From Candidatus Saccharicenans subterraneus (lineage in GTDB: Bacteria > Acidobacteriota > Aminicenantia > Aminicenantales > Saccharicenantaceae), in the NCBI GenBank assembly GCA_003426165.1, contig QUAH01000010.1, positions 1-64,000 on the forward strand: a stretch of DNA of 64,000 nt, written 5' to 3'. Below are positions 1 through 64,000 of this stretch, piece after piece (position 1 is the stretch's first letter; every line of letters starts with the position of its first letter). Made by a program: the position numbers and the translations under genes. The notes beneath the pieces are model-generated. The model had not been told where the DNA came from and ran no database searches. It saw only the letters and a list, made by a program, of their open reading frames with translations.

Positions 1-1
1 C

Positions 2-94
2 CTGGCTGGAGAGAGGATTACCGTAGCCCTTATCCCAAACGAGAAGCTGTATGTCCTGAAAAATAACCAGAAAGTGGCCGAGTTCCCACTCTAA
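2..94 (+). CDS. C-terminal end of an insertion-sequence transposase (partial)
   Basis: The window opens inside an open frame that runs from base 2 to a TAA at 92-94 and encodes a basic tail with the pattern LAGERITVALI...NNQKVAEFPL. Such tails, with a short strand-rich module after the DDE integrase core, are usual at the end of integrase-type transposases of the IS481/IS3/IS21 kind. A repeated 19-base terminus lies directly downstream, which supports an IS. Only about 30 residues are visible, so the family is not settled and I cannot tell whether the element is complete. Confidence 0.5.
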   Translation: MAGERITVALIPNEKLYVLKNNQKVAEFPL

Positions 95-108
95 ATTTTA
101 CCCCTGAC

Positions 109-151
109 GTCTACTTTTGATTTTTACAAAATGTCTACTTTTGATTTTTAC
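109..151. repeat. Two direct copies of a 19-base IS-terminus repeat
   Basis: GTCTACTTTTGATTTTTAC occurs exactly at 109-127 and again at 133-151, 24 bases apart and just after the transposase stop codon. Repeated short boxes inside the end of an element are typical transposase binding sites. The element boundary is probably close to 151-160. The other end lies outside the window. Confidence 0.6.
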
Positions 152-398
152 GGAACACCGGGCCAAAATTTCCTTGACAGTCTTTTGAGGGGCGTGTTAG
201 CATTGTTTGATCTTGAAAAGGAAGTCATGAGGCAATGGTGCGGGGCGCTTTATCAGAAGAAAGGGCAAGCAATATTTTGCTTCCCATCTCCTTAATTTTA
301 CCTTCCCCAGAAATCCTTACCCTGGGTTTCATGTCCCATGATTCTCGACCGCTCTCAAGAAAGGCGGCCATTTAATTTTGTCACGAAAGGAGATTGAA
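152..398 (+). promoter_or_regulatory. Gene-free leader of the exported-protein cluster, with a possible sigma70 promoter
   Basis: No gene is visible between the IS end and the ATG at 399. TTGACA at 174-179, 17 bases, then TTAGCAT at 197-203 forms a plausible promoter pointing at the five-gene cluster. The rest of the leader shows no clear structure. The promoter call rests on consensus only. Confidence 0.3.
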
Positions 399-2591
399 AT
401 GAATTTCTGGTCAACAAGAAGGGGGAGTATGGTTTTTTACTTCCCGATCTTCATATTACTGGTCTTAGCCCTGGTTGCAGCAAGCGGCCTTAAGGCAGCC
501 GATGTCGTCGTTTATGATTTTGTGAAAAAAGCTCCTGAGGCCAAATGGTACCGGGCTATCTCCGCGGCCGGCGAACTTCCATGGAACGGTGCCGATAATG
601 ATAGCCGGGGCTTTGCCCGGCACGTGACCAATGCCGTACTGGAGGATGGTCAGACCATTTCCCAGGTTCTTCAGACCCATCCTGAATGGAAAAATGACGG
701 AAACATAATCGGGGTCTTTCCTGGAGTCAAGATTCCCGCCGGCGCTACCTTTAAGGCTACCGTGGGCTTTCTGAAAGGCGCCACCCAGTCCGATGGCGTC
801 AAGTTTTACGTTTCCATGGTTAGTGCCGGAGGCGGAGCGGTAATGTTGGCAGAGGTTCCGGCCAGGTATGACGGTAAGCTGGACCAGGTTTCGGTTGACC
901 TGTCACCCTATGCTGGCTCAACCGTGGATTTCCGGCTGTCGGTGTCCGCTGCCGGCAGGTCAGTGCAGGACTGGGCGGTCTGGGCATCTGCGGCCATCTA
1001 TGCCCCCCTGACCGTCCAGAAGGTTGGCCAGGTAGCTGACCTGAGCAAGGCCAAGGTTCCGGCCACCACCCCGCAGAAACCGGCCGGCGGGGTTGACCTG
1101 CAGCTGGTTAAACCTTCCATCATCAAAACCATCCCCCTTAACCCGGCCGGAGTGGCCCCGAGCCGTCATAAAGTCGAGGACATCGGCCCCCTGAACATAG
1201 AAGAACCCATGACCCTGCTCAACCGGGTTTTCAAGGATAATGAAAAGCCGAATACTTATTATTACCTTCCCCGGGAAATAAACCTGGTCCGCGATAGAGC
1301 CGCCGGTGGCTACCGGATAAGTGCTGTCTGGACCAATGACCAGAGGGTCAAGACCACCATGACCCTTAAGGCCAATGTCGACCCGGCCGATGTCAAGCTG
1401 ATGGAGGAAGCCCTGAAGGCGGCCCGGGGTCAACAGGCAGTCTTGCGCTCGTTGCCCTATGATGAAGCGGCCATAATAGACATGCAGGGCTGGGAAGACT
1501 GGGAAATTGAGAATATCAGGATCCCGAGTTTTGGCTCCCTGGAAACGGAATTGCCCATCAACATTGCCATGGCTCCGGATACTCTGGCTGAACTGAAGCC
1601 GCTTCTGGAAAAAGAAGGGTTGACTGCCGGGATGAAAATTAAGTCCGGGACCGTGGAGCGAGAGATTCCCATCAGGGTTGGCCTTAAATACTTTACAGGC
1701 CGCTGGTATTCGGGAGTGGAAGAGCTTGGCTTTTCCATAGACGAGAAGAATTCCGTTCTCTATCTCCACGGCGTCAGGAACCTTTCAGATTTTCCGATTA
1801 AAGTTTCTTCGGTCAGCCTGCGCTTCAGGCTGCCCAACGGCGAGGATGTCTACAAGAACCTTAAGTGCCTTAAGGAAACTGTAATCCAGCCCGGGCAGGC
1901 CCTGGACCTGGAAGTCCAGTTTGTGCCCAGGGGACTGCTACTGGCTGAGTACCGGAAGGCTTTTCCAACCGCGCCTCCAGCGCCAAAGAAAAAGAGTTCC
2001 CTTCTGGAGAAGGGCCTCGGAGCCTTGAAAGGCGAACTGGAGAAGAAACTGGACAAGGACAAGGTCCAGGAAGCCGAGGAACTCCTGGTCAAGGACGAGG
2101 TCGGCCAGCCGGCCAGTCCCAAGGTCGACGCCTTCTTCAAACAGTATGCCCGCAGTTTCTGGATGGAGATTGAACCCGATTTCAACTGCCAGCCCTGCCT
2201 GGACAAGATCTGGAGCAACATTGAAGTGGTTTCTTACATAGAAAGGATGAGGAAACTCCAGGTGGAAGTCCTGGCCAGCGTTTTCGACCCGGCGGCCTAT
2301 GACAGCCCGCTGGAGGTGGAAAAGGTCCGGGTGGAAATCCGTTCGCCCTACCTGAGCGCCCAGGGCCGGAGCGGGCTGGTAACCGGGATTGATTTCAACA
2401 AGAACAAGCTTAAAGAGCTGGTGACGGTTTACCTGCCAATGGCCAGCGGTGAGCAGTTCAATTTCGAGTACAAGATAAAGGCCGTTCTGAAAGACGGTCA
2501 GATTGCCGAGTCGGCCAGCTGGGAAACGGTGACCGACAGCCTGGATCTGACCGTAGGACCGTACCACATAAAAAACCTTTTCGGCAGATAG
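399..2591 (+). CDS. Exported protein of unknown function, first gene of a five-gene paralogue cluster
   Basis: I do not recognise a named family. The ATG at 399 follows an AAAGGAGA ribosome site; an in-frame TTG at 378 is less likely. The 730-residue product starts with a charged stretch, a long hydrophobic segment (about residues 12-35) and an ALKAAD-like cleavage region, so it should be exported. Residues 40-200 look strand-rich. The middle holds a NTYYYLP motif and a strand-rich segment like those in the next four genes. Residues 520-580 are a Lys/Glu-rich helical linker, and a CQPC pair lies at residues 597-600. The final 100 residues (FEYKIKAVLKDG) resemble the C-terminal module of the downstream paralogues. 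It is therefore probably a distant member of the same family, working outside the cytoplasm. It is separated from the next gene by 72 bases. Confidence 0.75.
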   Translation: MNFWSTRRGSMVFYFPIFILLVLALVAASGLKAADVVVYDFVKKAPEAKWYRAISAAGELPWNGADNDSRGFARHVTNAVLEDGQTISQVLQTHPEWKNDGNIIGVFPGVKIPAGATFKATVGFLKGATQSDGVKFYVSMVSAGGGAVMLAEVPARYDGKLDQVSVDLSPYAGSTVDFRLSVSAAGRSVQDWAVWASAAIYAPLTVQKVGQVADLSKAKVPATTPQKPAGGVDLQLVKPSIIKTIPLNPAGVAPSRHKVEDIGPLNIEEPMTLLNRVFKDNEKPNTYYYLPREINLVRDRAAGGYRISAVWTNDQRVKTTMTLKANVDPADVKLMEEALKAARGQQAVLRSLPYDEAAIIDMQGWEDWEIENIRIPSFGSLETELPINIAMAPDTLAELKPLLEKEGLTAGMKIKSGTVEREIPIRVGLKYFTGRWYSGVEELGFSIDEKNSVLYLHGVRNLSDFPIKVSSVSLRFRLPNGEDVYKNLKCLKETVIQPGQALDLEVQFVPRGLLLAEYRKAFPTAPPAPKKKSSLLEKGLGALKGELEKKLDKDKVQEAEELLVKDEVGQPASPKVDAFFKQYARSFWMEIEPDFNCQPCLDKIWSNIEVVSYIERMRKLQVEVLASVFDPAAYDSPLEVEKVRVEIRSPYLSAQGRSGLVTGIDFNKNKLKELVTVYLPMASGEQFNFEYKIKAVLKDGQIAESASWETVTDSLDLTVGPYHIKNLFGR

Positions 2592-2663
2592 CAATGGCGC
2601 GCCAAGGGGAAATTGCAAATAACATAAAAATTTAGAAAAGTTCAGGAAAATAAGGAGGCAGAG

Positions 2664-4352
2664 ATGCGGACTCCGTTAACTAAAAAGGCTGGGAGGCTAT
2701 TCTTGTTTTTTGCTCTGGTTCTGGTCGCTGTGGCCACTGGCCTTAGGGCCGAGGTGCTGCTGGACCGGGAGCCCATCCAGGTCACAAACGCCCTGCTATT
2801 GAGGGACCATGCCGACGAACACGGTTATCATTATATGCCCCTGGCGCCCAGGGTTGCTACCTGGCCGGACGGCAAGCCCAAGTTCAGCTTTATCCAGTAT
2901 GTCCGGACCGGGAAGGAGATTACGGGCGGCATTCTGCATTTTCTCTGTACCTTCGGTCTGACCAAGGAAGAGCTGGAAAAAGCCGAGCAGGAACTGAAAA
3001 GGATTGACAAGGATGGCAGGATAATCGGCCCGGTGATGTTTACCTCGGGAGAGTTTCACATCATTTCGGCCTCGGCCGGAGAGGGCGGAATATTCAGCCG
3101 CAGAATAGTTGGCACCGGCAAGGCCCCGCTTCTGGCCGGCTCAGAAGCCGCGGTCTCAATTGCCCTGACCGAAGAAGGCTCGACTCTGCTGATGGAATCA
3201 TTCAAGAAGCCCACTTCTGATATTTCGGTTCAGTTCGTCATGACCTACCAGGGGCTGACCCCCGCTTACCAGGCCCTGCTGACCGTGGACTGGGACAAGG
3301 TCTATGACCACAAGGAATTCAAGGCCGATGTCGGGCATTTTTTTGTCAGCGCCCAGATTCATAAAATCTATTCTCAATTGAGGGAGCAGGGAGCCATCAA
3401 GCTGGAGGTTATAGGCGAAGATGCCAAGATGGATGAACTCCTGGATACGGCCTACAACACCATTACCAGGATGATGTTTGAGGCCAAGCCGGTAAAGCCC
3501 GAGGATATAGGCAAGGCCGAGGCCAGCACTGGATCCAACTGGCTGGGCAAGCTGTTTGGCCAGGCCCATTTTGGCTTTGTCCGGAAGCAGGTCAAGCTGA
3601 GCGGCAAGTACACCGTGGACCTGACCAGGCGCAAGCGCGACCAGCGGGAAGTTCCCCTGACCGGAAATATCAGCGGTCTTTACAAGCAATATGGTAAAGA
3701 GGCGGAGTTCTTCAGCGTGGTGGACCTGGATGACCCGACCTTTGAAGAACGAACCATAAACGTCATCCTGGACGGCGAGGATTTCCAGACCTTTTCACAA
3801 TACCTGAATTTTGCGGGCATTACCTTTAAGAAGGAATACGAGAATGCCGACATGAAGTCCATCACCGAGGACCTGATTTTCGACCGGACCAAGTTCGGCC
3901 AGAACGGCAACAAGCTGTCGCTCAAATACCGGCGCAAGGGCGACCAGACAGACAAGTGGCTGGAGTACGAGTATAAGCCCATCTGGAGCTATGTCGGCGG
4001 GCTGGAAGTGGCCGGAGACTGGATCAAGACCAGCCAGCCGGTCATCACCCTGACTCCCCCCCATAAATATCGCTACATAGAAGTCCTGGCCGAAGAGGCC
4101 AACATGAATGAGCATGGTATCATCAGGATTGCCGTCCAGTTCAGGCACAAGAATTTTGGCCGGCAGCTGCAGAAGGAAGTGGTCCTGCGCAAGGGCGAAC
4201 CGCTTAACATCAACTACGTCTATTTCCACGAGCCAAACAACCTGGAGTATGAATACAACATTATCTGGCTGTTCAAGGATAACACCAGGGTTTCCTCCGG
4301 CTGGAAGAAAGCCACCGACCCCTTTATCTATGCCTACTATGAGAAGCTCTGA
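2664..4352 (+). CDS. Exported paralogue A of the unrecognised five-gene family
   Basis: 562 residues with a signal peptide cleaved near Ala29 and an AAGGAGG-type ribosome site. Two parts are shared with the genes at 5580 and 8360. The N-terminal module (residues 35-215) carries a DHAD...YHYMPLAPR box, GGILHF, a VSIALTEEG box and a GLTPAYQA...VDWDKVYD box. The C-terminal module (residues 310-562) carries SGKYTVDL, NISGLYKQYG, a DLDDPTFEER...ILDGEDF box and a final FIYAYYEKL. No catalytic motif or membrane anchor is evident. The predominance of alternating hydrophobic and charged residues suggests beta-sandwich modules. It is in line with its neighbours and very probably co-transcribed, as the next gene begins at its stop codon. 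Function unknown; secretion is inferred from the signal peptide. Confidence 0.8.
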   Translation: MRTPLTKKAGRLFLFFALVLVAVATGLRAEVLLDREPIQVTNALLLRDHADEHGYHYMPLAPRVATWPDGKPKFSFIQYVRTGKEITGGILHFLCTFGLTKEELEKAEQELKRIDKDGRIIGPVMFTSGEFHIISASAGEGGIFSRRIVGTGKAPLLAGSEAAVSIALTEEGSTLLMESFKKPTSDISVQFVMTYQGLTPAYQALLTVDWDKVYDHKEFKADVGHFFVSAQIHKIYSQLREQGAIKLEVIGEDAKMDELLDTAYNTITRMMFEAKPVKPEDIGKAEASTGSNWLGKLFGQAHFGFVRKQVKLSGKYTVDLTRRKRDQREVPLTGNISGLYKQYGKEAEFFSVVDLDDPTFEERTINVILDGEDFQTFSQYLNFAGITFKKEYENADMKSITEDLIFDRTKFGQNGNKLSLKYRRKGDQTDKWLEYEYKPIWSYVGGLEVAGDWIKTSQPVITLTPPHKYRYIEVLAEEANMNEHGIIRIAVQFRHKNFGRQLQKEVVLRKGEPLNINYVYFHEPNNLEYEYNIIWLFKDNTRVSSGWKKATDPFIYAYYEKL

Positions 4353-4367
4353 ATGAAGGAGGTCCAG

Positions 4368-5390
4368 TTGCGATTCAGGCCAGTGACCGGGCTTCCGATT
4401 CTCTTATGGCTGCTTCTGGCGCCAGGACTGAGGGCTGACCCGGTTCTGACCAGGCCAGAGACGGTGGCCGGGCGGATCATAGTTTATCCCGACCACCGGA
4501 GTCCCAAACTTTTTTACTACGTGCCCACCCGGCTCCACCTGAGCCAGACCTTCGGGAAACCCAATTTCTTTTTCTACAAGTATGTTTACGTTAATAACCA
4601 GGGAACGGCTGAACCCAGAACCACCGCCGGCGGAGTGCTGACCCTTTCGGTTGAGTTCGGCGATGAAACGGAAATCCTGAGAAGGGAAAAAGGGGAGCAA
4701 TTCGAGTACCGGCCGGTCCAGGTTGAAACCATAGAACTCAGCCTGAGCTACACCGGCCTGGAGAAACTGGAGGACCAGAAACCAGCTGGCGGGGACAAGA
4801 AGGCTCTTGGCTCGAATAAGATTCTCTGGACGGGGAAGAGCTTTACCTTTCCGCTGAGCGCGGCCTCGGCCTCTTATCTCTGGAAAATCTATGAAGAAAA
4901 GAAAGCCGCCAGCCTGAGCCTGGAGTGTACCTTTAGCTACGGCGGTTATGAAATCGACCAGGAAGGGAAATTGCAGCCGGGGGAGAGAAGCGGACGTCTC
5001 AGTTTCGACATCCCCGTTTCCATGGAACAAAACCCCGACCTTTTCCAGGTGATCAACCTGGCCCAGAAGTTCTCGTTCAATTACCGTAAGCTGAGCGTCA
5101 TCTGCTTTGACTTTGTTAACGGGCTGAATGGCAACATGGTCAAGATGACAGTCGAGGTGGAAAGCACCACCGCCCGGGGCCAGAAAGACGCCAAGATGGT
5201 GACTTTTTCCGCGGATAGCCAGCCGCAGTACAACCTGGAATTTAACGTTCCGGAAGCCAGGGGAGGAAAATACCGCTACCGGGTGACCAAAGTCTATGCC
5301 GACGGGCGTTCGGAAAGGGGCGACTGGCAGGAAGGGGATAATGCCTTCCTGGACTTATCAACCTATGAGCTGGTGATTAAGGATGATTGA
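4368..5390 (+). CDS. Short divergent exported paralogue B
   Basis: An ATG at 4353 abuts the previous stop codon, but a strong AAGGAGG at 4356-4362 is correctly spaced for an in-frame TTG at 4368, which I choose. That gives 340 residues beginning with a clean signal peptide cut near Ala23. It keeps diverged forms of the family boxes: YPDHRSPKLFYYVP near the start, GLEKL, and a C-terminal KYRYRVTKVYADGRSERGDW segment that matches the final domain of its neighbours. The long middle part found in the 562-residue paralogue is missing. It may be a degenerate or specialised subunit that pairs with the larger members. No enzymatic motif is visible. Confidence 0.75.
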   Translation: MRFRPVTGLPILLWLLLAPGLRADPVLTRPETVAGRIIVYPDHRSPKLFYYVPTRLHLSQTFGKPNFFFYKYVYVNNQGTAEPRTTAGGVLTLSVEFGDETEILRREKGEQFEYRPVQVETIELSLSYTGLEKLEDQKPAGGDKKALGSNKILWTGKSFTFPLSAASASYLWKIYEEKKAASLSLECTFSYGGYEIDQEGKLQPGERSGRLSFDIPVSMEQNPDLFQVINLAQKFSFNYRKLSVICFDFVNGLNGNMVKMTVEVESTTARGQKDAKMVTFSADSQPQYNLEFNVPEARGGKYRYRVTKVYADGRSERGDWQEGDNAFLDLSTYELVIKDD

Positions 5391-5579
5391 GGTTCTGAGC
5401 CGGACGATGACGATAGAGGACGCGCCGGTCGCACCGGCGACGAATCATCAGCCCGGCTTAATCCGCAATTTTCAGAATGCGGCAGGTCATGCTCATGGTT
5501 CTGACCATGATAGACAGTATATCAATGCCCGGTTTGAAGTTTCTGTTTCCCGGGTAGTTTTTAAGACAGGAGAGCTTTT

Positions 5580-8309
5580 ATGAAAAAGAAAACAATCTTG
5601 CTGTTGATTGGTCTCTCTTTCATTTTATCTTCCGGACTTCTGCTCCTGGCCGAGGTGGCGGTGGAGGAAGTGATACAAGCCGGGATGTATGTATTTTACC
5701 GGGACCATGCTGACCCGCATAAATACTACTACGTGCCCGGGGAGCCGCGGCTGGCGACCAGGAGGGACGGGACGCCGGAGTTTAGCTTTATCAAGTACAC
5801 CAAGACCGACAGCACGACGAAGGGCGGGGTGCTGCATTTTCTGGTGACCTGGGGTTTTACCAGCGGGGAGCTCAGCTCGGCCGAATCGGCCCTCAAGGGT
5901 ATAGACCCTCAGGCTAAACTGGCCGGGCCGGTGCCATTCAAGGAAGCGACTTTCCAGGTGATTTCGGCCACTGCCGGGAAGGACGGGATATTCAATCGTC
6001 GTATAGTTGGGGAGGGTAAGGCTCCGGTTCTGCCTGGCCAGAAGGCTGCGGTATCGATAGCGCTGACCGAGGAAGGGGCATCGTTGCTCTGGGAGTCATT
6101 CAAGAACCCGACTTCCGACGTATCGGTGCAGTATGTGCTTAAGTTTTCGGGGATAACGCCGGCCTTCCAGGCCAAGCTGAAGGTGGACTGGGACAAGGTT
6201 TACACCCAGCATGACATCAAGGCGGCGGTGGAAGGGACAGTGAAGGTGGTGAAGCTGCGGGCTGACCTGGGGGCGACGCTGGAGGAGCTGAGGCAGAAAG
6301 GGGCAATCCAGCTGGATGTTGTAGGTGAGAACGAGAACATGCAGAAGCTTCTGGAAACGGCCTACAACCACATCCTGCAGCTGATGTGCGACAAGGTTCC
6401 TGTGGGGAGCACGGCAGCTTCGAGAAGTAGTGCTTTCTTCAGGTTAAGGAATCCTGCTGACCTTAAGCATCCCTGGTCTGAACACCTCAGTTATGAGCGG
6501 CTGAATCCCGGAGTTCTGGCAACTCCGGATGATCTTGATAATACCTATCGAGGACCAAATGCCTGGGCCCGGCAGGAACAGCAGGTCTCGGGCCAGCAGC
6601 TTGATTGCAGTGCGGCAGACAGGAGAAGAGCGGACCAGCTTTATCAGAAAGGTCTGGCCCTGGCTGCGGAGAAAAAGTACCTGGAGGCCATCGACCAGTT
6701 CAAAAAGGCTTATGCTGCCTGTCCCGACCCGAAATATTATCTTCATGTCGGAACCTATTATCTGGATTACCTTTATGATTATAATATGGGATCCAGCCAT
6801 CTGAAAAAGTTTGTCGAGCTGGCCGAACAAAAAAATCTTTACAGCGCTGAAAGGGAAGGGGCTGCTCGCATAGTTGCGGCCATCGATGAAGCCCGTGAAC
6901 TCTTCAACCGGGGGAAGGCGCTGAGGGAAGAAGGGAAGTTTACCGAGGCTTCCGGGGAATTTCTCAGGTGCTATGAGCTGATCAAGAACCCGAGAGCCAT
7001 CTACAGCGCCGGGTTGTGTTATCGGGACCTCGGGGACAAGTTTGAAGAAAATCGGAGAGCCAACTATTCCACCGCAGTTGTCTACCTGAATGAGTTTCTC
7101 CAGAATTTCGGGGAAGCCTCGCCTGAGGCCGACCTGGACGGATTAAAGAATAATGCCCTGAACGTGGTGGCCGAGCTTAATCAGAAGATTGCCTCTCTTC
7201 CCGGGTATGTTCCACCCGCAAAACCCGAACAGGCCCAGCAGGCACAAACAGGGGGAGCTACAGCCACTGGAGCTCAGCAGGCCACAGCCGGGGCGGAGAG
7301 GGCTACTGCCGGGACGCAGGCCGGAGATGTGCGGGGTGCCCTGGGACAGCAGGCCACCTCATCGGGCCAGGCCAGCGGCACTCAGCAGGCTGCTTCCGGA
7401 CAGACCACAACCGGAACTACAGCCACGCAGACCACGACTCCGCCGGCTTCGACTTCCGGACAGTCTGGAAAACCGGCGCAGGCCACCACTCCGGCCGCCC
7501 CTGAAGTCAAGCCCATTGTCAGTGTCCAGCTCGGGTATAGCTTCAAACGGACCAAGCTGAGCGGCAAGTACGAGGTGGATATGAGGCGCCGCCTGCGCGA
7601 GGACCGGGAAATAGTGATGAGCGGCAACATCAGCGGGATTTACCAGAAGTACGGGGAAGACAGGAGATTTTTCACCGTGGTCAGCCTGGACGACCCGACC
7701 TTCCAGGAGAGGTCGGTGGAAGTGATACTGGACGGTCAGGATGCCGATGATTTTAAGAACTACGTCAACAGCGTATCGGTGATTTTCCGCAAGCAGCGAA
7801 TGGGCGGGCCGGTGCAGACCGGTGAGGTTAAGTTTTTTGAACAGCAGTTTGCCGAGAAGGGAAATCGGCTGAGCTTCAAGTACAGCCGGGTCAACGAGGC
7901 CTCGACCGAATGGTTGAATTACGAGTACAGGACGAAATGGGCGCTTTATGGCGGGGTGGAATGGGAGAGCGACTGGGTGAAGACGGATGACTCGGTGCTG
8001 ACGCTCACGCCTCCGGTTCGTCGCCGGACGATAGAGATCTCACTGGACGAGGACAACATCCTTCAGAACAAGATCAAGGCAGCGGCCATACAGGTGAAGC
8101 ATAATGTTTTCGGCAAGGATGTCCTGAAGGAAGTGGTTATTAATTATGACAAGGGCGACCCGCTGGTGGTTAACTACACTTACATGCACGAAGAGGGCAA
8201 GCCGGGCTACAGCTACCGGGTAATCTGGCTGACCCTGGATGGAAAGGAAGTGGAAACCTCCTGGGTCAACCGCGAGGGCCCCTTCATCTATGCCGTCTTC
8301 AATAAATAG
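5580..8309 (+). CDS. Exported paralogue C with inserted TPRs and a Gln/Thr/Ala-rich linker
   Basis: 909 residues; signal peptide cut near Ala24, ribosome site ACAGGAGAG before ATG 5580. Residues 30-275 and 645-909 are the two modules shared with the genes at 2664 and 8360 (DHADPHKYYYVP, VSIALTEEG, SGKYEVDM, NISGIYQKYG, SLDDPTFQER, final PFIYAVFNK). Between them lies extra sequence. Residues about 345-510 contain tetratricopeptide-like helices (ALAAEKKYLEAIDQFKKAY, GKALREEGKFTEASGEFLRCYEL), and residues about 545-640 are a low-complexity linker rich in Gln, Thr, Ala and Gly. TPRs bind proteins, so this member could recruit partners at the cell surface or in the periplasm (inference). The linker has no obvious cleavage or anchoring motif. 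Confidence 0.8.
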   Translation: MKKKTILLLIGLSFILSSGLLLLAEVAVEEVIQAGMYVFYRDHADPHKYYYVPGEPRLATRRDGTPEFSFIKYTKTDSTTKGGVLHFLVTWGFTSGELSSAESALKGIDPQAKLAGPVPFKEATFQVISATAGKDGIFNRRIVGEGKAPVLPGQKAAVSIALTEEGASLLWESFKNPTSDVSVQYVLKFSGITPAFQAKLKVDWDKVYTQHDIKAAVEGTVKVVKLRADLGATLEELRQKGAIQLDVVGENENMQKLLETAYNHILQLMCDKVPVGSTAASRSSAFFRLRNPADLKHPWSEHLSYERLNPGVLATPDDLDNTYRGPNAWARQEQQVSGQQLDCSAADRRRADQLYQKGLALAAEKKYLEAIDQFKKAYAACPDPKYYLHVGTYYLDYLYDYNMGSSHLKKFVELAEQKNLYSAEREGAARIVAAIDEARELFNRGKALREEGKFTEASGEFLRCYELIKNPRAIYSAGLCYRDLGDKFEENRRANYSTAVVYLNEFLQNFGEASPEADLDGLKNNALNVVAELNQKIASLPGYVPPAKPEQAQQAQTGGATATGAQQATAGAERATAGTQAGDVRGALGQQATSSGQASGTQQAASGQTTTGTTATQTTTPPASTSGQSGKPAQATTPAAPEVKPIVSVQLGYSFKRTKLSGKYEVDMRRRLREDREIVMSGNISGIYQKYGEDRRFFTVVSLDDPTFQERSVEVILDGQDADDFKNYVNSVSVIFRKQRMGGPVQTGEVKFFEQQFAEKGNRLSFKYSRVNEASTEWLNYEYRTKWALYGGVEWESDWVKTDDSVLTLTPPVRRRTIEISLDEDNILQNKIKAAAIQVKHNVFGKDVLKEVVINYDKGDPLVVNYTYMHEEGKPGYSYRVIWLTLDGKEVETSWVNREGPFIYAVFNK

Positions 8310-8359
8310 AATGCGATAGATTGAAAAATTGAAAACAAGCGAATAGCGAGGAGGCTAAG

Positions 8360-10063
8360 ATGTTTCGGAAAAAAATACTCGGTTTATTACTGGCAGTCTT
8401 CTGGATGGCCGGTTTTACCGCATATGCAGTGGCCGACGTGGAACTTGATTCAGCGCCCCTCCAGGTGGCCAATGCCATACTCTTCAAGGACCACGCTGAC
8501 CCGAACCTGTACTATTACATGCCGAACCAACCGCGCCTGGCCTACTGGCCGGACGGTACGCCCAAGCTTACGTTCTTAAAGTACACCAAGGCCGGGAAGG
8601 AAGAAGCCAAGGGTGGAATCCTGCATTTCTTCGTGAAGTACGGACTGGATGAACAGGAGCTGAACAGGGTCAGGCAGGAGCTGCTGAAGATAAATCCCAG
8701 GGCCAGCATCAAGGGGCCGCTGGTCTTCAAGAAGGGTTCGTTCATGGTCGTTTCTGCGGCCGTGGGCGAGGGGGGAGCTTTCACCCGGAAGATAATCGGC
8801 GAGGGCAAAGCCCCACTGATTTCCGGGTCGGAAGTTTCCGTTTCCATTGCCGTCACTCCCGAGGGAGCCACCTTCCTGGAAGAAGCCCTGCGCCAGCCGA
8901 CCTACCCGGTGAGCGTCAGGTTCGAGATGACCTACGAGGGGTTGACTCCCAAGTACCAGGCCACGGCCACCATTCACTGGTCCAAGGTGCGGGAGTATTT
9001 TGACCAGTACAGCAAGTGGAGAATTTACAAGAAAAAGAAGCTCGGAATCTGGACCTGGTATGTGCAGAAGGGAACCGGGGAACTTCGTGAAATAAAAGAT
9101 GAGATGACCTCGATAGGCGCAGTCAAGGTGGATATTACCGGCGAGGATCAGAACCTGGATGCCCTGATGCAGAGCCTGGTCGATACCATCATGAGGGAGA
9201 TGTTCGACACCAAGCTGGACCTGCCCGAAGAGGAACCGGCCAAGGAGGGCGAGGAATCATCAAAACCCCAGGACCGGCCCTACGGCGTCAGCACCACCAG
9301 GAAAAAGGTCAGCCGGACCGATGACTGGACCATAAACCTGACCAAGCGCCTGCGGCAGGAACGCGACACCGGCCCGATGGATGCCAGCATCGGCGACGTG
9401 CTTAGAAAATTCAAGAATAATAAGAAGGTCTATGACATAATTAACCTCGATGACCCCGACCTCCAGGACCGCGTGGTCTATGCCATCCTGGACGGCGAGG
9501 ATTTTGAGACTTTCAGGAAGTACATAAACTTCGTCACCGTCAGCTTCAAGAAGGTTCATAAGACCGGCGAGCCCACCACCCGGGACGTCATCTTCAATGC
9601 CCAGACCTTTGCCGAGCGGGGCAACATGCTGTCCTTTGTCTACCCCAGGCTGGGAGAGGGAGCCACCTGGCTGAGCTACGAATACAAGACGGTCTGGAGC
9701 TTTGTCGGCGGGATTAAAGTGGAAACCCCCTGGACCAAAAGCGAGGAAGCGGCCATAAACCTCTTCCCGACACACCGCTATCGCCAGATCGACATAATCG
9801 CCGACGAAGAAAACGTCAGGACCTACAACATCAAGCTGATCACGGTTACCTTCAAGAACAAGTTTGCCGACCGGGAGAAGACCGGCGAGGTGAAGCTGAT
9901 GCCAGGAGAAACACTCCTCGGAAAATATGAGTATGTCCATGCCGAAAATGACCTGAATTACCAGTACCAGGTGACCTGGTTGCTGGGCGACGGCCGCCGG
10001 GTGTCTTCAGGCTGGCAGACCACCACCGAACCTTTTGTCTATGCCCTTTACCAGGAGAAGTAG
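8360..10063 (+). CDS. Exported paralogue D of the unrecognised five-gene family
   Basis: 567 residues; ATG 8360 follows GAGGAGG, and a signal peptide is cut near Ala25. The same two modules occur: DHADPNLYYYMPNQPRLA, GGILHF, GLTPKYQA...HWSKV in the first half, and KRLRQERDT, INLDDPDLQDR, ILDGEDFETFRKY and a final PFVYALYQEK in the second. The joint between them is a short acidic stretch (EEEPAKEGEESSK), where the 5580 gene has TPRs. It is the last gene of the array; no convincing terminator is seen after it. Function unknown. Confidence 0.8.
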   Translation: MFRKKILGLLLAVFWMAGFTAYAVADVELDSAPLQVANAILFKDHADPNLYYYMPNQPRLAYWPDGTPKLTFLKYTKAGKEEAKGGILHFFVKYGLDEQELNRVRQELLKINPRASIKGPLVFKKGSFMVVSAAVGEGGAFTRKIIGEGKAPLISGSEVSVSIAVTPEGATFLEEALRQPTYPVSVRFEMTYEGLTPKYQATATIHWSKVREYFDQYSKWRIYKKKKLGIWTWYVQKGTGELREIKDEMTSIGAVKVDITGEDQNLDALMQSLVDTIMREMFDTKLDLPEEEPAKEGEESSKPQDRPYGVSTTRKKVSRTDDWTINLTKRLRQERDTGPMDASIGDVLRKFKNNKKVYDIINLDDPDLQDRVVYAILDGEDFETFRKYINFVTVSFKKVHKTGEPTTRDVIFNAQTFAERGNMLSFVYPRLGEGATWLSYEYKTVWSFVGGIKVETPWTKSEEAAINLFPTHRYRQIDIIADEENVRTYNIKLITVTFKNKFADREKTGEVKLMPGETLLGKYEYVHAENDLNYQYQVTWLLGDGRRVSSGWQTTTEPFVYALYQEK

Positions 10064-10312
10064 AAGTAAAAATTCTGAAGAGCAGAAAAAAATAAATAAA
10101 CAAAACTAAAGGAAGAGATCATTCTAGGTTGGAAGAATATTTTAGGCCATTATTTAATCACCGATCTAAAATAACAACGGCTGCTTAAACCTATAATTTG
10201 GAAATTAGAAAGACGAAGGAGCTCTTTGCTGGCAGGCGCCGAAGGTGAACCTTAAGGATGATCTTTTTTAACAAAGCCGATAATTTTATAATTTAGGATC
10301 CGGAAAGCAGGA

Positions 10313-11470
10313 ATGGTAAATGGTAAGTTGAAAAAATATTCAACGCTCATCTTGGTACTCATCGCTGCATCGCTGACAGCTGCTTCCTGTCGGCAAAAGA
10401 ATGGAGTTGAAATGGACGCGGTTGAGGCCCTGGTAAGGAAAACGGTAGGTGCTGATGAACCCGGACTGGCCCTGGCCCTGGTACAGGATGGCCGGGTCTT
10501 GTTCAGGGCAGGGCGGGGGGTAGCCGATATCAGAAGCGGACGTCCCATAGATACCGGGACCAATTTCCGCCTGGCCTCGCTGACCAAGCAATTCACGGCC
10601 ACGGCTATCATGCTGCTGGTAAGGGAAGGAAAGCTCGATTATGAAACGCACCTGACAGATATTTTCCCCGATTTTCCGGAATATGGAAAGGAAATAACCA
10701 TCAGGCATCTGCTGACCCATACTTCCGGACTCCCGGATTATGAAAATCTCATGCCGGAAGCTAAGCCGAACCTTCCGGTTGAAGACCAGCAAATCAATGA
10801 TTACCAGGTGCTTGAACTCCTGAAAGGGGAGAAGCAGGGCAAATTCAGGCCCGGGACAAACTGGGATTACAGCAACTCGGGTTACGTGGTTCTCGGGCTG
10901 ATAGTGGAAAAAGTCTCTGGAATGGCCTTCGGGATCTTTCTGAGCGAAAAAATATTCAAACCCCTGGGAATGAAGGCGACGGTCCTGTATGAAAAAGGAA
11001 TTTCTGAAGTTGAAAACAGGGCCTTCGGGCATGTCCCCAAGGATGGAAATTGGATAGTCAGGGACCAGAGCCTGACCTCGGCCACCAGAGGCGACGGCTG
11101 CATTTATTCATCGGTTGACGACTTAATTCTCTGGGATAAAGCCTGGAAGGAAGGGACTTTGCTGAGCAGGGAAGAAATGGCTCTGGCCCTGACCCCGGTT
11201 GAAGTTCCGCAAAAGGGACCGGTTGATCCTTATAGCCAGCCGGCTGCCTATGGCTTCGGCTGGTTCCTGAATCCCTGGAAGGGATACCAGCGCGCCTGGC
11301 ATTACGGCGAAACCGCCGGTTTTCGGACAGCCATTCATCGCTTTCTTGAAACCGGGCTGACAGTCATCGTGCTCTGCAACCGCGAAGATATTGAGGCTTC
11401 CGGCCTCGCTTTAAGGCTGGGTGACATCTTCCTGGCCGGGAAAGCGCCCGGCAAAGGAAGAAGATATTAA
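10313..11470 (+). CDS. Beta-lactamase-fold serine hydrolase, lipoprotein
   Basis: 385 residues of the class C beta-lactamase / D-alanyl-D-alanine carboxypeptidase clan. The nucleophile motif is S89-L-T-K92 and the second motif is Y186-S-N188; a late HYGETAGF box is a plausible counterpart of the KTG element. The N-terminus has a hydrophobic segment ending TAASC, so Cys26 may be lipidated, although the lipobox is weak at position -3. Family members cleave peptides, esters or D-amino-acid bonds, and the substrate cannot be read from sequence. A 249-base A+T-rich gap separates it from the array upstream. It seems to be an independent gene. Confidence 0.85.
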   Translation: MVNGKLKKYSTLILVLIAASLTAASCRQKNGVEMDAVEALVRKTVGADEPGLALALVQDGRVLFRAGRGVADIRSGRPIDTGTNFRLASLTKQFTATAIMLLVREGKLDYETHLTDIFPDFPEYGKEITIRHLLTHTSGLPDYENLMPEAKPNLPVEDQQINDYQVLELLKGEKQGKFRPGTNWDYSNSGYVVLGLIVEKVSGMAFGIFLSEKIFKPLGMKATVLYEKGISEVENRAFGHVPKDGNWIVRDQSLTSATRGDGCIYSSVDDLILWDKAWKEGTLLSREEMALALTPVEVPQKGPVDPYSQPAAYGFGWFLNPWKGYQRAWHYGETAGFRTAIHRFLETGLTVIVLCNREDIEASGLALRLGDIFLAGKAPGKGRRY

Positions 11471-11494
11471 GGGCAGGGTGCTGGTAAAGGCGGT

Positions 11495-11520
11495 AATATA
11501 TGAATGGTTATTCATATATT
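11495..11520. promoter_or_regulatory. Palindromic operator-like site 1 (upstream of the DUF456 gene)
   Basis: A perfect 10-base inverted repeat, AATATATGAA (11495-11504) and TTCATATATT (11511-11520), is separated by TGGTTA. It lies 28 bases before the ATG at 11549. The same arms and 6-base spacing recur at 22957, 39011 and 58851. The layout resembles the 12-2-12 operators of ArsR/SmtB metal-sensing repressors; that comparison is from memory and no regulator gene is in the window. Confidence 0.55.
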
Positions 11521-11548
11521 CTGTCTCCATCTTAGAGGAGGGGACTGA

Positions 11549-12034
11549 ATGTTGAACGTAATTTTAATTATAGCCGGGGCGATATTGCAGCTCCTGGGGC
11601 TGGCCGGATGCGTGTTGCCCGTGCTGGCCGGACCGCCTCTGAATTTTGTCGGTCTCCTGTTGCTGGGCCTGGCCAGGGGCTGGAAAATGTTCAGCCCGTC
11701 ATTGTGGCTGATACTTGTCGGTATCACTCTTATTACCGTGATTCTTGATTATTTGCTACCCATTGGCGGGGCCAGAAAGTATGGCTCAACGAAATGGGGC
11801 ACCTGGGGTGCTTTTCTGGGCATGCTGGTTGGAGTATTTTTCTTCCCCCCCGTGGGTCTTATAATCGGTGCTTTTTTGGGCGCGGTTGTTGGAGAGCTCC
11901 TGGCCGGCAAAGAAAACAGGGAAGCGCTCAGGGCCGGCTGGGGCGTATTTATCGGCTACTTTGTTTCCATGCTGTTAAAACTGGTCGCTTCGGGCGTCAT
12001 GACCTTCTTTTTCATCAGGACCCTTGTGAAATAA
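11549..12034 (+). CDS. DUF456 family membrane protein
   Basis: 161 residues with about four hydrophobic segments and Gly-rich helices (LLGLAGCVLPVLAGPPL near the start; GAFLGAVVGELLAG in the second half). This is the pattern of DUF456, small bacterial inner-membrane proteins with no established function. A strong GAGGAGGGG precedes the ATG. The palindrome at 11495-11520 sits in its leader, so it may share control with moaA and the aldehyde dehydrogenase. It converges with the DUF362 gene. Confidence 0.8.
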   Translation: MLNVILIIAGAILQLLGLAGCVLPVLAGPPLNFVGLLLLGLARGWKMFSPSLWLILVGITLITVILDYLLPIGGARKYGSTKWGTWGAFLGMLVGVFFFPPVGLIIGAFLGAVVGELLAGKENREALRAGWGVFIGYFVSMLLKLVASGVMTFFFIRTLVK

Positions 12035-12067
12035 TAATTCAACAGTAATTATCTCGGTCTTGCCAGC

Positions 12068-12964
12068 CTAAACCAGGATTTCTTTGGCCCAGCCCAGCTT
12101 CTTAATTTCTATGTTTTCCAGCTTGCTCTGGCCCAGCTTGTAAACGGTGTCGGCTGCTTCGATGCAGATGGGTGGGGGAGAGATGGGCCAGGGCTCACCG
12201 CGAAGTTCGTCCCTTTTCGCCTGGATGATTTTCAAACCAACGGCGTCGAGGGCTACCGGGTCGGTGCTGGCCAGCAGTCCCTTATAGGGCCAGCGGTAGC
12301 GCGGGTCGAACTGCGGTCCCTTGTCGCAGACCGGGCGCAGGGCGTCGACAATTATCAGCCTGGTTTTTCCTTTGACCTGGGGCAGGTGCCAGATTTCTCC
12401 CAGCTTGGCGCTGTCTTCGTAATGGTAATTCCTGGGAGCACCGGAGAACATGATGTAATTCTTTATGACCGTCCCGATTCCGGTCAGCCAGTGAGCTTTG
12501 AGGCCCGGGACAGAAATCAGGGCGGTAATTGGCTCCAGGTCGACCTTTCGGCCCTGGGCGTTTCGGATATTTTCTTCCGGTAGGCCGGCGGCCACCAGCG
12601 ATTCTTTGATTACATCCAGGAGTTCCTGGTGAGTCGGGTTCATCATGGGGGTCGGGACCAGGCCCACAACATCCTTCGGGCTGACCAGCGACAGCCAGGC
12701 CTGCTTGACATCTTTTTTGCCCGTTATTTCCAGCAGAATCCTGTCCACCATCCCGGCCAGAATTTTCTTGTTGACATTCATCTGGTCATCCAGGACATTT
12801 TCATCACGGACCAGCAGGACCAGGCTCTTGCCTCCGGCCTTCTGGACGGCTTCTGCGGCCAGCGATTTTTTCACCCAGTCAGGTGTAACCAGGGTGAGCC
12901 CCAGGGTGGTGCCGACGGTTCCCCTTATAAAATCCCGCCGGGTAATTGTTCTTTTCTCTTTCAT
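12068..12964 (-). CDS. DUF362 protein with twin-arginine signal
   Basis: 298 residues. The N-terminus has TITRRDFIRGTVG, a twin-arginine motif followed by a hydrophobic segment, so it is probably exported folded by the Tat system. The body (LVRDENVLDD, VGLVPTPMMNPTHQELLDVI, GTVIKNYIMF, TDPVALDAVGL) matches DUF362, often found in iron-sulfur proteins, but I see no CxxCxxC cluster here. GAGGAGGG precedes the start. The DUF6599 gene lies 41 bases upstream on the same strand, suggesting co-expression. The Tat signal hints at a cofactor; none is visible. Confidence 0.8.
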   Translation of the reverse strand: MKEKRTITRRDFIRGTVGTTLGLTLVTPDWVKKSLAAEAVQKAGGKSLVLLVRDENVLDDQMNVNKKILAGMVDRILLEITGKKDVKQAWLSLVSPKDVVGLVPTPMMNPTHQELLDVIKESLVAAGLPEENIRNAQGRKVDLEPITALISVPGLKAHWLTGIGTVIKNYIMFSGAPRNYHYEDSAKLGEIWHLPQVKGKTRLIIVDALRPVCDKGPQFDPRYRWPYKGLLASTDPVALDAVGLKIIQAKRDELRGEPWPISPPPICIEAADTVYKLGQSKLENIEIKKLGWAKEILV

Positions 12965-13005
12965 TGAACCCTCCTCTTATTAATTTCTTACTATTTTTGA
13001 TTTTA

Positions 13006-14037
13006 TCATCTCAGCTCCAGCTGGACAAACAATTTCTTAACCGCGGCTTCTTCCGGCGCCTCAAAGACCAGGACCAGGTAGTTACCGGCGAGCTTCCAGC
13101 CCAGCCAGCCGTCTTCTACCTGGATGGCTTTTTCTTTCTCAGAGAGAGAGATTTCTGCCAGCCTTTCCGCTTTTTCCTGTAGATAAGCTCCCAGGAAATC
13201 GGCCAGGGCCGCCCCGGCCTTCTGTACTTCCGGGTACTTGATTATTATCATGCGGGCCGACTTTTTATTAGCAAGATCACGCTGGGTCCATTCCGTGTAA
13301 ATGGCCTCGCGGGTCGGGTCAAGATGCAGAATGTTCTCGTGGCTGAGATAGTATAAAGAATTCAATATCAGGTGGGAATGGAAGTAGCTGGTTCTGTCTT
13401 TTTTAATCTGCCAGATGCTATCTGCTTTGGGCCTGATGACATCGAGGAGCGCGGGAAATGTGGCTTGAGAAGCGTGGCCGGCGATGGTTTTGCCCAGTTT
13501 CAGGATGATTTCTTTAACCCCGGGAGTTTCACGCAGGGCCAGGACGCGTAGATAAAGGTTATCTACGCGGGCCCGCAGCAGGCCCTCACCATAAAGCGCT
13601 GTATATGCAGGGCAAACGGGGTTCTCAGGAAGGGGACCGGTCCCGGGACTCAGGTTGGCTGGCTCGCCCGACCAATCGAGAGACAGCAGACCAAAGGCCT
13701 CGTCCGGGTGCTTCATCTCATAGATTTCAACCAGGATTTCGTTTTCAGCCCCATCCAGGTATTTATAAACAAGGAGCCTCTCAAATTTATAGGCCAGGTA
13801 GAGTTCGCCACCGCCGTCCATGTAATCAAAAATAGTCTCCCGGGTTATCGTCTGCGGGGGACCTTCCAGTTTCCAGCTGCCTATTATTTCCGGCAGGCTG
13901 ATGCTGTCAGCTCTAATCATGTCTTCCTCTCCTTTAGAACAGGCAAAAGAAAAAGCAAATAGAAAAAGCAGGAACAGGGCCGGGAGGCCAATATACTTTC
14001 TTTCGGGTTCGTTGCTGGCCATAGCTTTGGGGATCAA
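13006..14037 (-). CDS. DUF6599-like putative lipoprotein
   Basis: 343 residues from a TTG at 14037; an in-frame ATG at 14022 is an equally possible start. The hydrophobic leader ends FSFACS, a poor but possible lipobox. The mature part begins with IIGSWKLEG and has a YMDGGGELYLAYKFERL box with EIYEMKHPDEAFGLLS, the hallmark I associate with DUF6599 proteins of Acidobacteria-type genomes. Function is unknown. It is transcribed just ahead of the Tat-signal DUF362 gene, so the two may act together outside the cytoplasm. Confidence 0.7.
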   Translation of the reverse strand: MIPKAMASNEPERKYIGLPALFLLFLFAFSFACSKGEEDMIRADSISLPEIIGSWKLEGPPQTITRETIFDYMDGGGELYLAYKFERLLVYKYLDGAENEILVEIYEMKHPDEAFGLLSLDWSGEPANLSPGTGPLPENPVCPAYTALYGEGLLRARVDNLYLRVLALRETPGVKEIILKLGKTIAGHASQATFPALLDVIRPKADSIWQIKKDRTSYFHSHLILNSLYYLSHENILHLDPTREAIYTEWTQRDLANKKSARMIIIKYPEVQKAGAALADFLGAYLQEKAERLAEISLSEKEKAIQVEDGWLGWKLAGNYLVLVFEAPEEAAVKKLFVQLELR

Positions 14038-14231
14038 TGTCCTTTGAAATTAAATTTTAGCCCGGTTCTCCTTTTTTATCCATAGATATTTTTGCCATAA
14101 AATAACAATTACCCGGTCTGCGTCGTATTAAGAAATAGGATGGTTCCCGAGGCCTTGCTTTGCCTGAATGGGCCTGAAGCTAATTGAGACAGGATCAGTT
14201 TTAATTTACATTATAAAAAGGGAGGGTTTCT

Positions 14232-14756
14232 ATGTGTAAAAGAAAAATCATGGAATGGTGGCTCTCTATCTTTCTTCTATTAATTGCCATGATTCCTGTA
14301 ACTGAAGCCATGGCCCAGCAGGCGCCACCGAAAGATGGGTATGCCCTGCTGGATTCTCTAAGCCAGGTCTTCGATGTCATTTCTACTGACCGGGATTATC
14401 TCCAGAAAGTCAACCAGCTTATCACTGGCCTGATGGTTGAGGCCCGCCGGGCCCGGGACAAGAATCTCATCGACAGGGTGTTCTTCGCCCGGTATCACCG
14501 GCTTCTCGGCCTGATCAAGCTTACCCTTGACCCGGACCCTGAAAAGATTCTGACCCCGGTCATCGACCAGGTGGTTGAAGATTTTATCCGCGAGGTCCTG
14601 ACTGAAGACTGGAGAGCCGAGAGGTCGGAAAACATGCTGCTGCTGGCCACGGCCATACGCGATGAAATTATCAACCTCCGGCTCCATCTGGATGACCTGG
14701 AGAAAAAAGAAAGATTGATAAGGGAATGGGACCAGAAAATGAGGCGGGCAGAATAG
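14232..14756 (+). CDS. Small exported helical protein of unknown function
   Basis: 174 residues; GGGAGGG precedes ATG 14232. A signal peptide (hydrophobic residues 9-22, cleavage near AMAQQ) is followed by an all-helical, charged sequence without cysteine after the signal. No family recognised. The end (LDDLEKKERLIREWDQKMRR) could form a coiled coil. The gene stands alone between unrelated neighbours. Confidence 0.7.
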   Translation: MCKRKIMEWWLSIFLLLIAMIPVTEAMAQQAPPKDGYALLDSLSQVFDVISTDRDYLQKVNQLITGLMVEARRARDKNLIDRVFFARYHRLLGLIKLTLDPDPEKILTPVIDQVVEDFIREVLTEDWRAERSENMLLLATAIRDEIINLRLHLDDLEKKERLIREWDQKMRRAE

Positions 14757-14760
14757 AAGC

Positions 14761-14814
14761 CGCGGATCAAAATCCGGAGATGGTCTCCTGAATCGGACCT
14801 GAATCTCCGCCGCG
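14761..14814 (+). other. Possible hairpin after the small exported gene
   Basis: CGCGG (14761-14765) can pair with CCGCG (14810-14814), and CGGAGAT (14775-14781) with ATCTCCG (14803-14809), a two-part stem just past the stop codon at 14756. No T-run follows, so it is not a standard terminator. It may be a 3' end structure or chance. Confidence 0.25.
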
Positions 14815-14922
14815 TTGCTTCCCCAAATTCCTCATTGCCCGGATACTATCTCATGGCCGGAAAGAAAATAGCGGTTGACTTTGGCCGCTATAAGTGAAAC
14901 CATGGGGCGGCGGAGGGAATTA

Positions 14923-15774
14923 ATGTGCAATTTCTGTCACCAGCACGGGGAAGGGAAGAAGTGGTACCTGGAAGCCAGGAACTACTCTGAAGACCTCCTG
15001 AGCGACCTCAAGAGGCGCCGGTTCATCGAGAATTTTTTCGCTTACGGGCCGGACAGCTTGAAGAAGAGTGAGCAGCAGCTCCAGCTCCTGGACCGGCTTC
15101 CCGCCCTGCTGAGGGGATTCATCCGCAAGAAAGTTACTAAAAGGCAGATGCCCTACCACTTCGGCCAGGTCATCCCGATCGAGGACGTGGAAAAAATTCT
15201 GGAAATGACCACTTCTGTAGTTCGCCTGGCCTGCATCTGTCGCCACTCTCTCCTGGGTTCCGAGCAACGTTTCTGCTACGGCCTGACCATTTCTCCCCAG
15301 GGGAACGGGATGTCCAGCATCTTGAAAGAAATTGACGCCTCTTACCTGATAGGTCCGCAGACCGGAGGCCTGGAGTACCTGACAAAAGAAGAAGCCCTGG
15401 AGCACATGCGGCAATGTGAACTGGACGGATTATGCCACAGCCTCTGGACTTTTATCACCCCGTTTATCGGCGGGCTATGTAATTGCTCTTTGCCCGGGTG
15501 CATGGCCCTGAGGACTACCGTGTTGCACAAGACCCCGGTTATGTTCAGGGGAGAATACCTGGCCGTCGTTGACCAGGAGAAATGCATCGCCTGTGGTGAG
15601 TGCCAGAAAATCTGTCCGTTTGAGGCTTATCTTCCCGGCAAAAATGGAGATAAGGCGGCGGTCAATATAAGAAAATGCTATGGCTGCGGAATCTGCCGAG
15701 GTGTCTGCCCGGCTGAAGCCATCAGCCTGGTCGACCGCCAGTCTGTGCCCGAGGTGGCCCAGCTCTGGCTCTGA
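14923..15774 (+). CDS. CxCR-type iron-sulfur protein with a C-terminal 2[4Fe-4S] ferredoxin domain
   Basis: The ATG at 14923, after GGAGGG, gives 283 residues; an upstream in-frame TTG at 14875 lacks a good ribosome site. The protein starts MCNFCHQH. It has a middle ACICRHS...FCYGL segment and LCNCSLPGCM, like proteins whose first domain holds CxCR and CNCC boxes, then a bacterial ferredoxin domain with CIACGECQKICP and CYGCGICRGVCP. The last part should bind two [4Fe-4S] clusters and carry electrons; the extra cysteines may hold another. No signal peptide, so it is cytoplasmic. A tungsten aldehyde oxidoreductase in the same window needs ferredoxin, but a link is only conjecture. Confidence 0.75.
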   Translation: MCNFCHQHGEGKKWYLEARNYSEDLLSDLKRRRFIENFFAYGPDSLKKSEQQLQLLDRLPALLRGFIRKKVTKRQMPYHFGQVIPIEDVEKILEMTTSVVRLACICRHSLLGSEQRFCYGLTISPQGNGMSSILKEIDASYLIGPQTGGLEYLTKEEALEHMRQCELDGLCHSLWTFITPFIGGLCNCSLPGCMALRTTVLHKTPVMFRGEYLAVVDQEKCIACGECQKICPFEAYLPGKNGDKAAVNIRKCYGCGICRGVCPAEAISLVDRQSVPEVAQLWL

Positions 15775-15973
15775 ATATTAGAATCGATATTGACAAGCCA
15801 AACAACATTCCTTTTTCTAATTTCTAATAGGCCACCAATCTCCGATTTTTCTTGACTTTGCCCGGGCCGGAATTCATGCTTGATTATGGAGCAGAGGGAA
15901 GGAAAAGATCATTTCCAAAACCGAGATAATCTTTTTCTCAAATAGTTTATTCTGACCAGGAAAGGAGAGAGGA

Positions 15974-16423
15974 ATGGGCATCTTTGGCAAATCGTTCAGC
16001 GAGAAGGTGCAGGAGGCGGTTGATATCATCAACAAGTCAGGCCTCGGAGTTGAGAACCTGAGAGCAAAAATTGAGGGCAAGGTGGTAACCCTGGAAGGGC
16101 TGGCCGATAGCATGGAAGCCAAGGGCAGGGCCATGCTGGAGTTCAACAAGATGGTCAACACGGAAAATACCATAAACCGGATTCAGGTTAAGGCTGAAGC
16201 CAAGGCTCCGACCCCGCCAGGTGCAACTCTTCCGGGGCCGGCCGCGGCCACCGATTATGAAATTTACGAGGTCAAACCGGGCGACACCCTGGGCCACATC
16301 GCCCAGCGCTTCTACGGCAAGGCCAGTCTTTACCCCAAAATCTTTGAAGCCAACCGGGACGTCCTGACCAACCCGGACCTGATAAAGGTCGGGCAGAAGC
16401 TGAAAATCCCAAGACTCAAATGA
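15974..16423 (+). CDS. BON and LysM domain protein (Kbp/YgaU type)
   Basis: 149 residues, the length of E. coli Kbp (YgaU). Residues 8-75 form a BON domain (VQEAVDIINKSGL, GKVVTLEGLADS). After a Pro/Ala linker, residues 95-149 form a LysM domain (YEVKPGDTLGHIAQRFYG, NPDLIKVGQKLKIP). There is no signal peptide. Kbp is a cytoplasmic potassium-binding protein; LysM elsewhere binds peptidoglycan, so the role here is by homology only. A strong AAAGGAGAG precedes ATG 15974, and its stop overlaps the start of the next gene by four bases. Confidence 0.85.
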   Translation: MGIFGKSFSEKVQEAVDIINKSGLGVENLRAKIEGKVVTLEGLADSMEAKGRAMLEFNKMVNTENTINRIQVKAEAKAPTPPGATLPGPAAATDYEIYEVKPGDTLGHIAQRFYGKASLYPKIFEANRDVLTNPDLIKVGQKLKIPRLK

Positions 16424-16968
16424 CCGGACTCCTGGCAGCTTTTGGCCTGGCCGCGGCTACCGGGCTGAATGCCTACCTGCCCTTATTAATCGTGGGGGCC
16501 CTGGCCCGTTATACTGACCTGATCACCTTAAAATCTCCCTGGAGCGCCCTGACTCATCCGGTGGTGCTGGCAGTCCTGGTGGTCCTACTGATAATAGAGA
16601 TAACGGTTGATAAAATTCCTGCGGTTGACACCATCAACGATGTTATCCAGACCTTTATCCGGCCGGCGGCCGGAGCCGTTCTGTTTGCGGCCAGCAGCAA
16701 CGTTATCAGTGATATGAGCCCGGTCCTGGCCATGGTCTGTGGCCTGCTGGTGGCCGGGGGAGTTCACGCCGCCAAGGCCACGGTCAGGCCTGGGGTTACG
16801 GCCACCACGGCTGGCCTGGGAAACCCGGTGGTCAGCGCGGTTGAAGATACCGTCTCAGGGATAACCACCCTGGTAGCTATAATTATCCCCGCCCTTATCC
16901 TGGTAATCTTTATAGTAATTCTCTACCTGTTTGTCCGCTGGCGCAGGAAAATCAGCAAAAGGAATTAG
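16420..16968 (+). CDS. DUF4126 membrane protein
   Basis: 182 residues with about five hydrophobic segments. The start (GLAAATGLNAYLPLL), the middle VDKIPAVDTINDVIQTFIRP and the GGxxHAAKATVRPG box are typical of DUF4126 integral membrane proteins of unknown function. It begins in an ATGA overlap with the BON-LysM gene, so translation is probably coupled. Its end overlaps the end of the convergent GlsB-type gene by four bases. Confidence 0.85.
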   Translation: MTGLLAAFGLAAATGLNAYLPLLIVGALARYTDLITLKSPWSALTHPVVLAVLVVLLIIEITVDKIPAVDTINDVIQTFIRPAAGAVLFAASSNVISDMSPVLAMVCGLLVAGGVHAAKATVRPGVTATTAGLGNPVVSAVEDTVSGITTLVAIIIPALILVIFIVILYLFVRWRRKISKRN

Positions 16969-17216
16969 CGAGCTTTTTTCCTGAACAGGCTGATAATAAA
17001 GAGGATTATCAGCGCACCGACGATAGCCCCGATGAAGCCGGCTGTTTGGCCGGGCTGATAAATGCCCAGGGCTTTGCCCAGGTAGGTGGCCACAAACGAC
17101 CCGGCTATGCCGAGCAGGGTGGTCATGATCCAGCCCATGTTTTCTTTGCCGGGAAAAATGAACTTGGCGATTATGCCGGCGACCAGGCCCAGAAGAATGG
17201 TCCAGATGATATGCAT
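16965..17216 (-). CDS. GlsB/YeaQ/YmgE-type small membrane protein
   Basis: 83 residues with three hydrophobic helices and glycine zippers (GLVAGIIAKFIFPG, GIAGSFVATYLGKALG, GFIGAIVGALIILFI), the standard pattern of the transglycosylase-associated/GlsB family, small stress-induced inner-membrane proteins. GGAGGGAG precedes the ATG. It is transcribed toward the DUF4126 gene. Confidence 0.9.
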   Translation of the reverse strand: MHIIWTILLGLVAGIIAKFIFPGKENMGWIMTTLLGIAGSFVATYLGKALGIYQPGQTAGFIGAIVGALIILFIISLFRKKAR

Positions 17217-17302
17217 TTTCTCCCTCCTTCAGTTTGGATTATATATTTTATCCTTAATTAATATCAAATGCCGTCGCCGGTTTATGCCGATTTCTTCTAT
17301 TG

Positions 17303-18190
17303 TCAAAAATTTATGACCAGGGAGGTGGTGAAGAAAGAATCCAGCTTTTTCAGCGAGTAGGGAACGGTTAGACCGGTGGGCAGGCCCAGGTCATCAAACA
17401 GGGGCAGAAAGGCGGTGGCCGGAAGATTGGCATAAAGCATCTTGTAGCTGGCCTTGAGGGCCATGGCCCGGGAGATTGAGGCGGTCAGGGAGTTGGTCCA
17501 GTCAAAGCGCCAGTCCTTCATTTCCTTCAGGTTCTCGTCAAAGACAAAAAGTGTGGAAAATGATGATTTATCAGAAAATTTCTGTTCACCCAGAAGGTCA
17601 AAGCGGAAACCGGCAAAGGAAGTGGCTTCCTGCCCGATGTATTTTCTGGAAGAGTAGGTCAGGCCGGCATTCATCTTAACATTGGTTCTTTCTTTTTCTA
17701 TCCAGGCATAACCCAGCCCGGCAATAACCATGTAGCGCCGGTCAACGCCGGCAAACTTGTTGCGGTCCCAGCTCGCCCCCAGCTGGCCGAGCAGCTTGCT
17801 GGAGAACTTTCGCTCGTAGGCGCCGGAAAGCAAATAATTCTCGGCTACCAGGTTCTTGGTGGTTTCTTCCACGACATAATAATCAGTTTCAGTTCCCACC
17901 GCCCAGCGGTCGTAGGTGGTGGCCGTGCTGCGCAGGATAAAACTCTTAAAGGTCAGGCTGTCCCTGGTCCATTTCCGGGTCAGGTTCGTTCCCAGGCTGA
18001 AGGCTGAGGTGGCCGTGTTGCCGCCGGTAACCACGTAGCTCAGCTCGGCCGTGGCTTTCCAGGGACCCAGCAGCCCTGCCTTTTCCTTGGTTTCTTCGGC
18101 CGCCGCGGGCAGGCTGGCCAGCATACCCAGAAAAATCGAGATGGCCAGACAGGACAGCCCCACCCGGGAGAATTTTCTGAAAGTTTTCAT
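17303..18190 (-). CDS. DUF481 outer-membrane beta-barrel protein
   Basis: 295 residues; signal peptide with cleavage near LPAAAEE, then WKATAELSYVVTGGNTATSAFSLG, the usual opening of DUF481 (YdiY-like) salt-induced outer-membrane proteins. Alternating strands run to a terminal Phe (SLVINF), the signal for outer-membrane insertion by Bam. A strong AAGGAGAGAG precedes the ATG. This gene supports a two-membrane cell. It faces away from the riboswitch region. Confidence 0.85.
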   Translation of the reverse strand: MKTFRKFSRVGLSCLAISIFLGMLASLPAAAEETKEKAGLLGPWKATAELSYVVTGGNTATSAFSLGTNLTRKWTRDSLTFKSFILRSTATTYDRWAVGTETDYYVVEETTKNLVAENYLLSGAYERKFSSKLLGQLGASWDRNKFAGVDRRYMVIAGLGYAWIEKERTNVKMNAGLTYSSRKYIGQEATSFAGFRFDLLGEQKFSDKSSFSTLFVFDENLKEMKDWRFDWTNSLTASISRAMALKASYKMLYANLPATAFLPLFDDLGLPTGLTVPYSLKKLDSFFTTSLVINF

Positions 18191-18387
18191 CTCTCTCTCC
18201 TTGCTGACTTAAGTAGGCCCTTAAATTAAATATTATTGATGGTTTCCTGTCAAATAATTCCCGGCTTAGGGACATCGGATGTTCGGTTCCCGCCCGCCGG
18301 TCGGGCGAAATTATTAAAGCTTGACCGGGAAGCGATATCAGGGTATAAAAATATCTCGGGATTTAAGGTTCTTTGATAAATTTTTAA

Positions 18388-18486
18388 GACTCCGAGCCGG
18401 CGGGCCTGGAGCCAGAAGGTATGGACGCCGGCCGACAGGGTATGGCTGGAAACGGCCACTGCCTCCCGCTCAGGAAAGGAGTCCGG
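18388..18486 (+). promoter_or_regulatory. Moco-family (molybdenum/tungsten cofactor) riboswitch
   Basis: GACTCC (18388-18393) pairs with GGAGTC (18478-18483) to close the element. GCCGGCG (18396-18402) pairs with CGCCGGC (18426-18432). Between and after these come the conserved-looking GGCCTGGAGCC, GGCTGGAAACGGCC and GCCTCCCGCTCAGGAAAGG segments, as in Moco RNAs (Rfam RF01055; variants are called Tuco when thought to sense the tungsten cofactor). It precedes tungstate transport and cofactor genes and is followed at once by a terminator hairpin. Cofactor binding is by family knowledge; I could not run a covariance model. Confidence 0.8.
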
Positions 18487-18498
18487 ACTGAATTTTCA

Positions 18499-18536
18499 GG
18501 GCATGCTTTCCTGGTGGAAGGCATGCCCTTTTTTTT
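18499..18536 (+). terminator. Intrinsic terminator forming the riboswitch expression platform
   Basis: A 14-pair stem (GGGCATGCTTTCC... closing on GGAAGGCATGCCC, one G-T pair) with a TGGT loop is followed by eight T at 18529-18536. It lies 13 bases past the riboswitch aptamer and well before tupA, so cofactor-dependent attenuation of tupABC is the simplest reading. Confidence 0.85.
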
Positions 18537-18816
18537 GGTCTATCGTGCCATGCCGACCGATTGGCCTGGCCAAAACCAGAGTTGCTGTGGGAGGGTTCGG
18601 TAAAGAAATTTCAGGGGTGGAGAAAAAGCATAACTAGAAGGAAAAGATCTGGTTGTGGCTCCAGGACAACGAGCAGCAATTTTAAGAACAAATGATGAAT
18701 ATAAAGATGAATCTAAAATGAAAATCTGGAGCGCGGAGTTGACCGGGCTTGCGGCTTGAAAAAGATTGCCCGATGGCCAGGAGCCGGAAAAGGAAATGGG
18801 CGTTGAGTAAGGCAGG
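18537..18816 (+). other. Leader between riboswitch terminator and tupA, no gene seen
   Basis: 280 bases with no open frame that looks coding, no further hairpin with a T-run and no good promoter consensus. If transcription passes the terminator it becomes the 5' leader of tupA. Confidence 0.4.
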
Positions 18817-19761
18817 ATGATGACTGGAAATAGAAGCCAGGGAAATTCAGAGGCGCGAAGCCCAGAAAAGAGAGCTTTTTATTTTTTGCTGGTTGTCCTG
18901 GTTCTTTTTCTGGCCTGGACGGCCGTTTCCAGGTTGAAACCGGGCAGGGACAATCAGGCCGGGTCGGTTATTGAAAGCAGCCCGAAATTAGATGGATTCA
19001 AGCCGGAGATTGTTCTGGCCACCACCACCAGCCTCTACGACAGCGGTTTGCTGGAGGCACTGGTGCCCCTTTTTGAAAAGAAAAGCGGGTTCAGGGTCAA
19101 GGTACTGGCTGTGGGCACCGGGGAAGCCCTGGCCCTGGGCCGGCGCCAGGCGGCTGACCTGCTCCTCGTTCATGCCCCGGAGCCCGAGAGAAAGTTCATG
19201 GAAGAAGGTTATGGACAGAGCCGGAAAGAATTCATGACCGGTGATTTCGTTTTAGCCGGACCGTCTTCTGACGCCGCCCAGATTAGAGGTCTGGGTTTTG
19301 TTGAGGCTTTTTCCAGGATTGCTTCCGGGCACTTTCCTTTTGTCAGCCGGGCTGATAATTCCGGAACCCACGACCTGGAAATGAAAATCTGGGCCGAAGC
19401 GGGAATCAGGCCTTCTGGCCGCTGGTACCTGGAAACGGGCCAGGGAATGGCTGAAAGCCTGAGGATAGCCTCGGAGAAGCAGGCTTACATCCTGACTGAT
19501 TACCCCACTTTTTACCGGCTCGGGCCTCGCTTGAATCTTAAAGTTCTGGGCCGGGATGAAAAATACAAGAATGTTTACTCGGCCATCGTGGTAAAAAATA
19601 AATCCGGCCAGGTAAACGAAGCCGGGGCCGGGGCCTTTATTGATTTTCTGTTCTCAAGAGAAGCACAGAGTTTAATAGACGAGTTTGACCGGGACTCAAG
19701 GACGGGTAAACCCCTGTTTCAGGCCCTGAGACCCGGAAACGAGACCGGAGAATCGGAGTGA
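18817..19761 (+). CDS. tupA: Tungstate ABC transporter substrate-binding protein
   Basis: 314 residues. A single hydrophobic segment (residues 21-36) acts as export signal or membrane anchor. The TTTS box at residues 69-72, then RADNSGTHDLEMKIW and ILTDYPTFYRL, are typical of TupA, which binds tungstate with very high affinity; molybdate-binding ModA has different oxyanion boxes. Specificity is inferred from TTTS. It is the first gene of a tupABC set with overlapping starts, after the Moco-type riboswitch, so uptake may be reduced when cofactor is plentiful. Confidence 0.9.
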   Translation: MMTGNRSQGNSEARSPEKRAFYFLLVVLVLFLAWTAVSRLKPGRDNQAGSVIESSPKLDGFKPEIVLATTTSLYDSGLLEALVPLFEKKSGFRVKVLAVGTGEALALGRRQAADLLLVHAPEPERKFMEEGYGQSRKEFMTGDFVLAGPSSDAAQIRGLGFVEAFSRIASGHFPFVSRADNSGTHDLEMKIWAEAGIRPSGRWYLETGQGMAESLRIASEKQAYILTDYPTFYRLGPRLNLKVLGRDEKYKNVYSAIVVKNKSGQVNEAGAGAFIDFLFSREAQSLIDEFDRDSRTGKPLFQALRPGNETGESE

Positions 19762-20432
19762 TGAGCCTTAGAGAAATCATCCAGGTAACCTGCCTGAGCC
19801 TGCTGGTATCCGGTTCGGCCGTGCTGCTGGCCATGCTGGCCGGGTTGCCGGCAGCGGTTCTCCTTTATCTCAAGAAATTCCCTGGCAAGAAGCTGATCAC
19901 TGCCCTGGTCAATACCGGGATGGGACTGCCTCCGGTGGTGGTCGGGCTGCTGGTGGCCGTGCTCTTCTGGCGCACGGGGCCGCTCGGCTTCCTGGGGATG
20001 ATGTACACCCCGGTGGCCATGGTCATTGCCCAGTTCATTATCGCCCTGCCGCTGGTTGTCGGCTTATCCCTGGCCGCCTTCGAGCAGGTTGACCCCGAGG
20101 TCCTGCTTCAGGCCAGGGCTCTCGGAGCCAGCGGGTTACAGACGGTCAGGGTTTTGTTCAGGGAATCGAGGCTGGGCCAGTTAGCGGCCATCATCGCGGC
20201 CTTCGGCGGGGTCATTTCTGAAGTCGGGGCGGTGATGATGGTCGGCGGCAACCTTAAAGGCTACACCCGGGTGCTGACCACGGCCATCGTCCAGGAAACG
20301 AGAATGGGCAACCTCCGGTCGGCGATGTACCTGGCCCTGATTCTCCTGGCCCTGAGCTTTTTGATTAATCTATTTTTAACTTCACTCCAGCGCAAAGGAG
20401 CGAGCAGGTGGCAAGGCCCGAGCTGGAAGTAA
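19758..20432 (+). CDS. tupB: Tungstate ABC transporter permease
   Basis: 224 residues with five to six membrane helices. The EAA-type cytoplasmic loop (DPEVLLQARALGASGLQTVRVLF...) that docks on the ATPase is present, as is GGVISEVGAVMMVGGN, typical of TupB/ModB permeases. The start overlaps the tupA stop (ATGA), and its end overlaps the tupC start by 25 bases, so the three genes form one translationally coupled unit. Confidence 0.9.
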   Translation: MMSLREIIQVTCLSLLVSGSAVLLAMLAGLPAAVLLYLKKFPGKKLITALVNTGMGLPPVVVGLLVAVLFWRTGPLGFLGMMYTPVAMVIAQFIIALPLVVGLSLAAFEQVDPEVLLQARALGASGLQTVRVLFRESRLGQLAAIIAAFGGVISEVGAVMMVGGNLKGYTRVLTTAIVQETRMGNLRSAMYLALILLALSFLINLFLTSLQRKGASRWQGPSWK

Positions 20433-21517
20433 GAGACCTGGTTGTTCAGGTTGCCGGACGAAAGATACTTGAGGTCTCCTATTTTGACCTGCGAAAAGGG
20501 GAGTGCCTGACCCTGTTCGGGCCCAACGGCTCGGGAAAAAGCTCCTTCTTGAGAACCATTTCACTGCTGCAGAAGCCCGAGTCCGGTGAAATTTATTACC
20601 AGGGCCAGGCCGTCGGTCCAGGGGACCGTAAGCGACTCCAACAGAAAATTGTCTACCTTCTCCAGAAGCCGGTTTTCTTCCGGGGAACGGTCCGGGATAA
20701 CCTGCTGCTGGGTTTAAGATTCAGGCGGCTTGACCGGGAAACGCAGCAGGCCCGGCTGGAAAAAATAGCCGGGCTCTTCAACCTGCATTCACTGCTGAAC
20801 AGCTCTCCTGACGAGCTATCTGGCGGGGAAAGGCAGCGGGTGCACCTGGCCCGGGCCTTCATCCTGGAGCCGGAGTTCCTGTACCTGGACGAGCCCTTCA
20901 ACGGGCTGGATGTTCGCTTCCGGGAAGAGCTCATGTCGGATTTTCATAGAATAAGGAAGGTCACCGGTGTCACCGCCGTTCTCGTAACCCACATTCGCCA
21001 GGAAGCCGTCTACCTGGCCGACAGGATGGCGGTGATGCTCGGTGGGCGGATTGTCAGGGTTGGGACACCGGAAGAAATTTCCTCCGCCCCGGACAGCCCT
21101 GAAGTCTCCCGGCTCATGGGCCAGGAAGCCCTGGTGGAAGGGGTGGTGGAGAAAGCGGACAACGGGCTTCTTGAGATCCGCGGGCACGGCCAGACCATCT
21201 ATGCCTTTGGCGGGCAGAAAGCGGGCGACCGGGTGGTCCTGACCTTCCGGCCGGAAGAAGTCATCCTGGCTCCGGCCAGGCCAGCCAGCAGCGTCAGGAA
21301 CTGGTTTGAGGCTGAAGTCAGTGAAATCAGGCCCTATGACCGGATGCTGCTGGTGCTTATGGACTGCGGTTTCAGGCTTAAGGCGTTTGTTTCCAGGAGT
21401 TCGGTTGAAGAACTGGGGCTGAGGCCCGGGAGCAAGGTCTGGGCTGGCATCAAGGCCACGGCCCTGACCACCGGGCCGGGTCTTCAAGAGACAGGTTTTC
21501 CTGAAAATGAAAAATAG
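20408..21517 (+). CDS. tupC: Tungstate ABC transporter ATP-binding protein
   Basis: 369 residues from GTG 20408, preceded by AAAGGAG at 20394-20400 inside tupB. Walker A GPNGSGKSS, signature LSGGE, Walker B FLYLDEP and the switch VTHIRQEA are all intact. The C-terminal 130 residues look like a regulatory TOBE-type domain with a strand-rich oxyanion-binding fold, as in ModC, so the ATPase may sense intracellular tungstate or molybdate. It powers uptake through TupB. Confidence 0.9.
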   Translation: MARPELEVRDLVVQVAGRKILEVSYFDLRKGECLTLFGPNGSGKSSFLRTISLLQKPESGEIYYQGQAVGPGDRKRLQQKIVYLLQKPVFFRGTVRDNLLLGLRFRRLDRETQQARLEKIAGLFNLHSLLNSSPDELSGGERQRVHLARAFILEPEFLYLDEPFNGLDVRFREELMSDFHRIRKVTGVTAVLVTHIRQEAVYLADRMAVMLGGRIVRVGTPEEISSAPDSPEVSRLMGQEALVEGVVEKADNGLLEIRGHGQTIYAFGGQKAGDRVVLTFRPEEVILAPARPASSVRNWFEAEVSEIRPYDRMLLVLMDCGFRLKAFVSRSSVEELGLRPGSKVWAGIKATALTTGPGLQETGFPENEK

Positions 21518-21532
21518 TCGTGGAGTGAAAAG

Positions 21533-22750
21533 ATGATTTCCTATGAACAGGCGAAAAATCTGGTTATGGAAAGGGCCAGGGTTCTGGGAAAAGAAGAGGT
21601 GGCCCTGGCCGGGGCCCCGGGCAGGGTGGCTGCGGCCGAAATCAGGTCCAAGATACCGGTGCCGCCCTTCCGTAATTCCGCGGTTGATGGTTATGCCATA
21701 AGAAGCGAAGACACCGCGGGCCAGGCCGGGCCGGCCAGGTTAAAACTCAGGGCCGAACAGCCGGCCGGAGAGTATTTCAGGAAAAGACTTGGCCCGGGGC
21801 AGACGGTCAAGGTCATGACCGGGGCGCCAGTGCCGGCCGGGGCCGATTCGGTCGTGCCGGTGGAAGAAGCTGAAGAAAAAGATGGAGTTATTTTTATAAA
21901 GCGTGAATTCAAGGCCGGTGAAAATGTCCGGGAAGCGGGGGAGGATGTAAAAAAGGGCCAGGTGATAATTACTGCGGGCACGGTCCTTCGAGCTCCCCAC
22001 CTCGGGCTCCTGGCCGCCTGCGGGGTCAGCCGGGTCAAGGTCTACCGCAGGCCGAAGGTGGCCGTGCTCATAACCGGGAATGAGCTCTGCCGGCCGGGGG
22101 AAAAACTTCTCCCGGGAAAAATCTATGATTCCAATTCCATAATTCTTGAAGCTCTGCTTGAAACCAGCCCGGCCGAGCTGGTGGCTTTAAGGCAGGTTAG
22201 GGATGATTTCAAGAGCCTGACCGCGGCCCTGCGAGCTGCAAAGGGCAAGGCGGATGTCATCATCACCTCGGGCGGAGTTTCGGTCGGCGATTATGACCTG
22301 GTCAAGGAAGCGGCCAAAAAGCTGGGGGCCGAGGAGGTCTTCTGGAAAGTGGCCCAGAAGCCGGCCAAGCCCCTGGCCTTTTACCAGTTGAAAAAAGGGA
22401 AGCAGCTGGCCTGGTTATTTGGCCTTCCCGGAAACCCGGGCGCGGTCATGATTTCCTTTGAAGAATACGTGCGGCCGTTTATAAAGAAGCTTTCGGGACG
22501 GCAGGATTACTGGCCGCGGGAGGTGGAGGCAGTGCTGACCGTTCCATATCGCAAAAAACGGGGACGCCTTAATTTCGTCAGGGGCCGCCTGGAACAGGTT
22601 GAGGGAACCTGGCGGGCCACCCCGGCCGGCCAGCAGGAGTCGGGCATCATATCCAGCCTGGCTGAAACCGATGGACTGGCTCTCGTCCCGGCCGAAGCTG
22701 ATTTTCTGCCGGAGGGGTCAAAGGTCAGGGTGCACCTGGTGGAGTGGTAA
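21533..22750 (+). CDS. moeA: Molybdopterin molybdenumtransferase (metal insertion)
   Basis: 405 residues. All MoeA domains are present: the N-terminal PFRNSAVDGYAIRSED box, VMTGAPVPAGADSVVPVEE, the MogA-like domain with TSGGVSVGDYDLVKE and GLPGNPGAVMISFEEYVRP, and a C-terminal beta-barrel. MoeA hydrolyses adenylylated molybdopterin and inserts molybdate or tungstate. It follows tupC by 15 bases, so metal uptake and insertion are probably co-expressed under the riboswitch. With a tungsten transporter upstream, tungstate is the likely substrate. Confidence 0.93.
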   Translation: MISYEQAKNLVMERARVLGKEEVALAGAPGRVAAAEIRSKIPVPPFRNSAVDGYAIRSEDTAGQAGPARLKLRAEQPAGEYFRKRLGPGQTVKVMTGAPVPAGADSVVPVEEAEEKDGVIFIKREFKAGENVREAGEDVKKGQVIITAGTVLRAPHLGLLAACGVSRVKVYRRPKVAVLITGNELCRPGEKLLPGKIYDSNSIILEALLETSPAELVALRQVRDDFKSLTAALRAAKGKADVIITSGGVSVGDYDLVKEAAKKLGAEEVFWKVAQKPAKPLAFYQLKKGKQLAWLFGLPGNPGAVMISFEEYVRPFIKKLSGRQDYWPREVEAVLTVPYRKKRGRLNFVRGRLEQVEGTWRATPAGQQESGIISSLAETDGLALVPAEADFLPEGSKVRVHLVEW

Positions 22751-22956
22751 GGCTTGAGAAAATTAAGACTGAGTTTTGGCTCCGGTACTGATGAAAGGCA
22801 AAAGATGCAATGCGAAGCAAGATGGCTATCCGGGAAATCAACGCGATTAACCGGTTTCTCTTCGTTTCAGATAAAAGGAAAGGCGATAATGAGGGAGCTG
22901 GCAGCGGTACAGGCTGGTCCCAGGCCGGGGCCAGGCAGCAGTTGTTTCGGGGACGC

Positions 22957-22982
22957 AATATATGAAAACTTATTCATATATC
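22957..22982. promoter_or_regulatory. Palindromic operator-like site 2 (upstream of moaA)
   Basis: ATATATGAA (22958-22966) and TTCATATAT (22973-22981) form a perfect 9-base inverted repeat with spacer AACTTA. It ends 19 bases before the moaA ATG at 23001, just ahead of the AAAGGACGG ribosome site, so a bound protein, or an RNA hairpin, would interfere with moaA expression. The rest of the 250-base gap between moeA and moaA shows no gene. Confidence 0.6.
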
Positions 22983-23000
22983 AAGAAAGGACGGTCTTGA

Positions 23001-23966
23001 ATGCAGGACGGGTTTAACCGGCGCATAAACTACATGAGGATTTCAGTCACCGACCGCTGCAACCTGCGCTGTTTTTACTGCCGGGGTGTCCAGGACTTTG
23101 AATTCATTCCCCACGGGGAAATCCTGAGCTACGAGGAAATCCTGCGCCTGGTCCGACTGGCCCTCCGCCTGGGGATTGACCGCTTCCGGATAACCGGCGG
23201 TGAGCCCCTGGTCAGGCTGGGTATCGATTCGCTGATTGCCGGGATAACCAGCTTGCCGGGAGTAAAGGACATTTCCCTGACCACCAACGGACTGCTGCTG
23301 ACAGAGAACCTGGAAAGACTCTGGGCGGCCGGGTTGCGTCGCCTCAATATTTCTCTTGATACCCTGGACCCGGTTCAGTTCAGGAGAATAACCGGGCTGG
23401 ACGGCCTGGACCGGGTCCTGAGCGGGCTCGGAACAGCCGTTTCGGCGGGATTTGACCCGGTCAAGGTCAACGTGGTCTTGCTCAGGGGATTGAACGACGG
23501 AGATGATATAGAACGGTTCCTGGAGCTAACTTTCGACCTTCCGGTCCACGTCCGCTTCATTGAGCTCATGGATTTTTCTCCGGTTGATGGCTATTTCGTC
23601 TCGGCGCCTGAAATAATGGAAAAAATCAGGAGAAAATTCCGCCTGGAGGAAATTGAAGTTCCGGGTTCTGGTCCGGCCAGGAGTCATTTCCGGGCAGAGG
23701 GGATGAAGGGCAGCCTCGGCTTCATCGCCCCTTACAGCCACCATTTCTGCGGTGACTGCAACCGGCTGAGGCTCTCGGCTGACGGGCAGCTCCGGACCTG
23801 CCTGTTCTCGGAAAAGACCTATGTCCTCAAGGCCCTGCTCCGGGGGCAGGCCGACGATGAGACCATTCTTCAGGCAATAAGCAGTGCCCTGGCCGAAAAG
23901 CCGGCGAGCCGGGAGTCATCTGAAGGTTCTCAGAGGAGAAACGGGCTCAGGAATATTGGCGGGTAA
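23001..23966 (+). CDS. moaA: GTP 3',8-cyclase (radical SAM)
   Basis: 321 residues. The radical-SAM cluster ligands are C20, C24 and C27 (CNLRCFYC), followed by the GGEP box (ITGGEPLVR). The second cluster that holds GTP uses C250, C253 and C267 (CGDCNRLR...RTC). The sequence ends in the Gly-Gly pair that MoaA needs for activity. It catalyses the first step of pterin cofactor synthesis. The ATG follows AAAGGACGG, and the gene may be controlled by the palindrome at 22957. Confidence 0.95.
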   Translation: MQDGFNRRINYMRISVTDRCNLRCFYCRGVQDFEFIPHGEILSYEEILRLVRLALRLGIDRFRITGGEPLVRLGIDSLIAGITSLPGVKDISLTTNGLLLTENLERLWAAGLRRLNISLDTLDPVQFRRITGLDGLDRVLSGLGTAVSAGFDPVKVNVVLLRGLNDGDDIERFLELTFDLPVHVRFIELMDFSPVDGYFVSAPEIMEKIRRKFRLEEIEVPGSGPARSHFRAEGMKGSLGFIAPYSHHFCGDCNRLRLSADGQLRTCLFSEKTYVLKALLRGQADDETILQAISSALAEKPASRESSEGSQRRNGLRNIGG

Positions 23967-24170
23967 TCAGGCTGAAAGGTGGAGCAATGGGGTTAAAAGG
24001 AAACCGGGGAAAGCAGGTGAAGTGATTGATAAACAGGCGATAGAAAAGAAAAATAAGATGGAGAGCTGGCAGAAAATTTTTCCAGGGAAGATATGGCTGG
24101 ATAAATATCGCCCGGCAAACTGCGAGTGAGAAATGGTGAGACCGAGAAAATCATTAATGGGGAGAGAAAA

Positions 24171-24713
24171 ATGAACAGAATTAGAAAAGGTAAGTTGAAA
24201 GAAAGGAAAAAAGAAACGCGGCCCGGACGAACGGCTGTGAATAAGAATGACCAGGCCGCCGCCCGCCCCGGGAAAATCAGGATGGTCGAGGTGGCCGAAA
24301 AAGCAGAGACGCTGCGCACGGCCGAGGCCAGGGGAGAGATTCGCCTCTCGGCCAAGGTGATTAAGATGATCCTGGAGGGGCGACTGCCCAAGGGTGACGT
24401 GTTGATTGCGGCCCGCCTGGCCGGGATCCAGGCTGCCAAGAAGACTTCGGAACTCATCCCGCTGTGTCATCCTCTAAGGATTACCTCTGTTGAAGTTGAG
24501 GTTAACCCGATAAAATCAAAAAAAATAGTCGAGGTGAAAAGCCTGGTCAGGGCGGTTGACCGCACCGGGGTGGAGATGGAAGCCCTGACCGCGGTGGCCG
24601 TCGCCTGCCTTACCGTTTACGACATGTGCAAGGCCTTTGATAAGAGGATGGTGATAGGTGATATTCACCTTGTTTCCAAATCGGGCGGAAAGAGCGGGGA
24701 CTTCAGATGGTAG
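24171..24713 (+). CDS. moaC: Cyclic pyranopterin monophosphate synthase
   Basis: The ATG at 24171 follows GGGGAGAG and gives 180 residues; a GTG at 24126 has no clear ribosome site. After a basic extension of about 35 residues (RKGKLKERKKETRPGR), the MoaC fold begins at IRMVEVAEKAETLRTAEARGEI. The active-site segments LIPLCHPL, VEMEALTAVAVACLTVYDM and VIGDIHLVSKSGGKSGDF are present. The enzyme converts the MoaA product to cPMP. The basic leader is longer than usual and could be a start-site artefact. The 204 bases between moaA and moaC hold nothing recognisable. Confidence 0.93.
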   Translation: MNRIRKGKLKERKKETRPGRTAVNKNDQAAARPGKIRMVEVAEKAETLRTAEARGEIRLSAKVIKMILEGRLPKGDVLIAARLAGIQAAKKTSELIPLCHPLRITSVEVEVNPIKSKKIVEVKSLVRAVDRTGVEMEALTAVAVACLTVYDMCKAFDKRMVIGDIHLVSKSGGKSGDFRW

Positions 24714-24891
24714 AAATATGGAAAAAAATCGCTGGAGCGAAGGCCTGAGCCCGGCCGGGTGAAAATGATGGCTGGATACTAAGACAAAGAAGCAATCAGC
24801 TTCAAAGATAATTTGATTCCGCCGGTGCTAAAGGTAAAAATAGCAGAAGAGAAAAGGCCAAAAAAGGATAAATAAAAAAGGAAATTACACC

Positions 24892-25353
24892 ATGAATGAC
24901 AAACTTAAGGCAGCCGGGACCGTGGTTTCCATCAATCTGAGCCGGACCAAGAGTGTCAGGAAGAAACCGGTCTCGGAAGCCCTCCTGAAAGAAGAATTTG
25001 GCTTCGAGGGAGATGCCCATGCCGGGCCCGGAATCCGGCAGGTCAGCCTGCTGGCCCTGGAAAGCATAGAGAAGATGCGGAAAATGGGGCTGGAGGTCGG
25101 CCCCGGCGATTTCGCCGAAAACATCACCACTTCGGGACTGGAGCTGGTATCGCTGCCTGTCGGAACCGTCCTGGAAGTGGGCCAGGGTTTGGTCCTGGAA
25201 GTTACCCAGATCGGTAAGACCTGCCATACCAAATGCGCCATCTTCCGCCAGGTGGGGCAGTGCGTGATGCCGGAAGAAGGCATCTTTGCCCGGGTGATAA
25301 AAGGCGGTAAAATTAGGGTCGGAGATAGAATCAATGTCAGAAACCAAGGCTGA
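24892..25353 (+). CDS. MOSC-domain protein of the molybdenum/tungsten cofactor cluster
   Basis: 153 residues forming one MOSC domain: GTVVSINLSRTKSVRK, GFEGDAHAGPGIRQVSLLALES, GDFAENITTSGLEL and the conserved cysteine box TCHTKCAIFRQVGQC. MOSC proteins handle sulfurated pterin cofactors. Stand-alone short versions are common next to moaC and mogA and may carry or sulfurate cofactor. GGAAAT precedes the ATG; the mogA start lies 20 bases inside its end, so they are coupled. Confidence 0.88.
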   Translation: MNDKLKAAGTVVSINLSRTKSVRKKPVSEALLKEEFGFEGDAHAGPGIRQVSLLALESIEKMRKMGLEVGPGDFAENITTSGLELVSLPVGTVLEVGQGLVLEVTQIGKTCHTKCAIFRQVGQCVMPEEGIFARVIKGGKIRVGDRINVRNQG

Positions 25354-25912
25354 ACTTGCCGGCATTACCTTTGCCATAATAACGGTCTCGGACCGCTCGG
25401 CCCGCGGAGAAAGGGAAGACCTGAGCGGCCCGGAATTAAAACACTTTGTGGAAGAGAGGGGAGGGCAGGTAGTTTTTATGGCCGTTGTCCCCGACGAGAA
25501 AGAAGCCATCAGGGGCAAGCTCCTGGAACTCTGTGCTGCTCCTGACGCTCCGGAAATTATCCTGACCACGGGCGGGACCGGGGTTTCGCCGCGGGATGTT
25601 ACTCCCGAAGCCACAAAAGAGGTGATAGAAAAAGAGGTGCCCGGTCTGGCTGAAGCCATGAGGGCGGAAAGCCTGAAAAAAACCCCCATGGCCGCGCTCA
25701 GCCGGGCGGTTTGCGGAATAAAGAATAAGACGCTTATCATTAATCTTCCAGGAAGTGTTCGCGGAGCCAGGGAAAACCTGGAAGCGGTGCTGCCGGCCCT
25801 GGCCCATGCCGCTGAGATACTGCGGGGTAAAATTTCCGACTGCCAGGAATCGGTTCACCTTGGACATCATCAGCACCACCGGCAGGGGCAGGAAGGGGAG
25901 AAAAAATCATGA
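25334..25912 (+). CDS. mogA: Molybdopterin adenylyltransferase with His-rich tail
   Basis: 192 residues. The MogA/MoaB fold is clear: FAIITVSDRSARGEREDLSG, the TTGGTGVSPRDVTPEAT active site and INLPGSVRGARENLEAVLPAL. It adenylates molybdopterin before MoeA inserts metal. The last 20 residues (HLGHHQHHRQG) are unusually rich in histidine and might hold metal. It overlaps the MOSC gene by 20 bases and mobB by four (ATGA). Confidence 0.9.
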   Translation: MSETKAELAGITFAIITVSDRSARGEREDLSGPELKHFVEERGGQVVFMAVVPDEKEAIRGKLLELCAAPDAPEIILTTGGTGVSPRDVTPEATKEVIEKEVPGLAEAMRAESLKKTPMAALSRAVCGIKNKTLIINLPGSVRGARENLEAVLPALAHAAEILRGKISDCQESVHLGHHQHHRQGQEGEKKS

Positions 25913-26571
25913 AAGCTGTGGCCATAATCGGAGCTTCGGATACAGGTAAAACCAGGTTAATTTCTGCCCTGGTCAAAGAATTTGGCAGCCGGGGTCTTAA
26001 ATGCGGCGTGTTGAAAAAAGCCAGCCATGAGATAGAACTGGATGCCGAGGGCAAGGACTCCTGGCAGTTTATCCAGGCCGGAGCCAGGGTGGCTGCGGTC
26101 ATGACCGATGAGAAATTATTCTTGATAAAAAAGAAAACCGCGACCGATACTCTTCTGGAAACGGCCCTTGATAAATTTTCAGAGGTGGACGTGTTGCTGG
26201 TCGAAGGGGGGAAGAGGGAAAGCGCCTTCAGGAAGATACTCAGGGTTCAGGACAGCGACGACCATAATCTGATAAGCCCGCCTGAGGATTTAATCGCCAT
26301 AGTTTCGGACGAAGCCTTTGAGGCGCCATATCCTTTTTTCCTGGCCACGGAAACCGCCAGGCTGGCCGACTTTCTTCTGGCAGTGCTCGAGCCGCTGGAA
26401 CCGGCGGTCAAGCTCAAGGTGGACGGGAAGGTAATCCCGCTTAATGCTTTTGTCCAGGGAGTGTTTGGTGAGACAATAAAGGGCCTGGTCAGGGCATTGA
26501 AGGGTGTTCCGAATAATCCTGTCGAAATAATCGTCCAGGTCAGAAAGGGGAAAGGAGATGAAGAGAAGTAG
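25909..26571 (+). CDS. mobB: MobB-type P-loop protein
   Basis: 220 residues. The P-loop GASDTGKT (residues 8-15) and KKASHEIELDAEGKDSWQFIQAGA match MobB, the GTP-binding adapter of molybdopterin guanine dinucleotide synthesis. The C-terminal half (VKLKVDGKVIPLNAFVQGVFGETIKGLV) is a formylmethanofuran-dehydrogenase-E-like or other small extension seen in some anaerobe MobBs. No mobA gene is in the window, and tungsten aldehyde oxidoreductases carry non-nucleotide cofactor, so its role here may differ. It overlaps the next gene by 14 bases. Confidence 0.85.
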   Translation: MKAVAIIGASDTGKTRLISALVKEFGSRGLKCGVLKKASHEIELDAEGKDSWQFIQAGARVAAVMTDEKLFLIKKKTATDTLLETALDKFSEVDVLLVEGGKRESAFRKILRVQDSDDHNLISPPEDLIAIVSDEAFEAPYPFFLATETARLADFLLAVLEPLEPAVKLKVDGKVIPLNAFVQGVFGETIKGLVRALKGVPNNPVEIIVQVRKGKGDEEK

Positions 26572-27229
26572 ACCGGGGAAACTTAAAATTGACATGGAAA
26601 AACTAAAGCAGGACTTTTTTTCCCGGCATGACCCTGAACTCCTGCCGGTTCTGCGCCGGGCGGTGGTGGGAATAGCCGGGGCCGGCGGTCTGGGCTCCAA
26701 CGTGGCGGTAGCCCTGGCCCGGGCCGGTGTCGGCAAATTAATCATCGCCGACATGGACAGGGTATATCCCTCCAACCTCAACCGCCAGCAGTATTTTATA
26801 GACCAGGTCGGACGGCCCAAGGTAGAAGCCCTGTGGGAGAATTTGCAGAGGATGAACCCTTTCTCTCAATATGAAGTCCATCATACTCGCCTTACACCAG
26901 AGAATATAAAAAGGATCTTTGAGGAAGCCGAAGTGATGGTGGAAGCCTTTGACCTGGCCAGCGAAAAGAGCATGCTGATAAACACCTGGCTGAGCCTCTT
27001 TCCGGACAGGCCGATTGTGGCCGCTTCCGGGCTTTCCGGCTTCGGAAAGAACCACAAGATCAGAACCAGGAAGATGGGCCAGCTCTATCTCTGCGGGGAC
27101 GAGGAGAGCGAACCGACCGAAACCGTGAGTCCCATGGCCCCCAGGGTGGGTATCGTGGCCAATATGCAGGCCAATCTGGTTATAGAGTTGCTCTGGAAAA
27201 AGCATCGGAGGAGAAGGAAAAACAGGTAA
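26558..27229 (+). CDS. ThiF/MoeB-like E1 adenylyltransferase
   Basis: 223 residues. The nucleotide loop GIAGAGGLGSNVAVALARAGVG, the DMDRVYPSNLNRQQY box and a VEAFDLASEKSML segment match the short ThiF-family-2 enzymes that adenylate the Gly-Gly end of ThiS/MoaD-type sulfur carriers. The paired zinc CxxC motifs of MoeB are missing; only a CGDEE remains. Its natural partner may be the MoaD/ThiS-like protein at 39150-39392, whose tail is Gly-Gly. It is the last gene of the cofactor run. Confidence 0.82.
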   Translation: MKRSRPGKLKIDMEKLKQDFFSRHDPELLPVLRRAVVGIAGAGGLGSNVAVALARAGVGKLIIADMDRVYPSNLNRQQYFIDQVGRPKVEALWENLQRMNPFSQYEVHHTRLTPENIKRIFEEAEVMVEAFDLASEKSMLINTWLSLFPDRPIVAASGLSGFGKNHKIRTRKMGQLYLCGDEESEPTETVSPMAPRVGIVANMQANLVIELLWKKHRRRRKNR

Positions 27230-27471
27230 TCAGAAGCTTTCCTGGCATAAATTTTACAATTAAAGTATTCGCCTTATATGTTGACTCTTCTGGAACAACC
27301 CCAGAAATTATTGCTGTTGGATTATGATGTTATGAAGCTTAAAGAAAAATTTAATTTGAAGAAAGATATGGGTCTGGGTATCATTTTTACGCCCTGGTTT
27401 CCTGATTTTTCGGTTATTATTTTTACAGCCATGGCTTGGCATTAACTCGATAAACTCAAGGAGGTTATTAA

Positions 27472-27753
27472 ATGTTTAAGGTGAACGAGTACTTTGAGGG
27501 AAAGGTAAAGTCCATTTCTTTTAACACCGAAGGAGGCCCGGCCACTATTGGTGTCATGGCTGCGGGCGAGTATGAATTCGGCACTTCAACCAGGGAAATC
27601 ATGACCGTCATCACCGGAAAGATGGTGGTCAAGTTGCCCGGTAGCAACGACTGGAAAGAATTCAAGGCTGGCGATAGCTTTGAGGTGCCTCCTAACCAGA
27701 AATTCCAGCTTAAAATCCCGGCCGACACCTCCTGTCTATGCCTGTATCGTTAA
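27472..27753 (+). CDS. ppnP: Pyrimidine/purine nucleoside phosphorylase (PpnP, DUF1255)
   Basis: 93 residues forming a small cupin: [43 protein letters not shown], then [13 protein letters not shown]. Length and order match PpnP (YaiE), which phosphorolyses several nucleosides. AAGGAGG precedes the ATG. It stands alone between the cofactor cluster and the RHS island; the 241 bases upstream show no gene. Confidence 0.93.
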
Positions 27754-27855
27754 AAAGACAGCCTTAAAAATTTGATATTATTAGTTTTGTCTGGCTAAAT
27801 AACAAATGCAGCTTGGCTAATTTAGTTAAGTGATACAAAAATGAAAAAAAAGTGC

Positions 27856-27884
27856 TTGACAAAAGCTGAGGAGCAACTTAAATT
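27856..27884 (+). promoter_or_regulatory. Likely sigma70 promoter of the RHS gene
   Basis: TTGACA (27856-27861), 17 bases, TAAATT (27879-27884), ahead of an A+T-rich leader of about 125 bases to the RHS ATG at 28012. The -35 is perfect and the -10 fair. Confidence 0.5.
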
Positions 27885-28011
27885 AAAAGTTAGATATCAG
27901 CCTTGGATGGAGTCGGTCCGGTGGGGGAAGATAAACGGGCTTCAACAGAAACCATAATATTTTTTTCAATTATACCTTTAAATTTTCTAATCACTAAGAG
28001 GGGGAATATCT

Positions 28012-31000
28012 ATGCGGAGAAAAAATTTAATTCTTAGGGTATTTTCCTTCCTTCCTTCCTTCCTTCTAATTGCATTTCTTTTTATTGGGATTTCTGACAA
28101 TCTATTCGCCCAGTATGGTTCTAATGGGATTTTCGACAGGATAGGAATTATTGCTGAGCATGGGTTCCATGGAGCAGTTCCTGAAGAAAATATTGATTTA
28201 TTTACCGGAAATCTGACATTGAAATTTCTTGATATTCAGCTGCCAGGACCAAATAATTTTGATTTAGTTATCTGGCGAGTTTATAATTCAAAGATACTCA
28301 GGGACAGGATAGCTGGCAATCCGGCTGTTATTCAACAGGAACCCTACTCCTGGGTAGGGCTTGGCTGGTCACTGCATATGGGCAGGCTTCATTACGCAAA
28401 CAATAAAGCTGATGATACTCCTGTAATTGAATTTCCAGATGGAAGATGGGAAACAGCTTATCCAAGCATAGATTTTAATAATTCATTTTTAACCAGGCAA
28501 TTCTTAAAATTAGAATATGATAATTCAGGAATTTATAGACTGCATTTTAGAGATGGAACAATCTGGACTTTTGGAGCGCAAGCAAATATTCAATACATCA
28601 ATACCTCAGAACAGGTAAAACTGGTAACGAGAATAGAGGATTCTTATGGGCATCATATAGATATAACCTATAAAAATGGGTTACCAGTAATAACCCAAAT
28701 TACTGATAGCCTGGGAAGAACGATAAATTTTATTTCAGAGGGAACTACAAATCCAAAGCTCGTTAGAATTGAGGTAAAGAATGCCACGGGCCAAACTGTA
28801 AACTATTATTATTCTGTCGGAACGTTTAGTGGCGGTTATTATAAATTGACAAGTTACGACCCACCTGAATTGTCTGCATCAACGTATGAATATAATTCCA
28901 CCTATGAACTGGTGAAGGTAAATACTTCTTACGGAGGCAGCATAGAATATAGCTACAATGACCATGATTTTTATTATTATAATATGCCTTATGTAAGCCG
29001 GGTCTTAACCCAGAAAAAAATAAAATTCGATCCAGGAGACAGTGGAAAACTCTGGCTTTATTCATATCCATCATATGCTAATGGCAATGATGGCACAGTT
29101 ACGGTTCAGGGACCTGAAAGCATTATCTATGTTACATATAATGGTACAGGTGGAGATCCATTTAATAGTGGTTGGGGCATTGGCCTTATCAAGCAAAAAT
29201 ATTTCAATGATGGAAGCTACTCCGAGATCTATAGCTGGATCTCCAAGCAGATTTCTAACTATGACTGGATAGCAGGATCACTCAATCTCGGGAAGATAAA
29301 AGCGCCAGTATTATTATCATTAACAAAATCGACTCTTGGAGATTGCCCAAGTAAAGAAGAATATGAATATGATAGCCTAACATTGAAATATGGACTGCCA
29401 CGGAAGATTAAATATTATGGAGCTGGATCTTTTCGTTATTATAAGCAGTTAGGGTATTTTTTTGAAGACACGCAACATGGTGGAGACGTATTCTTAAATA
29501 AATATATGGTTTCTCACATAGGAAGTGAAAAGGTTTACTCTTCAAGCGGCAGCTTGCTTAAAGAGAATAATGTTTATTATTTTACCGATGAGGGAAAATG
29601 TGGTGCAATTAAGAAGGTTCAGAAAAAGAGGGGACCTTCTGAGACTCTGGTCTGGGATTATACTTATCAAGAAAACACCGGCACTAAAACCATAATAATC
29701 ACTATTAATCCCCCGGGTAATAATTCTGGAATAGAAACATGTACCTATATGTACGGAGCTCTGGCCAAAATTGAGAGGCCAGGATATGTTGAATTAAACA
29801 GGTCAATTTCTCAATATGACAGCTCTATTTTGACCGAGACCAACCAGCATGGAGGAACTTATAGTTTTTCATATGATAACCTGGGTAGGATCACTAACAT
29901 TAATATGCCTTCCGGTTTTAATCCCATATCGGCTACCTGGTCGACCAATTCTGTAACAATAACTCAGGGAAATCATAAGATAATTAAATACTGGGATGGG
30001 CTGGGGCGAGATCTCGGTCATGAGGAACAGGGCGATGGAATTGCGCTTTACTATCGTAAGACCCGTGATGCCGAGGGCCGGGTTATTAAAGAGAACAAAG
30101 GTTCAATAAATGCATCTGATCAATACTGTTATTTTTATAACGGTGCCGGCCGGTTAACCCAGATAAAAGATCCGCTCAATAATATTACTACATATACTTA
30201 TTCTGATAAGAAAACGATAATAAAAGATTCTCTTAATAATCAGACAGAGCTAACTTTTGATTATCTACCTGGTCTGGTTAAAGAGTTGAAAGACCCCTCG
30301 GGTAAGAGTGCCATATATACATATGATGATATAGGGAGATTAAAAACAGTAGTTTATAATGGGGCCAGGACTCAGAGTTATGATTATGATTTTCTAGATA
30401 ATGTTGTTTCGGAAAGCCATCCTGAAACAGGCCTGATAAACTATGCTTACAACAGTGAAAATCTTTTGTCACAAAAGAGCCATGCCGGAACAACAATAAG
30501 TTACGAATATAACACGTCCAATCAATTGAAAAAGATTCTGACTGTGGACGAAACTATTAATTACATTTATGATTCGCTCGGACGAATAGCCAGAATCTAT
30601 AGCAGTAAAGGCTGGGAAAGGAATAATATAAACTACAATGTTTTTGGATCCGTAGAAGAAGAAACGCAGGTAATTCCAGGCTTAGGTTCGAAGACAACTA
30701 AGTATGAATATGATGGAAATAATGTATTAAAAAAAGTTGTCTATGCTGATGGCAGAAGCGTAATCTATACCAACAACAGCTTGAACGTGCCGGAGATGGC
30801 TTCATTTAACGGGCAAACTTTAGTAAGTCAAGTTAGTTATGGAACCGGCAAACAGCCGACAGGCATAACCATTTCCGGTAATCAGACGGAATACACCGCC
30901 AGTTACAACTCTATAGGGCAGCTTATAAGTGCGAGCCTGATGAAATCTGGTACGCCTCTTTATGGAGCCTCGTATTCATATGATGCAGTGGGAAACATTA

Positions 31001-34000
31001 TCAGTATTACGAATACAAATCCTTTAGTCTTAAATGCTTCTTTTACTTATGATAATCTATACAGGCTGAAAACCGCTGCTTATACGCCATCAGGTGTCGG
31101 CCGGGTAAATAATTTTGAATATTCTTATGACCAGTATGGAAATCTGACCCAGGTCAAAGAGATCAAAGACAATGAAACCCAGATCTTCAGCATGTCTTAT
31201 AACACAAAAAACCAGCGCGCGGATTTTACTTTTGATTCAAGAGGGAATCTCTTAACGGCTTCAGGATATCAATATGAATGGGATGCCCTTAATAGGCTTT
31301 CGCGGCTTCAATACGGAACCGAGCTGAGAGGCAAGTATTTATATAATGAGAGGGGTCTAAGAATAAGGGCACTGCCAGCGCTGCCAGAAATAAATTTAAG
31401 GGTCGGAAGCAACAATATTCCAGATGGCAGTCAGGTTGAATTGCGTGCTGCCCCCGGGTCCTATGTTGATAAGACTTTCACGATCGAGAACCTGGGCGAT
31501 GCTATCCTTAATCTTTATGGCTCCCCGATAGTGGTTATTTCGGGGCCAGACTCGAATCAATTCGCCGTTATTCAACAACCGGCGTCTTCGTTGGCTCCAG
31601 GGGGCAGCACAAATTTTATCATTAGATTCTCTCCTTCATCTGCCGGGATAAAGACTGCAGTCATCAGCTTAGTGGACAACGATCTTGATGAAAATCCATA
31701 TGAAATTAATCTTATCGGCACAGAACCAGTTCCCGATATTAACCTGAAATTAGACGGGGCTGATCTGCCCAACGGTCAGGCTGTTGATATTCCATGCAAT
31801 TTGAACGGAACCGCTGATAAAAGCTTTGCGGTGGAAAATACCGGTGATGCTCAACTTGTGCTGACAGGCAATCCCCCGGTGTACGTTTCGGGACCTGATG
31901 CCGATCAATTTTCGGTAGTCCAGATGCCATCATCTGTAATTGAGCCCGGTCAGAGTTCTGCCTTTATTATCAGATTTTCTCCGACCTCACCAAGAAACAA
32001 ATCTGCTACGATTACTTTATCAAATAACGACCCAGATGAAAATCCCTATCAGATTAACCTGGTTGGAATAGTAATTGAAGCCCGGCCCGAAATAGAAATT
32101 GAAACAGCCATGGGACAAACCATCTTGTGCGGTTCTTACTATGATTTTGGCACGGTATTAATAACAGAGCCGACAAGTGAATCCTTTTTGATAAGGAACT
32201 TAGGAACATCAACCCTGACTCTAACCGGGTATCCTCCCGTAGATTGCTATGGTCAGAATAGAATTGAATTCTTAGTCACCCAACCGGTAACAACTTCAAT
32301 TAATCCGGGTCAGAGCAGCGTGTTTTCAATTGCCCTGTCTCCAATAACACCCGGGTATAAAATTGCTACTATCAGTATTAAGAATGATGATACCGATGAA
32401 AACCCATATACGTTTAATGTGATTGCTAATGTTGAGCCAGGCCAGGAGCCATCGGGACTAAAGATTGAACAGCCTGAAAGTGAAGAAGAACTTCAGGCCG
32501 GTTCATTGTCTTCAATTACCTGGAAAGGCGGTTCGAAACTTCAAAGATTAGACATTGAATACTCCATCGATAATGGGAGCAGTTTCATTAGGTTAGCTCA
32601 GAGATATGAAAACAAGGGCAAATATGCGTGGCGAGTTCCCTCCGCAAATATTCCCGCTGCGTTAGTTCGATTAACAGATGCCGATGGACTACCATTTGAG
32701 TCTGAGGTAATTTCGTATGAACTGTTCTTTAAGGTGAACAAGTTTACTTTTCAGGATGCTGGCTTGGCTGCCTTGAAACTTGGGTTGGCTTTCCCTGATC
32801 AAAGAACAAATGGAAATTGGCAGTCTTCAATAATAATCAAGGTCGGAAATTCAGGCAAGATTGAAGGTCTCAGATGCGGGATTGTGGAGAAGGATATTAA
32901 TTCAAGCACCCAGGCCATAAACAGATGGCATCATCTCCAGACCATATTTGACCGGAGGACATACTCTCTCTCAACATTTCTTGATGGGATGAAGATAATT
33001 GAAGATGCGCCGATGGATTTGAGTATTAATGTTATGGCCACACCAGAAATCACACTGGTCACTTTTCCTGGAGCCGAAGTGTTGATAGATGACCTTGTGG
33101 TAAAGGTTTGGGATACAACATTTAATTCAGTGAGTGGTGATACGGGGGAGCCTTTGTTCTTGCCGGTGCTGAAGGAGAGGTTTGAAAATTACATTTCGGA
33201 TGAGGAGCTTTCTTCTGGTGGCTGGAAGGTAAGCAAGGTTGGAGAAGACGGGCAGGAAAGCGTGGAATTGCTCAATGTTCTGGAGTCCTGCTCTGGGTTA
33301 AAGTCGCTCAGGCTCAGCACGGGGGAGGGGGCCTATTATGTGGTTAACAAGAGCATAGCTCTGCCGGAGAGGTATCCGTTCGATGTAAGCGATGAGGGCT
33401 TTGGCATCAGGGCGAAGAGTCGGGGGAAGGCGGTGATGGAGGAGGAAGCGAGGAGGATACTGGCTCTGAGGGAGAGGAGCAGGGAAGGGGGCAGCCTACT
33501 TAAGGAAGCGATCAAGGGCAGGTTAAAAGGCGCGGGGCAGAGCTGTGACCTGGAGGGCAGGCAGGTGACAAGTCTTTCCCTGACTGAATCTGGGGTTGAG
33601 GTGCAATCTGTAGGGACCACGGGGACGTATTACATCTATTCTTTTGACGGCAAGCTATTGGCTGAATATAATGGGCTTGGGGAATGCATGAGGGATTATA
33701 TATATCTCGGTGATAGGTTATTAGCTGAGTATCAGCCGCAGAGTGGCGCTTTGTATTATTACACTTTGGATCATATCAACTCGGTGCGGGTGGTGACAGA
33801 CGGGGCGGGCAACCGGGTGTTTGCCGCGGCATATGACCCGTATGGTGGGATACAGAAAATCTGGGAGAATTCCTACACGCCGGCGATGAAATTCTCGGGC
33901 AAGGAGCGGGACAGCGAATCCAGTCTGGATTACTTTGGAGCCCGCTATTATGGCAGCTATTACTACCGCTGGCTGAGCCCGGACCCGGTGATTAATAAAG

Positions 34001-34554
34001 ATGCTGCTCTGACCAATCCCCAGCTGTGGAACCTGTATACTTTCTGCCGCAACAACCCGGTGACCTACTGGGACCCGGATGGAGCTATTGAAACCAGTCT
34101 GACTAAGCTAGGGCCAATTTATAATAAAAAAAGATTATCTTGTTGTTTGTTTGGATGGTTTGATCCTATAGAGAAAAATATCTTAGTAGAAGAAGCTGAT
34201 GGAAAATTTTCTGCAAGCTTTAAATATCATGCCTATATAGCGATAATCCTGCATAAGAAAGACGATGAGATATTGGAGCATGAGCAGCATCATGCGGCGG
34301 GATATGAGTGGCTTTATGTTAGGAATGTAGAGGAATTTAAGAAGGCTGAGATGCAAACATTCGAAAGCAAGGAAGAAGCGTTCAGATTTGGGGTCAAATT
34401 TTATGAGAAAACAGTGAATTGGAGACCATTTAAGTGGAAATTACATGATCCAAACTGGCCGAAAATAGGAGAATTGCAAGGGTTTAATTTTTTTGGCGCA
34501 ATTACTCATAGATATATGTGGAAAATGTGGTACCAGAAGAATGATTGGGATTAG
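28012..34554 (+). CDS. Large exported RHS/YD-repeat protein with a C-terminal HExxH toxin-like module
   Basis: 2180 residues; GAGGGGG before the ATG and a signal peptide cut near Ala33. Residues 40-600 are an RHS-type N-terminal region. About 600-1120 are YD repeats. About 1124-1475 hold three beta-sandwich repeats of the choice-of-anchor-D kind (FxIENLGDAxLxLxG...GPDxxQFxVxQxP...DNDxDENPYxINL), and 1482-1700 look Ig- and lectin-like. The RHS core ends near 2025 with YGARYYGSYYYRWLSPDP. The last 155 residues are unrelated to the core and contain HEQHH (2090-2094), a zinc-peptidase HExxH motif. In known RHS systems the C-terminal module is a toxin released from the shell formed by the repeats. 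Base composition is much more A+T-rich than the flanks, suggesting transfer. The next gene is a candidate immunity gene. Confidence 0.88.
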   Translation: MRRKNLILRVFSFLPSFLLIAFLFIGISDNLFAQYGSNGIFDRIGIIAEHGFHGAVPEENIDLFTGNLTLKFLDIQLPGPNNFDLVIWRVYNSKILRDRIAGNPAVIQQEPYSWVGLGWSLHMGRLHYANNKADDTPVIEFPDGRWETAYPSIDFNNSFLTRQFLKLEYDNSGIYRLHFRDGTIWTFGAQANIQYINTSEQVKLVTRIEDSYGHHIDITYKNGLPVITQITDSLGRTINFISEGTTNPKLVRIEVKNATGQTVNYYYSVGTFSGGYYKLTSYDPPELSASTYEYNSTYELVKVNTSYGGSIEYSYNDHDFYYYNMPYVSRVLTQKKIKFDPGDSGKLWLYSYPSYANGNDGTVTVQGPESIIYVTYNGTGGDPFNSGWGIGLIKQKYFNDGSYSEIYSWISKQISNYDWIAGSLNLGKIKAPVLLSLTKSTLGDCPSKEEYEYDSLTLKYGLPRKIKYYGAGSFRYYKQLGYFFEDTQHGGDVFLNKYMVSHIGSEKVYSSSGSLLKENNVYYFTDEGKCGAIKKVQKKRGPSETLVWDYTYQENTGTKTIIITINPPGNNSGIETCTYMYGALAKIERPGYVELNRSISQYDSSILTETNQHGGTYSFSYDNLGRITNINMPSGFNPISATWSTNSVTITQGNHKIIKYWDGLGRDLGHEEQGDGIALYYRKTRDAEGRVIKENKGSINASDQYCYFYNGAGRLTQIKDPLNNITTYTYSDKKTIIKDSLNNQTELTFDYLPGLVKELKDPSGKSAIYTYDDIGRLKTVVYNGARTQSYDYDFLDNVVSESHPETGLINYAYNSENLLSQKSHAGTTISYEYNTSNQLKKILTVDETINYIYDSLGRIARIYSSKGWERNNINYNVFGSVEEETQVIPGLGSKTTKYEYDGNNVLKKVVYADGRSVIYTNNSLNVPEMASFNGQTLVSQVSYGTGKQPTGITISGNQTEYTASYNSIGQLISASLMKSGTPLYGASYSYDAVGNIISITNTNPLVLNASFTYDNLYRLKTAAYTPSGVGRVNNFEYSYDQYGNLTQVKEIKDNETQIFSMSYNTKNQRADFTFDSRGNLLTASGYQYEWDALNRLSRLQYGTELRGKYLYNERGLRIRALPALPEINLRVGSNNIPDGSQVELRAAPGSYVDKTFTIENLGDAILNLYGSPIVVISGPDSNQFAVIQQPASSLAPGGSTNFIIRFSPSSAGIKTAVISLVDNDLDENPYEINLIGTEPVPDINLKLDGADLPNGQAVDIPCNLNGTADKSFAVENTGDAQLVLTGNPPVYVSGPDADQFSVVQMPSSVIEPGQSSAFIIRFSPTSPRNKSATITLSNNDPDENPYQINLVGIVIEARPEIEIETAMGQTILCGSYYDFGTVLITEPTSESFLIRNLGTSTLTLTGYPPVDCYGQNRIEFLVTQPVTTSINPGQSSVFSIALSPITPGYKIATISIKNDDTDENPYTFNVIANVEPGQEPSGLKIEQPESEEELQAGSLSSITWKGGSKLQRLDIEYSIDNGSSFIRLAQRYENKGKYAWRVPSANIPAALVRLTDADGLPFESEVISYELFFKVNKFTFQDAGLAALKLGLAFPDQRTNGNWQSSIIIKVGNSGKIEGLRCGIVEKDINSSTQAINRWHHLQTIFDRRTYSLSTFLDGMKIIEDAPMDLSINVMATPEITLVTFPGAEVLIDDLVVKVWDTTFNSVSGDTGEPLFLPVLKERFENYISDEELSSGGWKVSKVGEDGQESVELLNVLESCSGLKSLRLSTGEGAYYVVNKSIALPERYPFDVSDEGFGIRAKSRGKAVMEEEARRILALRERSREGGSLLKEAIKGRLKGAGQSCDLEGRQVTSLSLTESGVEVQSVGTTGTYYIYSFDGKLLAEYNGLGECMRDYIYLGDRLLAEYQPQSGALYYYTLDHINSVRVVTDGAGNRVFAAAYDPYGGIQKIWENSYTPAMKFSGKERDSESSLDYFGARYYGSYYYRWLSPDPVINKDAALTNPQLWNLYTFCRNNPVTYWDPDGAIETSLTKLGPIYNKKRLSCCLFGWFDPIEKNILVEEADGKFSASFKYHAYIAIILHKKDDEILEHEQHHAAGYEWLYVRNVEEFKKAEMQTFESKEEAFRFGVKFYEKTVNWRPFKWKLHDPNWPKIGELQGFNFFGAITHRYMWKMWYQKNDWD
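28044..28066 (+). repeat. Tetranucleotide tandem repeat (TTCC, 5.75 units) in the signal-peptide codons
   Basis: TTCC is repeated five times plus TTC at 28044-28066, within codons 11-19 of the RHS gene. Gain or loss of one unit would shift the frame close to the start. Short tetranucleotide tracts placed this way drive phase variation in other bacteria. Confidence 0.6.
33102..34088 (+). repeat. RHS core repeat, copy 1
   Basis: 987 bases covering the linker and RHS core of the large RHS gene are repeated at 35184-36170 with the same length. The final part, from 33621 on, is almost identical in the two copies, with only a few differences (for example TAC/TAT and AAT/AAC codons). The linker before it is more diverged. 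Confidence 0.9.
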
Positions 34555-34567
34555 GTAAGAAGTTATT

Positions 34568-35137
34568 ATGAAAAAGAAAATTATTATAGGAATAGCTGTT
34601 TTGTTTTGGGGTATTGCTTATTTGATAGCGTGCTTCAATATGATCCTTGGATATGGAGCCAATGATATATTCATTACAAAAGAAGGATTATGTATTTTCA
34701 AAGGTGCCACACTCGCAGCTATTTCGGGAAATATGTCTAATAATCATATTTTATTTTTATCTGCTCTAATTGGCATACTTTTATCTGTAACAATGGCATT
34801 GACATTGATGATCATTGGGGGATCTTTAATCTGGTCAAGACTCAGCCTTCCTCAAATTCCTGTCGTTATCCGGATAGGGTTTGTTATTTTCCTATTTATA
34901 AGGATCTGGTCGACAATAAAGCATGCAGACCCAGGATCAGCTTTTGATAGCCTATTCTGCTTATTTATAATTTTATATGGATGGTGTGCTAAACGAGAAA
35001 GTAACTATGAAGTTGATAAAGTTAGCAAAGTAAAGAAGATGTTATTATATATGCTCCTGGCCATAATCCTGCTCTTGTATACAATTCCACTGATCCTAAA
35101 TCTGAGATTGCCAGAAGGCATAGCAATAGTTCAATAG
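34568..35137 (+). CDS. Membrane protein, putative immunity partner of the RHS C-terminus
   Basis: 189 residues with about five membrane helices (residues 6-25, 57-84, 92-110, 122-138 and 157-175). No family recognised. It begins 13 bases after the RHS stop codon and before the orphan cassette, the position of immunity genes in RHS loci, and its composition is equally A+T-rich. A multi-helix membrane protein could protect against a toxin that acts at the inner membrane or in the periplasm. The immunity role rests on position only. The ribosome site is weak. Confidence 0.6.
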   Translation: MKKKIIIGIAVLFWGIAYLIACFNMILGYGANDIFITKEGLCIFKGATLAAISGNMSNNHILFLSALIGILLSVTMALTLMIIGGSLIWSRLSLPQIPVVIRIGFVIFLFIRIWSTIKHADPGSAFDSLFCLFIILYGWCAKRESNYEVDKVSKVKKMLLYMLLAIILLLYTIPLILNLRLPEGIAIVQ

Positions 35138-35175
35138 AAATTAGCAAAATTCAAATCTCTAAGGCTTTTGATGGT

Positions 35176-36675
35176 TTGAAGATAAAGGTATGGGATCCGG
35201 TGTTTAATTTAGTGAGCGAGGATACAGGGGAGCCGGTGTTATTGCCGGTGCTGAAGGAGAGGTTTGAGAATTATCTTTCGGATGAGGAGCTTTCTTCTGG
35301 TGGCTGGAAGGTAAGCAAGGTTGGAGAAGACGGGCAGGAAAGGGGGGAATTGCTCAATGTTCTGGAGTCAGTCTCTGGGCTAAAGTCGCTTAAGCTCAGC
35401 ACAGGGGATGGGGCCTATTATGTGGTTAACAAGAGCATAGCTCTGCCGGAGAGGTATCCGTTCGATGTAAGCGATGAGGGCTTTGGCATCAGGGTGAAGA
35501 AGCGGGGGAAGGCGGTGATGGAGGAGGAAGCGAGGAGGATACTGGCTTTGAGGGAGAGGAGCAGGGGAGGGAGAAGCGGGCTTGAAGAAGCGATTAAGGG
35601 CAGATTAACTGATTCAAGACAGGACTCTGCTCTAAAAGGCAAGCAAGCGGCAGCTTCTGTTGTGACTGAATCCGGGCTGGGAGTGCAGTCTGTGGGAAGC
35701 AAGGGGACGTATTACATTTATTCTTTTGACGGGAAGCTATTGGCTGAATATAATGGGCTTGGGGAATGCATGAGGGATTATATATATCTCGGTGATAGGT
35801 TATTAGCTGAGTATCAGCCGCAGAGTGGCGCTTTGTATTATTACACTTTGGATCATATCAACTCGGTGCGGGTGGTGACAGACGGGGCGGGCAACCGGGT
35901 GTTTGCCGCGGCATATGACCCGTATGGTGGGATACAGAAAATCTGGGAGAATTCCTACACGCCGGCGATGAAATTCTCGGGCAAGGAGCGGGACAGCGAA
36001 TCCAGTCTGGATTACTTTGGAGCCCGCTATTATGGCAGCTATTACTACCGCTGGCTGAGCCCGGACCCGGTGATTAATAAAGATGCTGCTCTGACCAACC
36101 CCCAGCTGTGGAACCTGTATACTTTCTGCCGCAACAACCCGGTGACCTATTGGGACCCGGATGGAGCTATAGTCAGGACATTCACTCAAGCTGGATATGA
36201 AGCGATTCAGCGGACGATGGGTGATGCTTATCTTGCCCGGAATATTTACTGGGACAAAACCACTGGATTAATTGATATAAACAGGTCAGCGGAGACTGAT
36301 AATCCAAATTACCTGAGGCTTTGGTATTTAATTGCCTCTCCCCAGGAAATTGTTGTTTCTGTGACCGAAAATATTTCTTTTTATGATAAGAGCGAAAATA
36401 TATATAGAACCTTGCCGTTGGAAGAAAATAGTTGGCAAGGATTTACTGTGACCCCTAGGAAGGGTAGGACTGAGAGTATAGCGGTGCATAATAAACCATA
36501 TATACTCTGTGCAATTGCCCCTTTTGAAAACAAATCTAAAGAAGCACTTGCTCTTGCACATGAGCTATATGGTCATGCTTTCCTCTATCTAAGGATGAAA
36601 CCATTTCTACATGAAGGTGAGCCTAATGGCTTTGTGAATTCATACATAAGAAGGATTGAAAAGAGGGGATACTAG
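35176..36675 (+). CDS. Orphan RHS core and C-terminal cassette with an HELYGHA module
   Basis: 499 residues if started at TTG 35176, but homology to the large RHS protein continues upstream without any start codon, and there is no signal peptide. This looks like a silent or displaced cassette rather than an independent gene. Residues 1-330 repeat the linker and core of the large gene. The remaining 170 residues are a different C-terminal module with LAHELYGHAFLYLRMKPFLHE; H462, E463 and H467 form an HExxGH pattern like that of some metallopeptidase-like toxin domains, one residue longer than HExxH. Such cassettes can recombine into the main gene through the shared core and change the toxin. 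The following gene is the likely immunity partner. Confidence 0.75.
   Translation: MKIKVWDPVFNLVSEDTGEPVLLPVLKERFENYLSDEELSSGGWKVSKVGEDGQERGELLNVLESVSGLKSLKLSTGDGAYYVVNKSIALPERYPFDVSDEGFGIRVKKRGKAVMEEEARRILALRERSRGGRSGLEEAIKGRLTDSRQDSALKGKQAAASVVTESGLGVQSVGSKGTYYIYSFDGKLLAEYNGLGECMRDYIYLGDRLLAEYQPQSGALYYYTLDHINSVRVVTDGAGNRVFAAAYDPYGGIQKIWENSYTPAMKFSGKERDSESSLDYFGARYYGSYYYRWLSPDPVINKDAALTNPQLWNLYTFCRNNPVTYWDPDGAIVRTFTQAGYEAIQRTMGDAYLARNIYWDKTTGLIDINRSAETDNPNYLRLWYLIASPQEIVVSVTENISFYDKSENIYRTLPLEENSWQGFTVTPRKGRTESIAVHNKPYILCAIAPFENKSKEALALAHELYGHAFLYLRMKPFLHEGEPNGFVNSYIRRIEKRGY
35184..36170 (+). repeat. RHS core repeat, copy 2
   Basis: Second copy of the 987-base block at 33102-34088, same orientation, offset 2082 bases. 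It ends exactly where the two C-terminal modules diverge, after the codons for WDPDGAI. Confidence 0.9.
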
Positions 36676-36676
36676 G

Positions 36677-37249
36677 ATGCAAAGATTGTTGTTTTATTTT
36701 ATCTTATATCTCTTGTTCATACCGAGATTTGTTATTTCGATTCAATCTAGCACACACAAGGAGGATAAGAAAGAGATTCTTTCTACAGATACCTATACTT
36801 TAAAAGATGGAAATAAATTTGGCATTTTATTTTCAGAGGAGCATAATAATCGCGAAAGAATATATTACTTGTGTGATTCGCAATCCCGCTATGTTGACTC
36901 GAGAAAGTATGATATTGAGTTTTCTTTAGATTGTTTCCAAATTCCAGCAATTGCAGTACAAGCAAACGCTGATTTTACAATTGGATACATATTATCTATA
37001 AATGAGGTTGGTAGTCCACGAAATGTTAGGTTTGTTACCTTTGATAAAGCTACTGAGTCCGTAATGAAAGGAGTACTTGATACTGATGAAGTATTTTCTT
37101 GCATGAAAGGATGGAAACTTAAAGGGCTTAATCAGGATTCAATTTACACCATTCTTCTTAGATGGGAACATATGAAAGGGTGGGTAACTATGGTAATTTA
37201 TAGTGATAAGATGAACCTGTACCTAAATCTTCAACCGGACAGGAAATAG
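36677..37249 (+). CDS. Small exported protein, putative immunity partner of the orphan cassette
   Basis: ATG 36677 lies one base after the cassette stop codon and eight bases past GAGGGG; the alternative TTG at 36656 is less likely. The 190-residue product has a hydrophobic N-terminus (LLFYFILYLLFIPRFVISI), so it is exported or membrane-tethered. The rest is soluble, with two cysteines in the first half (YYLCDSQSRY, SLDCFQIP) and one later (FSCMKGW). No family recognised. Tight coupling to the toxin-like cassette argues for immunity in the periplasm; not proven. Confidence 0.6.
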   Translation: MQRLLFYFILYLLFIPRFVISIQSSTHKEDKKEILSTDTYTLKDGNKFGILFSEEHNNRERIYYLCDSQSRYVDSRKYDIEFSLDCFQIPAIAVQANADFTIGYILSINEVGSPRNVRFVTFDKATESVMKGVLDTDEVFSCMKGWKLKGLNQDSIYTILLRWEHMKGWVTMVIYSDKMNLYLNLQPDRK

Positions 37250-37287
37250 TTAAATTTGGCCGGGGAGGAAATTGAAACCTCTTAAAC

Positions 37288-37407
37288 TTTGGCATCAGGG
37301 CGAGGAAGCGGGAGAAGGCGGAGAAAGAGGAGGGAGCACGAAGGATACTGGCTCTGAGGGAGAGGAGCAGGGGAAGCGGGCTTAAAGAAGCGATTAAAGG
37401 AAGATTA
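37288..37407 (+). pseudogene. Remnant of a third RHS linker
   Basis: An open stretch encodes FGIRARKREKAEKEEGARRI then LALRERSRGSGLKEAIKGRL, matching the linker of the two RHS copies (FGIRAKSRGKAVMEEEARRI at codons near 33400 and 35480). It has no start, core or C-terminus and runs straight into the aldehyde dehydrogenase end. It marks an eroded or deleted third cassette and the right edge of the island. Confidence 0.75.
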
Positions 37408-37414
37408 AGCCTGC

Positions 37415-39028
37415 TTAAATTATATCAGATTGGGTCCAGAGGCCGTCGACCAGGCGCCACATCCAGCCGTTGGGGTTTTTTGCCCTTAATTCTTCGGGCA
37501 GGCGTTCTTCTCGCACGTTGTCATAGCAGTGACGGGCGGCAAAACGAAGGAAGGCCGCCGGGATGCCGACCGAGGTGAAGCCGGGGTGCCCGGTAGCCGG
37601 GAATGGCCCGCCATGATGCATGGCCGGCGAGACGGCCACGCCAGTAGGCATTTTATTGTTTAGCAGCCGGCCGACCTTCAGCCTGAGGACTGGCTCCAGC
37701 TTCCGGTAAATCTCTTCGTCCTGAGGATCTGAATCGCTGGAATAGATAGAGGCGGTCAGGTTGCCCTCAAGATTTTCGGCAATCCTGAGCATCTCTTCCA
37801 CTTCTTCAGCTACCACGGCCAGGGCCAGGGTGCCAAAAGCTTCCTGCTGGAAGGTTCCCGGGTCTTTCAGGAATTGTTCTCCAGAAATGGCGAAAAGCGT
37901 GGTCTGAAATTGAAAGCCGCAGTTCGGGATTTGATTACCGCCGGCCAGAAGCACGGCTCCGGCTGCCTTCAGCTTTTCCACGGCCTTTTTCAGGTTTTCC
38001 AGGACGGCCTGAGATAGGAGATAGCCTGCCAGCGGCTGGTTGAAAATCTGCTGCAGTTTCCACAGGAATCTTCGTCCCGCCTCGTCGTTGAACAGGATAA
38101 TGAGCCCGGGCTTGGTACAGAATTGCCCGCAGCCCAGCGAGCAGGATGAAAAAAGCTCCAGGGCCACGGCCTCGGCCTTTTCCTTTAAGATTCCGGGCAG
38201 GAAAAATACGGGGTTGACACTGCTGAGCTCGCCATAAAACAGCTTTCCGGCCTTCTCGGCGGCTTCTTTGAGTCTTAGGCCGGCCGCCCTGCTGCCGGTG
38301 AAGGCCACGGCAGCCACCGCCAGATGGCTGACCAGTCTGAAGCCGTCTTCGGCGCTGAAATGGTAGAGCAGCTGGACGGTCGAAGCCGGAAGTTCCGCCT
38401 GTCGGAGGGCTTCGAGCATGGATTCGGCCATCAGCCTGGTCGTCCCGGGGTGGCCGGGATGGGCCTTGCAGATGACGGGGTTGCCGGCAGCCACGGCGCT
38501 GGCCAGGTCGCTTCCTGCCACTGTATTAAAGGCCAGGGGAAAATTATTCGGGCTGAAGATAACCACCGTTCCGCCCAGGGGACCGTATTTTGACCGGATA
38601 TTTAACTTCGTATCTATGGTAGCCTGGCACCAGCTCCGCTCTTCGACCGCGGCCGCCGCCTGGCGCAGCTGGTTGATCATTCTCGGGAATTCGGTGCTCC
38701 TCAGTCGCGATTTAAGGGGAAGGGCTGTTTCCAGGTGGGCCATGGTGGTGATGGCTTCCTGGTTTTTTTCCAGGAGGTCGGCGTAGGTATTCAGGAACCG
38801 GCCTATTTTTTCCGGGGGAGCGCTGGCCACTTCCTGGCAAACTCTCCGGCTTTCGGCCAGGGCTTTTTCCAGGTCGGGCCAGGCCGAAACCGGGTAGATT
38901 TCAGGAAGCTTCTGGCCGGTGGCCGGGTTGCAGGCCTGGAAAATTTCAGAGGCGGTGGCCGGTTGCCAGCACCCGCCAATCAGGATGGGCCTTGCCGCTC
39001 CGTAGCCGTCATATGAACCATCATTCAT
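37415..39028 (-). CDS. NAD(P)-dependent aldehyde dehydrogenase (ketoglutarate-semialdehyde type)
   Basis: 537 residues. The catalytic cysteine is in GCGQFCTKPG and the general base in GELSSVNPVF; the FSPNNFPLAFNTVAGSDLASAVAAGNPVICKAHPGHPGT segment binds cofactor. GQFCT-P-G with this length is typical of alpha-ketoglutaric semialdehyde / 2,5-dioxovalerate dehydrogenases, so it may end a sugar-acid pathway, though other aldehydes are possible. The start codon lies inside palindrome 3, ahead of which is an AGGACGGGGG ribosome site. It is near the tungsten aldehyde oxidoreductase, another aldehyde-oxidising enzyme. Confidence 0.88.
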   Translation of the reverse strand: MNDGSYDGYGAARPILIGGCWQPATASEIFQACNPATGQKLPEIYPVSAWPDLEKALAESRRVCQEVASAPPEKIGRFLNTYADLLEKNQEAITTMAHLETALPLKSRLRSTEFPRMINQLRQAAAAVEERSWCQATIDTKLNIRSKYGPLGGTVVIFSPNNFPLAFNTVAGSDLASAVAAGNPVICKAHPGHPGTTRLMAESMLEALRQAELPASTVQLLYHFSAEDGFRLVSHLAVAAVAFTGSRAAGLRLKEAAEKAGKLFYGELSSVNPVFFLPGILKEKAEAVALELFSSCSLGCGQFCTKPGLIILFNDEAGRRFLWKLQQIFNQPLAGYLLSQAVLENLKKAVEKLKAAGAVLLAGGNQIPNCGFQFQTTLFAISGEQFLKDPGTFQQEAFGTLALAVVAEEVEEMLRIAENLEGNLTASIYSSDSDPQDEEIYRKLEPVLRLKVGRLLNNKMPTGVAVSPAMHHGGPFPATGHPGFTSVGIPAAFLRFAARHCYDNVREERLPEELRAKNPNGWMWRLVDGLWTQSDII

Positions 39029-39032
39029 ATAT
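39011..39032. promoter_or_regulatory. Palindromic operator-like site 3 (over the aldehyde dehydrogenase start)
   Basis: ATATGAA (39011-39017) and TTCATAT (39024-39030) are inverted with a 6-base spacer CCATCA; the right arm extends to ATAT at 39032. The dehydrogenase ATG (complement of 39026-39028) is within the right arm, so binding here would block translation start or the promoter-proximal region. It is the weakest of the four sites. Confidence 0.5.
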
Positions 39033-39149
39033 CCCCCGTCCTTTCTAAGGCCGCGCCGACTGGCCCGGCTAAGAGCCCTCTGGCAGCATCTATTCTCAAC
39101 TATCCTTTTTTGTGATTACTTTACCAGGATCCAGGCTGTCCGCTCTCCA

Positions 39150-39392
39150 TCAACCGCCCGAGTAGAGAGGGGAGATGGCCAGCCGGTCGCCGTCGCTCAA
39201 TTTTTCTGCCGGAGTCACGGCCTGCCCGTTCCTGGTGACAATCTTAGGTCTTTTCGGGTCTAAGGGCAGGGAAGAGACCACGGTTTCCACCGTGGTCCCG
39301 GCAGAACATTCGATTGTCTTTTCGGAAAAACCGACCTGGTTGACAAAAGGCCCTATCAGCTTAACGGTTATTTTTATGTTTGAGCCGCTCAT
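39150..39392 (-). CDS. MoaD/ThiS-like sulfur carrier
   Basis: 80 residues with a ubiquitin-like fold pattern: KITVKLIGPFVNQVGFSEKTIECSAGTTVETVVSSL, then IVTRNGQAVTPAEKLSDGDRLAISPLYSGG. The end is Gly-Gly, the residue pair that is thiocarboxylated. Genes like this are often beside tungsten aldehyde oxidoreductases, as here, and supply sulfur for the pterin dithiolene. AAAGGAG precedes the ATG. No MoaE partner is in the window. The E1 enzyme at 26558 is a candidate activator. Confidence 0.85.
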   Translation of the reverse strand: MSGSNIKITVKLIGPFVNQVGFSEKTIECSAGTTVETVVSSLPLDPKRPKIVTRNGQAVTPAEKLSDGDRLAISPLYSGG

Positions 39393-39585
39393 ATAGCCTT
39401 TGCTCCTTTAATTCATTTTACACCATTCAGCCTATAAGGAACCACGACGGAGCCGAGAATTAATTGGTGGAAGATTTCTTTATCTAATATTAAAACCCGG
39501 AAATCTCTCCTTCTCAGTAAGCGAGAGAATATATCTAAATTTTTCTATCCGGTTCTTATCTGAAACTTTAACTGCGATATCTATT

Positions 39586-41424
39586 TTATTCCAGCCTGGT
39601 AAATTTTTCCATCTCGTCGGCTTCCTTCTTGAGGTCCAGGGCTTCGGCCGTCTTCCTGGTGGGGATGCCGCGCCTGTCCCAACCTCTCTGCTGATAGTAA
39701 TAGTCAAGCAGCTGGTTGTACTTGTCGAGCTCCAGGTATTTTCCGGCGATGGGCCCGTCGGTGTCGGCGTTCTTGGGGTCGAACCAGACCATCGGCGGGT
39801 AATCGCGGGTCCGGTCCCAGAACGGGAACTCCCGCACCCAGAAGAACTTCATCAGGGCATAGATGCGGTCGGCCACCTTCCAGAAATCGTTGAGCGTCCA
39901 GTTCAGGCCGGTTATCTTGTTGAAGTACTCGGCGTAGTGCTCGAGCTCCCAGCCCAGCTCGATCCAGGGGAAGCGGCAGGCCACGATGAACTCGAACAGG
40001 CCGCCGCGGATTCTCTGCAGCTCTATGACCTTGGCCGCCTTCTCGGGCCCGTAGGAATCGCGGGCCGTCTGCTTGAGCTCGAAGGTGATGACCCAGCTTT
40101 CCTTGTGGTGGGCGCCGATGGGGCTGGTGCCGAAGGCCAGGGCCATGCCCGGGATGAACTTGCAGTTATAGGCCGAGATTTCCAGGCCCTTGACCTGCAT
40201 GGCATAGGCCTCGGAATTGTGGCCGATCTTCCTGGCCATGCGCAGGGTGCCGTCGGCCAGCAGGTTGCCGACTTCGCCTTCCCTCCTGGCGGCCATTCCC
40301 AGGAGCTTCTTGGCCATCTCGGCGTCACCAAACCTGAAGTCGCCCTTGATGGCTCCCTGTTCGATGGCATCAGCGTAAAAGGCCAGGACCGCCCCGGCCG
40401 AGATGGTGTCCAGGCCGTAGTCGTCGCAAAGGTAGTTCAGGGAAGCCACCTGGTCCAGCTCGAAGATGTCCAGGTTGCTGCCCAGCATGCCGATATTCTC
40501 ATAATCAAGCTCGGATTCGTGCCCTTCGTGGTCCAAGATGGTGATGCCGCATCTCATGGTGCAGTTGGGGCAGCCGTAGGTGGCCACCCGGGCGTTGTTC
40601 AGGCGTTCGCCGTCTATCTTCCAGGCGTCCGGGTGGTGCGTCTTTCTCATGTTGTGGACCGGAAGGGCGGCCACTTCGTTGCACCAGGCCAGGACGCCGG
40701 TTGTTCCCTGGATGGACCAGCCGGTTTTCTTGTCAATTTCGCCGACCTTGCGCAGGTCTTCCAGGCCCAGCTTCTTCATGCCCTCGGGGTCAGCCACCGG
40801 GATGGGCTTGGAGCCCTTGATGACTATGGCCTTGAGCTTCTTGGAGCCCATGACCGCGCCGATTCCCGGGCGGCCGCCGGCCCGGCCTTCCAGGCTGCGG
40901 ACCATGGCATAGAGGTTCAGGTTTTCGCCGCCCTGGCCGATGGACAGGACGCCAGCCCCCTTGCCGTATTTCTTGTAGAGCCAGTCATGGGTATCATAGG
41001 TGCCCTTGCCCCAGATTTCGTCGGCCGGCAGGTACTGGATTTTATCGTCCTCGATGTATAGGTAGACCGGCTGGGCCGATTTGCCCTCGATGATGATGAG
41101 GTCGTAACCGGCTTTCCTCATCTGCTCGGTGACCCGGGTGCCCAGGTTGCCGTCGGCATAACCCCCGGTCAGGGGAGACTTGGCGGCCACCACGGTCTTT
41201 CCGGTGTTGGGAGCGGGAATGCCGGCGATGGGTCCCACCGTGACGATGAGCTTGTTTTCGGGCCCCAGCGGGTCGATGCCCGGCTTGAGCTCATCCCAGA
41301 GAATTTTGAGGGCGAAGCCGCGTCCGCCCACCCATTTTTTGGCGAATTCCTCGTCGAAGTGTTCGACTTTATGAGTCCGGTCGGTAAGATTGATTCTGAG
41401 TATGTTTCCGGTCCAGCCGTACAT
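39586..41424 (-). CDS. aor: Tungsten-dependent aldehyde:ferredoxin oxidoreductase
   Basis: 612 residues. The N-terminal domain (MYGWTGNILRINLTDRT, WVGGRGFALKILWDEL) and the pterin-binding SIGQGGENL...GRAGGRPGIGAVMGSKKLKAIVIKG are typical of AOR. The [4Fe-4S] ligands are C285, C288 and C292 (CPNCTMRC) with the distal C483 (FIVACRFPW), matching the arrangement in archaeal AOR; DDYGLDTISAG is present. It oxidises aldehydes to acids with reduction of ferredoxin, using tungsten bis-pterin cofactor. AGGAGG precedes the ATG. The tungstate transporter and cofactor genes at 18-27 kb supply its cofactor. Confidence 0.95.
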   Translation of the reverse strand: MYGWTGNILRINLTDRTHKVEHFDEEFAKKWVGGRGFALKILWDELKPGIDPLGPENKLIVTVGPIAGIPAPNTGKTVVAAKSPLTGGYADGNLGTRVTEQMRKAGYDLIIIEGKSAQPVYLYIEDDKIQYLPADEIWGKGTYDTHDWLYKKYGKGAGVLSIGQGGENLNLYAMVRSLEGRAGGRPGIGAVMGSKKLKAIVIKGSKPIPVADPEGMKKLGLEDLRKVGEIDKKTGWSIQGTTGVLAWCNEVAALPVHNMRKTHHPDAWKIDGERLNNARVATYGCPNCTMRCGITILDHEGHESELDYENIGMLGSNLDIFELDQVASLNYLCDDYGLDTISAGAVLAFYADAIEQGAIKGDFRFGDAEMAKKLLGMAARREGEVGNLLADGTLRMARKIGHNSEAYAMQVKGLEISAYNCKFIPGMALAFGTSPIGAHHKESWVITFELKQTARDSYGPEKAAKVIELQRIRGGLFEFIVACRFPWIELGWELEHYAEYFNKITGLNWTLNDFWKVADRIYALMKFFWVREFPFWDRTRDYPPMVWFDPKNADTDGPIAGKYLELDKYNQLLDYYYQQRGWDRRGIPTRKTAEALDLKKEADEMEKFTRLE

Positions 41425-41582
41425 ATTAAACCTCCTGCGATTTTTTTAGACTAAACGGATAACATAATCCCGCTTTTTAGTCAATAAAAAACAGGCCGGG
41501 GGGACAGTCCTGGCGGGAATAAGGGTTGTAAAATTGGCGGTTTTCAGTAAAATAAAAGCAGATTCAATCTGGAGAGGGCAAC

Positions 41583-41780
41583 ATGGCCAAAAGATTGTAC
41601 AGGTCAGTGCAGCAGAAAATGCTGGGCGGGGTCTGTGCCGGCCTGGCCGATTATTTCGACCTGGATATTTCACTGGTCCGGCTGATTTTCGTGGGCGTGG
41701 CCCTGCTGACGGCCATTCTACCCATGGTCCTTTTCTACCTGATTGCCTGGCTGGTCATTCCGGTTCAACCCAAGGAGTAG
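41583..41780 (+). CDS. Stand-alone PspC domain protein
   Basis: 65 residues: RLYRSVQQKMLGGVCAGLADYFDLDISLVRLIFV followed by a hydrophobic helix and FYLIAWLVIPVQP, the whole PspC domain. Such one-domain proteins are inner-membrane stress proteins. GGAGAGGG precedes the ATG. No other psp gene is nearby. Confidence 0.92.
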   Translation: MAKRLYRSVQQKMLGGVCAGLADYFDLDISLVRLIFVGVALLTAILPMVLFYLIAWLVIPVQPKE

Positions 41781-41817
41781 TTCCCCCGGTAGAGGGTGAT
41801 TCTGCTGCCGAGTCAAG

Positions 41818-42477
41818 ATGAAGTTCAGCGCCGATATAAACTTCAGGCACATCGCGATCGAGGGTGTCTTCCGGTCGAGAAAGACCCTGCTGGCCCACCT
41901 CCTGGCCCAGAAAATAGGCGGCCAGTTAGTGCTGGACCAGACGGCCAACCCCTACCTCAGGGATTTTTACAATGAAAGGGAAGGGGCGGCTTTCCTGGCC
42001 CAGCTCATCTTCCTGGCCAACCGCTACCACCAGCAGGCCCGGCTGCTGCAGCGGGACCTGTTCGTGGACCGTATCATCTGCGATTACCTTTTTGAAAAGG
42101 ACAAGATTTACGCCTACCAGACCCTGACCGACGACGAGCTCCAGGTTTATGAGCGGATTTACGGCATCCTGGCCGAGAGGGTGCCCCGGCCGGACCTGGT
42201 GATCTACCTGCAGATTTCAGTCAACACCCTGATCAGAAGAATTGAAAAAGAAGGGGATTCGCTGGAAAAAAATATTTCCGACAAGTACCTGGAAGACATT
42301 GTCGAAGCCTATGATTATTTCTTCTTCAATTACAAGGCCACCCCGCTGCTGGTGGTCAAGGCCGACGACCTGGACCTCAGCCAGGAGCAGGAAGTCTGGG
42401 ACCTGGTAGACCAAATCAAGCAGCTCACCAGGGGCACCCTTTACTACGTGCCCCAGAGTTTCCGGGCAAAAAAATAA
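41818..42477 (+). CDS. Deoxynucleoside kinase-like protein with an altered P-loop
   Basis: 219 residues. The family pattern is clear: HIAIEG near residue 11, ANPYLRDFY, VDRIICDYLFEKDKIYA in place of the usual substrate box, RIEKEGDSLEKNISDKYLEDIVEAYDYFFFNY as the lid. Where the family has GxxGxGK[ST], this protein reads G16-V-F-R-S-R-K-T23, with Arg in place of both later glycines; the DNA (GGT GTC TTC CGG TCG AGA AAG ACC) is unambiguous. Lys and Thr remain. ATP binding may be weakened or the protein may have another role. A dNK gene beside panBCD is a known arrangement in acidobacterial-type genomes. Confidence 0.75.
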   Translation: MKFSADINFRHIAIEGVFRSRKTLLAHLLAQKIGGQLVLDQTANPYLRDFYNEREGAAFLAQLIFLANRYHQQARLLQRDLFVDRIICDYLFEKDKIYAYQTLTDDELQVYERIYGILAERVPRPDLVIYLQISVNTLIRRIEKEGDSLEKNISDKYLEDIVEAYDYFFFNYKATPLLVVKADDLDLSQEQEVWDLVDQIKQLTRGTLYYVPQSFRAKK

Positions 42478-42603
42478 AAAAATGATATAATTAGGAAGAG
42501 CTCAGAGGTCCGGTCCGGACACTGAGACTCGAATCCAGCCCTAAGGCTTTAATGGCTTTACCTCGAGCCCGGCGGCGGGCAGGGGATAAAGAAAGGAGAA
42601 AAT

Positions 42604-43485
42604 ATGGTTAAGCCTTCAACCGACAGGGTAACCGTATGCTATCTTCAGGAGCTTAAAAAACAGAAACAGAAGATTTCGGCCCTTACCGCTTATGATTATC
42701 CCACGGCCCGGCTCCTGGACGAGGCCGGGGTGGATATCATCCTGGTCGGCGATTCGCTGGGCATGGTGGTGCTAGGCTACGAAACCACGCTTCCGGTTAC
42801 CATGGATGAGATGATTCACCACACCAGGGCCGTGACCAGGGCCAGGAAGAGGGCCATGGTCATCGGCGACATGCCCTACCTGTCATTCCATCTTTCACTC
42901 AAGGACTCAATCCAGAATGCCGCCCGGTTCATAAAAGAAGGCGGGGCCGACGGGGTAAAACTGGAAGGAGCCAGCCCGGCCCGGCTGCAACTGGTCGAGG
43001 CCCTGGTGGAAGCGGAAATCCCGGTCATGGGTCATGTCGGTTTAACCCCGCAGTCGGTCAGGAAAATAGGCGGTTTCCGGGTTCAGGGCAAGGAAGAGGA
43101 GCAGGCCGAAGGCATTTTCCGGGGGGCGCTGGCCCTGGAAAAAGCCGGCGCCTTTTCCGTGGTGCTGGAATCGGTGCCGGCCGAGCTGGCCGCCGAAATC
43201 ACCGCCGCCCTTAAGATCCCGACCATCGGCATCGGGGCCGGGCCAAACTGTGACGGGCAGATCCTGGTGGTCAATGACATGCTGGGGTTAACGGCCGACT
43301 ACCTGCCGAGATTCGTGAAAAAATACGCCGACCTGGCCGGAGTGATTTCCACGGCCGTAGAGAATTACATCTCCGATGTTCGCCAGGGACGTTATCCTGA
43401 AGATGCGCATTGCTACCATCTCAAGAAAGAAAACGCCGGGCTGGCCGGGAAGGTCAGGCGGAAGGTTATGGCCAGGAAGCGATAG
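42604..43485 (+). CDS. panB: 3-Methyl-2-oxobutanoate hydroxymethyltransferase
   Basis: 293 residues. ISALTAYDYPTARLLDEAGVDIILVGDSLGMVVLGYETTLPVT, GADGVKLEG, VMGHVGLTPQSV and TIGIGAGPNCDGQILVVNDMLG are the PanB signature segments with metal ligands Asp and Glu. It transfers a hydroxymethyl group from methylenetetrahydrofolate to make ketopantoate. A strong AAAGGAG precedes the ATG; panC and panD follow. Confidence 0.96.
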   Translation: MVKPSTDRVTVCYLQELKKQKQKISALTAYDYPTARLLDEAGVDIILVGDSLGMVVLGYETTLPVTMDEMIHHTRAVTRARKRAMVIGDMPYLSFHLSLKDSIQNAARFIKEGGADGVKLEGASPARLQLVEALVEAEIPVMGHVGLTPQSVRKIGGFRVQGKEEEQAEGIFRGALALEKAGAFSVVLESVPAELAAEITAALKIPTIGIGAGPNCDGQILVVNDMLGLTADYLPRFVKKYADLAGVISTAVENYISDVRQGRYPEDAHCYHLKKENAGLAGKVRRKVMARKR

Positions 43486-43597
43486 GCGCCGCGGTGCGGC
43501 CGCAGTCGCAGGACAGATCTGGGGAACTGAGGAGCAAAAAGAATTTATAAGATATGATCAGAACCAGGAGTTAAATTAAGGAGAAGGAAAAACAACC

Positions 43598-44458
43598 ATG
43601 GAAATCGCCAGAACGGTCAATGAGCTCCGGGAAAAGATCCTGGCCTGGAAAAAGCAGGGCCGGAAGATTGGCTTTGTCCCGACCATGGGTTATCTTCACG
43701 ATGGACACCTGAGCCTGGTACGGGAATCGAAGAAACGCTCGGACCTGACCGTGGTCTCCATCTTCGTCAATCCCAAGCAGTTCGGGCCGTCTGAAGATTA
43801 CAGGGTTTATCCACGCGACCTGGAGAGGGACAGGGCCCTGCTGGAGAGAGAGAATGTCGACCTGGTTTTCTATCCGCCCGTAGATGTCATGTATCCAGAA
43901 GGCTATAAAACCTACGTCGAAGTGGAAGACCTCCAGGACAGGCTCTGCGGGAAATCGCGCCCCGGGCATTTCAGGGGCGTCTGCACCGTGGTCCTCAAGC
44001 TCTTCAACCTGGTTCAGCCGGATGAAGCCTACTTCGGGTGGAAAGATGCCCAGCAGGTGATCATTCTCAGGAAGATGGTGGAAGACCTGAACGTGCCGGT
44101 AAAGATTGTGCCCCTGCCCCTCGTCCGCGACCACGACGGGCTGGCCCTGAGCTCCAGGAATACCTACCTCAGTCCAGAAGAAAGGCGGGCGGCCCTGGTC
44201 CTGAAGAAGAGCCTGGACCTGGCTGAAAAGCTGATCCTGGCAGGCGAAAAGGATGCCGGCAGAATAAAGGAGAAAATGATAGAATTGATAACGGCCGAGC
44301 CCCTGGCCAGGCTGGACTACGTGGAGATAGTTAAACTCAACAACCTGGAACCCCTGGAAAGGCTTGAGGGCGAAGCCCTGATTGCCCTGGCGGTCTTCAT
44401 CGGCCGGACCAGGCTGATCGATAATCTCAGGATTACCTCAGGAGGAATAGAAAAATGA
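43598..44458 (+). CDS. panC: Pantothenate synthetase
   Basis: 286 residues. GFVPTMGYLHDGHLSLV carries the ATP-binding HxGH-type motif, followed by VSIFVNPKQFGPSEDYRVYPR and FRGVCTVVLKLFNLVQPDEAYFGWKDAQQ, and the KMSK-like ALSSRNTYLS loop. It joins pantoate to beta-alanine. TTAAGGAGAAGG precedes the ATG. It overlaps panD by four bases (ATGA), so the pair is coupled. Confidence 0.96.
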   Translation: MEIARTVNELREKILAWKKQGRKIGFVPTMGYLHDGHLSLVRESKKRSDLTVVSIFVNPKQFGPSEDYRVYPRDLERDRALLERENVDLVFYPPVDVMYPEGYKTYVEVEDLQDRLCGKSRPGHFRGVCTVVLKLFNLVQPDEAYFGWKDAQQVIILRKMVEDLNVPVKIVPLPLVRDHDGLALSSRNTYLSPEERRAALVLKKSLDLAEKLILAGEKDAGRIKEKMIELITAEPLARLDYVEIVKLNNLEPLERLEGEALIALAVFIGRTRLIDNLRITSGGIEK

Positions 44459-44814
44459 TTATGCTTTACTTAAAATCAAAACTGCACCGGGCCAGGGTCA
44501 CTTACAGCGATATCAACTACGAAGGCAGCCTGGGCATAGATGAGAACCTGATGAAGGCGGCCGGGATGCGGGAATACGAGCGGGTGGAAATTTACAACGT
44601 GACCAACGGTGAAAGGTTTACCACCTATCTTGTCAAGGAGGAACCGGGCTCCGGCAAGATCGGCGTCTACGGGGCGGCCGCCCACAAGGCTAGGGAAGGG
44701 GACATCATCATCATTACCTCTTACTGCCACCTGAGCGAGGAAGAAGTTGATTTCCACCTGCCCAAGATCGTGCTGCTGGATGAGAATAACAGGATTAAAC
44801 AGATTAAGAACTAA
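44455..44814 (+). CDS. panD: Aspartate 1-decarboxylase (pyruvoyl)
   Basis: 119 residues. The self-cleavage site is Gly24-Ser25 in INYEGSLGID, which leaves the pyruvoyl group on the larger chain; KLHRARVT, VEIYNVTNGERFTTYLV and GVYGAAAHKAREGDIIII complete the fold. It makes beta-alanine for PanC. A GGAGGAAT ribosome site lies inside the end of panC. Confidence 0.95.
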   Translation: MIMLYLKSKLHRARVTYSDINYEGSLGIDENLMKAAGMREYERVEIYNVTNGERFTTYLVKEEPGSGKIGVYGAAAHKAREGDIIIITSYCHLSEEEVDFHLPKIVLLDENNRIKQIKN

Positions 44815-44886
44815 CCATAAAACCCGGGCCAGAAGAAATTCCTGATTGCCCACAAATTTTGAAGCCAGGCCTTCTAACCCGAAACC

Positions 44887-46350
<1,464 letters not shown>

Positions 46351-46373
46351 TTATGACCCTCCTGGCGGGTTCT

Positions 46374-48980
<2,607 letters not shown>

Positions 48981-49068
48981 TTACTAATTTTTAACAGAAT
49001 CCCGCCTTAAAGTCAATTAATGGCGGCAGTTATGGGAACGGGTCAGGCCTTAGGGACCGTAGATTTGG

Positions 49069-50322
49069 TCATCTGAGCCTGGATTTTAGTAAAAAGATGA
49101 GGCTGCCGGCGGCCAGGCAGAGCGTAACTATTGCCAGATTTGAGGTGCCGGATAAGAGCAGCGATAAACCGATTCCCAGGCACAGCACCAGCCCGGCGTA
49201 CGGGATCAAATCCGGATATTTCTTGGCCTGTCTCTCGAGACGCAGGGCGCTGATGTTGGCCAGCGAATAATAAAAGAGCAGGGAAAAAGAACTGATGGAA
49301 ACCACCCTGGCCAGGTCAAAGAAATAGGCCAGAAGGGCCATGGTTACCCCGGAAGCCCAGACTCCGAGGAGTGGGGTTCGAGACCCTGGATGAACAACCT
49401 TGAGAGAGGAAGGTAAATCCTTTTCTCTGGCCATGGCAAATAGCATCCTGGAAATCCCCAGTATGGCCGTCAGCAGAACGCTGGCCGTGGCCAGGAGTCC
49501 ACCCAGGCTGACCAGGGGGCCTGTCCAGTTCAAACCGGTTTGCCTGATGGCCACCGATAGTGGTGCCCCGGAGTGGCTCAATTTTCCGGCACCGGCCAGG
49601 CCCAGGGCCACAAAAGTCACCAGAAAATAGACCCCGGTCGAAACCAGGAGGGAAATTATTATCGCCAAGGGAACATTCCTGGCCGGGTTCTTCACCTCTT
49701 CGGCCACGATGGCCACCCGGGCAAAGCCCTGAAAGGCAAAAAAGATGATGGCCGCTCCCAGGAAGATGCTGGGTGGAGAAAAGTGGAGAGGCTTGAAGTT
49801 TTCTGGCTTGATGAAAAACAGGCCAACGGAAAAGAAAATGAGCAGGATGGCCAGTTTGAGGATGACCAGGAGGTTATTAACCGCGGTTGATTCCTCTATT
49901 CCTATAGAGTTCAAAACGGTAAAAATCAAGATCAGGACCGCGGCCGTGAGATTTACGCCAATCCGGGTAAGGCCGGCGAGCTCCACCAGGTAGTGGGCAA
50001 AGCTCAGGGCCACCACCGCCCCGGAAAAAAGGTTGGAAACAACCCACATCCAGCCCACCAGGAAACCGGCAAAGGGCGAGATCAGTTGCCGGGAATAGTA
50101 GTAGATGCTGCCCTCGGCCGGCCGCCAGGAAATCAGCTGGATGAAGCTTAGAGCGGTCAGGAAGGTGGCTACCGCGGCCAGGCCGAGCGAAATCAGTAGA
50201 GCCGAGCCGGCCAGACCGGCGGCCACTCCGGTGACGGCAAAAATACCCGCTCCGACCGTGGCCCCGATGCTGATGGCCGAGGCGGAAAAAAGGCTCAAGC
50301 TCGGTTTAATGCCCGGCTTCAT
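49069..50322 (-). CDS. APC-family amino acid permease
   Basis: About twelve membrane helices over 417 residues. The first helix has SIGATVGAGIFAVTGVAAG, the glycine-rich substrate-binding break of APC transporters, and the sixth FFAFQGFARVAIVAEEVKNPARNVP is the family signature. I prefer ATG 50322; a GTG at 50346 has no ribosome site. Substrate is not readable; cationic or neutral amino acids are usual for this subgroup. It precedes secA on the same strand. Confidence 0.88.
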   Translation of the reverse strand: MKPGIKPSLSLFSASAISIGATVGAGIFAVTGVAAGLAGSALLISLGLAAVATFLTALSFIQLISWRPAEGSIYYYSRQLISPFAGFLVGWMWVVSNLFSGAVVALSFAHYLVELAGLTRIGVNLTAAVLILIFTVLNSIGIEESTAVNNLLVILKLAILLIFFSVGLFFIKPENFKPLHFSPPSIFLGAAIIFFAFQGFARVAIVAEEVKNPARNVPLAIIISLLVSTGVYFLVTFVALGLAGAGKLSHSGAPLSVAIRQTGLNWTGPLVSLGGLLATASVLLTAILGISRMLFAMAREKDLPSSLKVVHPGSRTPLLGVWASGVTMALLAYFFDLARVVSISSFSLLFYYSLANISALRLERQAKKYPDLIPYAGLVLCLGIGLSLLLSGTSNLAIVTLCLAAGSLIFLLKSRLR

Positions 50323-50432
50323 TTTTATCCCGGTTGAATGAAGCACGGTAGATATAATATCTTAAAATATGGCATTATAAAAATTGAGCCTGATTTCCTA
50401 CTTGATTATAAAATAAAGGCAGAGGAGGGAAA

Positions 50433-50666
50433 ATGAGAACAGCCAGGCTGATTGTGTTGATCATGGTGGTCATTCTTCTGGCCATAATCATAATTCAGAA
50501 CCGCGAGCCGGTTAAAACCCATTTTCTGCTCGCCACGGTGGAAATGCCGCATATACTGCTCCTGCTGATTACGGCCGCGGCCGGTTTCGTGGCCGGAGTG
50601 ATGGTGGCCCTGCTGTCGGAGCGCAAAAGGGCCAAAAAGGAAAAACTCAGCCAGCAGCAACCTTAA
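50433..50666 (+). CDS. LapA-like (DUF1049) small membrane protein
   Basis: 77 residues with two membrane helices (ARLIVLIMVVILLAIIIIQN and HILLLLITAAAGFVAGVMVAL) linked by NREPVKTHFLLATVEMP, the LapA pattern, ending in a basic tail. LapA proteins assist lipopolysaccharide assembly. AGAGGAGGG precedes the ATG. It is divergent from the APC permease. Confidence 0.85.
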   Translation: MRTARLIVLIMVVILLAIIIIQNREPVKTHFLLATVEMPHILLLLITAAAGFVAGVMVALLSERKRAKKEKLSQQQP

Positions 50667-50892
50667 TAAACCTTGGATAAAAGACCGAAGAGAAAATCCT
50701 GCTGGTCAATAAGGATTCTTTCCCGCCTGCAGGCATAAGTCTTCCTGAAAATAAAACTAAACTGATTGTTATCGAGTCCTAAAGATATTCAGACCTGATT
50801 ATTAAGATTGCCTTTGAGCCTATGTGGTTTTAAGTAAAATACGACTCTGGTGAATTGGTCTCATAAGAAGATGCGCAAATCTATCAAACTGG

Positions 50893-50921
50893 TTGACAAA
50901 AAGGTGGAAAGTTCATAAAAA
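50893..50921 (+). promoter_or_regulatory. Likely promoter of the lactate permease gene
   Basis: TTGACA (50893-50898), a 17-base spacer, TAAAAA (50916-50921), 33 bases before the GTG start. The 287-base gap upstream contains no gene. Confidence 0.45.
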
Positions 50922-50953
50922 AGTTTTCATAATTCTCTGAAGGTAGTCGTCAA

Positions 50954-52597
50954 GTGCCCTGGGCGCAGGTTTATGACCCGGTTAAGGCTCCCTGGCTATC
51001 AACCCTGCTGGCTGCGCTTCCCATAATCGTTTTGCTCGGCGGACTGGCCTTTCTGAAACTTAAAGCACATGTGGCCGCTCTGGCCGGGCTTTCTGCCTCA
51101 GTTCTTATTTCACTTCTGGCTTTCAGGATGCCAGCAGATAAGACTCTTCTATCAACCGGATTCGGAGCTGCCTATGGACTTTTTCCCATCGGCTGGATAA
51201 TTCTCAACGCCATCTTTCTCTATGAGCTGTGCCAGGACAGGGGAGCCATCCAGGTGCTCAGGGAAAACATGGCCGGCATAACCGCCGACCGCAGGCTGCA
51301 GCTGTTGCTGATTGCCTTTTCTTTCGGAGCTTTTTTTGAGAGCGCGGCCGGGTTTGGAACACCGGTGGCCATAACCGCCGCCCTGCTCATCGGCCTGGGT
51401 TTTCCGCCGCTCCAGGCTTCGGGCCTGTCGCTGATCGCCAACACGGCTCCCGTAGCTTACGGCGCACTGGGCACCCCGATTGTCGCCCTGGCCGCGGTTA
51501 CCGGTCTTGACCTGCATCAGCTGAGCGCCATGGTCGGCCGCCAGCTGCCGTTTTTCTCGGTGCTGGTGCCTTTTTGGTTGCTGGCAGTTTTTTGTGGTTT
51601 AGGAAAAATGAAAGAAGTCTGGCCGGCGGCCCTGACCGCCGGACTGTCCTTTGCTATACCCCAAGCGCTTATTGCCAACTTCCATGGGCCCTGGTTGGCC
51701 GGTGTGGTCTCATCCTTAATCTCGATAACAGCCCTGATTACCCTGTTTAAGTTCTGGAAACCAAAAAAAATCTATTCGCCCGAGGAAATCAACCGGGGTG
51801 ACCTGGCTCAAAATAAGCAGAGTGCGCTGAATCAAAGGGCTCTGCTGGCCGCGGCCGCTCCCTGGCTGGTGCTGAGCCTGGTTATTTTCATCTGGGGAAT
51901 TCCGCAGTTCAAGAAACTCCTGGACGGTATTCTGGCTCCGTCATTGGCGGTGCCCGGTCTTCACCAGCAGATCTTAAGAATGCCGCCGGTGAGCCCGGCG
52001 CCGGCTCCGGAACCGGCCGTTTTCCGTTTCAATTTTCTATCCTTCACTGGTACCGGGATCCTGGTGGCGGCCATCATCAGCGGCTTGATGATGAAGTTCA
52101 GCCTTAAAAGAATGCTTCAGGTTTACTGGAAAACGCTCAATCGGGTGCGCTTTTCTCTGCTCACCGTGGCGGCCATGTTAGCCCTGGGTTATGTCACCAG
52201 GTATTCCGGAATGGATGCCACCCTGGGACTGGCCTTTGCCAGGACCGGAGTGCTTTATCCGTTCTTTGGCACAATGCTCGGCTGGCTGGGTGTGGCCCTG
52301 ACCGGTTCGGATACCTCATCCAACGTGCTTTTCGGGAGTCTCCAGAAAATCACCGCCCAGCAGCTCGGCCTGAGCCCGGTGCTGATGGCCGCGGCCAATA
52401 GCTCTGGCGGCGTAATGGGTAAGATGATAGATGCCCAGAGCATAGTGGTGGCCAGCACCGCCACGCGCTGGTATGGACATGAAGGCAATATTCTGCGCTA
52501 TGTTTTCTGGCACAGCCTGATCCTGGCCAGCCTGGTGGCCTTATTGATCTTCCTTCAGGCCTACGTTTATCCATTTGTCCGCTTGGTTATACATTAA
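50954..52597 (+). CDS. L-lactate permease family transporter
   Basis: 547 residues and about thirteen membrane helices, starting at GTG 50954 after GAAGGTAG. WAQVYDPV near the start, FGAFFESAAGFGTPVAITAALLIGLGFPPLQASGLSLIANTAPVAYGALGTPI and TGSDTSSNVLFGSLQ are hallmarks of the LctP/LldP family, which brings in lactate or glycolate with protons. No lactate dehydrogenase is adjacent. It stands alone. Confidence 0.93.
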   Translation: MPWAQVYDPVKAPWLSTLLAALPIIVLLGGLAFLKLKAHVAALAGLSASVLISLLAFRMPADKTLLSTGFGAAYGLFPIGWIILNAIFLYELCQDRGAIQVLRENMAGITADRRLQLLLIAFSFGAFFESAAGFGTPVAITAALLIGLGFPPLQASGLSLIANTAPVAYGALGTPIVALAAVTGLDLHQLSAMVGRQLPFFSVLVPFWLLAVFCGLGKMKEVWPAALTAGLSFAIPQALIANFHGPWLAGVVSSLISITALITLFKFWKPKKIYSPEEINRGDLAQNKQSALNQRALLAAAAPWLVLSLVIFIWGIPQFKKLLDGILAPSLAVPGLHQQILRMPPVSPAPAPEPAVFRFNFLSFTGTGILVAAIISGLMMKFSLKRMLQVYWKTLNRVRFSLLTVAAMLALGYVTRYSGMDATLGLAFARTGVLYPFFGTMLGWLGVALTGSDTSSNVLFGSLQKITAQQLGLSPVLMAAANSSGGVMGKMIDAQSIVVASTATRWYGHEGNILRYVFWHSLILASLVALLIFLQAYVYPFVRLVIH

Positions 52598-52800
52598 AGC
52601 CATCGCCTCCCGGCTGTTTTAAGCATGTTTATCCTGAGCTTGAAGCTTAGGTGAGCGTTTTCCAACCCGCGACTTTATTAAGGGATCCGGGAAAGGAGAA
52701 AGAAAAGGTGGCTCTTAAATTTACTCGGGGTTATGTTTTACAGGACATGGAATCGGCCACCGGGAAACCTTCTTGAAAGGGATGAGCACTTACCTGGCAC

Positions 52801-53337
52801 TTATAGGGAATTTATGAGCTGGTCCCAGCCGGCCAGGAATTCCCTGATCTGGACCATAAGCCTTTTTCTCTTGAAAAAGATGACGCCGGCTACCCACAGT
52901 ACGAAAAATCTCCGCCAGAACACCGATTCCAGCCAGATCGTTCTGAAGCCCAGCAGGATGTAGAGGAAATGAAAGGCCTGGTTGACATGGATGGACCTGG
53001 TCAGCCCGAAAGCCAGTATATTTATGCCAACAAAACCCATAAAGAAAGTCCAGGTATAGTGTCCCAGGATGGTTCCATAAGCCAGGGTGATTATGTATAT
53101 TACCCAGTCAACCCAGCCGTCGAGCCTGGCCAGGTGCCCGGGCCGGTAGCTCCTGCGGGCGAAATAACCGTCGAGGCAATCGCTCAGCCAGCAGCAAAAA
53201 ATAATGACCAGGAACAGGTCCAGAACTGTCCGCCCCTGCCAAAGGATCAGGCCGAGGAATACAGCCATAAGACCTCTGGCCGAGGTAAGTAAATCGGCGA
53301 TGAAATATCCCCGGCGATGTATATAATCGGCCAGCAT
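52801..53337 (-). CDS. CDP-alcohol phosphatidyltransferase-like membrane protein, motif variant
   Basis: 178 residues with about five membrane helices. The family motif is D-x2-DG-x2-AR-x8-G-x3-D-x3-D. Here the segment is DCLDGYFARRSYRPGHLARLDGWVD: the four aspartates and AR are kept, but the spacer is one residue shorter and the Gly is Leu. The enzyme may still join a CDP-alcohol to an acceptor alcohol; activity is uncertain. GGTGAGGG precedes the ATG. Its neighbours are unrelated. Confidence 0.7.
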   Translation of the reverse strand: MLADYIHRRGYFIADLLTSARGLMAVFLGLILWQGRTVLDLFLVIIFCCWLSDCLDGYFARRSYRPGHLARLDGWVDWVIYIITLAYGTILGHYTWTFFMGFVGINILAFGLTRSIHVNQAFHFLYILLGFRTIWLESVFWRRFFVLWVAGVIFFKRKRLMVQIREFLAGWDQLINSL

Positions 53338-53449
53338 GGTTCAAGCCCTCACCACGAGCCTGAATCAGCCTTACCATAGTTATTTTAGCTTGAAGGATTT
53401 TAGCGATTCAACCTGGCCGGCTTGAAGCCAGGCAGACCCGGTCCGGACT

Positions 53450-53653
53450 TTAAGACCGGGGTTTTCTGGGGGATAGGGCAAGCTCGACTGCCAGGCCGAA
53501 AATCAAGCCGGTGCCGACTCCGACCGCCAGCCAGAGGACTACATTTTGCGAAACCAGCCCGATCAGGGCCCCGGCCAGGGATCCGGCGGTCAGCCCGACC
53601 GCTACTCCCATTGCCAGCCTGATTTTTTTCCCTTCCCCCGGGGAGTGGCTCAA
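53450..53653 (-). CDS. Small two-helix membrane protein
   Basis: An in-frame TTG at 53653 sits six bases after AAGGAG and gives about 67 residues; the longer GTG start at 53701 overlaps the neighbour and adds a non-hydrophobic leader. The protein has two glycine-rich helices (RLAMGVAVGLTAGSLAGALIGLV, VVLWLAVGVGTGLIFGLAVEL) and a basic tail. No family recognised. It follows yjbQ on the same strand. Confidence 0.55.
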   Translation of the reverse strand: MSHSPGEGKKIRLAMGVAVGLTAGSLAGALIGLVSQNVVLWLAVGVGTGLIFGLAVELALSPRKPRS

Positions 53654-53697
53654 GGTATTCTCCTTACCCTTGATTCTACATATAATGAAATCCACCC

Positions 53698-54114
53698 TCA
53701 CTCGCCGATGATTTTTACCAGGACCCGCTTGCGGCGCTGGCCGTCGAACTCGCCGTAAAAAATCTTCTCCCAGGGGCCGAGGTCCAGCCGGCCGTTGGTT
53801 ATGGCCACCACCACTTCACGACCCATGACCGTCCGCTTGAGGTGGGCATCGGCGTTGGTCTCGCCGGTCAGGTTGTGGCGGTAAGAACCGGGGGAGTGGG
53901 GAGCCAGCTTTTCCAGCCACTGGAAAAAATCCTGGTGCAGACCGCTTTCATCGTCGTTTATGAAGACGCTGGCCGTGATATGCATGGCATTGACCAGGCA
54001 CAGGCCCTCCCTGATGCCACTCTTTCTGACAGCCTCTTCCACCCGGTCGGTGATATTTATCAGTTCCTGTCTTTTTTCGGTTTCAAACCAGAGGTATTCG
54101 GTCCAGCTTTTCAT
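53698..54114 (-). CDS. YjbQ/UPF0047 family protein
   Basis: 138 residues. [86 protein letters not shown] matches the UPF0047 fold over its whole length. A weak thiamin-phosphate synthase activity is known for E. coli YjbQ; the cellular role is unsettled. GGTGGAGG precedes the ATG. Confidence 0.9.
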
Positions 54115-54151
54115 CTTTCAAACCTCCACCTTGCGGGGTAATATATTTTGC

Positions 54152-54187
54152 AAAAAAAAGGCCGGGAACAGGAAACTGCTCCCGGCC
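54152..54187 (-). terminator. Intrinsic terminator after the S46 peptidase gene
   Basis: On the minus strand GGCCGGGA (complement of 54180-54187) pairs with TCCCGGCC (complement of 54160-54167), an inner CAG/CTG stem carries a four-base loop, and eight U follow (54152-54159). It begins 18 bases past the stop codon at 54205. Confidence 0.85.
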
Positions 54188-54204
54188 GTAAAATCACATT
54201 CTCA

Positions 54205-56256
54205 TTATTTCCCCAGCAACTCGTCCACCAGCGGCTTGGCGTCATAGACCTTCAGCAGGGCTTCGATAATCCCGTCAGCATGCACCATGACCGAGCGGGA
54301 GATTTTCTCCTCGTAGACGAACCTGGTCGGCAGCGACTGGATGTTGCCATCAAAAAGAGCTCCGACGAATTCTCCCTTCCGGTTGACCACGGGCGAGCCG
54401 GAATTGCCGCCGATGGAGTCGATGGTGGCCACGAAGTTAATGGGCACGTTAAGGTTGAGCGAGGCTTTCCGTTTAAGCCAGAGTTCGGGCAGCGACCAGG
54501 GAGCCTGGAAGTTCTTTTCCTGGGCCTTTCGGTACAGGCCGGCAAAGTTGGTCTGGAAGGGAATTTTCTTTCCGTCTTCCAGGTAACCTTTAACCACCCC
54601 GAAGCTCAATCTCAGGGTGCCGGTGGCATCGGGCGGAATGGAGGTCCCCTTCAGCTTGAACAGGGCCCTGGCCACCAGGGTGCCGTTCTTGGTTTCCACG
54701 GCCTGGACTCTCTTTTCGTAGCGCTCGCGGGTTCCCTGGGAGATCGGTTCCACCAGGAGGGCTAGCTTGATCATCGGGTCGTTGCACAGGTTGATGGCCT
54801 CGGCCCCGCCCTCGGACAGCTTCTTTCTGAATTCCGGGTCCTTCAGCCTGGTCCCGGAAATCAGGGCCCTGGCCGCTTCTTCCGGAGTCTGGCCGCCCAG
54901 GATCCATTTGGTTTCCTGGAGGTCGGGCAGCTGTTCCTTTAAGAGCTTCAGGGAGTCGGTGAGCTTGACGATTTCAAAATCGTCATGGATCTCAGCTGGC
55001 ATGCGGCCGCCGCCCATCTCGGGCGCGCCGGCCGGCCTCTCTCTCTGGGCCGCCCTGACCAGGGACCTGGCCAGGTTGAAATAGACCGTGTTGAAGGCGT
55101 TGGCCCTTTCAAACAGCATGTACTCCTTGAAGAAAGAGGCGTATTCCTTCTGGGCCTGGGCAATTTCCTCCCAGGCCTGGCCGAATTCCCTGGCCAGTTC
55201 CGGGTCGGCGGCAATGGCCTTGCGGATGGCCTGTTCTTCGGCCAGCTTCCTGGCCATCAGCTCTTTATCCAGGAGACCGGAGTTATAGCCGATGGTGGCC
55301 TTCAGGCTATTTTCCACGCCAAACAGGGTGTTCAGGGCAATTCTTTCCTGCTCGGGTCCCCGTTTAGCATATTCATGAAGAACGGCCTGCCTTCTCTTCA
55401 GGTTGGCAATGGTGAATGGATAGTTAACATCCCTGAGAAAGAGAAGCTGGTCGTAGGTCAGCAGCCGGCCGGTAGAACCGGGATTGCCGGAGCAGAAGAC
55501 CAGGTCGCCCTCCCGGAGCGGGGAGGTTTTCCATTTCAGGTAATGGGGAGTCTTGAGCGGCTGGTCGTTCTCGTACACCCTGAATATGGATATGTCAAGG
55601 TCGAAGCGGGGATAGGTGAAGTTGTCCGGGTCTCCGCCAAAGAAGGCAATTTCTTCTTCGGGCGCAAAAACCAGCCGGACATCGTTGTAGATCTTGTACT
55701 TGTAAAGGTGGTACATGCTGCCGGAATAGAGGGAGACCACCTGGCAGCGCAGGCCGGACTTATCGCTGGCTTCCTTCTGGATTTCTCCGATTATTTTCTG
55801 CCTGGCGGCCATAACTTCCTGGGCGGACATCCCGGGCTTTTCCGAGCCCAGAACCTTATCGGTCACATCTTCAATTTCCTGGAGCACCCAGAGCTGGGTC
55901 CCGGGACACTTCAGCTCTTCCTGCCGGGTCCTGGCGTAAAAACCGGTCTTGATCAGGTTGCGCTCGGCCGTGGACAGGTTCTGGATGGCTCCGCGGCCGA
56001 CGTGGTGGTTGGTCAGCACCAGGCCGTCGGGCGAGACGAAAGAGGCCGAGGCTCCACCGAAGCGGACCGAGGCCAGGCGAAGATGGTTTAACCAGTCATC
56101 GGTGACTCTGAAATTGTATTTCTTGGCCAGGTAATCTTTTGGGACAAGGTTGTAGGGCCACATGCCCTCGTCGGCTGCCAGCGGGATGAGCAGCCAGAGG
56201 AACAGGGCCAGCAGGGCCAATGAAACTTTTAATTTAGCGGTACGAAATCTATTCAT
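54205..56256 (-). CDS. S46 family dipeptidyl-peptidase (DPP7/DPP11 type)
   Basis: 683 residues; signal peptide cut near LAADEG. The trypsin-like catalytic His is in LTNHHVGRGA (about H85), and the nucleophile is S619 in GGNSGSPVVN; the helical cap between is typical of S46. These periplasmic enzymes remove dipeptides from the N-terminus of peptides for growth on protein. The C-terminal VMVHADGII has Gly near the position that is Arg in acidic-residue-specific DPP11, so broad hydrophobic specificity (DPP7-like) is more likely. AGGAGG precedes the ATG. Confidence 0.92.
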   Translation of the reverse strand: MNRFRTAKLKVSLALLALFLWLLIPLAADEGMWPYNLVPKDYLAKKYNFRVTDDWLNHLRLASVRFGGASASFVSPDGLVLTNHHVGRGAIQNLSTAERNLIKTGFYARTRQEELKCPGTQLWVLQEIEDVTDKVLGSEKPGMSAQEVMAARQKIIGEIQKEASDKSGLRCQVVSLYSGSMYHLYKYKIYNDVRLVFAPEEEIAFFGGDPDNFTYPRFDLDISIFRVYENDQPLKTPHYLKWKTSPLREGDLVFCSGNPGSTGRLLTYDQLLFLRDVNYPFTIANLKRRQAVLHEYAKRGPEQERIALNTLFGVENSLKATIGYNSGLLDKELMARKLAEEQAIRKAIAADPELAREFGQAWEEIAQAQKEYASFFKEYMLFERANAFNTVYFNLARSLVRAAQRERPAGAPEMGGGRMPAEIHDDFEIVKLTDSLKLLKEQLPDLQETKWILGGQTPEEAARALISGTRLKDPEFRKKLSEGGAEAINLCNDPMIKLALLVEPISQGTRERYEKRVQAVETKNGTLVARALFKLKGTSIPPDATGTLRLSFGVVKGYLEDGKKIPFQTNFAGLYRKAQEKNFQAPWSLPELWLKRKASLNLNVPINFVATIDSIGGNSGSPVVNRKGEFVGALFDGNIQSLPTRFVYEEKISRSVMVHADGIIEALLKVYDAKPLVDELLGK

Positions 56257-56421
56257 GATGACCTCCTGACCAGAGCATTATGGCAGATTGCCGGGGAAAA
56301 TTAAAGAGAGGAAAGGTGAAGCCCGGTAAGTGGCGAGAATATAATACTTGAGAATCTCTAATACTTGCCGTCAGAAAAGCATATAATATACTGTTATTAT
56401 CGCTAACAATGAAAGAAGACC
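56257..56421. promoter_or_regulatory. Divergent intergenic region before feoA, with a direct repeat
   Basis: TAATACTTG occurs at 56342-56350 and 56359-56367, 17 bases apart, followed by a TATAAT at about 56392. Repeats on one face of the helix could be a regulator site for feoAB. No Fur-box consensus is obvious. Confidence 0.3.
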
Positions 56422-56721
56422 ATGTTTGGACATAGAAAAAATCAGACTGAATCGCCTCCGGTAACCGGCCGGGTCTGTTCCTTGCTGGAGATTCCCCAGG
56501 GGCAGAAATTCAGGATCGTGGAGATAAAGGGTGGCCCGGGCCTGCACCGGCGGCTGCTGGCCCTGGGTTTTCACCGGGGGGACCTGGTGGCCCTCGACGG
56601 GGAAGCCCTGCTGGGCGGGCCGGTCCTGGTTAAGAACATAAAAAGCGACACCAGGATCGCCCTGGGCCGGAGGATTGCCCGGAAAATCCTGGTGGAGCCT
56701 GCCGACGAGAATGAACGATAG
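56422..56721 (+). CDS. feoA: Ferrous iron transport protein A
   Basis: 99 residues with an SH3-like core: LEIPQGQKFRIVEIKGGPGLHRRLLALGFHRGDLVAL, then VLVKNIKSDTRIALGRRIARKILV. FeoA stimulates FeoB. The N-terminal 20 residues are an extra polar extension. FeoB begins inside its last codons (overlap 11 bases), so translation is coupled. Confidence 0.92.
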   Translation: MFGHRKNQTESPPVTGRVCSLLEIPQGQKFRIVEIKGGPGLHRRLLALGFHRGDLVALDGEALLGGPVLVKNIKSDTRIALGRRIARKILVEPADENER

Positions 56722-58645
56722 GGTTCCGGTAGTAGTCTTTATCGGCCAGCCCAATTGCGGCAAGAGCACCCTGTTCAACGCCATTGCCGGTTTCAAGGCT
56801 CAGACTTCGAATTTTCCCGGGACCACCGTCTGTCATGCCCACAGCGAGGTGGCCTGGAAAGGCAGGGTCTATTCCATCGTTGACCTGCCGGGGACCTATT
56901 CCCTGACCCCGCAGGAACCACAGGAAAAAGTGGTCCTGACCCACATCTTCAAGGAGAAACCGGATCTTATAGTCAATGTCATCGATGCCTCGCTTCTTTG
57001 CCGCAGCCTGGAACTGACCGTTGAGTTGCTGGAGCTGGAATACCCGATGGTGGTGGTCCTCAACATGATGGACCTGGCCGAGAAAAAGGGGATGAAAATT
57101 GACCCGGCGGCCCTGGAGAAAAAACTCGGGGTGCCGGTCATCAGGACGGTGGCCACCCGCGGCCAGGGAACCAACGACCTCATGGACTGGGTGGAAAAGG
57201 TTCTGGGCGAGCAGAGGAGGCCCCGCCATCTGCGCTATTCGGGAGAAGTGGAAAACCGGATAAAGAAACTGGCCGAAATGCTGCCGGCTGATTTCCCGGT
57301 GATAGCCAATCCCCGCTTTACCGCCATCAGGGCCATCGAGGCTGAGACCCTGGCCGTCGATAAGTTCTTCCTGGAAAACAATCCAGACTTCAAGCAAGAC
57401 CTGGATCGCCTCCGCCAGGAGATTTCTGCCCTGAGAGAAGCTCCGGCCTACGAGGTCCTGGCCGCCGAGCGCCATCACCTGGCCCTGAAAATTTTTGAAG
57501 ACTGCTGCCTGGTGCGGCATGCCCGGCTGAGCGGCCTGGAAAAGCTGGACAGCTTCATCATGCACCCGGTGCTGGGGCTTTTCCTGCTCCTGCTGATTTT
57601 TGCCGGGATGTTTTACCTGATTTTCCGCGTTGGCAGCCCCCTGGAAGCCTGGCTCCTTAAGCCGTGGGAAGCCCTGCGCCTCGGGATCCAGGAACGGTAC
57701 GGGCATACCCTGCTGGCCGAGCTCCTGGTCGGCCTGGTGCAGGGAGTGGGCGGGGGAGTGGCCATCGTCTTTCCCTATTTTATTCCGCTTCTCCTGCTGA
57801 TGGGTTTCCTGGAAGATGTCGGTTACCTGGCCCGGGCCGGCTTCCTGATGGATGCTTTCATGCACCGGCTGGGGCTTCACGGAAAATCGGTGCCGCTTTT
57901 TATCCTGGGGTTCGGCTGTAACGTTCCGGCCATCATGGCCACCCGCATCCTGGAATCCAGGCGCGACCGGATCATAACCGCCCTGCTGATTCCTTTTATT
58001 CCCTGCGCCGCCCGGACCACCATCATTCTGGCCCTGGTGGCCTTCTTGCTGGGGCCCTGGTGGGCACTGGGGTTTTATTTCCTGAACCTGGTGGTGGTGG
58101 CCGTTCTGAGTTCGGTGCTGACCAGGATATTCAAGTACTCTTCGCCCGGTTTAATCCTGGAAATACCCAGCCTGAAGTGGCCGTCCCTGAAGAATATCCT
58201 CCAGAAGACCTATTTCAACTTAAAGGAGTTTATCCGTTTTGCCTGGCCGATATTAATAGCCGGCAGCCTGCTGCTGAGCCTTCTGAGCTTTGTGAATTTT
58301 GACCGGCTGGTCAACGCCGTTCTTTCTCCGTTTGTCAGCGGACTTCTGGGATTGCCGTCGAGCCTGGGGGTGACCCTGGTCTTTGGCTTCCTGCGCAAGG
58401 AGCTGTCGCTGTTGATGATGTTCCAGGCTCTGGGGGTCAGCTACCAGCAACTGCTGTCGGTGATAAGCCGGGGGCAGTTGCTAACCTTTGTCACCTTCGT
58501 CAACTTTTTCATACCCTGTCTGTCAACCCTGGCCATTCTCTGGAAGGAGCTGGGGCGCAGGATTGCCCTGGTTTCGGTACTCCTGAACTTGAGCGTGGCC
58601 GTCCTGGTGAGCTGGCTGGTCCGCCTGGCCTTTGCTCTCTTTTAA
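56711..58645 (+). CDS. feoB: Ferrous iron transporter B
   Basis: 645 residues from ATG 56711. The N-terminal G-domain has G1 GQPNCGKS (12-19), G3 DLPGTYSL and G4 NMMD. The C-terminal membrane part has the two gating modules with GFGCNVPAIMATRILESRRDRIITALLIPFIPCAARTTII, and a second NFFIPCLSTLAILWKE segment; both Cys-bearing loops are intact. It imports Fe(II) under low oxygen. No FeoC is seen. Confidence 0.95.
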   Translation: MNDRVPVVVFIGQPNCGKSTLFNAIAGFKAQTSNFPGTTVCHAHSEVAWKGRVYSIVDLPGTYSLTPQEPQEKVVLTHIFKEKPDLIVNVIDASLLCRSLELTVELLELEYPMVVVLNMMDLAEKKGMKIDPAALEKKLGVPVIRTVATRGQGTNDLMDWVEKVLGEQRRPRHLRYSGEVENRIKKLAEMLPADFPVIANPRFTAIRAIEAETLAVDKFFLENNPDFKQDLDRLRQEISALREAPAYEVLAAERHHLALKIFEDCCLVRHARLSGLEKLDSFIMHPVLGLFLLLLIFAGMFYLIFRVGSPLEAWLLKPWEALRLGIQERYGHTLLAELLVGLVQGVGGGVAIVFPYFIPLLLLMGFLEDVGYLARAGFLMDAFMHRLGLHGKSVPLFILGFGCNVPAIMATRILESRRDRIITALLIPFIPCAARTTIILALVAFLLGPWWALGFYFLNLVVVAVLSSVLTRIFKYSSPGLILEIPSLKWPSLKNILQKTYFNLKEFIRFAWPILIAGSLLLSLLSFVNFDRLVNAVLSPFVSGLLGLPSSLGVTLVFGFLRKELSLLMMFQALGVSYQQLLSVISRGQLLTFVTFVNFFIPCLSTLAILWKELGRRIALVSVLLNLSVAVLVSWLVRLAFALF

Positions 58646-59058
58646 GCCGAGAAGGCAAAGCTAACTGAACAGGGCGGAAGACGGCCCATATTTTATGCTT
58701 CCTTTCTTTTCTTCTAAGGAAAAACAAGCCTGATTAATCTTGATAATCCCGGCGAATTCGGGACTTAACATGAAGCGTGGTCCTGAGGGCATCATTTTAA
58801 GGAGCAGAGGTGCCGGCCAGCAGGGTTTTCGGTTGGCGTCAATAAACAGGATATATGAATGGTCGTTCATATATTTTCGGAAGACAGCTTGGAAACAATC
58901 ATTCCTTTTTAATTTAGTTCCCTCATCTGGCTAATCTTCTCCGCCTATTTCATAGGGTTGGAATGATCTGATCATTAGGGAATACTGAATTGAATGGGCA
59001 GCTCAATATGTTTGCCAGTGCGAGATTATGACGGTGGAAGGCTGAGGGGTTGGCCGGG
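58646..59058. other. Convergent gene-free region between feoB and uvrC
   Basis: 413 bases without a convincing gene; open frames here lack ribosome sites and family features. It contains palindrome 4 (58851-58874), and no T-run terminator is clear. Confidence 0.5.
58851..58874. promoter_or_regulatory. Palindromic operator-like site 4 (convergent intergenic)
   Basis: ATATATGAA (58851-58859) and TTCATATAT (58866-58874), spacer TGGTCG: a perfect 9-base inverted repeat, same architecture as sites 1-3. It is over 200 bases from the ends of feoB and uvrC and has no evident downstream gene. A 69-codon frame starts in it on the minus strand but lacks a ribosome site. Confidence 0.55.
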
Positions 59059-60831
59059 TTAGGATAGCCTGTCCTTGACTGTCGCCGCCAGCCTTGGTCC
59101 CAGGACCCGGGCCAGTTCTTCGACCGGGGCGGATCTTATGGCAGCCACGTTACCGAACACCTGGAGAAGTCTCTTTTTCCGGGCCGGGCCGAGGCCGGGA
59201 ATGCCATCCAGCGCGGAAGTCAGGCTCCTTTTCTGGCGGCGCCGGCGGTGGAAACTTATGGCGAAGCGATGGGCTTCATCCCGGATGTGCTGGAGGAGTT
59301 TCAGGACGGGGGAAGTCGGGTCCAGGCGAAGTCCTTCGGGGTGAGCCTCGGAAAAAATTATTTCTTCTTTCTTGGCCAGGGAACAAACCGGGACCTGACC
59401 CAGGTTTAAGGACTCCAGCACCTGCCGGGCCAGGTTAAGCTGGCCCTTTCCGCCGTCAACGAAGACCAGGTCGGGCAGCGGGCCTTTTTCGGCCAGCAAC
59501 CGGCGAAGTCGGCGCTCGATGACTTCCCTGAGGGAAGCGTAATCGTCGGGGCCGGAAACAGTCCGAATTTTGTACTTCCTGTATTCAGACCTGGCCGGCT
59601 GGCCGTCGATAAAGACCACCAGGGAACCAACGGGCTCGGTCCCGGTCGTGGTGGAGATATCAAAACCCTCGACGCGCCGGGGGAGGTGGGGAAGGGCCAG
59701 CCGGGCCTGCAGTTCGGCCAGGGGCCCCGAAGGTTCTTCTTTCTCCAGCAGCAGGGCGGCATTCTGTCCGGCCAGCTCTAGCAGGACTTTTCTTTTCTTG
59801 CTTTCGGGATAGAGCCACCTGACATTTTGTTTGCGGGTTGCAAGTTCAGTGACCATTTCAGCCAGGGCCTCTGCTGGTAACTTAAAGGGTAAGAGAATCG
59901 ATTCCGGCGGCTCCTGGGCCGAGTAAAATTGCCTTAAAGCCCTGGCCAGGACTCTTTCGTCGGTTTCTCCTTCGTTCAATTCCAGCAGCCGGCCGGAAGA
60001 CGACCTGATGCGGCCGTCGCGCATGTGGAAAATCAAGACCCCGGCCTTATCCTGGCTGCGGCTGAAACCAACGATGTCCAGGTTTTCCTTTTCGGTGGAA
60101 ATAACGCGCTGGGTTTCCTTCAGGTTTTCCAGGGCTTTCAGGGCATCGCGCCAGCGGGCGGCTTCTTCGAACCTGAGCTCCGAGGAAGCTCTTTCCATTT
60201 TTTCCTGCAGCTGGCGGTGGAGCTCCAACCTTTTCCCCTCCAGCAGGAGCAGGGCCCGGCTCAAGTTTTCCCGGTAATCGTCGGGGTTGATCAGGCCAAC
60301 GCAGGGTCCGCTGCACATCTTGAGGTCGTATTCCAGGCAGGGACGCCGGCGGTTCCTGAAGACGGTATTTTCGCAGGTGCGGAGACCGAAGACTCTGGCC
60401 ATGAAGGAAATCAGCTTCCTGGCTTCATCGGCCGGGCTGAACGGCCCGAAGTACCTGGCCCCGTCGTCTTCCACCCGGCGGCATAAGTAGACACCGGGGA
60501 ACTGTTCGTTGAGGGTTACCTTGATGAAGGGAAAGCTCTTGTCGTCCTTCAGGCGCAGGTTAAACCGCGGCTGGTAGAACTGGATGTAGTTGTTCTCGAT
60601 GAAGCTGGCCTCTTTTTCAGAACTGACCAGCAGGTAATCTATGTCGGCAGTTTCGCTGAGAATGTTCTGCACCTTGAGGTCGGGCGAGGGAAGAAAGTAA
60701 CTCCTGACCCGGTCCCGCAGCGACCGGGCCTTGCCGATGTAGATGACCTCGCCCCGGTCGTTCTTAAAGAAGTAAATTCCGGGACGGGCCGGGAATTTCT
60801 TTATTTTCTGCCTGAGCTGTTCGATTTTCAT
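59059..60831 (-). CDS. uvrC: Excinuclease ABC subunit C
   Basis: 590 residues. The GIY-YIG nuclease opens with PGIYFFKNDRGEVIYIGKARSLRDRVRSYF. A UvrB-contact UVR motif is near RFEEAARWRDALKALENL. The RNase H-like second nuclease has VEGFDISTTTG and FVDGGKGQLNLA, with HhH motifs at the end (SALDGIPGLGPARKKRLLQVFG). It makes both cuts around DNA lesions. It lies downstream of uvrB. Confidence 0.95.
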   Translation of the reverse strand: MKIEQLRQKIKKFPARPGIYFFKNDRGEVIYIGKARSLRDRVRSYFLPSPDLKVQNILSETADIDYLLVSSEKEASFIENNYIQFYQPRFNLRLKDDKSFPFIKVTLNEQFPGVYLCRRVEDDGARYFGPFSPADEARKLISFMARVFGLRTCENTVFRNRRRPCLEYDLKMCSGPCVGLINPDDYRENLSRALLLLEGKRLELHRQLQEKMERASSELRFEEAARWRDALKALENLKETQRVISTEKENLDIVGFSRSQDKAGVLIFHMRDGRIRSSSGRLLELNEGETDERVLARALRQFYSAQEPPESILLPFKLPAEALAEMVTELATRKQNVRWLYPESKKRKVLLELAGQNAALLLEKEEPSGPLAELQARLALPHLPRRVEGFDISTTTGTEPVGSLVVFIDGQPARSEYRKYKIRTVSGPDDYASLREVIERRLRRLLAEKGPLPDLVFVDGGKGQLNLARQVLESLNLGQVPVCSLAKKEEIIFSEAHPEGLRLDPTSPVLKLLQHIRDEAHRFAISFHRRRRQKRSLTSALDGIPGLGPARKKRLLQVFGNVAAIRSAPVEELARVLGPRLAATVKDRLS

Positions 60832-60952
60832 TTATGGCTACGCTCCGGGTTGTGCCCCGTTTTTAACAGCGCCTGTCCGGCCGGACTATAAATATCATCC
60901 CGAGCAGGTCTGACTCCAAACCTAAATATCGAATTTATGGACATCTTCAGTT

Positions 60953-62947
60953 TTACCCCATCAACTCCAGCTCGCGCTTTTTAAGCCGGTTGAGCTCGTC
61001 CCGGTATTGAGCCGCTTTCTCAAATTCCAGGTTGCGGGCCGCTTCCTTCATCAGTTTTTCCAGCTCTTCCATCCGCTTCTGGCGTTTTTCAGGAGACAGG
61101 AAAATCTCCTTCTCCTCGGCCACCCGGGTGAAATCCACGTAATCCCGCTCGTAGACGCTGGCCAGGACTTCGTCAATGTTTTTCCGGATGGACTGGGGAG
61201 TTATCCCGTTCTGTTCATTGTACTGCTGCTGCAGCCGGCGCCGGCGGTTGGTCTCCTCGATGGCCTTTTTCATGGAGTCGGTGATACTCTCGGCGTACAT
61301 GATCACCTTTCCGGCCACGTTCCGGGCCGCCCTTCCAAAGGTCTGGATCAGGCTGGAAGTGGAACGCAGGAAGCCTTCCTTGTCGGCATCTAAAATGGCC
61401 ACCAGCGAGACCTCCGGCAGGTCCAGTCCCTCGCGCAGCAGGTTGATGCCCACCAGGGCATCGAATTTTCCCTTTCTCAGGTCGCGCAGGATTTTGACCC
61501 TTTCCAGGGTTTCTATGTCAGAGTGCAGGTAGCGGACTTTAAGACCAAGCTCGTGGTAATACCGTGTCAGGTCCTCGGCCATTTTCTTGGTCAGGGTGGT
61601 GACCAGGGTGCGTTCGTTGCGCCGGGCCCTGTCCTGGATTTCCTTCATCAGGTCGTCGACCTGTCCCCGGACCGGCCGGACCTCGACTTCCGGGTCAACC
61701 AGCCCGGTGGGCCTGATAATCTGCTCTACCACTCGGCCCTCAGCCTTTTTCATTTCATAAGGGCCGGGCGTGGCCGAAACGTAGATGACCTGTCCGACCC
61801 TGTCTTCAAATTCCCGGAAATTAAGCGGGCGGTTGTCCAGGGCCGAGGGCAGGCGAAAACCGTGTTCGATCAGGGTCAGCTTGCGTGAGCGGTCGCCGTG
61901 ATACATGCCGCCGATCTGGGGAACGGCCACGTGCGATTCATCGATGATCACCAGGAAGTCGTGGGGAAAGTAATCGAGCAGGGTGTAGGGGGGCTGTCCC
62001 GGTTTCCGCCGGCTCAGGTAAAGAGAATAATTCTCGATTCCCGGGCAATAGCCGAATTCACGCAGAAGCTCCAGGTCATAGAGCGTCCGTTCTTCTATTC
62101 GCTGGGCTTCTATAAACTTGCCCTGGCCGTTAAAAAATTCCACCTGCTTCTTGAGTTCCTGTTCTATGCCGGCGATGGCCTCTTCCAGGATGTCCCGGGG
62201 CGTGGAGAAAAAGGTCCGCGGGTAGATGACCACCCGCTCCAGCCGCTGGTGTTTCTGGCCCAGGAGGGGGTCAAGAACGGCTATTTCCCGCAGCCGGCCG
62301 TCTTCGAGCTCCAGCCGGTAGCAGAAATCTTCGTACGATGGGAAAACATCAACTATGTCACCACGGACGCGGAAGCTGCCGCGCCTGAGGTCGTCATCGG
62401 AACGTTCATACTGGATGCCAACCAGCCGGTCGAGCAGCTGGCGCCTGGTCAGGGCCTGCCCGATTTCCAGCGGAAAGCTCTGCGAATAATAGGTCTCCGG
62501 TGCGCCTATTCCGTAGATGCAGGAAACAGAAGCCACGATGATCACGTCGCGCCGGGAGAACAGGGCATTGGTGGCGGCCAGGCGCAACCGGTCGATTTCC
62601 TCGTTGATGGTGGCTTCCTTGGCGATGTAAGTGTTGGTGGCCGGGATGTAAGCTTCCGGCTGGTAATAGTCGTAATAGCTGACAAAGTATTCAACGGCGT
62701 TGTCGGGAAAGAATCGCCGGAATTCCTGGTAGAGCTGGGCGGCCAGGGTCTTGTTGGGGCTGATTACCAGCACCGGCCGGTTGACCCTGGCTATCAGGTT
62801 GGCCATGGTGAAGGTCTTGCCCGAACCGGTCACCCCCAGCAGGACCTGGTGGCGCTTTCCGGCCAGGACGCCCTCGGTCAGCTGCTCGATGGCCCGGACC
62901 TGGTCGCCCCGCGGTTCGAACTCAGAATGAAGCCTGAACTTTCCCAT
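60953..62947 (-). CDS. uvrB: Excinuclease ABC subunit B
   Basis: About 664 residues from ATG 62947 (a GTG at 62953 is possible). Walker [15 protein letters not shown], the beta-hairpin segment [12 protein letters not shown], the DEAD-box-like VIIDESHV and motif [11 protein letters not shown] are intact; a C-terminal UVR motif ([24 protein letters not shown]) binds UvrC. It verifies damage after UvrA. Confidence 0.96.
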
Positions 62948-62953
62948 GGTCAC

Positions 62954-63258
62954 CCTGTCAGTGATGTCCGGCCAGGTATTGCCATTTTAAGAAGTTGATT
63001 GAGGCAATAATATCAGGAATCGGGCCTGATCTCATAATATTATATCAGATACCGGTCCCAGGTTAATCAGCTTGGGCGATATTCAGCGGCTCTGGGAGTT
63101 TTTTGAAAGCCGGACGGGGTATGGCTCATCATTACAGCTTTGCCGTCGAGTGCTATTAGCTTATTGGCGGACCGAACTCGAGTGTGAGCCAGCGAGATTT
63201 GGGTTCTTGACGCTATTTTTCGCGTGCCTATAGCCGGGGAACGTTCAGGCAAGGTCGG
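62954..63258. other. Gene-free region between uvrB and the bactofilin gene
   Basis: 305 bases, no convincing gene. A 6-base inverted repeat ATCAGG...CCTGAT (about 63011-63030) is followed by an A+T-rich stretch that could hold the uvrB -10. A 61-codon frame at 63067-63252 has no ribosome site and no family look. Confidence 0.4.
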
Positions 63259-63633
63259 TCAGGGCTGGTAATCCTTACTGATCTTGATGGTGCCTTTGAA
63301 CTTGGCCCCGTTCTGGACTGAAATCTTGCAGGCCACAATATCTCCGGTAAAGCGGCCGGTATCGCTGATGACCACCCTTTCAGCCCGGACCTTGCCTTCG
63401 AGCTGGCCATAGAGAAAGAGATTCTTGGCCCTGACCTGTTCAGACTTGACGCTGGCCGTCTTGCCGATGGTTAAATCATGCAGGGCCAGGTCGATCGGGC
63501 CGCTGAAGGTGCCCTGAATTTCCAGGTCCTCGTGACCGTTGAGTTTGCCTTCCAGAGTTACCGTCTGGCCGAGCCGGCTGACGACCCGGGTCAGTCCGGC
63601 TTCCTGGTTGATTTTTTTATCATCCGGGCTCAT
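63259..63633 (-). CDS. Bactofilin
   Basis: 124 residues: a short polar leader, then a right-handed beta-helix core with regularly spaced glycines (LEGKLNGHEDLEIQGTFSGPID, GRFTGDIVACKISVQNGAKFKGTI). This is the DUF583 bactofilin fold, a polymer-forming cytoskeletal protein that shapes cells or anchors envelope enzymes. No M23 peptidase gene is adjacent, although that pairing is common. The ATG follows GAGAG. Confidence 0.88.
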   Translation of the reverse strand: MSPDDKKINQEAGLTRVVSRLGQTVTLEGKLNGHEDLEIQGTFSGPIDLALHDLTIGKTASVKSEQVRAKNLFLYGQLEGKVRAERVVISDTGRFTGDIVACKISVQNGAKFKGTIKISKDYQP

Positions 63634-63803
63634 CTCTCACGCTCTCTCCGTTTTCATCAATTATATTTTATTCCGGGCCTCAGTCAACAAAAATTAAGCT
63701 CCGGCTGCTGCTTTCCATTGACAGACAGAGGCTATTTGATAAAATTCAGGTAGATTGATAGTCTATCAATCTGCAGGAAGAGTTGGTAGCTCTCTTGAAG
63801 CGA

Positions 63804-63875
63804 GCGGGCATAACTCAACGGTAGAGTGCGAGCTTCCCAAGCTCGGAGTTGCGGGTTCGAATCCCGTTGCCCGCT
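63804..63875 (+). tRNA. tRNA-Gly (anticodon CCC)
   Basis: Acceptor GCGGGCA pairs with TGCCCGC; D-loop, anticodon stem CGAGC/GCTCG with loop TTCCCAA (anticodon CCC), and T-arm GCGGG-TTCGAAT-CCCGT are all present. Discriminator base is T; no CCA is encoded. It reads GGG codons. Confidence 0.95.
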
Positions 63876-63913
63876 CTTTTTTATTTTTGCCTCAACGAGT
63901 TGAGGGTTAGCCG

Positions 63914-64000
63914 ATGACCGACTGGGAATTGATTTACGACCGCGAGCCTCTCCCGGGCTCCTGGAACATGGCCGTTGACGAATACCTTTTCCTCCTGGCT
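63914..64000 (+). CDS. Lipoate--protein ligase-like protein (5' end only)
   Basis: The last 87 bases encode WELIYDREPLPGSWNMAVDEYLF, the opening of the biotin/lipoate A/B ligase family (typically WxLIxxxPxxGxxNMAxDE). TGAGGGTT precedes the ATG, and the gene runs out of the window. Ligase versus transferase cannot be decided from 29 residues. Confidence 0.7.
   Translation, partial: MTDWELIYDREPLPGSWNMAVDEYLFLLA

Follow-up and report, generated by a model that had tools for sequence, protein, structure and literature searches.

A five-gene array for exported proteins of an unrecognised family in Candidatus Saccharicenans, with ordered relatives in other bacterial phyla

In Candidatus Saccharicenans (Aminicenantes, Acidobacteriota), five consecutive genes on one strand, g1–g5, encode paralogues of a single family that have Sec export signals, and relatives of this family are found in several bacterial phyla. 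The genes lie at positions 399–10063 of the window, the whole 64,000-nucleotide stretch of DNA analysed here (Table 1). In other phyla the relatives keep a fixed order next to genes for sugar binding and protein cleavage, a pattern suggestive of an undescribed machine that acts outside the cytoplasm. We propose, at a probability of roughly one half, that the five products assemble into an exported hetero-oligomeric scaffold whose targeting head can be exchanged and which, elsewhere, also has an exchangeable enzyme.

Table 1 Genes of the array and their parts, in positions of the window.
Feature	Position	Strand	Description
g1	399..2591	+	730 aa; predicted exported; unique N-terminal domain, then remote family core (ORF, signal peptide, homology)
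g1 N-terminal head	489..1052	+	~residues 31–218
g1 C-terminal core	1170..2591	+	common to g1-like proteins of other phyla (alignment A10, profile matches)
g2	2664..4352	+	562 aa; predicted exported; both modules, without insert
g2 N-module	2748..3698	+	residues 29–345; predicted Ig/MG-like sandwich with large alpha/beta insertion (AlphaFold, fold searches)
g2 C-module	3744..4349	+	two predicted Ig/FN3-like sandwiches, ~residues 361–462 and 468–562 (AlphaFold, Foldseek, VIA)
g3	4353..5390	+	345 aa; short member, predicted exported; start adjoins g2 stop
g4	5580..8309	+	909 aa; predicted exported; large insert separating its modules
g4 insert and linkers	6405..7529	+	~residues 276–650; TPR-like and low-complexity sequence
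g5	8360..10063	+	567 aa; predicted exported; both modules

The intergenic gaps along the array are 72, 0, 189 and 50 bp, and a scan for promoters and terminators found about as many sites as chance predicts (7 promoter-like, 5.6 expected; 11 terminator-like, 13.1 expected). The open reading frames, together with a basic start, a hydrophobic core and an AxA-like site at each N-terminus, bear out the five same-strand genes with signal peptides of the initial annotation. A simple rule found no lipobox in these N-termini. When a simple hydrophobicity rule was applied to the 103 members of the family tree, 92 passed and 11 failed; we read the failures as mostly ORFs taken too far upstream or GC-rich contigs.

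Sequence comparison points to g1–g5 as members of one family, with g1 and g3 as remote members. The likeness among g2, g4 and g5, which have both modules in common, is far beyond chance: g2 and g5 align at 41% along almost their entire length (E 1.5e-147 one way and 9e-152 the other), and g2 and g4 at 52% and 42% across the two modules. The boxes that had been assigned to all five proteins are shared in part. GLTP.YQA, D.DDP, ILDGEDF and PF.YA are confined to g2, g4 and g5, partly in altered form, and NISG to g2 and g4; g3 has the first box, as PDHRSPKLFYYVP, and g1 has DNEKPNTYYYLP. Profile comparison relates g3 to the family with an hhalign probability of 99.3% (E 1e-20). The membership of g1 emerges only when diverse g1-like and g3-like sequences enter the profiles (g1 against g3, 96%, E 2.8e-9, 87 columns); a g1 profile from close orthologues alone fails, at 4.8% against A1 and 6.7% against A3. 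The differing inserts between the modules are real, g4 being ~350 residues longer than g2 there. The g4 insert matches TPR_2 just below the cut-off (E 4.4e-6, 26.9 bits against 27) and lies at the site where members of class D (described below) are also enlarged in other loci, as judged from alignment A1 and from region lengths.

The array is a cassette, present or absent as a unit; three congeners carry its flanks without it. The order g1–g5 is kept in all six contigs in which the ORF picker read all five genes (the window, L025, L027, L028, L030 and L126). Ten gene comparisons with two congeners gave dN/dS values of 0.034–0.161, g4 being the loosest, and these values are rough because dS is near or above 1. 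The genes g1–g5 are under purifying selection, which contradicts the earlier suggestion of a rapidly evolving binding system.

Searches of other genomes recovered relatives of the array across phyla in fixed order, with a hydrolase slot as a recurring neighbour. A quickly built tree, in which long branches were flagged, separates classes A (18 rows), B (15), C (21) and D (18), and each locus contributes a single row to a class. Fifteen loci outside Aminicenantes hold all four classes, exactly one member each, in the order A-B-C-D, and the same loci also carry g3. A g1-like protein followed by g3 is found in 14 of these 15, directly before A in ten and after the hydrolase gene in four (L069, L071, L074 and L075); the contig of the fifteenth, L067, starts within g3. 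Because these loci keep one member per class in one order, the multi-subunit assembly outside the cytoplasm that had been envisaged from the array gains support. The accompanying idea of repeated duplication at one locus covers only half of the history: g2, g4 and g5 form a clade of their own, while classes A–D are older than their spread over phyla.

The family is still best described as unrecognised, as the initial annotation had it. Pfam, NCBIfam and PHROGs gave nothing named above cut-off for g1–g5, the near-threshold TPR stretch of g4 being the sole exception; the PHROGs rows had E values of 0.2 or more, and the searches made returned no characterised family that all members confidently match. 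At E up to 1, Pfam found neither Thiol_cytolysin (PF01289) nor MACPF nor A2M-family domains in g1–g5. PADLOC models matched none of ten proteins at E 0.01 (g1, g2, g3 and seven relatives), and a known anti-phage defence system is unsupported. A phage origin is likewise unsupported by PHROGs, by tblastn of phage records with one class B member from Aquimarina (no match) and by viral contigs searched with A1 (0 of 29 candidate stretches confirmed), and plasmid carriage is unsupported with one class B query. Sequence searches of the PDB with g2, A7, A4, A3 and A2 gave weak rows only (best E 0.024). A full-text literature search showed no title or opening of an abstract that describes such a family, which is weak evidence because the proteins have no searchable name and subscription papers are mostly outside its coverage.

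The AlphaFold model of the g2 N-module has a pLDDT of 79.2 and a pTM of 0.65. Models and fold searches of the g2 modules suggest that the subunits consist of Ig-like sandwiches with an alpha/beta insertion, and no solved structure is a clear relative. In the fold lists of the N-module no named fold is prominent. Foldseek gave no match for the N-module at E 1e-3, and the 50 VIA rows listed for it include no MACPF/CDC core, an absence from a list that proves nothing. Generic Ig/FN3 rows dominate the fold searches (g2 C-module, Foldseek and VIA).

The g1-like proteins vary in their N-terminal heads and match in their cores: a profile of the g1 C-terminal core matches all 17 of them, 11 of which are outside the profile. 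The head of the L064 protein contains six ricin-lectin stretches and that of L069 three DUF7452 stretches. The g1 head itself has a very weak likeness to NPCBM, below the cut-off (E 0.076), and the same domain is encoded by separate genes next to arrays L068, L074 and L125.

Outside Aminicenantes, the position after class D often holds an enzyme, of varied kind. Hydrolases fill this slot in 14 of 19 assessable loci, which are of the signal-bearing type and readable past class D (L061, L064–L071, L074–L077, L079, L082–L084, L125 and L158); L062, L072, L073, L078, L080 and L081 were excluded for contig ends or incompleteness, and L063 is broken up. The kinds are astacin-C70, M43-C70, C70, an HExxH protein, subtilase and amidase, and in both M43-C70 proteins serine replaces the C70 cysteine. 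Ten positives were called by Pfam and four by HExxH in the otherwise unmatched family X (L061, L066, L067 and L070). In L061 the HExxH copy comes second after D, behind a copy without HExxH; in L158 a second subtilase match is partial. None of ten hand-chosen upstream flank genes encodes a hydrolase (Fisher p 2e-4 for slot against upstream), a value that is a guide only because the loci are not independent, L064 and L065 being two Aquimarina and L069, L071, L074 and L075 four related Flavobacteriaceae. For this control the nearest gene of L061 was too small and the next one was taken, and that of L064 is conserved with the array and a farther one was used. Among the five slots without an active hydrolase, L064 and L065 have family X copies without HExxH and L125 has TPR proteins, while nothing was recognised in L068 and L077; L064, L077 and L125 were scanned with Pfam, and L065 and L068 only with our own C70, X and Y profiles.

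The five slots without an active hydrolase and the serine of the M43-C70 proteins weigh against the scaffold model. So does the finding that enzymes of these kinds do not follow the array in the window or in its Aminicenantes relatives; a search of 15 genomes from the genus and family gave no C70. The gene g6 (10313–11470; serine beta-lactamase-like by eye) was considered as the enzyme of the array and rejected, its linkage not being kept among relatives. It adjoins the array in L025 and L036 and not in L027, L028, L030 and L032, and a relative of g6 in G015 stands without the array.

In the scaffold model, every subunit would be built from Ig-like sandwiches in a row, with an alpha/beta insertion peculiar to the family, and different subunits would take different positions in a single complex located in the periplasm or outside the cell. 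An exchangeable N-terminal head on g1 would probably bind glycans or another surface target, and the enlarged insert of g4 and class D subunits, TPR-like in g4, would probably serve for docking. For most relatives outside Aminicenantes, the hydrolase encoded just after class D would be the working enzyme, held by the complex against the target. As no enzyme is linked to the array in Saccharicenans, the complex there may use an unlinked enzyme or may only bind or anchor. A wider reading, which we hold only tentatively and consider clearly less probable than the scaffold itself, is a cross-phylum exported machine of an undescribed family, in which ordered Ig-chain subunits and a swappable lectin-like head bring a swappable lytic enzyme (a peptidoglycan amidase or a protease) to a polymer or a target cell; inside the cell, a cytoplasmic sister machine next to a caspase-like protease would play the same part, and the Saccharicenans array would be a variant whose enzyme comes from elsewhere.

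The subunits might instead each work alone as an exported binding protein (an adhesin or a nutrient-binding protein), co-regulated with the others without forming a single complex, the hydrolases being co-secreted digestive enzymes. Ig-like chains are common in monomeric adhesins, generic Ig/FN3 folds dominate our fold searches, and a lectin head with secreted proteases fits polymer degradation; however, without a stoichiometric relation it is difficult to see why one member of each of the four classes should be kept in fixed order across phyla, and we consider this account rather unlikely. We think it improbable that the array proteins act on proteases as alpha-2-macroglobulin or complement components do, controlling or trapping a client protease encoded next door. 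Those proteins, like TEP proteins, are Ig/MG-like sandwich chains linked to proteases; the array may resemble them in its predicted sandwiches, and its relatives in their neighbouring proteases. The modular logic is also that of polymorphic toxin and effector systems, in which a conserved set of core genes is combined with a targeting part and an enzyme that can both be exchanged, as in the array relatives, but in the relatives the enzyme is a separate gene and the core family has no library model. Extracellular contractile injection systems are likewise multi-gene machines with variable binding and enzyme parts; unlike in those systems, none of the array neighbours scanned is a phage-tail-like gene by a match above cut-off, a Tail_P2_I row in L092 lying below its cut-off.

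Slightly less probable still than protease control is a hetero-oligomeric pore that would be activated by the protease encoded alongside. Its model would be the two-component CDC-like toxins of Bacteroidota, which PMC11169675 describes as paralogous, exported, cooperating subunits encoded by adjacent genes as SpII pairs, with the activating protease located on the target cell. The array likewise has adjacent genes for paralogous exported subunits, with proteolysis in the picture, but it has five subunits of another architecture, and its relatives carry protease genes inside the locus. Domain 4 is an Ig-like sandwich of a generic kind, no cytolysin row stands in the N-module list, g1–g5 have no PF01289 or MACPF match, and the window proteins have no lipobox, unlike the SpII pairs as described there. 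A CDC/MACPF pore is unsupported by Pfam and the fold lists.

If the scaffold model is true, it would add a new kind of exported assembly common to several bacterial phyla, with the modular logic of an effector system in an unclassified family. The recurring hydrolase slot, the lectin head and the signal-less sister arrays go beyond what the initial annotation had seen, and even the family definition alone gives boundaries to proteins left blank by the libraries searched. The class A–D rule offers a clear test by co-purification, made feasible by named Flavobacteriaceae strains that carry the locus, among them Tenacibaculum agarivorans (L069), Flavivirga sp. (L070) and Hyunsoonleella ulvae (L075).

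A sister family without signal peptides also forms arrays, one of which adjoins a caspase, and this prompts us to ask whether proteolysis outside and inside the cell relies on one scaffold.

The five genes g1–g5 form an array on one strand within the first 64 kb of the contig, and all five products start with a Sec-type signal peptide without a lipobox by a simple rule, in agreement with the initial annotation of five same-strand genes each with a signal peptide. None of them gave a match above cut-off in Pfam, NCBIfam or PHROGs, a TPR hit in g4 falling slightly below its cut-off, and a search of the own genome with g2 returned only g2, g3, g4 and g5. We found that g2, g4 and g5 are plain paralogues across both the N- and C-terminal modules. 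The short g3 is also a family member, with an hhalign probability of 99.3% (E 1e-20) between 15 diverse g3 sequences and 22 diverse family members. The most distant of the five is g1, whose diverse cores aligned with diverse g3 sequences at a probability of 96% (E 2.8e-9) over 87 columns around the NTYYYLP box; with close orthologues alone, the profile comparison reached only 4.8% and 6.7%. The g3 profile also matches several g1-like proteins at both core ends in the correct order (e.g. L069, full E 2.4e-12). The boxes had been proposed as common to all five; the relatedness held, but the middle and final boxes occur in g2, g4 and g5 only, and NISG in g2 and g4 only. A model of the N-terminal module of g2 gave one significant structural match, the uncharacterised protein A0A7S7YF07 of the giant virus Medusavirus stheno T3.

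Features of the array and its relatives (L, locus; G, genome; slot, gene position after class D)
Feature	Position or loci	Genome	Description
g1	window, array 399–10063		730 aa
g2	window, array 399–10063		562 aa
g3	window, array 399–10063		345 aa
g4	window, array 399–10063		909 aa
g5	window, array 399–10063		567 aa
g2 N-module model	window, 2748–3698		
Low-G+C region	window, 26001–38000		
Slot	L069, L071, L074, L075		astacin plus C70
Slot	L082, L084		M43 plus C70
Slot	L076, L079		C70
Slot	L083		amidase
Slot	L158		subtilases
Slot	L061, L066, L067, L070		unmatched family X with HExxH
Slot	L064, L065		X copies without HExxH
Slot	L125		TPR proteins
Protein Y	L079:9145–9897; L061:11614–12324		YAT.GKTGH.GIA
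Array-free site	L161, L162, L163	G014, G006, G015	one chromosomal site, three congeners
Tandem g4	L025:6343–12038	G012	
Split array	L063:9229–15979		Kiritimatiellae
Separate family pieces	L085:7942–10939	bin112	Aminicenantes
Signal-less array	L092:4789–18800	G190	with g3-like 278-aa gene and two larger unmatched genes; adjoins caspase-domain gene

Searching GTDB species genomes with an alignment of family members yielded 47 loci, Aminicenantes first. Outside this group, loci with best-segment identities of 26–38% were found in Bacteroidota, Armatimonadota, Kiritimatiellae and Thermoanaerobaculia, and further ones (also 26–38%) in MAGs labelled Gammaproteobacteria, Syntrophales, Desulfotignum and Deltaproteobacteria. 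The Deltaproteobacteria label of L083 (G080) may be wrong, as its contig coordinates and scores are identical to those of G837, which is placed in the window's own phylum. The family is rare in sampled genomes, with 10 of 396 in the own phylum (own genome included) and 2 of 395 in Bacteroidota (centre included). The Kiritimatiellae array is fragmented: it runs over several frames and encloses a gene that by eye resembles a transposase.

A tree of 103 full-length members, built by a quick method with long branches flagged, separates paralogue classes A (18 rows), B (15), C (21) and D (18), one row per locus. One of each class, in the order A-B-C-D, is present in 15 loci (L061, L064–L067, L069–L076, L079 and L083); in L062, L068 and L077 the members are compatible with this order, with two of the classes assigned less clearly. 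The Aminicenantes g2, g4 and g5 fall in a single clade beside B and D, so in this lineage the set either arose anew through duplication or was homogenised, the tree being compatible with both. The enlarged region of g4 sits at the same position as that of the class D members.

A search with g2 over 60 genomes, counting the own one, gave matches in 15; of the 18 other genomes of the genus, 8 matched. This count is too low, as G005 has no g2 match yet carries g1 at a contig end. The window and L025, L027, L028, L030 and L126 each carry the complete g1–g5 set on one contig and in one order. In L025, g4 occurs twice in tandem, one copy being 97% like g4 of the window and the other differing mostly within the insert. 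Values of dN/dS for g1–g5 were 0.034–0.161 in ten comparisons with two congeners, rough because dS was 0.83–2.9, with g4 the least constrained; they speak for a function under constraint. In G010 the array is bordered by a conserved gene with an HD domain and by g8, a gene with a Tat signal, the two lying 10.2 kb apart. In G014 and G006 about 1 kb separates this pair, and the HD gene end, a small gene and g6–g8 relatives adjoin in G015; all three lack the array, and a genome search gave no g2 match in any of them. The array thus comes and goes as a whole at a single chromosomal site. Elsewhere in the window, a region of lower G+C (0.37–0.48 versus about 0.55) is possibly a foreign island.

Fourteen of the 15 A-D loci encode a g1-like protein and, after it, g3; the remaining one, L067, starts within g3. 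The pair precedes A in 10 loci and follows the hydrolase in L069, L071, L074 and L075. The g1 core profile matches 17/17 g1-like proteins, each at E 9e-56 or lower; 11 of the 17 had no part in building it. The N-terminal parts of the g1-like proteins vary, with ricin-type lectin stretches in L064 and three DUF7452 stretches in L069, and gave no match in L061, L072, L074 and L083. The head of the Saccharicenans g1 is also encoded by genes of its own next to the arrays L068, L074 and L125.

A hydrolase occupies the slot after D in 14 of 19 assessable loci; nothing was recognised in the slot of L068 and L077. None of the 10 control genes scanned in the upstream flanks encodes a secreted peptidase or amidase (Fisher p 2e-4, the loci being related to each other). 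The C70 catalytic cysteine is kept in 7/9 aligned domains and is serine in both M43-C70 proteins. Between B and C, several loci carry a small family protein and protein Y (229–255 aa), in which a His and a Cys are invariant; the L079 copy has no Pfam match, and Y is possibly another cysteine hydrolase. Profiles of C70, X and Y gave no match in 14 Aminicenantes relative loci and L126, and C70 was absent from 15/15 genomes searched. One further Aminicenantes locus, L085, has a C70/C39-like gene; this papain-fold gene is flanked by pieces of the family, the N- and the C-terminal parts being separate.

The one-of-each rule across phyla, the export of the parts and the constraint argue for a stoichiometric complex, whose subunits would interact beyond the inner membrane; we put the probability of such a complex at about 0.5. 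The varied g1 heads and the varied hydrolases after D argue for one part that targets and another that does the work. In such a machine, g1 would recognise a presumed target, the enzyme encoded after D would be recruited, and the scaffold would hold it against the target. Since the C70, X and Y profiles found nothing at the Aminicenantes loci and C70 was missing from the genomes searched, the enzyme step is not linked in the window, so our confidence is moderate for the complex and low for the full enzyme-delivery machine. In the databases and structure searches consulted, with partial coverage of the literature, the family and system are undescribed, "system" here being a reading of sequence evidence.

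Arrays of signal-less relatives (about 716–977 aa) were found in G190 from the Bacteroidota sample and in G701 and G845, which share a genus within the window's phylum. Ten sister proteins proved homologous to the main family (hhalign 100%, E 3e-49), and a hydrophobic N-terminus is absent in 13/13 examined. No caspase was found among the scanned G701 neighbours. G701 and G845 hold eleven and twelve matches of the signal-less family (L123, L124, L153–L157); in G701 they fit into some 39 kb of a single contig, and in G845 they are spread over two contigs.
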